From IMG/VR virus record IMGVR_UViG_3300038306_000069, positions 1-21,779 of that record: a DNA stretch of 21,779 bases. One strand, 5' to 3'. Of the stretch, positions 1 through 21,779 are shown piece by piece. A program made the position numbers and the translations under genes. The notes under the pieces are model-generated. The model made no database searches, was not told the DNA's origin, and saw nothing but the letters and a program-made list of their open reading frames with translations. Origin of the DNA: a virus. Within the stretch, counting starts at the first letter, position 1. Each line of letters starts with the position of its first letter.

Positions 1-1188
1 GCCTATAATACGCAACTTCATTCCGTTTACACATGAAGCAGGTAAGTCTGAGAAGTACTGAGTCTCCTCCTTAAAGGCTTTTAAGTATGTGTCTCCTACT
101 GTGTCCCGTGATTCTAAGATGAAATTACCATCCCCTGAGTCTGTCACTAAGATAGTTGAATGTTCTCTATTAAAACTATAATCGTCAAGGTTTGTGTTAG
201 CATGGGTCTCGCACGTTAGTGTTTCAGTTCCTGAGCCATCCCTATAGTCGTTTTGATTGTGATACATCAGAGTACCTGATAACAGGGATAGTTTAATCTT
301 ATTTACACCGCTTGACGTATCTATAGCGTCAATCTTAAACTTATCCCCCTTTACAATGTTTGTCCGTCCTGTGTATCCGTTAGGGTTGGTCGAGTATGCG
401 AAAGTGTCCCACGGGATGTACGAAGTCCACTCTACAACTTGCCCTACTGTTCCAAATCCCCCGTTACTTCCTACAGGAACTGTAATAGTGAAGCGTGATG
501 GGTCTGACCCTAAATCTCCCCCCGCGCCTAGTGTGATGGTAGCTGAATCTGATACAACAGATGCCTGTAAAGCATCTATAATGCCCTCCGCTATCACTGT
601 AGTGTGTGTTACGGTAGCTCCTGTTGAGGGAACAGTATGCGAGAACTCTTCTCCATTTACAGAGACATAGTAGGTAGTATCAAGCGCTCCCTGCCTGACG
701 TGTATGAAGCCTGTAGGTTGCGTGGCGTCCGTCACTGTGGTACTCATCAGCGGAGTAACCTCAGTATTAGCTATGTAAGTAACATCACCCGCTGTGGTGA
801 ACTTGAATGCTGTAGTAGGGTCCGTAGCTGCTAAGTAACTCACAGCATCCGTGTCGTAGTACACAGTCTTCTCTTCGTTGTTCTCTAAATCCCAAACACT
901 GATAGCATTACCTGAGCCTCGTATAGTAACTAAGTACCTCTCTGATACATCACGGTTGATGGTATGTGTAGAAGTGTCTATGTTCAGTCCTGCGGTATAG
1001 TAGTTTCCTGTTGCTGTATTGAACAGCCGCTGCGTCATAAACTCAGTACCATGACGTTTCATAAGCCCCTCTACAGGAGAAGGGTATGCGTTCACCTGCT
1101 CTTCACAGTTGTTACCTCCTCGTAAGGACTTAGACTGCTGCGATACTCCACCTAGTAGGTTAGAAGCAGCGGTGTTAATCAGCCCCAT
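1..1188 (-). CDS. Tail tubular protein B (T7 gp12-like), 3' end beyond window
   Basis: Nozzle protein of the short tail; in T7, gp12 sits below the gp11 ring and forms the tip of the DNA channel. The visible 396 residues start with MGLINTAASNLLGGVSQQSK, which matches the LKGGISQQP signature at the gp12 N-terminus. A segment reading DLPASCVNGMKLRIIG near the window edge matches another conserved gp12 stretch. No stop is seen, so the C-terminal half lies outside. The ATG shares one base with the stop of the upstream tail protein (TAATG), implying translational coupling. T7 gp12 is about 794 residues, so roughly half is present. The family call is secure; function is inferred from the family and from its position after tail protein A. 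Confidence 0.9.
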   Translation of the reverse strand, partial: MGLINTAASNLLGGVSQQSKSLRGGNNCEEQVNAYPSPVEGLMKRHGTEFMTQRLFNTATGNYYTAGLNIDTSTHTINRDVSERYLVTIRGSGNAISVWDLENNEEKTVYYDTDAVSYLAATDPTTAFKFTTAGDVTYIANTEVTPLMSTTVTDATQPTGFIHVRQGALDTTYYVSVNGEEFSHTVPSTGATVTHTTVIAEGIIDALQASVVSDSATITLGAGGDLGSDPSRFTITVPVGSNGGFGTVGQVVEWTSYIPWDTFAYSTNPNGYTGRTNIVKGDKFKIDAIDTSSGVNKIKLSLLSGTLMYHNQNDYRDGSGTETLTCETHANTNLDDYSFNREHSTILVTDSGDGNFILESRDTVGDTYLKAFKEETQYFSDLPASCVNGMKLRIIG

Positions 1189-4157
1189 TAGAGTACGGAG
1201 CCTCGCTTAATAATGTTGAAGGTTGTTGTGCTATCGAAGATAGATTGTGGGTCTGAAATCTCTTCACTATCCTTTAGCTCTAGTAAAGCTCGCATCTCAT
1301 CTTCTTTAGAGTAGCGATGCTTCGGTACAGAGTCTAGCATATAGTCTTGGAATACCCGCGTTGCTCGTATGGTTATGTACCGCTTCGCGGCTTCAGGGAC
1401 CTCATCGAACTTGAAGAGATATACGACGGTAGCTGTTTCACTTAGAGCTGAAGAGAATACAAAAGTATTATTCTCTTTATCATAGAGGCTGCGCTCCCCT
1501 GATTCAGGGTTGTGGCGTATCGTGTAGTCACTGCCACTTACGTTCACGCTTACGATGGTTTTATCTGAGAGTACGATGTTGTTGGCATCTCTGCCTACAC
1601 GCATTCCGTTCTCTCCGAAAGGATATGTGGTTAGTTGTCCAGCAGGGATTCCTGCAGAGCCGCTAGTAGACTGATACTCCATGTTAATTAGATTACCATT
1701 ACCTGATGCCCCTACGACATCTTGCGTAACTAATACATTCTTCAGATGCCTAACGTGTTGGTCAAACGGTGTTACTTCTGAACTGTCCACCATGTAATCA
1801 GGGTGGTTCGTTGGATACTCATCTAATTCGATAATCCCTGCCGCATAATAACTAGAGCCTGTCTGTTTTACCTGCGCAGCCGTAACTTTCCAATCAGACG
1901 TGGCGTGAGTGTTAGCGAGGTTGATGCCTATAACAACCTGCTCGGCAAATTGGTCAGCAGTTGTGAAATTAACTCTAGCACCTTCATCAGCTATAGTACC
2001 ATCTAGGATACTAATGTAGCTTGAGCCTCCGTCCGAGGGAGTGCTATCTCCTGTAGTGTGGCTAGTGGTCGCTGTAAATGTAAACTTCCATTGAAATCCA
2101 TTTGCATCAGTAATCCATAGTTGGTCACCTGAGTCTACATCATCTTCACAAGAAATCATACCCTGCGCACCTACGCCTGTAGATAACGGGAAGGAAACCT
2201 TAGAGTCTGTGTTGAAGTGCCAACCTCTAGCCTGAACCTCACGGGAGGTAGACATTAGAGTATCTTCAGCCTCCCTAGCTGCTGCGTCTGTGCCTGAGTC
2301 AAACACTACCTTAGAGATAGGTTGCTTCTGTATAGACCTTAATAGCTTGTTCACGGACTCTAGTGTGGATGACTGTGCATCCTCGTCTGTAGTGGTAGCC
2401 ATCGCAGCCTTCTGTCTCTTCTCGTATGCCAAGAGAACCTGCAAGGCTTTATCCTCTTCAGAGGCTTTCTCACTTTCTACCCTCTGCTGTTGTTCAGGAG
2501 TATCTTTAAGAGTACGGGCTTTTGTTAAAGCTCTTTCTTTGATGTAAGTCCTTAGAGGCATCCCTAAGTCGCTCAGTGCGTAGATAGAGGTGAATACAGC
2601 ACCTAACATCGGGAGAGAGAATTTAGAAGAATTTGTATCTCTATTGCGAAGGCGTTGTGTAGATACTGACTCGTCATACTCAACTGCAAGGTTAAACCCC
2701 CGAGCTGATACAGCTACTACATCGTTGCCTACATATAAGGAAGTACCATCCGCATTTAGGGGGATAGTGACGCCATATCTCGTATTATCATGCCAACCGT
2801 GCGACTGCACTTCTTTGCTCGTGGCTAGTAGTAGTTCTTGAGCTTCTAGTACTACCTTATCTACTCCGAAGTCTAGCATCTGTTGAGTAGCGGGCATCTC
2901 GTCCCACTCAGCTAGTATGCGGTTTACAAATTCTAGCTCTGTAGATGTTACTGTAGATGTAGTAACCACAGCAACTCTGCGCATCTCTGCGTCATGTAGT
3001 TGCAAGTCTTTAAGAGCCTGTGCTTCATCCTTAGGTATCTCAGGAGACACCGCAGAGTTAGGGGCTATCTGTGTACCTAAGTCATCCCTACTCGCTAGTG
3101 TGCCTGTACGCTCAGAAGCAATACGAGCAGCGCGTATCTTTACATAGTTACGCATCGGTTCCGATGTCTCACTAAAGCTGAGGTGTTGAATTACCTTAGC
3201 CTGTAGGGACGTTGTTCCGAACCCCGTAGAAGAGTTTGTGTCTAAGTCTATAAGGTAAGGAGCTGAAGTACCTGTAGTCTCCACATCATCACGGACACCT
3301 AAGTTACGCCCCTTCACGGAGACACGCATTGTGTCTACTTCGACACCGATTGTAGTTGAGGCTGTGAGTGTTTTATATGATGTATTCAACATCCACCCAC
3401 GGCTTAGCACCTCTCGGTTCACTTCATTAAGTATCTTCTTAGCTATTACAATCTCTTTCGAGGCGTTGTAGTTAATCTCACGGAGAGTCGTTGGACTCTC
3501 TCCCATCGCCATAAGTACGGCACTGACTCCCTCTGTTAAGGATGTTGAGGTAGTAGTGGTGTCATCTGCTGCTGTGGTCCTTGCAAGTAGGTCAGCATCC
3601 CTTGCTATCTTGAGGGCTTCTACTTCATCCTCTTTAGAGAATGCGTGATGCTCTTGACTTCCAACCATACGGTCTTGGAAGATTCGGGAAGCCTTAATTG
3701 TTATGTAACGCTTTACAGCTTCAGGTATACCGAAGAACTCTAGGTAGTAGCGTAATGAGAGCTGTGAGCTTGCGGGTTTATCCGCTTCAGGAAAAGTTCC
3801 TGTACTTCTCTCTAAGTCATAGACTATGCGAGAAGTGGAGGAACTTCTAAGAGTTAGGAGCCTCCCCCTACAAGCTACTGATATTACATCCTCTCTTGCA
3901 AGTATGTAGGTAGAAGCTGTAACCCAATTTAGTAAAGAAGTAGCATCGTCGGTTTGTAGTCCAATACCAAATACCTCATTAAAGTGCCAATCATCCGTCT
4001 GCGTTGCCTTTACAACCTCATCTAATACCTGCTTCGCTAATACCACATCACTTGAGCTACCCGCGTCTAGTATTATCTGTGTTGTTGGAAGTTCTCCTAT
4101 AGATGATAGGATAGTGTTTACAGCGTTAAGCTCGGTATTGAATACGGGATTGGTCAT
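1188..4157 (-). CDS. Giant tail tubular protein A: four tandem gp11-like modules
   Basis: T7 gp11 (196 residues) forms the twelve-subunit ring joining portal and nozzle. This 989-residue protein repeats the gp11 pattern four times. Module starts are near residues 8 (ELNAVNTILSSIGELPTTQ), 208 (TEGVSAVLMAMGESPTT), 406 (TELEFVNRILAEWDEMPATQ) and 598 (TLESVNKLLRSIQKQPIS). Each is followed 30-45 residues later by a W-x-x-N motif (DWHFN, RGWMLN, HGWHDN, RGWHFN). The module ends also repeat: AVKRYITIKASRIFQDRM (about 147-164) resembles AAKRYITIRATRVFQDYM (about 923-940), each followed by SKEDE. Module 4 carries about 200 extra residues (roughly 662-865). The ATG lies 1 nt after the upstream stop. 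The family and the repeats are clear in the sequence. A reduced chain number in the ring is inference. Confidence 0.9.
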   Translation of the reverse strand: MTNPVFNTELNAVNTILSSIGELPTTQIILDAGSSSDVVLAKQVLDEVVKATQTDDWHFNEVFGIGLQTDDATSLLNWVTASTYILAREDVISVACRGRLLTLRSSSTSRIVYDLERSTGTFPEADKPASSQLSLRYYLEFFGIPEAVKRYITIKASRIFQDRMVGSQEHHAFSKEDEVEALKIARDADLLARTTAADDTTTTSTSLTEGVSAVLMAMGESPTTLREINYNASKEIVIAKKILNEVNREVLSRGWMLNTSYKTLTASTTIGVEVDTMRVSVKGRNLGVRDDVETTGTSAPYLIDLDTNSSTGFGTTSLQAKVIQHLSFSETSEPMRNYVKIRAARIASERTGTLASRDDLGTQIAPNSAVSPEIPKDEAQALKDLQLHDAEMRRVAVVTTSTVTSTELEFVNRILAEWDEMPATQQMLDFGVDKVVLEAQELLLATSKEVQSHGWHDNTRYGVTIPLNADGTSLYVGNDVVAVSARGFNLAVEYDESVSTQRLRNRDTNSSKFSLPMLGAVFTSIYALSDLGMPLRTYIKERALTKARTLKDTPEQQQRVESEKASEEDKALQVLLAYEKRQKAAMATTTDEDAQSSTLESVNKLLRSIQKQPISKVVFDSGTDAAAREAEDTLMSTSREVQARGWHFNTDSKVSFPLSTGVGAQGMISCEDDVDSGDQLWITDANGFQWKFTFTATTSHTTGDSTPSDGGSSYISILDGTIADEGARVNFTTADQFAEQVVIGINLANTHATSDWKVTAAQVKQTGSSYYAAGIIELDEYPTNHPDYMVDSSEVTPFDQHVRHLKNVLVTQDVVGASGNGNLINMEYQSTSGSAGIPAGQLTTYPFGENGMRVGRDANNIVLSDKTIVSVNVSGSDYTIRHNPESGERSLYDKENNTFVFSSALSETATVVYLFKFDEVPEAAKRYITIRATRVFQDYMLDSVPKHRYSKEDEMRALLELKDSEEISDPQSIFDSTTTFNIIKRGSVL

Positions 4158-4158
4158 A

Positions 4159-4530
4159 TTAGAAAGTTATGTATACAGCACCTAACGAGTTAGTAGTTGC
4201 GCCTGATACTTTTAAGCGGAAGAATGGGGGCATTGCATTGCTTGTGATATGTCCTACTGTGTTAGCTTTAGAGTCTACCATGACTCCTTTTGAGGAGGGC
4301 ACTTCTGCGCTCAAGTGAGTTACCTCGCTAGTAGAACCGTCAGGATTGACGGAAGGTATACGCACTTCTAACGCAGCGTTAGAGAAGAAGAACACAGCTT
4401 TAGCGTCTATTGTGTCATACGTCTGTGTGGACTCGCCTACCTCAATGCCTGAAGGTATGCGCCAATACTCAGCTCTCTTACGGAGAACACCTTCGTGGTC
4501 TCTTTTCATTACTGTCTTTAGTAAAGTCAT
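4159..4530 (-). CDS. Small putative virion protein between capsid and tail A
   Basis: A 123-residue protein of unknown family. It has no membrane segment and no cysteine motif. Short hydrophobic stretches alternate with polar ones (KAVFFFSNAALEVRIPSV, PPFFRLKVSGATTNSLGAVY), suggesting a mainly beta fold. T7 has no gene between 10A/B and 11, so this is an addition. The position between major capsid and tail tubular A, in the same leftward operon and 1 nt before the tail gene, argues for a structural role such as head decoration or neck. That is inference from context only. No strong ribosome-binding site precedes the ATG. Confidence 0.6.
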   Translation of the reverse strand: MTLLKTVMKRDHEGVLRKRAEYWRIPSGIEVGESTQTYDTIDAKAVFFFSNAALEVRIPSVNPDGSTSEVTHLSAEVPSSKGVMVDSKANTVGHITSNAMPPFFRLKVSGATTNSLGAVYITF

Positions 4531-4548
4531 AGTTTAGTGTAGGAATGA

Positions 4549-4568
4549 GGGGCATCAAAAGATACCCC
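4549..4568 (-). other. Hairpin just downstream of the major capsid gene
   Basis: On the leftward strand GGGGTATC-TTTT-GATGCCCC forms an 8-bp stem with one G-T wobble and a 4-nt loop, in the 57-nt gap after the capsid stop. T7 places its Tphi terminator exactly after gene 10. Here no T-run follows the 3' arm, so it could be a partial terminator, an RNase processing site or an mRNA 3'-end stabiliser. The structure is seen; its role is unknown. Confidence 0.45.
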
Positions 4569-4587
4569 CCAAAAATAATAGCTAGTA

Positions 4588-5613
4588 TTAAGTAGCGTTT
4601 ACAAGTGAGTAAGCAGCTTCAGGACGGAGCATTCCGTGACCCATAGCATACTTAGCTACCATCAGCGTACCTTGTCTCTCGATTTGGTATTCAGCTTCCA
4701 TTGACAAGTCACGAAGCTTTACAGTTCCAACGGCTGACTTATGGAATATTACACCTTTAAGCTTTGCAGTTGCTGCATTAGTGGTGTAATCGTTGTTAGC
4801 ACCTGCATAGATTGTAGCTGCGCCGTCTGCTTGGTCCACAGTTGGTAAGTGAGCAGTCTTGTAGATTTCAAAACCTGCAATCATTGGAACCTTACCTGAA
4901 CCGAAGCCTGAGCCGCCGATGTCGGAGTTAGCAACAGTAGTAGTGATGTCAAATCCTACTGAACCATTACTGATTAGGTTGTAGTATAATGTAGGGTTCA
5001 TTACAATATAACGGTCTTCATCAGGGATACCTGCGATATCCATTTTTGAAGCCGCTTCGAACAGAGCTGAAACCAACGCTGCTGATGTAATAGCACTATC
5101 TGCTACACCTGTAGCGTGTGTGCCGATTTCAATAGTACCACCACCCGCAGCTTGCGGAGCAGTTTCTCCCGCTTGGGAAGCTTCTGCAATTACTGATAGT
5201 AGATGTTCGTCAGCGCGTTTAGATAGAGCATAGCCCATCTTGCGACTGTACTCTGAACGGTAATCATAGTGATTCTTAGCCTCATCTAAACTGTCAATAA
5301 AGGCAGTTGAGACAAGCAAATCATCAATGTGGATTAGACGCTCGTTGTGCTTAAAGTCTTCAAACTCGCCGCCCGCAGGGGTAGCCTCGATAAGAGAATT
5401 TCCAGGGGTGTGGTACTGCGCGTTAGTAGTACCGATGACGGGGAATTGTGCCGACTTACCTTGTGAGATAGTACGGACTGTGTGTAGAGGCATCATTATG
5501 TTCGATGTTTCGAACGCTGTAATGACTTCTCCTGAGAATTGCTTCAAGAATAGGGCGTTTGTATTCGTCCCATCTCCTGCTGCATCACCCAAGCGTGATA
5601 GTGGTAATGACAT
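4588..5613 (-). CDS. Major capsid protein (T7 gp10A-like, HK97 fold)
   Basis: Forms the icosahedral shell. At 341 residues it is close to T7 gp10A (345). Near the N-terminus ALFLKQFSGEVITAF and ISQGKSAQFPVIGT match the gp10A segments ALFLKVFGGEVLTAF and ISSGKSAQFPVLGR. NHYDYRSEYSRKMGYAL matches the gp10A stretch NHYDVRSEYTSQLGESL. The ATG is preceded at 6 nt by a clear AGGAG (5620-5624), the best ribosome site in this operon, as expected for the most abundant product. A 120-nt gap separates it from scaffold and a hairpin follows the stop. No slippage site for a gp10B-like extension was recognised. Confidence 0.96.
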   Translation of the reverse strand: MSLPLSRLGDAAGDGTNTNALFLKQFSGEVITAFETSNIMMPLHTVRTISQGKSAQFPVIGTTNAQYHTPGNSLIEATPAGGEFEDFKHNERLIHIDDLLVSTAFIDSLDEAKNHYDYRSEYSRKMGYALSKRADEHLLSVIAEASQAGETAPQAAGGGTIEIGTHATGVADSAITSAALVSALFEAASKMDIAGIPDEDRYIVMNPTLYYNLISNGSVGFDITTTVANSDIGGSGFGSGKVPMIAGFEIYKTAHLPTVDQADGAATIYAGANNDYTTNAATAKLKGVIFHKSAVGTVKLRDLSMEAEYQIERQGTLMVAKYAMGHGMLRPEAAYSLVNAT

Positions 5614-5733
5614 TTAAAACTCCTGTGGGTTATGTCGTTAAAAGAAAAATTAGTTAGAAATAGAACACTGCTTAGGTTGTAGAGTTATCCTTCGTAAAGG
5701 GCTAAACACTTACACTTAGTTCTGCAACATCAC
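5614..5733 (-). other. Capsid leader / scaffold-capsid intergenic gap
   Basis: A 120-nt untranslated gap immediately upstream of the capsid gene. It holds the AGGAG ribosome site and an AT-rich leader, plus a short CCTT-TACG-AAGG inverted repeat. T7 has its strong phi10 promoter in the equivalent place, so a phage-polymerase promoter is expected here. I could not recognise one, because the consensus for this polymerase is unknown and no 20-bp match to the other gaps stands out. Confidence 0.35.
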
Positions 5734-6477
5734 TTACATGATGTTTGAGTTTGCGAGCTTGCGTTTTACAGTCTCGCGGAATGCAGAGTCTTGAGCGTAC
5801 TTAGGATTAGCCATGTCTCTCTTCATTTCTGCTAGAGAGGAATAAGCTACGACTCCTGAGCCGCCTGTCTTACCCTGCATTAGGTTTGGTTGAGTGCCGT
5901 TCTCCATTTGGTGACGAGCTTGTAAGCCCTTTACCGCACTCATTGTTTGGTTCATATCTCCTGAATTAACAGCCGCATCGAACACGGCAACCTCTTCAGC
6001 GGAGAATGTTTCGGAAGCCCATTGAGTCATAGCTGTGTATTGCTCTTCGCCTCCGACTTGACTGAATACAGTCTGTGTGTGTTGGGTAATCATTGCCTGC
6101 TGCCCTGCAATGTAGTTATCCACCATGTCTTTAGATATACCCTTAGCTTCTAGACCTGCATAGTCTGATTCCTCTAGCTGACCATTCTCAGCAAAGCGGT
6201 CAGAGTAGAACTGCATATCATTATTACTAACGGTCCCCTCAATCGCGGGGGCTTCCTCTGTTGGAGTACCTAACTTGCCTTCTAGTTCCTTATAGGCTGC
6301 CGCCATCTCTTCAGGAGAATTGAACTTCTCAGGAAGGTAATCAGGACGGTCTGCCGCTGCTTCAGTCTCAGCCACTTCCGAAATAACTTCGGCAGCTTGA
6401 GCTTCGGCAGCTTGTTGTTCAGGACTTAAAGAGCCTGTTTCCTCGAAAGGAACTTCTACTGATTGAGTTTCACCCAT
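5734..6477 (-). CDS. Capsid assembly scaffolding protein (T7 gp9-like)
   Basis: Internal scaffold that directs procapsid assembly and is later lost. The chosen start gives 247 residues beginning MGETQSVEVPF. An earlier in-frame ATG at 6549 would add 24 basic, Asn-rich residues that are merely the out-of-frame tail of the portal gene, so it is rejected. The protein is acidic and Ala/Glu/Gln-rich with few aromatics. The motif YLPEKFNSPEEMAAAYKELE (about 47-66) is typical of podoviral scaffolds. The C-terminus is basic (NPKYAQDSAFRETVKRKLAN), as in scaffold regions that contact the coat. It starts 4 nt after the portal stop. Confidence 0.88.
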   Translation of the reverse strand: MGETQSVEVPFEETGSLSPEQQAAEAQAAEVISEVAETEAAADRPDYLPEKFNSPEEMAAAYKELEGKLGTPTEEAPAIEGTVSNNDMQFYSDRFAENGQLEESDYAGLEAKGISKDMVDNYIAGQQAMITQHTQTVFSQVGGEEQYTAMTQWASETFSAEEVAVFDAAVNSGDMNQTMSAVKGLQARHQMENGTQPNLMQGKTGGSGVVAYSSLAEMKRDMANPKYAQDSAFRETVKRKLANSNIM

Positions 6478-6481
6478 GTTT

Positions 6482-8038
6482 TTATTCGCCCTCTTGTGGA
6501 GGGGCTTGGTTTTGTTGTTGTTGGAGTTGCGCGGAGTCAGTAACTGCATCCATCGCTTTAGGACCTAACTGCTGCATCATTGCTTGCTGTTGGGCTTGTT
6601 GAGCTTCTTGTTGTAGCTCTTCCTGTGACTTGATTAAGCCTTTAGTATCAATGCCAAGTGCCGCCGCTCTGCGGTCTAGGTACTCTGACATATTAACGAA
6701 CTGCTGTACAGCTTCAGGTCCAAGTATCTGTCCGATGCCTGCAACGAAACTATCTAGTTTGTTCAAGTCATTGCCTCTTCCAAGAGCCTCAATGCCTGTA
6801 ACCACCATAGGCTTAACCATGTTCTTAGGCATCTTAGGTAGCCGCCCTGATGACTGCATACGTTGCATGACAATCTTCACTAGGGGAAGTTGGAACTCCT
6901 GAGATAGAACTGAATAGATACCACCAAGCTGACGCTCGATAGCTTGTGTTACTAGACGTACTTCCTCTGCGGTAACTCGTTCAGCTTTACGGATAGCTGC
7001 TTCAGTTAGCATGAAAGCATAATTCAATCGTTCTTGAATCTGATTGATAGTCTCAAAGGCTATGCGGAAGTCTGCGTGTTTCTGTGTCTGTAACACTGTA
7101 ACATCTGCTGCGCTTCCGTCAATGATAGCACCGTTAGCGGCTGTGGCTATCTTGGACTTTCGGGTAGTTCCGTTAGGAGCTACAAGGAACAGAAGCTTTG
7201 CCGCTGCTGCTGAACCTTCCACAATGGATTGAGTCAAGCCCTCAAGCGATTGTAAATCCCCTAGGTACTCTTCTACATATCCTCTACCGTAATCCTCACC
7301 ATCAATGCGATTAAGGCGCAGAGCCATGAATGGACTCTTATCCTTAGGGTAGGAACCTTCAGACCCCCCCAAACGGACACCACCAATCTCTTGATACACT
7401 TCGACATTTTCAGAATCAGTTGTAGTTATGGAGGTATATAGGCTGACGGTATCAACGTCTGAGGGCGTTTCTGAAGTTTGCGCTTCTTCAGGGACTTGTT
7501 CTTTAGCAATATCTTCTTTTATGACGATACGCTGAACATTCCCCATCGGGTCTCGTGTAATAACGAAACGGTCTAGGTGGAACACTCTCATGTGTCCTTC
7601 CTTCGGTACTTGTAGGAGTACATTACCTGAAACAATCAGATGCTTCAAGGCTTCAAACAACCCTACTCTGAAGTTATTACCTTCAATCTCTTTATGGATA
7701 TTACGTTCCATCTCAGAGAGTGCGGTAGAAACTTCAGTCTTTACCTCTTCAATGCCTTCCATCTCAGCCTTTGCCTTCTCATCTAACATTAGACGGAAGA
7801 AGGGAGCGTTAGGTGGCAACAAGCTCATCAGCAACGCAGAGCTGAGGTTATTAACACCTCGCGCACCAACGCTTTGATAAGGGGTCTTCAGTGATTCCGA
7901 AGATTTATCACCCGCCTCAGTTACAAGGGTAGGGATAGTTAGCTTCGATGCCTCACGCGCTCGGTCTAGGTATGGTGAACGGTTCCCCTGTTGCTTCTCA
8001 TACCAAGCCTCAGCGGTTACAATATCTACTTCAACCAT
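6482..8038 (-). CDS. Portal protein (T7 gp8-like head-tail connector)
   Basis: Dodecameric connector at one capsid vertex: the DNA channel and docking site for terminase and tail. At 518 residues it is close to T7 gp8 (536). Recognisable podoviral portal features include the N-terminal RSPYLDRAREASKLTIPTL, then LSSALLMSLLPPNAPFFRL, the GNVLLQ segment, and AFMLTEAAIRKAERVTAEEV, where TAEEV is the conserved portal helix motif. The C-terminal 50 residues are Gln-rich (EELQQEAQQAQQQAMMQQ). The ATG overlaps the stop of the preceding small gene (TAATG). Gene order portal, scaffold, capsid is as in T7. Confidence 0.95.
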   Translation of the reverse strand: MVEVDIVTAEAWYEKQQGNRSPYLDRAREASKLTIPTLVTEAGDKSSESLKTPYQSVGARGVNNLSSALLMSLLPPNAPFFRLMLDEKAKAEMEGIEEVKTEVSTALSEMERNIHKEIEGNNFRVGLFEALKHLIVSGNVLLQVPKEGHMRVFHLDRFVITRDPMGNVQRIVIKEDIAKEQVPEEAQTSETPSDVDTVSLYTSITTTDSENVEVYQEIGGVRLGGSEGSYPKDKSPFMALRLNRIDGEDYGRGYVEEYLGDLQSLEGLTQSIVEGSAAAAKLLFLVAPNGTTRKSKIATAANGAIIDGSAADVTVLQTQKHADFRIAFETINQIQERLNYAFMLTEAAIRKAERVTAEEVRLVTQAIERQLGGIYSVLSQEFQLPLVKIVMQRMQSSGRLPKMPKNMVKPMVVTGIEALGRGNDLNKLDSFVAGIGQILGPEAVQQFVNMSEYLDRRAAALGIDTKGLIKSQEELQQEAQQAQQQAMMQQLGPKAMDAVTDSAQLQQQQNQAPPQEGE

Positions 8039-8223
8039 TAACTCGGTATGTTAAGTCCTCTACGCGGAATGACTAAAGAGCCTTTACCACGTCGGCGTCT
8101 ACCGAACTGACCTGTACCTGCCGCTTCGGGATTCTCCACTCTTCGCGCTAATGGCTCAGGTGGCTTAGGAGCAGGAGGAGCCTCAGGAATCTCAGGCATC
8201 TTAGGGGCAGAACCCATGCACAT
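8038..8223 (-). CDS. Small proline-rich protein upstream of portal
   Basis: A 61-residue protein starting MCMGSAPKMPEIPEAPPAPK. It has a Pro-rich N-terminal half, a basic GQFGRRRRGKGSL patch and the end RRGLNIPS. Similar Met-Cys/Gly-Ser, Pro-rich, Arg-rich small proteins sit next to the portal gene in many T7-like phages and are thought to be minor virion or tail-assembly proteins in the position of T7 gp6.7-7.3. That assignment is inference. The start at 8223 is chosen over an upstream ATG at 8265 because it forms a TAATG overlap with the stop of the membrane microprotein gene and because the longer version overlaps that gene. Confidence 0.65.
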   Translation of the reverse strand: MCMGSAPKMPEIPEAPPAPKPPEPLARRVENPEAAGTGQFGRRRRGKGSLVIPRRGLNIPS

Positions 8224-8324
8224 TATAGTACAAACGTTCCTAGAAGAACGCCTAGAGTAAACCAAACAATACTAGCAGTGTGCTTAGTACCGAAATCTTT
8301 AAGGTAAGTTGAGAAAGCTGACAT
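8223..8324 (-). CDS. 33-residue single-pass membrane microprotein
   Basis: A tiny gene fitted exactly between its neighbours: its ATG is 1 nt after the stop at 8326 and its TAA overlaps the next ATG. The product has a polar N-terminus (MSAFSTYLKDFGTKHTA) followed by one hydrophobic segment (SIVWFTLGVLLGTFVL, about residues 18-33) running to the C-terminus. The seamless coupling is the main evidence that it is translated. It could be a tiny holin-like or membrane accessory peptide. No function can be assigned from sequence. Confidence 0.6.
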   Translation of the reverse strand: MSAFSTYLKDFGTKHTASIVWFTLGVLLGTFVL

Positions 8325-8325
8325 A

Positions 8326-8514
8326 TTATTTATCGAAGATAGTTTCATTCTGCATCTTATAGATTTCAAGAAATAAATCTACTACAGACTGACGCCCAAC
8401 ATTATACCATACTTCTCGGTCAGTATCGGATAAGTTAGGTAAATCCTTAGGTATTAGTTCTACAAGTGCCTTGACTTGTTCTTTGGTTATTATAGGAAAT
8501 GATTCTTTTAGCAT
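8326..8514 (-). CDS. Hypothetical 62-residue protein
   Basis: A small protein predicted to be helical, with no membrane segment and no recognised family. It holds TKEQVKALVELIPKDLPNLS followed by DREVWYNVGRQSVVDLFLEI. Its ATG overlaps the TGA of the metallophosphoesterase (ATGA), and its stop lies 1 nt before the membrane microprotein, so it is locked into the leftward operon. T7-like phages carry variable small genes in this position before the portal. Translation is likely; function is unknown. Confidence 0.65.
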   Translation of the reverse strand: MLKESFPIITKEQVKALVELIPKDLPNLSDTDREVWYNVGRQSVVDLFLEIYKMQNETIFDK

Positions 8515-9527
8515 CAGTTTAGTTTGAGTAGGTGTTCGGAGATAAGTCCTTTACGGTTGAAGAAGCACAATCGCTGTAGAGCTAGACCACCCTGCGCTAG
8601 TCTCTCACGAGCAAACTCGTTATCTGTCTCTGTGCTTCCGCTGAGAAAGAAGTAGGCGTCCTTGTTAAGCTCTCCTGATGCGTGGGTGTGGTAGTGTCCT
8701 ACGCTCAGAAACTTCCAATCCTCGATAAGTAGCTTCCACCCCATAGCTTTCTTGAAGATAGCTCCTACGTTGAAGGGTGTACCCCCTGAAATTTGGTCTC
8801 CATGTACACAGACGATGCCGTTACCCGCTACCTTCTGTTTGACGAACCAAGTCTCAGAGATGTCCCAATCCATATTCTTAACGCCTGCAACCTGACACAT
8901 AAGTTTGGCAGTATTGTAAGATACCAAATCCCAATTTGTCTTTCGGCTATGCCCTCCTCCCTTAAAGCCTGAACGACCGTGGTTTCCATGAACACACGCC
9001 ACTTTAATTTTAGGGACGAGAGGGGATAGTTTGGTGATGACATGAGTAATTAGCTGTGGTACGGTCTTGACCGCCTGTGTCCACAGGTCATCGTCAATCT
9101 CGAAGGGTTGCCCCGCGAAGATAGCCTCTCCTTCCACCATGTCACCCTGTAGGATGATATGTAGGACCTTAGGCTTCTCCTTACGGAGTAGGTCAGCCGC
9201 CTGATTGGTGAGCTGATGGACGCGGCGAGTCGCTATCTGTGAGTTGTAGGTCTCGGTTACTTTACCGACCTGCCAATCGGAAAGACACAGCCACGCCTCA
9301 GGCGTATTCTTAGAGCTTCTAGCTCGCTTTCCCTTCTTCTTTGGGGGAGCAGAGGAAGAAATCTTAACGCCCTTCAGAGCCTCCTCTACGGCTTCGTGTA
9401 TCAACGCCTCTGTAGCCTGCTGTTTGGATAACTTATTATATGCCTTACGGACTTCAGACTTGAGATGTTTCATCTCTACTCTCATGTCCTCAACATTCTT
9501 ATTAAATTCTTCGGGTGTAATTCCCAT
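8514..9527 (-). CDS. Calcineurin-like metallophosphoesterase with coiled-coil N-terminus
   Basis: A two-metal phosphoesterase-fold protein of 337 residues. Motifs in order: SDWQ (D84; the usual D-x-H has Gln at 86), GDMVEGE (G128 D129), GNHG (181-184), VHGD (H242) and GHYH (H278, H280). Residues 1-60 are charged and probably coiled coil, followed by a basic linker PPKKKGKRARSSK. Related proteins occur in marine podo- and myoviruses; their substrates are mostly untested (nucleic acid or cyclic-nucleotide phosphodiester are options). It is the first gene of the leftward operon. A TTGAGA-17-TATAAT promoter lies just upstream, but the ATG has no obvious Shine-Dalgarno sequence. Confidence 0.88.
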   Translation of the reverse strand: MGITPEEFNKNVEDMRVEMKHLKSEVRKAYNKLSKQQATEALIHEAVEEALKGVKISSSAPPKKKGKRARSSKNTPEAWLCLSDWQVGKVTETYNSQIATRRVHQLTNQAADLLRKEKPKVLHIILQGDMVEGEAIFAGQPFEIDDDLWTQAVKTVPQLITHVITKLSPLVPKIKVACVHGNHGRSGFKGGGHSRKTNWDLVSYNTAKLMCQVAGVKNMDWDISETWFVKQKVAGNGIVCVHGDQISGGTPFNVGAIFKKAMGWKLLIEDWKFLSVGHYHTHASGELNKDAYFFLSGSTETDNEFARERLAQGGLALQRLCFFNRKGLISEHLLKLN

Positions 9528-9546
9528 AGATATTGTTCTTGGTTTA

Positions 9547-9555
9547 TGTTATACT
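9547..9555 (+). promoter_or_regulatory. Extended -10 element for the terminase genes
   Basis: TG-T-TATACT matches an extended -10 (TGnTATAAT). No good -35 is present at 16-18 bp. Transcription would start near 9562 and give a leader of about 20 nt before terS. Moderate to low confidence. Confidence 0.35.
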
Positions 9556-9583
9556 ACGGGGGCGTAGCATTCGCATTATAACA
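9547..9583. repeat. Nested palindrome in the divergent promoter gap
   Basis: The gap between the leftward phosphoesterase and the rightward terminase holds two nested inverted repeats. The outer arms are TGTTATA (9547-9553) and TATAACA (9577-9583). The inner arms CTACG (9554-9558) and CGTAG (9563-9567) flank GGGG. The outer arms coincide with -10 elements on opposite strands, so a bound factor or a cruciform could set the balance between structural and terminase transcription. The symmetry is seen; the control role is inference. Confidence 0.6.
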
Positions 9584-9603
9584 ATGAGTAACGACAATCT
9601 CAA
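9575..9603 (-). promoter_or_regulatory. Sigma70-type promoter for the leftward structural operon
   Basis: On the leftward strand TTGAGA (9603-9598), 17 bp, then TATAAT (9580-9575) preceded by TG-T, so it is both -35/-10 and extended -10. The -35 lies inside the first codons of terS. It would start RNA near 9568 and drive the phosphoesterase-portal-capsid-tail operon with host RNA polymerase, unlike T7, where the late genes use the phage polymerase. Confidence 0.6.
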
Positions 9604-9802
9604 GTCCCTTCTTTCAAAACTTCACGAAGACGTAGCTAAAGAACTCTTAGAGCGCATCGCCACAGGCGAAGCCTCTACGGGAGACATCTCTGCGGCTATC
9701 AAGTTTCTGAAAGACAACGACGTGACTGTAGTAGTGGAAGAGAGTAAGCCTGTGATGAATTTAGTCAAGGCTCTCCCATTCACAGAAGCTAAAGAAGCGT
9801 AA
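9584..9802 (+). CDS. terS: Terminase small subunit (T7 gp18-like)
   Basis: A DNA-packaging accessory subunit that recognises concatemer DNA and works with the large subunit. It is 72 residues from the chosen ATG: MSNDNLKSLLSKLHEDVAKE, then LLERIATGEASTGDISAAIK and FLKDNDV. The HxxVAKxLLERI...GEAS..DISAAIKFLKDN pattern is typical of gp18-like small terminases of podoviruses, which are short and helical (T7 gp18 is 89 residues). An upstream ATG at 9533 would add 17 residues lying over the promoter palindrome, so 9584 is preferred. Its TAA overlaps the ATG of the large subunit (TAATG), which is the strongest support. Confidence 0.82.
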   Translation: MSNDNLKSLLSKLHEDVAKELLERIATGEASTGDISAAIKFLKDNDVTVVVEESKPVMNLVKALPFTEAKEA

Positions 9803-11466
9803 TGGAAATCCCTAACGAGCTGAAAGACTTTAGGAATTTTGTCTATTTAGCGTGGGACCATCTAGGTCTGCCTGAGCCTACCCCTGTACAGTACGATATA
9901 GCACAGTATCTACAGGATGGTCCACGGCGGCAGATTATTCTCGCGTACCGTGGTGTAGGTAAGTCATACCTCACGTCTGCCTACGTCTGTTGGCGGCTCC
10001 TCTTAGACCCATCCCTGAACATCCTTGTGGTGTCAGCATCTAAGAACCGTTCAGATGACTTCTCTACCTTCACACAGAGACTCATCAACGAGATGCCTAT
10101 ACTTGAGCATCTAAAGGCTAGACCTGAGCAACGTGACTCCAAGATAGCCTTCGATGTAGGACCTGCACCTGCTGCACACGCCCCATCTGTCAAGGCTGTC
10201 GGTATAACGGGACAATTAACAGGTTCTCGTGCCGACCTGATTGTGGCAGACGATGTGGAGTCCCTAAATAATTCAGAAACACAGGGTATGCGGGATAAGC
10301 TAGGTAACCTAGTGAAGGAGTTTGACTCCATTCTCAAGCCTGAGGGACAGATAAGGTATCTAGGAACTTACCAAACAGAGATGTCTCTGTACAAAGTCTT
10401 ACCTGATAGAGGTTATACCCCCCGTGTATGGACAGGAAGATACCCAAAGATGGATAAAGTAGCAGCATACGGTTCTTACTTGGCTCCTTATATCCTCGAT
10501 AAGATTACAGATGACCCGTCACTCGAAGGTACACCTGTAGACCCTAAGCGTTTCGATGAGGATGACCTTGTGGAACGTGAGCTATCCTATGGTCGTTCAG
10601 GCTTTGCATTGCAATTCATGCTTGACCCTAGCTTGTCGGATGCTGATAGGTATCCACTCAAGCTCAAAGACTTCATTGTGATGGACATAGACCGTGAGGT
10701 AGCACCTGAGCGTGTCATCCACTCCAATAGTCCTGAGAAGGTATTGAAGAACCTCACCTCTGTAGGATTTAGTGGTGATTACTTCCATATGCCTCTAGCT
10801 GTAGACGGTGAGTTCATACCCTACCGTGGTACGGTGATGACCATTGACCCATCAGGGCGTGGTAGTGACGAGACAGGTTACTGCATCATGTCGATGCTCA
10901 ACGGTTTCTTATATGTCCATGAATGCTCAGGGGTAGCAGGTGGATACTCGACAGAAACCCTGACTGCTCTAGCAGAACTAGCTAAGAAGTATAAGGTCAA
11001 AGAGATACAGGTGGAATCTAACTTCGGTGATGGTATGTTCAATGAACTACTCACGCCATACCTCAAGAAGATATACCCTGTCACCCTCTCTGAGGTAAGA
11101 CACTCGACTCAGAAGGAACGTCGTATCATTGAGACCCTAGAGCCGCTACTGAATCAACATAGAATCATTATATCTCCTGAGGTCATAGAGAACGACTATA
11201 GCTCTACTAGCCACCTGCCTCCTGAGAAGGCTCCTCAGTATAGACTCTTCCATCAACTCACTAGAATCACCACAGCTAGAGGAGCATTAGCTCACGATGA
11301 CAGGCTAGAGGTGATGGCTATGGCAGCTCACTATTGGGTCGAAGCTGTAGGACAAGACGTAGACGAGATGATGCAAGAAGACAAGGCTGAAAGACTAAAT
11401 AAGGAACTAGAAAGCTTTATGGCGAATGCTATCGGATATACTAAAGACAATACCTCTTGGTTGTAG
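9802..11466 (+). CDS. terL: Terminase large subunit (T7 gp19-like)
   Basis: ATP-driven packaging motor plus headful/terminal-repeat nuclease, docking on the portal. It is 554 residues against 586 in T7. Walker A is AYRGVGKS (48-55) and Walker B is LIVADDVE (146-153), with D150/D151 likely Mg and catalytic carboxylates. The RNase H-like nuclease domain begins with MTIDPSGRGSDETGY (D349), then QVESNFGDGMF, and the late acidic motif AHDDRLEV (D499/D500). The gene is coupled to terS. It is followed by a terminator and the repeat-rich region, the same relation T7 gene 19 has to its right end. Strand is opposite to the structural genes, unlike T7. Confidence 0.97.
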   Translation: MEIPNELKDFRNFVYLAWDHLGLPEPTPVQYDIAQYLQDGPRRQIILAYRGVGKSYLTSAYVCWRLLLDPSLNILVVSASKNRSDDFSTFTQRLINEMPILEHLKARPEQRDSKIAFDVGPAPAAHAPSVKAVGITGQLTGSRADLIVADDVESLNNSETQGMRDKLGNLVKEFDSILKPEGQIRYLGTYQTEMSLYKVLPDRGYTPRVWTGRYPKMDKVAAYGSYLAPYILDKITDDPSLEGTPVDPKRFDEDDLVERELSYGRSGFALQFMLDPSLSDADRYPLKLKDFIVMDIDREVAPERVIHSNSPEKVLKNLTSVGFSGDYFHMPLAVDGEFIPYRGTVMTIDPSGRGSDETGYCIMSMLNGFLYVHECSGVAGGYSTETLTALAELAKKYKVKEIQVESNFGDGMFNELLTPYLKKIYPVTLSEVRHSTQKERRIIETLEPLLNQHRIIISPEVIENDYSSTSHLPPEKAPQYRLFHQLTRITTARGALAHDDRLEVMAMAAHYWVEAVGQDVDEMMQEDKAERLNKELESFMANAIGYTKDNTSWL

Positions 11467-11899
11467 AAAAATATTTATACCCTTACCCCTAGAGAAAGAC
11501 AAATCTCTGTGGTACGCTAGACCATATGCGCGGTAGACAGATACCTCTAAGTATACTAGAGAGTAACTACCACCCCTTAGTTCCCCTTTTAGGGGAGGAA
11601 AGGAGATAAGTAGTAGGTACTCTAGAGAACCTAAGAGTAATCCTTCCCTCTACCCTACTCTCCATCATGGGATTATGAGGAAGTATATTGGGTCTAATAG
11701 TCCCTCCATGAGCTGAGCGTTATGCTCGCTCCCTGCAATACTCCACGGGGAAATACCTTGGGAGGTAGGTTCCCACAGGGTTTTGTTTTGTTTACCTAGG
11801 GTATGGAGGGTCCATAAAAATTACAGAAAAATACGAGCGGGTATATATATGACCCCGCCTCGCAGAGTTCCCCCATAGCCCCCCTGCTCTCATGGGCTA
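11467..11899. other. Noncoding region after terminase, part 1 (terminator and hairpins)
   Basis: No convincing gene. It contains an intrinsic terminator (11756-11793), a CCCCT-TTT-AGGGG hairpin (11583-11595), a GC-rich arm pair around an AT tract near 11837-11858, and the 7-bp hairpin ATAGCCC/GGGCTAT (11875-11900) that abuts the first 14-bp repeat. By T7 analogy the right genome end and packaging signals should lie in or just beyond this stretch. No cut position can be read from the sequence alone. Confidence 0.5.
11756..11793 (+). terminator. Intrinsic terminator after terL
   Basis: CCTTGGGA (11756-11763) pairs with TCCCA-C-AGG (11771-11779, one bulged C) around a 7-nt loop, followed by GTTTTGTTTTGTTT. 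A stem plus T-rich tail is the classic form and would end rightward terminase transcripts before the genome-end region. Confidence 0.7.
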
Positions 11900-12349
11900 T
11901 TTGCAACATCCTATCGGCACTCCTTTGCAACATCCTAGCTTTGCAATATCCTAACGAGCCTGCGGTCTTTGCAACATCCTAGCGAGCCTGCGAGGCTATA
12001 AAATCCCTTTATTATCCTTGACTTATACCGACGCATCGCTAGGGGCTTCCTAGACCTACCCTCGCCCTGCTGTACGCCTGCTGTATCGCCTGTCTTTGCA
12101 ACATACTATAGAGCCGTCGTAAGTCGTTACAGGCACTAGACTTACGCACGCATCGACGGAGAATAGCCTGCGGTGTCCTGTGCTGTCCGTAGCACCCCTA
12201 CCCGATTAACTACCCTCTTGACATATCGAACGGCTATGTATGCCCTGTTTATGAGCGAGCGTAAGTCCTGCTCTCATAACGACTTATGACCGTTAGGTTC
12301 TGAGGGCTGTTTGATTTGCAATATTCTATCCCTGATTTGCAATATCCTA
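11900..12349 (+). repeat. Iterated 14-bp repeat TTTGCAAYATYCTA, seven copies
   Basis: Copies start at 11900, 11924, 11940, 11968, 12095 (A for C at position 11), 12315 and 12336, all on the + strand. The third and fourth extend to 28-bp units sharing CGAGCCTGCG. The last two form a 21-bp tandem (TGATTTGCAATATYCTATCCC, one difference). Iterated short motifs beside the terminus recall the SRL/SRR repeats flanking the T7 terminal repeat, and also resemble iterons. A packaging, end-processing or initiation role is inference. Confidence 0.8.
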
Positions 12350-12393
12350 TCCCAAATACAGCCGTCCTAAGTCGTTACAGGCACTAGACTTAC
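12113..12393 (+). repeat. Repeated dyad CGTAAGTC-N13-GACTTAYG and 33-bp direct repeat
   Basis: Three dyads share the same arms and the same 13-nt spacer. The sites are 12118-12146 (8-bp arms), 12260-12288 (CGTAAGTC/GACTTATG, different spacer sequence) and 12368-12392 (6-bp arms). Sites 1 and 3 belong to a 33-bp direct repeat (12113-12145 and 12361-12393, one difference) that includes the spacer. The middle site overlaps a second inverted repeat, TTATGAG (12249-12255)/CTCATAA (12273-12279). Conserved spacing with a changed spacer sequence points to a protein-binding dyad or a hairpin of fixed loop size. Confidence 0.75.
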
Positions 12394-12480
12394 AGCGTCC
12401 ACGCACAGCCATTTTAAGCACCCTCTCATCGTCTTTACGGGTAACCCTATTGACTACCCACATTAAGGACGAACGCAGAT

Positions 12481-12541
12481 TCAGTCATAACCCCTTGTAA
12501 ACAAAGGACTTAGGGGCGTCAGTCGTAACCCCTTTGTTTAC
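12481..12541. repeat. Direct and inverted repeat pair
   Basis: GTAAACAAAGG (12497-12507) and CCTTTGTTTAC (12531-12541) are perfect 11-bp inverted arms 23 nt apart. TCAGTCRTAACCCCTT occurs at 12481-12496 and again at 12519-12534, so direct and inverted symmetry interlock. TTTGTTTACCTA also recurs at 11787-11798. Function unknown; possibly an end-processing or binding site. Confidence 0.65.
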
Positions 12542-12751
12542 CTATACTTAGGTGCGCTGTTGTACTCGATTGTATGCGAGATAGGCTATGCGTTTATAGT
12601 GCGCTAATTCTAGCTATTTGGAATTATAATGCCCTATTTAAAATACCTTGATTTTAGGGGTTGTTGCCTTGACACGCCGTGCTATTCTTGGGGCATGAGG
12701 AAGGGACAGCCCACCCCCATAGCTCTTTAATACTCCTGCCTTACTTGTCGA

Positions 12752-12767
12752 TGTTCCACGTGAAACA
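12752..12767. promoter_or_regulatory. parS: Perfect parS site (ParB-binding consensus)
   Basis: TGTTCCACGTGAAACA is a near-perfect palindrome and matches the bacterial chromosomal parS consensus (TGTTNCACGTGAAACA) at every position. A chance 16-bp match in a 22-kb window is very unlikely. It lies in noncoding DNA about 80 bp upstream of the first strong early promoter. No ParA or ParB gene is visible in the window, so any binding would be by host ParB or by a phage protein encoded elsewhere. Match seen; function inferred. Confidence 0.85.
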
Positions 12768-12844
12768 ATTAGACGGTCAATTTCCTAGTCATGCGCCTAC
12801 CCGTGCCCCTGACAAATGAGACCCTAAGTTTCAATAATAAAACC

Positions 12845-12873
12845 TTGACAGGTAAGCACGGCAGAAGTAGATT
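12845..12873 (+). promoter_or_regulatory. Sigma70-type early promoter
   Basis: TTGACA (12845-12850), 17 bp, TAGATT (12868-12873). Predicted RNA start near 12880, with no start codon and good ribosome site until 13386, so it produces a leader or noncoding RNA of about 450-500 nt before the first early gene. Confidence 0.65.
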
Positions 12874-12879
12874 AGAGGA

Positions 12880-13345
12880 ATAAGAGGCAACAAGTAACCC
12901 ACCACACACAATCGGGTGAGCCTCACAATCAGAAGGTCATTAACAATTAGGAAGAAACGAGACGCTAGGAATAAGTGAAACTAAGCTGTAACCAAGCACC
13001 CATAAAGTAAAGACGGAAATGTGATTGCCGACCCTGTACTAGAACAGGACGCTAAAGGGGTAGAAGGGATAAGGAACAACATCATGGTAAACCAAGCAGA
13101 CCCCAAAAGGTTAGGGTAGAGGGAAGCGATAACGCTAGAACCCTTAGGACTGATTAAGTTCTAGTACAGAGATTCGGTCTATGCCGTGTACCATAAAGCT
13201 AACCGCTAAGAACGGACGCCCTCGACAAGCGTTGATTCTAGCGGGATATCAAATTGTGATAAATAGAAACAATCAAGGGGTGGTGTAGTAGGGTCTAAAG
13301 ACCAAACACCGCCCCTATTGTCGCATGGAAGATAGGTAACCATGC
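12880..13345 (+). ncRNA. Putative large structured RNA or 5' leader
   Basis: About 470 nt with no usable ORF lie between a consensus promoter and the first early gene. Many complementary arms are present. TGTACTAGAAC (13035-13045) pairs with GTTCTAGTACA (13158-13168), 11 bp, closing a 134-nt domain that contains AGGGT/ACCCT and AGCG-ATAA-CGCT. CCGCTA(A)GAA (13203-13212) pairs with TTCTAGCGG (13236-13244) over an inner ACGC/GCGT. AGGGGTGGTGT (13276-13286) pairs with ACACCGCCCCT (13306-13316, one wobble) over GGTC-TAAA-GACC. GCATGG/CCATGC (13323-13345) follows. The 13035 arm can instead form a local CCTGT/ACAGG hairpin. Unpaired parts are purine-rich (GAAA, GGAA, GTAA). The pairings are seen; RNA class and function are unknown. 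Confidence 0.6.
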
Positions 13346-13385
13346 CCGATGACGGATAACCTAAAAAACAATGTACGGAGGACAC

Positions 13386-13562
13386 ATGAATAACATTAAC
13401 TTAATCGCCTCGATATTCGAGGGTAGCACCTGCGCAGACTTCTCGGAAGTAGTGCTAAGCGACCCAAGACTGAAGGCGTTTTTCCTAGACAACATAGGAA
13501 GGGACGCGGTGCTAGTCGCTGAAGAATTAGAGGTACTAGCTGAAGATTTGGGGGTACTGTAA
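13386..13562 (+). CDS. Early acidic protein, paralogue 1
   Basis: A 58-residue acidic protein (MNNINLIASIFEGSTCADF, then SEVVLSDPRLKAFFLDNIGR). The ATG at 13386 is chosen because GGAGG sits 4 nt before it; an in-frame ATG at 13371 would start inside that ribosome site. It is the first gene after the structured leader. It shares a pattern with the next gene: NLI, (A/S)xEV, L(K/V)AF(F/L)xDI, then an acidic helix xDLxxL. Very early acidic proteins in T7-like phages include the DNA mimic Ocr, but there is no sequence evidence for that role here. Stop and next ATG overlap (TAATG). Confidence 0.65.
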   Translation: MNNINLIASIFEGSTCADFSEVVLSDPRLKAFFLDNIGRDAVLVAEELEVLAEDLGVL

Positions 13563-13774
13563 TGGCAACTATAAACTACACTTCTGCCCTATTAAAGCTA
13601 ACTAATTTAATAGAGGAACTAACACCCTTTGACGCACAAGAGGTAATAATTTACATAAAGGGCGAGGGATTATTGGTCGCATTTTTAGAGGACATCGACG
13701 CGCAAACGCCGATAGAGTCAATAGATGCAGATTTGCAAATGGTCTTACAGGACTTTACAGAGGGGGGCGAGTAA
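13562..13774 (+). CDS. Early acidic protein, paralogue 2
   Basis: A 70-residue acidic protein with only two lysines and no arginine. Segment TNLIEELTPFDAQEVIIYIK followed by GEGLLVAFLEDIDAQ parallels the preceding gene, suggesting an old tandem duplication. The coding end ACAGAGGGGGGCGAGTAA runs into an 11-A tract (13773-13783) just before the next promoter cassette; no T-rich terminator is seen. Translationally coupled to its neighbour. Function unknown; host-takeover or anti-defence roles are only suggested by early position and charge. Confidence 0.65.
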   Translation: MATINYTSALLKLTNLIEELTPFDAQEVIIYIKGEGLLVAFLEDIDAQTPIESIDADLQMVLQDFTEGGE

Positions 13775-13796
13775 AAAAAAAAACAAGATAAAAGTC

Positions 13797-13831
13797 TTGA
13801 CAACTAAAGGGGGCTAGGTTATTCTTAGCCC
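13797..13831 (+). promoter_or_regulatory. Early promoter cassette 1 with dyad over -10
   Basis: TTGACA (13797-13802), 17 bp, TATTCT (13820-13825). GGGCTA (13811-13816) and TAGCCC (13826-13831) form an inverted repeat that brackets the -10. The flanks AAGATAAAAGTC upstream and CTCACACTT downstream recur in cassette 2 near 14754-14808. The dyad may be an operator; this is inference. Confidence 0.75.
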
Positions 13832-13865
13832 TCACACTTAACAATAATAATGTACGGAGGTACAC

Positions 13866-14144
13866 ATGAAACTAGCAGAGAAACTAAAGGTAAGCAATAT
13901 GTACAGCAGAGGCGGTAACAAAGTTGCAAATCAATTCATAATCACGACGGCAACATCGGAGATTTTCCAAAGCTACAACACCGTCATAGCTATTAAGCAC
14001 AACGACGGACGAGTAGAACTAGACAACGCATGGGAGTACAGCGTAACAACGGCACGATACCGCAATATGTTTCTAGGTGAAAGCACCAAAGAGACTAGAG
14101 CGTTTGTCAAGGACGGTGCGTACACCGTAGGAGATTTGAACTAA
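13866..14144 (+). CDS. Conserved phage hypothetical protein (DUF8033-like)
   Basis: A 92-residue protein. The pattern GGNKVANQFIITTATSEIFQ, SYNTVIAIKHNDGRVELDNA, WEYSVTTARYRNMFLGES and the final AYTVGDLN is one I recognise from many unrelated phages as a small protein of unknown function; the DUF8033 label is from memory and uncertain. It is the first gene of promoter cassette 1, with a strong GGAGG and a leader (ATGTACGGAGG-ACACATGAA type) nearly identical to that of the first early gene. It is coupled to the next gene by TAATG. Confidence 0.75.
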   Translation: MKLAEKLKVSNMYSRGGNKVANQFIITTATSEIFQSYNTVIAIKHNDGRVELDNAWEYSVTTARYRNMFLGESTKETRAFVKDGAYTVGDLN

Positions 14145-14338
14145 TGAATGAAAATCTTAATAATGAGTGCGAGCAATGTAGCGACCACGGCTATTTAATT
14201 AGTAACGCGGAAGCGGGGCACAATGAGGTGCAATTCTGCCAAGAATGTAACCAATTAAGCAACGATGTGGAAGCGATTGGCAAAGCGTTAGCAGATGTCA
14301 TTCTCTTTTTGGCGATTAAAGAGGAGGGGGTAGTGTAA
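14144..14338 (+). CDS. Small zinc-knuckle-like protein 1
   Basis: A 64-residue acidic protein with two CxxC pairs: CEQC (residues 9-12) and, 20 residues on, CQEC. This is a spacing typical of a zinc ribbon. Segment CEQCSDHGYLISNAEAG parallels CDVCETDGYLMNINTEG in the next gene. A second ATG at 14148 is possible, but the TAATG overlap favours 14144. Function unknown; small zinc ribbons in early phage regions often bind host proteins or nucleic acid. Confidence 0.6.
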   Translation: MNENLNNECEQCSDHGYLISNAEAGHNEVQFCQECNQLSNDVEAIGKALADVILFLAIKEEGVV

Positions 14339-14541
14339 TGGATATTACTAACGCTATTCTTTACTCATCAGATTGTTGTTGGTCAGAGCCATATATAATT
14401 AGGTGTAATATGTGCGAAAAACTATTCGACGATGAGACTCATCTAGCGTCGCTAGAGGACGAGGGGGGGCTGTTTAACGGCTGTGATGTTTGCGAGACAG
14501 ACGGTTACTTAATGAACATCAATACAGAGGGGGCATTATAA
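14338..14541 (+). CDS. Small zinc-knuckle-like protein 2
   Basis: A 67-residue protein with CNMC (about 23-26) and CDVC (about 49-52), a likely zinc-binding four-cysteine set, plus a DCCW near the start. It shares the CxxCxxxGYL motif with the preceding protein, suggesting exchange or duplication of a zinc module. A GAGGGGG ribosome site precedes the ATG. The end TEGAL-stop lies in a 19-bp repeat (14524-14542) that also provides the next ribosome site and ATG. Confidence 0.6.
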   Translation: MDITNAILYSSDCCWSEPYIIRCNMCEKLFDDETHLASLEDEGGLFNGCDVCETDGYLMNINTEGAL

Positions 14542-14739
14542 TGCACCATACAGACCGCAAATTGTCGGTGCATAAAAACCTCGACAAGAGAATAGCAGAA
14601 GCACAAGGATACATTAACCGTATATATGAAGCCGACCATACAGCATCGGTGAAGTGTGTACAGATGATGAAGGCTAACGCAGTACTTCAAGCGTTAGTCG
14701 CACTCCGCGATGAGTCTCAAACAGAGGGGGCATTATAAT
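14524..14739 (+). repeat. 19-bp direct repeat at two gene ends
   Basis: ACAGAGGGGGCATTATAAT occurs at 14524-14542 and 14721-14739. In the first copy it encodes TEGAL-stop and supplies the ribosome site and ATG of the next gene; in the second the ATG context is lost. It looks like the scar of gene insertion or deletion. Confidence 0.75.
14541..14738 (+). CDS. Hypothetical early protein ending in TEGAL
   Basis: A 65-residue basic, helical protein (MHHTDRKLSVHKNLDKRIAE, then AQGYINRIYEADHTASVKCV). The start at 14541 forms a TAATG with the upstream stop and has GAGGGGG 7 nt upstream; an out-of-register ATG at 14490 inside the previous gene is rejected. Its last codons repeat the 19-bp sequence that ends the previous gene, but here the ATG after the stop is ATT, so no cistron follows. 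Unknown function. Confidence 0.6.
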   Translation: MHHTDRKLSVHKNLDKRIAEAQGYINRIYEADHTASVKCVQMMKANAVLQALVALRDESQTEGAL

Positions 14740-14766
14740 TCACATAAAACTTTCAAGATAAATGTC

Positions 14767-14803
14767 TTGACAAACAACGAGGGCTAGGCTAAGCTTAGCT
14801 CTC
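14767..14803 (+). promoter_or_regulatory. Early promoter cassette 2
   Basis: TTGACA (14767-14772), 17 bp, TAAGCT (14790-14795), in a near-copy of cassette 1 (shared GTCTTGACAA, GGGCTAGG, CTTAGC, CTCACACTT). The dyad GGGCTA/TAGCTC is kept with one wobble. It drives the 270-residue gene, whose AAGGAGAT ribosome site lies before 14858. Confidence 0.75.
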
Positions 14804-14857
14804 ACACTTTAAGGGGAGAAATAAACTTCCCTAACTCTAACATAAGGAGATAAACAA

Positions 14858-15670
14858 ATGACACAATCAGAAACAATCAGGGTAGAAGCGATAGCTACTG
14901 CCATTCACGATACGCTAGTAATAGACGGTTGGACTACACCCAACGACGATGAACGCGATACCGACGGCAACCATCGGTACTACCGAGTTTTCTCAAAGGA
15001 AGGGTATGCTGACATAACTCAAAGCTACTGCGTCGCTGACCCCGAAGCTTGGCGAAGCTATGTAACTTCCCTTACACTAGAGTGTGACGGTAAACTCATA
15101 CGATGCACAGACTATGCAACACCGAAGAAGCTACGAGCTTTCTTGGTTAGAGCAGACAAGCTACAAGACATAGCGAAGGCGAAGGCTGAACGCGATGATG
15201 CGAAGAAAGCCAAAGCAAAGAAGGAGTCGGACTACATAGCTGAGTATGTTAAGCAGAATTGCGCCTTTACTTGGGAGGAATTCTTCGAGGAAGGCGAAAG
15301 ATATAAAGGTCTTCGTGAATCAATGGTGGCTGAAGTCGAAAGACAGAACGAAACTCAAGGGTTCATAGGTTCTTTTAAGCAAGTAGTAGAAGTTAAGATA
15401 CCCTACGACGTAGCTAATTACGAAACTAGCTATGAGTACCTAGAGGAAAGACTTGCTAAAGACTTTAAGATTAAAATTGTAAGTGCTGATTGTTTAGTTG
15501 AAGAAGTCGAGCGATTCCAAGAGACTCTTGCAGGTGTGATGTTAATCTTCACAGGCGCAGAAGGGATAGCCTTACGAGATGCCTTCAGGTCGGCACATAT
15601 AATGGCGATAGCTATCAACGAAGCTGAGAGCGAAGGGCGTAAAGCCTACAAAGCATTGGAGGTGGAGTAA
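14858..15670 (+). CDS. Hypothetical early protein, 270 residues
   Basis: The largest unassigned early protein. Residues 1-95 look like a compact alpha/beta domain (SETIRVEAIATAIHDTLVID; YYRVFSKEGYADITQSYCVA). Residues about 100-125 are a charged Ala/Lys helix (DIAKAKAERDDAKKAKAKKE), probably coiled coil. A C-terminal acidic region contains CAFTWEEFFEEGERYKG and LEERLAKDFKIKIVSADCLV. No catalytic motif or membrane segment is recognised. A strong ribosome site and a dedicated promoter suggest substantial expression. The TAA overlaps the next ATG. Function unknown. Confidence 0.75.
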   Translation: MTQSETIRVEAIATAIHDTLVIDGWTTPNDDERDTDGNHRYYRVFSKEGYADITQSYCVADPEAWRSYVTSLTLECDGKLIRCTDYATPKKLRAFLVRADKLQDIAKAKAERDDAKKAKAKKESDYIAEYVKQNCAFTWEEFFEEGERYKGLRESMVAEVERQNETQGFIGSFKQVVEVKIPYDVANYETSYEYLEERLAKDFKIKIVSADCLVEEVERFQETLAGVMLIFTGAEGIALRDAFRSAHIMAIAINEAESEGRKAYKALEVE

Positions 15671-15918
15671 TGGCACGAACCATAGGAACAATGTATCACT
15701 TAGAAGTCTATGACTACGACGATGCAAAGGACGGCGTGACTACTTGGAAGCCACTTTCTAGTGGTGAGTCAGAGACACAGATACTAGCAGACCTTATTGA
15801 GTTGCTGAACTCAGAGGAACTAAACGTAAGTAACTCTTACCTCAGAGTGGTAGAGATTACGACCACTAAGTATTCACAATACTCAGAGGTGGTGATAGGT
15901 AAGGGAGGTATTAACTAA
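15670..15918 (+). CDS. Hypothetical early protein, 82 residues
   Basis: A small protein with likely alternating strands (TMYHLEVYDYDDAKDGVTTW; SYLRVVEITTTKYSQYSEVV) and one helix (ILADLIELLNSEEL). No family recognised. Coupled by TAATG to the 270-residue gene and followed within 10 nt by a strong hairpin, so it is probably the last gene of cassette 2. Confidence 0.65.
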   Translation: MARTIGTMYHLEVYDYDDAKDGVTTWKPLSSGESETQILADLIELLNSEELNVSNSYLRVVEITTTKYSQYSEVVIGKGGIN

Positions 15919-15926
15919 AGAGAACC

Positions 15927-15953
15927 GAAGGGTAGGTCTTTCACTTACCCTTC
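15927..15953 (+). other. 11-bp hairpin closing the cassette-2 operon
   Basis: GAAGGGTAGGT-CTTTC-ACTTACCCTTC: 11 bp with one G-U wobble and a 5-nt loop. No T-run follows, so RNase III-type processing (as between T7 early genes) or 3'-end protection is more likely than intrinsic termination. The next 100 nt contain no gene. Confidence 0.55.
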
Positions 15954-16053
15954 AACCTTCCCCTCTTGGGAACTAGCCACCACGAACCCCATCGTAAAGA
16001 TGCCTTGAAGATAATCAAGAACTATTTAGTAATTCTTTTTATGTCTTTTCTTC

Positions 16054-16081
16054 TTGACAAAGCCTAAGGACTTGTTAAGAT
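16054..16081 (+). promoter_or_regulatory. Early promoter 3
   Basis: TTGACA (16054-16059), 16 bp, TAAGAT (16076-16081). It lacks the dyad of cassettes 1 and 2. A GAGAG-GTGACA-CTCTC hairpin lies in the leader. It drives the long operon that ends in RNA polymerase. Confidence 0.7.
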
Positions 16082-16146
16082 ACTACAAACAAACCACGAG
16101 AGGTGACACTCTCTTACTCTAACCGTCATCAAGACAGGAGATTAAA

Positions 16147-16371
16147 ATGTCAAACCTAGAAACAAAACAAAAGGTTCATAGCGAACTATCATCATGGGAA
16201 GTTGAGTGTATCAGAGATACAGCTTTCCGCTCACCCACCATCATACTAGATATATCCGTAGATGACCAAAGCCTTGAGCAAATGGTTGAGGAGTACGAGA
16301 CAGCTCGGTATGCCCTACAAGAATGCGCTGAAGAAATCGCAGAGTATTGCAACATCACGGAGTACAAGTAA
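16147..16371 (+). CDS. Hypothetical early protein, 74 residues
   Basis: An acidic protein with the core LSSWEVECIRDTAFRSPTII followed by a long acidic helix (SLEQMVEEYETARYALQECA). Three cysteines do not form a clear metal motif. The ribosome site GGAGAT precedes the ATG by 6 nt, and the gene is first behind promoter 3. Its TAA overlaps the ATG of a 27-residue ORF. Unknown function. Confidence 0.65.
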   Translation: MSNLETKQKVHSELSSWEVECIRDTAFRSPTIILDISVDDQSLEQMVEEYETARYALQECAEEIAEYCNITEYK

Positions 16372-16454
16372 TGAGTTACGCCGAACTAGAGAAGGCTCTT
16401 AAAGAAGCGTTAGATAAGCTAATCGCAGAAGATGAAGCGAAGGAGGGTAAGTAA
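16371..16454 (+). CDS. 27-residue helical microprotein
   Basis: MSYAELEKALKEALDKLIAE then DEAKEGK. It is a complete micro-gene with TAATG junctions at both ends; its own 3' end supplies the GGAGG of the next gene. The peptide is a charged amphipathic helix. It could be a functional peptide or a coupling leader that mainly delivers ribosomes to the next start. Confidence 0.5.
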   Translation: MSYAELEKALKEALDKLIAEDEAKEGK

Positions 16455-16681
16455 TGACTAACACCTTCCAAGACTTCAAGGCTAACATCGACAAGGACAC
16501 ATTGCTACAGATGTGGTGCGAGTTTATCACAGCGATGGCTGAGGATACGATGCCGAAAGATATAGTGATGGCTCGCCTATTGCAATACACCACGAACGAT
16601 GTCGCTATTGTAGAGCTTTGTGGGGTAACACCCGTCGAGCTATACAATAGAGTCTTAGCACGACAGGAGAACCAAGCATGA
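16454..16681 (+). CDS. Hypothetical early protein, 75 residues
   Basis: A predominantly helical protein: NTFQDFKANIDKDTLLQMWC, EFITAMAEDTMPKDIVMARL, then TNDVAIVELCGVTPVELYNR. The last part resembles a small helix-turn-helix-like bundle, but this is not a confident call. GGAGG lies 8 nt before the ATG. Its TGA overlaps the next ATG (ATGA). Unknown function. Confidence 0.65.
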   Translation: MTNTFQDFKANIDKDTLLQMWCEFITAMAEDTMPKDIVMARLLQYTTNDVAIVELCGVTPVELYNRVLARQENQA

Positions 16682-16845
16682 ACGACTACGAAAAACTAGA
16701 GTGGATACACTTCGCTATCCAAGAGGCTCTGAACGGAGTTGATGAAGATGTGATGAACTGCAACCTAGCAAGTCTAGTTAAAGCCCTCGAATTGATAGAG
16801 GACTTACGCGAGCCTTACCTGCAAGAGATGGAGAACGCATCGTAA
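16678..16845 (+). CDS. Hypothetical early protein, 55 residues
   Basis: An acidic helical protein: MNDYEKLEWIHFAIQEALNG, VDEDVMNCNLASLVKALELI, then EDLREPYLQEMENAS. It is supported by the ATGA overlap with the preceding stop and the AGGAGAACC ribosome site. A second open frame (-1) begins inside it and continues to 17024. No known family. Confidence 0.6.
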   Translation: MNDYEKLEWIHFAIQEALNGVDEDVMNCNLASLVKALELIEDLREPYLQEMENAS

Positions 16846-17024
16846 CCTGCTCATGGAAACGCTGTCGGCAACAGGGAGATTACATCGCTGTTGCTGACCG
16901 CAAGGACGGCACATATAATCTGTGTCTCAAACATTGGGTCGCTGTCTCTAAGACAGACGGCTCGATACAACAACAACTAACGAAGGTTGCCATACCTTTC
17001 AAACACTCTAAACAAGGAGATTAA
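16782..17024 (+). pseudogene. Coding-like frame without a start codon (possible frameshift product)
   Basis: The frame is open for 80 codons from 16782 to TAA at 17022-17024, but no ATG, GTG or TTG occurs in it. From about 16848 it reads like a real protein: CSWKRCRQQGDYIAVADRKD, then GTYNLCLKHWVAVSKTDGSI, with Cys/His residues spaced like a small metal site, and TKVAIPFKHS. It overlaps the previous gene in the -1 frame. Options: a -1 frameshift fusion to the 55-residue protein (no classic slippery heptamer seen), a rare start codon, a decayed gene that lost its start, or a sequencing indel. Confidence 0.45.
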
Positions 17025-17026
17025 AA

Positions 17027-17467
17027 ATGGAACAGAAACAAGAACTAATAGTAGGCTACTTCTTAGTAGCTATAGCAATAGGCTTACTCGCATGGATAGG
17101 CTTTCACAATTCAACACACAAGCATACGCTTGCTGACTTCTATCATGCACTTGCAACGGTGGAGACTAACAACAACGACTATGCGCGTGGCTCACACTCA
17201 GAGCGTGGACGGTGGCAGATAACCCCTGCTTACTTCCAAGATTCTGTGGAGTTTGCGGATTTAGATGTAACCTTTGATGACTTAGTAGTGCCGTCTGTTG
17301 GACGCACAATTATTAAGTGTTATATGTTACGGTATGCACCCGACGCATGGCATAACGAGGATTGGCATAGCCTTGCTCGTATCCATCATGGTGGGTGGAA
17401 CGGTATGAACCGTGAACACACTAAGGCTTACGCTGACCGAGTGGTTGCACTCATGGGGGCAGAGTAA
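17027..17467 (+). CDS. Membrane-anchored lysozyme-like muralytic protein
   Basis: A 146-residue protein. Residues 7-26 are a hydrophobic Gly/Ala-containing segment (LIVGYFLVAIAIGLLAWIGF) with few preceding charges: a signal anchor, possibly a SAR type that arrests in the membrane and is later released. The rest fits the lysozyme/transglycosylase fold: the ALATVETNNND helix with likely catalytic E46, GRWQITPAYF (61-70; the GxYQI-type motif), and LARIHHGGWNG (116-126). It would cleave peptidoglycan in the periplasm. The GGAGA ribosome site is strong. Its place among early genes upstream of RNA polymerase is unusual for a lysis enzyme. No holin or spanin is visible nearby. Confidence 0.75.
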   Translation: MEQKQELIVGYFLVAIAIGLLAWIGFHNSTHKHTLADFYHALATVETNNNDYARGSHSERGRWQITPAYFQDSVEFADLDVTFDDLVVPSVGRTIIKCYMLRYAPDAWHNEDWHSLARIHHGGWNGMNREHTKAYADRVVALMGAE

Positions 17468-17685
17468 TGGTGGTAATCGCACAGAACATTGCAGATGCAC
17501 AGGCTATATTATCCAACCCTAACAACATCTGTTGTATAAATTGGTGGAGTCGTGATGACATTGAGAACCACCTTGACCGTCCTCTAACAGACGAGGAATG
17601 GAGCGATGTATCAAACAGACTAGAAGATTACGGTATTGATACGGAACAACTTGTCATCTGCTTAGATGAAGTGGGGATTAAGTAA
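17467..17685 (+). CDS. Hypothetical early protein, 72 residues
   Basis: A small acidic protein: IAQNIADAQAILSNPNNICC, INWWSRDDIENHLDRPLTDE, EWSDVSNRLEDYGIDTEQLV. It has a Trp pair and a likely helix-loop-helix, and no recognised family. Both ends are TAATG junctions, tying it to the lysozyme-like gene and the MarR-like gene. Confidence 0.6.
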   Translation: MVVIAQNIADAQAILSNPNNICCINWWSRDDIENHLDRPLTDEEWSDVSNRLEDYGIDTEQLVICLDEVGIK

Positions 17686-18038
17686 TGATGCAGAATCTAA
17701 CTAAGACCTTCGACATCATACGTCGGTATGCAGGTGGAGACTTGGAGACTCAAGGTGTCTCGCTACTACTGCACGTTATGCAACACGACCCTAACCCTTT
17801 ACTTGTTAAAGAGCTGATGGATTTGGTGGGAGTTTCGCACGGAAGTATAATTCGATATTTACGATTACTCGGCTCAGACAACGACCACCCACGAGGCGGT
17901 GAGTGTGCGGGTTTAATTCAATGTGTCATCGACCCTGCGGATAAGCGTCGCAAGCTAGTACAGCTATCGACGTTAGGACGTATGATGCGCACAGAGATTG
18001 CTCATGTTTGGAACACATCACGGGAGGAAGTATCGTGA
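17685..18038 (+). CDS. MarR-like winged-helix regulator
   Basis: A 117-residue DNA-binding protein. The helix-turn-helix is about residues 40-62 (LVKELMDLVGVSHGSIIRYL). The wing and following strand read IDPADKRRKLVQLSTLG (82-98), matching the MarR-family DxRxxxVxLTxxG signature. It would bind as a dimer to an inverted repeat; candidates in this window are the dyads over the early promoters and the 9547-9583 palindrome (inference). It lies two genes upstream of RNA polymerase in the same operon, so it may time early transcription or act on host promoters. Start: two adjacent ATGs; 17685 gives the TAATG overlap. Confidence 0.75.
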   Translation: MMQNLTKTFDIIRRYAGGDLETQGVSLLLHVMQHDPNPLLVKELMDLVGVSHGSIIRYLRLLGSDNDHPRGGECAGLIQCVIDPADKRRKLVQLSTLGRMMRTEIAHVWNTSREEVS

Positions 18039-18226
18039 AAAACGAACAACTCCTAAAGGATTTTCTAGGGAAAAGATACGCTATCTTTATTGAACAATTC
18101 TATCAGCTACCTGTAGAACTCCGCCAACTCATAGGTGAGAACCGTGAATTGATGGAGGATATGTTGGCTAATAAGTTTGACTTAGGTACGATACTCTCAG
18201 CTTGCGAGCCTGAAGAAAATGTCTAA
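18035..18226 (+). CDS. Hypothetical protein with GTG start before RNA polymerase
   Basis: A 63-residue helical protein (KNEQLLKDFLGKRYAIFIEQ, then FYQLPVELRQLIGENRELME). GTG at 18035 is chosen because it overlaps the TGA of the MarR-like gene and has GGGAGGAAG just upstream; an ATG at 18008 lies inside the previous gene with no ribosome site. Its 3' end overlaps the RNA polymerase start by 8 nt, so it may couple translation. Unknown function. Confidence 0.6.
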   Translation: MKNEQLLKDFLGKRYAIFIEQFYQLPVELRQLIGENRELMEDMLANKFDLGTILSACEPEENV

Positions 18227-20588
18227 GCAAACTGAACAAGAACGGGAAGCACTCATCACGGGTGCTTCTCGACGCACGAAGCGCAACGCTAAACGTGTAG
18301 CTAAAGAGCAAGAGACTACGACTGCAACAGGTAGCATCGCGCTATCAAGAGCAATCGTACCTCTATCTTTAGGTATCATTGATTGGCTTGACGGTGAGGG
18401 TGCAGGGGTAGGCAAGAAAGTTAAGCCTTTCTTCAGACTGCTTACGCCTGAGCTTACAGCGACGGTGATAGCAAGGGCGGTACTCGATGGTATTAGTCGT
18501 AAGCGTAAGCGCACGGCACTCGCAGGTGCTATAGGCAGAGCGATACAGTTAGAGTATCAACTGCAAAAGTTTAAGGAAGAACATCGTGGTATCTTCCAAA
18601 CTAAAATGATAGAGAATAGGGATAAGAATTGGCAAGCTAAAGAGCAGGAGATTCTTAAAGAGATGCGCAGGGCAGGCATCATCAACAAGTGGTGGGATAG
18701 GAAAGACTTAATCGCTATAGGTATGACGGCACTCATGCTGATGGAGAAACATACAGGTATGATAATGTTATACCACAAGGTGATGAACGGTAAGCGCATT
18801 GGCTTGGTAGCACCAACACCTGACATGAAGGAATGGCTAGAGGAAAGCTATAGACAAGATGGACTGCGTGGTGTAATGTATGAGCCTATGATTGAACCAC
18901 CTGAATCTTGGGTGGACAACTACACAGGTGGCTACAAGCTACATGAGTTTCAGACTAAGGGATTCATTAACTCGAAGGAAGGTAACCACTATGAGAACCT
19001 AACCTACGATGACTGCCCTGCCGTGTTCGATGCGGTGAACACACTACAGGCTACGCCGTGGAAGGTGAACACTAAGCTACTCAAGGTGATGAAGGAACTA
19101 TGGGAATCAGAAGCTACGATAGCAGGGCTACCTAATTGCAACTTCCTAGATGAACCTAAGTACAACCCCGACTGCACGACTAACGAGAAGCGACGGCACT
19201 TCCGAGATGTACAGCGAGTGAGGGCAACTAACAACTTGAACGTGGGGCGCAGGTTCAGGCTGAACGAGTGTCTAAAAATAGCAGAGAAATTTTCAGGGGA
19301 AGATTCAATATACTTTCCTCACAGCTTAGACTTCAGGGGCAGGGCGTACCCGATACCAAAGGTATTCAACCCACAAGGTGATGACATCGCTAAGGGATTG
19401 ATGCACTTCGCTGAGGGTAAACCCTTTAAGGATGACGGTAGCAAATGGTTTCTTATACACGGTGCGAACCTGTTTGGTATCAAAGGTACGCTAGGTAAGA
19501 GAGTCGAGAAGATACTAGCGATGCAACTGCTATGTAAGTCGAGCGCATCTGACCCGATGAACCAACTGCATTGGGCTGAGGCAGACAAGCCTTTCCAATT
19601 CTTAGCGTGGTGCTTTGAGTTTGCTGAGTGGCTAGAGAATCCTAACTTCTCATCACACATACCTTGTGCGATGGACGGAAGTAACAACGGGCTACAAATT
19701 ATGTCGCTCTTGTTAAGAGATGAACAGATAGGTAGCGCAACTAACTGTGTACCACAACGTACACCTGCCGACATCTACCAAGACGTAGCTGATGTGGTGA
19801 CGCTACGGCTGAAGGCTAACCCCGATAAACATAACTTACGATTGTTAAGGTATGGTATAGACAGAGCGTTGATGAAGAAGGTGGTGATGAGCGTACCTTA
19901 CGGTGCAAGTTACTACACGATTTGCTTACTGTTTCAAGAGACTCTATACCAACGTCACCTTGAGGGTGAAGACCTACAGTTTGGTGGTAGGTTGCGTGAC
20001 TACAGCGCACGACTAGCCTCTGAAACATGGGAGGTTATTAACGAGATGATGCCAAGAGCAATGGAGCTGATGGCATGGGTGAAAGGAAAGATAAGACCTG
20101 CCATCACAGCTAACAACGAGGTGTCGTGGATGACACCGATAGGATTGAAAGTGTATCAAGGATACAAGCAGACAATCAGACGGCGTGTAGTCACAGCGAT
20201 AGGCTCGAAGATAAGGAAGGAAGCATACTTCCGTGACCCACTCGATAACTTATCGAAGCGGAATAACTTCAAGGCTATCGTGCCTAACTACATCCACTCA
20301 CTTGACGCGAGTATCATGCTCACGACAACTAATCTTATGGAATCAAAAGGTATTACCTCCTTAGCTATGGTGCATGACTCGTTTGCGACACACGCTTGCG
20401 ATGCGCCTGCCCTAGCTGAGGGGTTGCGAGATGTAGCGATTGATACATTTCAAAAGAATCTTCTGATTTCATTTGACAAGGACATCAGGCAATCATATCC
20501 TGATGACCATAACAAACGTTTAGCTTTCCCTTCAACAGGAATGTTAGACATCACTAAACTAAATAAGTCCTTATACTTCTTTCATTAG
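18219..20588 (+). CDS. T7-type single-subunit DNA-directed RNA polymerase
   Basis: Transcribes phage genes from its own promoters. It is 789 residues against 883 in T7. Motifs: LDFRGRAYPIPKVFNPQGDD (about 369-388), CAMDGSNNGLQ with catalytic D486 (T7 D537), RALMKKVVMSVPYG with R549, K553 and Y561 (T7 R627, K631, Y639), and MVHDSF with H719/D720 (T7 H811/D812). The end SLYFFH is the aromatic C-terminal foot. The active site is complete. The missing 94 residues are shared between the N-terminal promoter-binding domain (about 50) and the region after the palm. Promoter specificity cannot be read from the sequence. The ATG overlaps the preceding gene by 8 nt. Confidence 0.97.
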   Translation: MSKQTEQEREALITGASRRTKRNAKRVAKEQETTTATGSIALSRAIVPLSLGIIDWLDGEGAGVGKKVKPFFRLLTPELTATVIARAVLDGISRKRKRTALAGAIGRAIQLEYQLQKFKEEHRGIFQTKMIENRDKNWQAKEQEILKEMRRAGIINKWWDRKDLIAIGMTALMLMEKHTGMIMLYHKVMNGKRIGLVAPTPDMKEWLEESYRQDGLRGVMYEPMIEPPESWVDNYTGGYKLHEFQTKGFINSKEGNHYENLTYDDCPAVFDAVNTLQATPWKVNTKLLKVMKELWESEATIAGLPNCNFLDEPKYNPDCTTNEKRRHFRDVQRVRATNNLNVGRRFRLNECLKIAEKFSGEDSIYFPHSLDFRGRAYPIPKVFNPQGDDIAKGLMHFAEGKPFKDDGSKWFLIHGANLFGIKGTLGKRVEKILAMQLLCKSSASDPMNQLHWAEADKPFQFLAWCFEFAEWLENPNFSSHIPCAMDGSNNGLQIMSLLLRDEQIGSATNCVPQRTPADIYQDVADVVTLRLKANPDKHNLRLLRYGIDRALMKKVVMSVPYGASYYTICLLFQETLYQRHLEGEDLQFGGRLRDYSARLASETWEVINEMMPRAMELMAWVKGKIRPAITANNEVSWMTPIGLKVYQGYKQTIRRRVVTAIGSKIRKEAYFRDPLDNLSKRNNFKAIVPNYIHSLDASIMLTTTNLMESKGITSLAMVHDSFATHACDAPALAEGLRDVAIDTFQKNLLISFDKDIRQSYPDDHNKRLAFPSTGMLDITKLNKSLYFFH

Positions 20589-20613
20589 AAACAGGCAGGA
20601 AAATAATAGTAAC

Positions 20614-21216
20614 ATGGTTAAACCCCAAAAAATTGTAACTCCAATTGGTATGTCTTCATGGTGTGCCATCAACCCCGATAACCCCGATACCAAGTTCGAC
20701 CCTCAGTGGTATGTCGATTTGATTGTAGAGAAAGACGATGCTAAATCCTTTGCGGATTCAGTTAAGAAATTCTACGAAGAGACTCGCTCGCACTTCGGTG
20801 CAACCAAGCCAACGAACCCTATTCCAATTAAGGAACACACCGATGAAGAAGGAAACCCAACGGGTCAGCTCGTCATTAAGTGTAAGCGTAAGGTCACTCG
20901 TACTAGAAAGGATGGCTCAACGTGGGATAACAAACCACCTGTGTTGTTCGGTGCGGACGGTAATCCATTCACACCTGAAGGTACTATCGGCAAGGGAACT
21001 AAGATGAGATTGTCTGTGCTTATGAAACCTTACGGCGCACCTAAAGTTGGTGTGACGTTTGAGATTGTATCAGCTCAGATTATCGATGCTAACTACTACG
21101 GCAACGAAGCTACGGCTGATGACTTCGAGGTGGTAGAAGGAACAGCGGTGACCACAGTACCTGCAAGTACTGAGGGATTCACTAAAGTAGAAGGAGGCGA
21201 TAGCTTCAACTTCTAA
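20614..21216 (+). CDS. Single-stranded DNA-binding protein (T7 gp2.5-like)
   Basis: A replication and recombination protein that coats ssDNA and contacts polymerase and helicase. It is 200 residues (T7 gp2.5: 232). The OB-fold core includes the N-terminal MVKPQKIVTPIGMSSWCAIN, a basic stretch VIKCKRKVTRTRKDGSTWDN, KPPVLFGADGNP and IGKGTKMRLSVLMKPYG, matching the gp2.5-type family. The C-terminus is acidic and ends with Phe (VEGGDSFNF), as needed in gp2.5 for protein contacts, though less acidic than in T7. Order RNA polymerase, SSB, nuclease, primase follows T7. Its TAA overlaps the next ATG. Confidence 0.9.
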   Translation: MVKPQKIVTPIGMSSWCAINPDNPDTKFDPQWYVDLIVEKDDAKSFADSVKKFYEETRSHFGATKPTNPIPIKEHTDEEGNPTGQLVIKCKRKVTRTRKDGSTWDNKPPVLFGADGNPFTPEGTIGKGTKMRLSVLMKPYGAPKVGVTFEIVSAQIIDANYYGNEATADDFEVVEGTAVTTVPASTEGFTKVEGGDSFNF

Positions 21217-21716
21217 TGTTATACCTTCAGCTTGAACAAAACCCTGTGCCTGCTAGCAGACCAAGAGTCACTAATTTTGGAGTTTATTATGGGAAGAAAT
21301 ACACGGAGTATCGAAAGAATATCCATGTACCTATAAGGCAGGCTATCAAGGAAGCAAAGGCTGAAGGTATTTTACCTCTTAATAGTTCTCTACTCATTGC
21401 ACAAATCTTTGAAGTGCAACGACCGAAGACTACGAAACTCGACTACCCTAACCCTGACCTTGATAATTTCAACAAGGCTCTATGGGATGCGCTTCAAACG
21501 CACGGGGTAATCGAGGACGATAAGAGAATCATAGCATCAATAGAAACAAAACGATGGACAACAACAACACCAATAACTCACGTCTTGATTCAGACAGTAA
21601 CTTTATCGGACATGAACCATGCCCGAAATGTAAATCCTCAGACGCTCTTGCAAGATATGATGACGCACATGGGTATTGCTTTAGCTGTGGATTTCACGAG
21701 CAAGAATCAGGAGTAG
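21216..21716 (+). CDS. RusA-family Holliday junction resolvase
   Basis: An endonuclease that resolves branched DNA before packaging. It is 166 residues with the RusA fold: N-terminal strand LEQNPVPASRPRVTNFGVYY, a basic helix (KKYTEYRKNIHVPIRQAIKE), catalytic NPDLDN (D81, D83) and the third acid in VIEDDKRI (D101/D102), equivalent to RusA D70, D72 and D91. It takes the slot of T7 gene 3 (endonuclease I), an unrelated nuclease with the same job. The last 54 codons (21554-21716) overlap the primase gene in another frame, so the C-terminal tail is constrained by the primase zinc domain. Confidence 0.88.
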   Translation: MLYLQLEQNPVPASRPRVTNFGVYYGKKYTEYRKNIHVPIRQAIKEAKAEGILPLNSSLLIAQIFEVQRPKTTKLDYPNPDLDNFNKALWDALQTHGVIEDDKRIIASIETKRWTTTTPITHVLIQTVTLSDMNHARNVNPQTLLQDMMTHMGIALAVDFTSKNQE

Positions 21717-21779
21717 CTTCCGAGAAGCAACCCGAAGTCTCTAAGTCTTTAATAGACAGAGAATACCAAGCCATACCTA
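21554..21779 (+). CDS. Primase-helicase (T7 gp4-like), N-terminal zinc domain only
   Basis: Begins MDNNNTNNSRLDSDSNFIGH, closely matching the T7 gp4 start (MDNSHDSDSVFLYHIPC). The zinc-binding primase domain has C23, C26, C42 and C45 (EPCPKC ... GYCFSCG), which recognises the primase site on ssDNA. Residue 75 is the last complete codon in the window, so the catalytic primase and RecA-like helicase parts lie to the right. The start lies inside the resolvase gene, a 163-nt out-of-frame overlap. The start is chosen from the gp4 match; no strong ribosome site is visible. Confidence 0.88.
   Translation, partial: MDNNNTNNSRLDSDSNFIGHEPCPKCKSSDALARYDDAHGYCFSCGFHEQESGVASEKQPEVSKSLIDREYQAIP

Follow-up and report, generated by a model that had tools for sequence, protein, structure and literature searches.

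The window, a single viral contig of 21,779 bases taken at its full length, is organised as two gene arms that point away from each other. The minus-strand arm, left of 9527, carries a phosphoesterase gene, small ORFs and the portal, scaffold, capsid and tail genes. The plus-strand arm, right of 9584, carries terS and terL, a non-coding stretch and small early genes, and continues with a MarR-like regulator, a T7-type RNA polymerase, an SSB and a RusA-like resolvase. The gap between the phosphoesterase gene and terS is 56 bp.

1–8514, minus strand: remaining leftward arm in the window, small ORFs and tail genes included (PHROG matches, ORFs)
4588–5613, minus strand: capsid (PHROG match)
5734–6549, minus strand: scaffold (PHROG match)
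6482–8038, minus strand: portal (PHROG match)
8514–9527, minus strand: calcineurin-like phosphoesterase/exonuclease, first gene of the leftward arm (PHROG 284, E 1.2e-50; Pfam Metallophos, 23.2 bits, cut-off 21.5)
9584–9802, plus strand: terS, terminase small subunit (PHROG 891, E 4.5e-15; Pfam DNA_Packaging_2, E 1.7e-15)
9802–11466, plus strand: terL, terminase large subunit (PHROG 38, E 2.6e-115)
18219–20588, plus strand: T7-type single-subunit phage RNA polymerase (PHROG 414, E 2.2e-194; Pfam RNA_pol, E 9.8e-77)

The hallmark of the Autographiviridae, a single-subunit RNA polymerase together with T7-type head and terminase genes, is present in the window. The one-direction gene order of that family is not, the structural arm being inverted in the window and in the relatives G001, G010 and G012. 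The nearest named phages by TerL are Roseobacter phages, at 58–59% identity at best, and no named phage reached 60% for TerL, the RNA polymerase or the portal. Close named relatives were found neither by megablast of positions 5000–21779 against phages nor by a phosphoesterase search of genome_contigs. In G001, the longest relative (39 kb), the contig ends overlap, which suggests a complete circular assembly. Its plus arm extends from terS to about 21.3 kb and its minus arm from the phosphoesterase gene round to about 21.6 kb, so that the 56-bp gap is the only point at which the two arms diverge; some small, mechanically called ORFs in the early region depart from this pattern.

About 1.9 kb between terL and the early genes of the window (11467–13370) show no convincing genes; the stretch contains TTTGCAACATCCTA in repeated copies together with related units, and by synteny the genome ends may sit here. 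Directly after terL (about 11510–11545), GGTACGCTAGACCATATGCGCGGT is nearly unchanged in G001, G010 and G003 and was not seen in G002. The capsid-gene leader (5614–5733, minus strand) contains a stretch, AAGTGTTTAGCCCTTTACGAAGGATAACTC..., that is strongly conserved in the seven sequences compared, including the sister clade described below; an Rfam search of the window, this stretch included, gave no match up to E 1. After the capsid gene (4531–4587, minus strand), a GC-rich inverted repeat, GGGGGGTATC-TTTT-GATGCCCC, is a possible terminator.

Promoter motifs and geometry

A sigma70-type extended −10, a TGN-TATAAT-like element, is found on both strands of the junction.

9547–9555, plus strand: rightward extended −10, TGTTATACT (TATACT 9550–9555), candidate element for terS-terL; TGN and hexamer in all 10 distinct junctions
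9554–9567: nested palindrome, CTACG (9554–9558), GGGG (9559–9562), CGTAG (9563–9567)
9562, plus strand: predicted rightward +1, the seventh base after the −10; hairpin starting exactly here in 5 of 5 sequence types
9568, minus strand: predicted leftward +1; hairpin at this offset in 4 of 5 types, one base further in 5 of 5
9575–9583, minus strand: leftward extended −10, TGTTATAAT (TATAAT 9580–9575), by motif and weight-matrix score
9598–9603, minus strand: leftward −35, TTGAGA, within terS codons, with a 17-bp spacer to the −10

All the motifs of the original prediction, namely TGTTATACT, TGTTATAAT, TTGAGA at 17 bp and CTACG-GGGG-CGTAG, were recovered. By itself the pattern TGNTATAMT is unremarkable in the window (3 found against 1.81 expected, with 27 of 100 shuffles reaching 3). 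Two of the three copies face each other 19 bp apart, and a hand estimate with 11 allowed spacings puts such facing pairs at about 4e-4 per window by chance. The leftward promoter matches 11 of 12 consensus bases in addition to the TG and is the best of 18 sigma70 matches between 5 and 15 kb, a number in itself not remarkable against the 13.7 expected by chance.

When sigma70 sites were ranked with a weight matrix, the leftward site took rank 1 among 1040 sites of the window, rank 1 among 1984 in G001 and rank 2 among 2223 in G010. The corresponding ranks of the rightward site were 7, 12 and 24. At the junction of G002, out of 2735 sites, the rightward promoter ranked 4 (from the copy at 35078, the other copy being too near the contig end) and the leftward promoter 8 and 9 (two copies). 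The window scores are 16.4 leftward versus 12.0 rightward, and the rightward −35 (TAGATA) is poor. The likeness of the leftward promoter to a host sigma70 promoter, claimed earlier, is supported by its top rank in the window, where it looks like a strong one.

Transcription starts were placed throughout at the seventh base after the −10, a standard distance that PMC12825309 also gives. The two −10 boxes of the window stand 19 bp apart with the predicted starts, 9562 (plus) and 9568 (minus), between them, and the predicted transcripts overlap by 7 nt. Each promoter has the −10 of its partner downstream of its own start, which makes the pair face-to-face. The earlier description as a divergent promoter holds in that an opposite sigma70-type pair separates the structural and terminase arms, but only the genes diverge. 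The outer inverted repeat follows from the opposite orientation of the two −10 boxes.

Conservation among relatives

A search of viral_contigs with the phosphoesterase yielded 22 loci: 14 contigs with the same junction, one (L094) cut before the junction, and seven that make up a sister clade. The 14 contigs and the window represent 10 distinct junctions of five sequence types:

Type A: window, L083, L082/L084
Type B: L086/L087, L088
Type C: L085/L103
Type D: L090/L091/L093
Type E: L089, L092, L102

This sample is biased by database content and shared ancestry, and counts over types are not independent. Rightward TGN-TATACT (TATGAT in type D) was present in all 10 distinct junctions. The leftward hexamer (TATAAT, TATACT or TACAAT) was likewise found in 10 of 10, its TG in types A and E only, and the leftward −35 reads TTGATA in type B at the same 17-bp spacing and is not recognisable in C, D and E. 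Across the distinct junctions the −10 boxes are 18–20 bp and the predicted starts 5–7 bp apart. Upstream of terS, TGNTANNNT occurs in 6/6 distinct divergent junctions versus 0/52 distinct regions of related phages, in which terS mostly lies directly behind another gene; both sets were drawn from the TerL search, omitting loci that had no terS match or were too near a contig end.

Further phosphoesterase scans returned only contigs already in the set, and among the loci listed by a portal search every contig in which terS was found belonged to one of the two clades already. When viral_contigs was searched with a degenerate DNA form of the junction, 24 stretches matched; those outside the family look unrelated and were dropped.

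Predicted 5′-terminal hairpins

Folding of the first bases of the predicted transcripts gave a helix from base 1 for all 10 rightward ends and for 9 of the 10 leftward ones, so that hairpins sit at the very first nucleotides of starts that are themselves predicted.

9553–9568, minus strand: predicted 5′ hairpin of the leftward mRNA, GCTACG-CCCC-CGTAGT, holding the nested palindrome 9554–9567 (folding)
9562–9574, plus strand: predicted 5′ hairpin of the rightward mRNA, GCG-TAGCATT-CGC (folding; 3 bp, weak alone)

The rightward helices are GCG..CGC in type A, GTGT..GCAC in B, GCAC..GTGC in C, GTGC..GCAC in D and GCGC..GTGC in E. The leftward helices are GCTACG..CGTAGT in A, ACTACA..TGTAGT in B, GATGC..GCATC in D and, with one bulge, ATACGC..GCaGTAT in E. 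Type C folded no leftward 5′ hairpin and was kept in all counts. Position 2 of the rightward helix shows compensatory changes (C-G in A, C and E; T-A in B and D), and position 3 is G-C, A-T or G-U across types. The middle segment (about 9562–9568) would be paired with the segment to its left in the leftward RNA and with the one to its right in the rightward RNA; the counts for the two hairpins, which share it, are not independent.

As background, 94 of 1464 other −10-like sites in six contigs have such a hairpin at +1 (a helix of at least 3 pairs at an energy of −3.1 or lower, the 1464 still including the junctions), as do 5.5% of random positions. When the start was slid from −6 to +9 in one representative of each of the five types, the rightward hairpin was found in 5/5 types only at offset 0, in at most 3/5 elsewhere and in 1/5 at −1 and +1. 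The leftward hairpin was found in 4/5 types at 0 and 5/5 at +1, and in 4–5 of 5 from 0 to +2. With the same representatives, spacer shuffles in which both hairpins were as good made up 0.03% in A, 0.02% in B, 0 of 20000 in D and 0.01% in E; type C, with no leftward hairpin, gives no meaningful joint figure. In the window, the leftward hairpin has a z-score of −3.33 (2 of 200 shuffles as good). The rightward hairpin, at z = +0.39 and with 6% of spacer shuffles as good, is not significant in this single sequence, and the argument therefore rests on comparison of five types that are not independent.

That hairpins begin exactly at the predicted starts supports these starts without RNA data, and the starts singled out, 9562 and 9568, are those of the original prediction. 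The motifs, their geometry and conservation and the hairpin positions relative to the −10 boxes are direct observations on the DNA. A Shine-Dalgarno sequence is missing before terS and the phosphoesterase gene, which is not special here (13 of 27 listed starts are without one).

The sister clade (L095–L101) has an extra ORF of 94–95 residues upstream of terS and keeps face-to-face −10-like boxes with predicted starts 14–15 bp apart. Its rightward box, TGGTATCAT, falls inside the extra ORF and is possibly kept for coding reasons. The leftward box is TATACT, with TGN in 3/7, and lies 5–6 bases before the ATG of the extra ORF, suggesting that the message would be leaderless. A hairpin at either predicted start was found in 0/7 contigs, so the hairpins are a feature of the clade of the window and not of the face-to-face arrangement.

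Search for phage promoters

Promoter families were sought as 23-base repeats with at most 5 mismatches on the sense strands. The scan recovered the T7 promoters (up to 16 partners), those of LUZ100 (6) and a four-site family in CRP-227. In G001, G010, G002 and the window it gave no family of more than three dispersed sites, in a design that could miss one or two, or degenerate, phage promoters. Its largest clusters in these sequences consist of repeats local to the non-coding region, of early sigma70 promoters and of a small number of three-site clusters; in G001 the latter include +154/+10767/−2102, which is mostly coding. G002 (L109) has an intergenic palindromic motif, CACCTGATGAGGTG / CCACCTGATGAGGTG, at 3827, 5544 and 15353, with two exact copies of CCACCTGATGAGGTG and one with three mismatches, and CACCTGATGAGGTG may be a promoter or a terminator of that phage. 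At the mismatches tried, CACCTGATGAGGTG was absent from the junction, the window, G001 and G003. The phage RNA polymerase diverges down to 49% identity across types that keep both −10 boxes, which makes the host polymerase the more likely reader of the junction.

Discussion

The promoter pair at this junction is stronger than the original prediction held, but its geometry and the meaning of its palindrome are different. We think it fairly probable that two face-to-face host-type promoters, mutually exclusive, lie here and that each mRNA opens with a 5′ hairpin that is likely protective. At the divergence point of the two gene arms, a rightward sigma70 extended −10 promoter would drive terS-terL and a leftward one the phosphoesterase gene and the structural operon. 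RNA polymerase has a footprint of about −40 to +20. The footprints of the two promoters would overlap, making simultaneous occupancy impossible, and with the predicted starts between the −10 boxes the polymerases should exclude each other: a polymerase on one promoter would cover the start of the other, and firing would be limited to one direction at any moment. A short hairpin would start at the first base of either message, the two hairpins sharing the middle segment, and they would most likely shield the 5′ ends against loss of pyrophosphate and against decay of the RNase E type. Transcription itself, host-polymerase use, mutual exclusion and mRNA protection are what we infer from the comparisons above.

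It had been proposed that a repressor bound to the palindrome could switch both directions at once. The comparison does not support this, since the outer arms fail to co-vary and the inner sequence changes by type. More generally, an operator through which a phage repressor, either the MarR-like protein or TerS, closes down the two arms together is unlikely to be what the palindromes represent. The segments S1, S2 and S3 do form successive inverted half-sites in DNA as well, and the site changes roughly as TerS diverges (58–98% identity), as a co-evolving site might. A MarR-like gene at 17685–18038 also precedes the RNA polymerase gene, and MarR-type control near the polymerase has been proposed for related temperate T7-like phages (PMC10134795). 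The regulatory nature of this protein, named earlier as the candidate repressor, is indicated by PHROG 9665 ('transcriptional regulator', 5.5e-11), while its Pfam match as MarR is weak (17.3 bits, cut-off 27). However, agreement of the outer arms at the N of TGN is confined to type A, the type of the window, and both arms differ between types A and B even though the MarR-like proteins of G001 (A) and G010 (B) are each 96% identical to that of the window. The inner palindrome varies in sequence among types, with pairing kept in A, B and D, bulged in E and nearly lost in C; changed sequence with kept pairing is expected of a 5′ RNA hairpin on the leftward message rather than of a fixed operator. 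Nor does an operator need hairpins that start exactly at both predicted +1 positions. The G-U pairs, in the rightward helix of B and E and at the foot of the leftward helix of A, pair in RNA and not in duplex DNA, although one inner pair of type D would be a G-U pair on the opposite strand alone.

The possibility that only the leftward promoter is real, and that the leftward −10 and the translation signals of terS give rise to the rightward −10 and hairpin incidentally, seems to us distinctly unlikely. The leftward site is indeed far stronger in matrix score, the rightward −35 is poor and the rightward hairpin is weak in the window. Yet of the two elements it is the rightward one, TGN-TATACT/TATGAT, that is better conserved, with its TG in 10/10, and terS lacks a co-directional upstream gene to be read from.

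Late genes of T7-like phages are usually read by the phage enzyme, the rightward TATACTACGGGGG superficially resembles a T7-type start and CRP-227 has a phage promoter before its structural module (repeat at 17873), but we regard it as very unlikely that the T7-type polymerase of the phage itself initiates at the junction, whether leftward, rightward or both ways: the conserved part is TGN-TATACT with variable downstream bases next to a polymerase diverging as noted, a repeat scan able to miss one or two, or degenerate, promoters gave no family of more than three dispersed sites, and neither the junction nor the window holds the one three-site motif of G002 that is clearly intergenic. It is plausible, with indirect support from the repeat scan, that the capsid genes do not depend solely on the phage polymerase.

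Bidirectional sigma70 promoters have been described in E. coli and Salmonella by Warman, Grainger and colleagues (PMC12825309, PMC10268837). They resemble the arrangement predicted here in that sigma70 starts on opposite strands are separated by no more than a few tens of bp and that the two polymerases exclude each other sterically. There, one pseudo-symmetric −10 is shared, with starts on either side or within it, most often 18 bp apart, whereas here two separate −10 boxes face each other 18–20 bp apart and no −10 is shared. For the E. coli promoters, competition at opposed starts and its effect on output are established (PMC12825309).

The T7 gene 10 (phi10) capsid transcript also opens with a hairpin-forming sequence, GGGAGACC...GGTTTCCC, but it is read by T7 polymerase, and in the T7 record all genes run in one direction. 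That record annotates an E. coli promoter (E[6]) at 36836, just after gene 18/terS. Emory, Bouvet and Belasco reportedly described mRNA stabilisation by 5′-terminal stem-loops in 1992. According to a review (PMC3997798), such stem-loops stabilise mRNA and a 5′ hairpin impedes RppH. In common with these mRNAs, the hairpins predicted here begin at or very near the first base; what sets them apart is their prediction for both transcripts of a single junction, and the middle segment that the two share.

The temperate T7-like phages LUZ100 and CRP-227 have homologues of terL, portal and RNA polymerase, with a MarR-like regulator upstream of the polymerase. They differ, as does T7, in having structural and terminase genes on the same strand, and both have recognisable dispersed phage promoters; late genes of LUZ100 are read by its own polymerase (PMC10134795). 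Each component of the junction is known, and the combination appears new; a search of the open-access literature found no description of such a junction.

T7-like phages are the textbook case of late genes dependent on the phage's own polymerase. One may speculate, as a possibility that we hold only tentatively, that the host polymerase has taken over the late genes in a T7-like clade whose structural module is inverted, that an exclusive promoter pair within 56 bp balances capsid against terminase, and that the middle segment serves both 5′-protective hairpins. If so, the phage polymerase would have few or no late promoters, and a host promoter pair able to fire in only a single direction at any moment would offer a compact natural means of fixing the ratio of one operon to the other. 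The reading makes a sharp prediction, namely a 5′ end on each strand, the two lying six bases from one another and each being the first base of a hairpin. The comparison also illustrates how hairpins at predicted starts can back those starts from comparative data.

Other promoter-like sites of the window were recorded. At 16055–16081, a TTGACA/TGTTAAGAT site precedes the ORF at 16147 and has counterparts in G001, G010 and G002. The idea of a Xer/dif-like site, judged by visual inspection alone, was discarded. The early sigma70 promoters at 13797–13838 and 14767–14806 have an inverted repeat whose arms enclose the −10 (GGGCTA...TAGCCC in one case, nearly the same in the other), and similar repeats occur in G001 at about 8872, 9147 and 9965; these are possible sites of the MarR-like regulator.

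Follow-up and report, generated by a model that had tools for sequence, protein, structure and literature searches.

What is the function of the roughly 500 nt without a gene that lie between a promoter and the first early genes of a T7-like phage? The window (the whole 21.8-kb virus record analyzed here) carries T7-type genes, including those for terminase (9802-11466), a single-subunit RNA polymerase (18219-20588), capsid, head-tail connector, tail tube proteins and RusA. A first-pass annotation had proposed that the early region opens with a large structured noncoding RNA, recalling the ornate phage RNAs ROOL and GOLLD. We find that the simplest explanation of the region is not a stand-alone RNA but a leader at the 5' end of the first early mRNA. 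The account that we consider reasonably probable is a structured early-mRNA leader of about 500 nt with a hammerhead-derived, probably non-cleaving module at its 3' end.

Genomic setting of the leader

The leader is located just 3' of the terminase gene, between a sigma-70-like promoter and the first early gene (start at 13386). The promoter, TTGACA-17-TAGATT on the + strand at 12845-12873, is as good as had been claimed and recurs at the same position and with the same spacing in two related phages, L128 (5314-5342) and L005 (2691-2719). The stretch 12880-13345 is also indeed free of + strand ORFs of at least 50 aa. Single-nucleotide indels relative to L128 break the frame at several points and there is therefore no conserved reading frame, which, together with the missing ORF, rules out a coding explanation. 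Judged from the promoter and the 3' module, the transcribed non-coding leader would extend over 12880-13363 on the + strand. No + strand terminator was found between it and the first gene, so the RNA should continue into the mRNA. The first gene (13386-13562, + strand) is preceded by GGAGG, is conserved in L128, and encodes an acidic protein of 58 aa for which no Pfam match was found.

Relatives were sought in IMG/VR by terminase, RNA polymerase and one early protein. These scans gave few close relatives (L002, L128, L005, L007 and L004), besides a contig (L082/L125) that is identical to the window across 11467-14900 with zero differences. Long structured leaders are present also in L005, L007 and L002. 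The leader appears replaceable within the phage group because L002, with a terminase 93% identical to that of the window, has a long structured leader without the 3' module, and L004 has only a short leader. An anti-restriction gene is located early in L005 and L002. BLAST of the leader against phage and plasmid records returned nothing relevant, and no tRNA was found in the window.

Several other elements surround the leader. Downstream of terminase, seven copies of TTTGCAAYATNCTA are found at 11899-12351, and copies occur in the equivalent non-coding stretch of L002, L005 and L007; they are candidate phage promoters, origin iterons or a genome-end signal. A 38-nt direct repeat (12108-12145 and 12356-12393, 95%) has an inverted partner near 12255-12290, and the segment 12201-12400 in this repeat region has a low folding energy on both strands. 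A perfect 15-nt complement between 11643-11657 and 13112-13126 is probably coincidental, because L002 has the first arm but lacks the leader, and in L128 the second arm occurs without its partner. On the early side, the first two early proteins (13386-13774) are small and acidic, without Pfam matches, and by analogy with T7 Ocr they are possible DNA-mimic anti-defense proteins. An intergenic repeat upstream of early genes (13784-13839 and 14754-14809, 84% over 56 bp) is shared with L002 and L128, and its copy at 13797-13825 contains TTGACA-17-TATTCT. In L004 (2900-6274), early genes begin after AACCCAAATTAAAAACATG without a Shine-Dalgarno sequence, whereas the window has GGAGG; this suggests a different host type within the phage group.

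Folding of the leader

The 466 nt at 12880-13345 fold at -125.8 kcal/mol, against a mean of -106.7 for shuffled sequences (z -3.45), and 0 of 100 shuffles did as well. Nearly all of this signal is confined to the last 150-200 nt. In a scan with 200-nt windows, 13201-13400 on the + strand gave z -6.6, the lowest among 64 strand-windows, and the - strand of the same segment was weaker (z -4.5). The segments 12801-13000 and 13001-13200 do not stand out (z -0.9 and -1.7, respectively), leaving the 5' 300 nt without a strong signal. The folding statistics, together with the compensatory changes seen in relatives, thus support the proposal of a structured RNA at this site, but the part with the best support is only the 3' 100 nt.

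Comparison with L128 shows how unevenly the leader is preserved. Identity is 87% over 13067-13565 and 74% over 12360-12992, the latter including upstream flank, with insertions in L128 near 13000 and near 13038. The stretch with the 5' hairpin GAGGC...GCCTC (12884-12924) is missing in L128, as would be expected of a deletable peripheral domain. The A-rich segment that follows (12940-12992) is almost identical in the two phages; within it, ACAAUU is a possible pairing partner of AAUUGU near 13256, both motifs being invariant. Further downstream, the hairpin CCGCUAAGAA.../...UUCUAGCGG (13203-13244) is conserved in L128, with a pair probability near 1 in both sequences.

The long-range architecture emphasized in the first-pass annotation fared less well. 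The arms of the 11/12-bp helix that would close a domain at 13034-13169 do exist (13034-13045 with 13158-13169, 12 nt, 100% complementary), but the helix is not conserved as such in L128, where it is broken at four pairs, keeps one double change and is not predicted. Likewise, the repeats ACGCTA (12962, 13049 and 13132) and CCAAGCA (12992 and 13092) are present but mostly absent from L128, and we rejected both helix and repeats as conserved features. The terminal hairpin that had been described is present. As for the two partners proposed for the arm at 13035, both pairings can be drawn, the alternative being 13135-13141 with 13158-13164. Between the two sequences compared, the shared arm 13158-13164 varies in concert with both partners (U>C at 13160, A>G at 13139 and 13043), a single event that is suggestive of two mutually exclusive pairings.

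A conserved module at the 3' end

The best-supported part of the leader is a module at 13266-13363 with the order GAAACAAU-AAGG-hairpin-AUUGUC, followed by hairpin B, mini-hairpin C and, base-paired to loop B, the tail. Hairpin A (13266-13322), at the position of stem III in a type II hammerhead, runs from GAAAC-AAU to AUUGUC with the pairing GGGGUGGUG/CACCGCCCC, an internal loop UAGUAG/AAA and the inner stem GGUC-UAAA-GACC. Hairpin B (13323-13345), at the stem I position, is closed by GCAUGG/CCAUGC, for which L128 has GCGCGG/CCGCGC. Mini-hairpin C (13346-13355) reads CCG-AUGA-CGG in the window and CGU-GAAA-ACG in L128, and occupies the site of the hammerhead core CUGAUGA. A pseudoknot is formed by UAGGU in loop B (13333-13337) and ACCUA in the tail (13359-13363). 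Its 3' end lies about 10 nt before the GTACGGAGG of the first gene, and no part of the module overlaps the ribosome-binding site.

Five modules were found in four phages: one each in the window, L128 and L007, and two in L005 (at 3227 and 3721, here L005a and L005b). Hairpin A carries the signature UAGUAG-GNNC-UANA-GNNC-AA(A/G), which starts with CAGUAG in L128, is absent in L005b and occurs twice in L007. MAFFT alignment of the five modules was poor in hairpin B, so the helices were placed manually, sequence by sequence. The comparison therefore tests consistency and is no statistical test of covariation. With helices set in this way, six helices (five in L005b) were found in all five modules with one mismatch overall, and nearly all stem positions changed among the modules, except those in the outermost stem of hairpin A. 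The pseudoknot, UAGGU/ACCUA in the window, is compensated in the relatives: AGGC/GCCU in L128, UAGGC/GCCUA and AGGCUG/CAGCCU in L005, and GGGAGC/GCUCCC in L007.

Between the window and L128, all four pairs of the 3' part that changed on both sides still pair, two in hairpin B (13325/13343 and 13326/13342) and two in mini-hairpin C (13347/13354 and 13348/13353). Besides these double changes, the pseudoknot went from AGGU/ACCU to AGGC/GCCU. Only one of four one-sided changes keeps its pair; the other three, in hairpin A of L128, break pairs. The presence of G-U pairs in several helices favors RNA of the + strand. Covariation rests on few events because only four related phages are known, but comparison of their sequences shows that the structure of the module is conserved across them.

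A pattern scan of 2.9 million viral contigs recovered well-paired copies only in the window, L128, L005 and L007. Matches in other viruses were mostly coding-looking chance hits without a good outer and inner stem together. The 25 bacterial and archaeal matches likewise look like chance, since a full inner stem never occurred with a good outer stem.

Relation to hammerhead ribozymes

Both L005 modules match the Hammerhead_II model (RF02276), scoring 32.5 and 32.3 bits at an E-value of about 2e-4, slightly short of the cut-off of 37. These copies (3223-3318 and 3716-3815) lie in the early region of L005, itself T7-like, and flank an ORF of 117 aa, one being located before the first gene and the other just upstream of ardC (PF08401, PF18818). 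The core is complete in both, with CGAAAC, GUC, CUGAUGA and the pseudoknot between loop I and the tail, and as predicted type II hammerheads both should self-cleave. A pseudoknot between loop I and the 3' tail is known from type II hammerheads and typical of them (PMC3088659).

The copy in the window gave no match to RF02276 at E up to 10 and hence falls below the gathering cut-off. It nevertheless follows the type II order, with stems I and III loop-closed and in sequence, and has the loop I-tail pseudoknot, which is a common but not universal feature of the type. The window copy and L005a have GAAACAATCAAGGG, ATTGTC, GATGA and CCTAA in common, and the shared GAAACAATCAAGGG...ATTGTC makes it likely that the window module is homologous to the L005 hammerhead modules. 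Of the core, GAAAC and GUC are present, with CCGAUGA instead of CUGAUGA. There is no stem II pair, C10.1 being opposite A11.1 where at least one pair is required. Because of these two deviations and the mini-hairpin in place of the core, cleavage by the window copy is most likely lost or poor. The hammerhead core is also missing from L128 (CGU-GAAA-ACG) and L007 (long third hairpin), which have kept the fold. Weak matches of 15 bits to Hammerhead_II in L007/L008 contigs were taken as noise, since control genomes also match, and a descriptor scan of the available loci for type I and III hammerheads gave one weak, unconvincing type I match only.

These comparisons suggest how the leader could work. 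Host RNA polymerase would read the leader and the first genes together from the promoter at 12845. In L005, cleavage by two ribozymes would then yield three RNAs: the leader, the first mRNA and the mRNA of ardC. In the window, the fold was probably kept while catalysis was lost, and the module would persist as a stable structure a short distance 5' of the first gene's ribosome-binding site, where it may shield the downstream mRNA or insulate its start from the leader. More tentatively, and with somewhat less than even confidence, we propose for the T7-like lineage that a hammerhead fold marks the 3' boundary of a fast-evolving leader, being catalytic in one phage and selected as a non-catalytic scaffold in others, with a mini-hairpin replacing the core. 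If so, a single genomic site, upstream of the first early and anti-restriction genes, would hold a natural series, with a predicted working hammerhead at one end and descendants that retain only the fold at the other. Such a series would make the role of hammerheads in phages testable by asking whether selection holds the cut or the fold.

Alternative explanations for the leader

The closest alternative is that the window module is an active hammerhead with a variant core, which would cut after 13322 and free a leader RNA of about 440 nt from the first early mRNA, comparable to the RNase III site of T7. In its favor, the window copy has an intact GAAAC...GUC, stems I and III and pseudoknot; L005 carries two clear type II hammerheads at the equivalent place; and certain natural core variants retain low activity (PMC3088659). 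Changes in the CUGA turn, however, left low activity in a tested hammerhead (PMC9901934), and the window has C for U at position 4 of this turn, lacks the 10.1-11.1 pair and can have C3-G5 occupied by mini-hairpin C. Since L128 and L007 lost the core though the fold was kept, and no Hammerhead_II match appeared at E 10, we regard an active ribozyme as unlikely. Quite unlikely, too, is regulation of the first early gene in cis, by a riboswitch-like or protein-binding element whose pseudoknot, or whose alternative pairings of 13034, 13135 and 13158, would switch translation. The pseudoknot does end about 10 nt before GTACGGAGG and three complementary arms vary in concert between the window and L128, but the module leaves the ribosome-binding site free, the switch is based on one concerted change and there are no known riboswitch matches.

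The idea that the entire 470 nt form one particle, a stand-alone ornate RNA with a function like that of ROOL or GOLLD, draws on the length, the A-rich linkers, the phage setting, the z-score of -3.45 and the long structured leaders of L005, L007 and L002. The likeness to these families was not upheld by covariance searches of the window and four relatives: ROOL (RF03087) gave no match in the five records at E 10, though the ROOL control also matched nowhere, which makes this negative a weak one, and GOLLD (RF02032) gave none at the same threshold. A whole-Rfam scan of the window found nothing at gathering score, neither ROOL nor a known riboswitch, and at E up to 5 only two chance-level matches on the - strand, upstream of the leader. 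With the signal limited to the 3' 150-200 nt, a long-range helix that is not conserved in L128 and no + strand terminator before the first gene, a particle is very unlikely. That the region acts as DNA, as a genome end, a packaging signal or an origin, and folds only incidentally as RNA is scarcely credible; the locus adjoins terminase, where T7-like genomes have their ends, and iterons TTTGCAACATCCTA lie in the upstream DNA, but pseudoknot covariation, G-U pairs, homology to the L005 hammerheads and the adjacent promoter all indicate RNA, and the + strand of 13201-13400 folds better than the - strand. The structured mRNA leader with a hammerhead-derived module therefore remains our preferred explanation.

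Comparison with known systems

ROOL and GOLLD are phage-encoded RNAs of several hundred nucleotides with at least one pseudoknot (PMC12286853), features that the window leader shares. It differs in being shorter, in having neither a model match nor a tRNA island, and in a conserved part of only about 100-150 nt. Hairpin A resembles the RT-18 motif (RF03021), a hairpin with a UAGUA/GAAA internal loop and a UAAA loop, but the match is weak (17 bits; gathering 41.3). Being far under threshold, it was rejected as an identity and reflects only a recurrent internal-loop motif.

With type II hammerheads the module shares the order GAAAC, stem III hairpin, GUC, stem I hairpin, (C-GAUGA) and tail. The predicted working copies in L005 stand beside phage genes and an anti-restriction gene, which recalls the hammerheads reported to flank ardA in a prophage-like setting (PMC3088659). 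The window module differs by the UAGUAG/AAR internal loop in stem III and by its fusion to a long structured leader.

The window is arranged like T7, with a non-coding stretch separating the terminase from the early genes downstream of it. The early leader of T7 likewise has several hundred untranslated nucleotides from a host-type promoter to the first early gene, and a structure lies directly ahead of that gene. In T7, an RNase III site lies ahead of gene 0.3 in this leader. The structure there is an RNase III hairpin, whereas that of the window is hammerhead-related. If our explanation is correct, T7-like phages would thus possess, in ribozymes, an equivalent of the RNase III step that processes early mRNA in T7.
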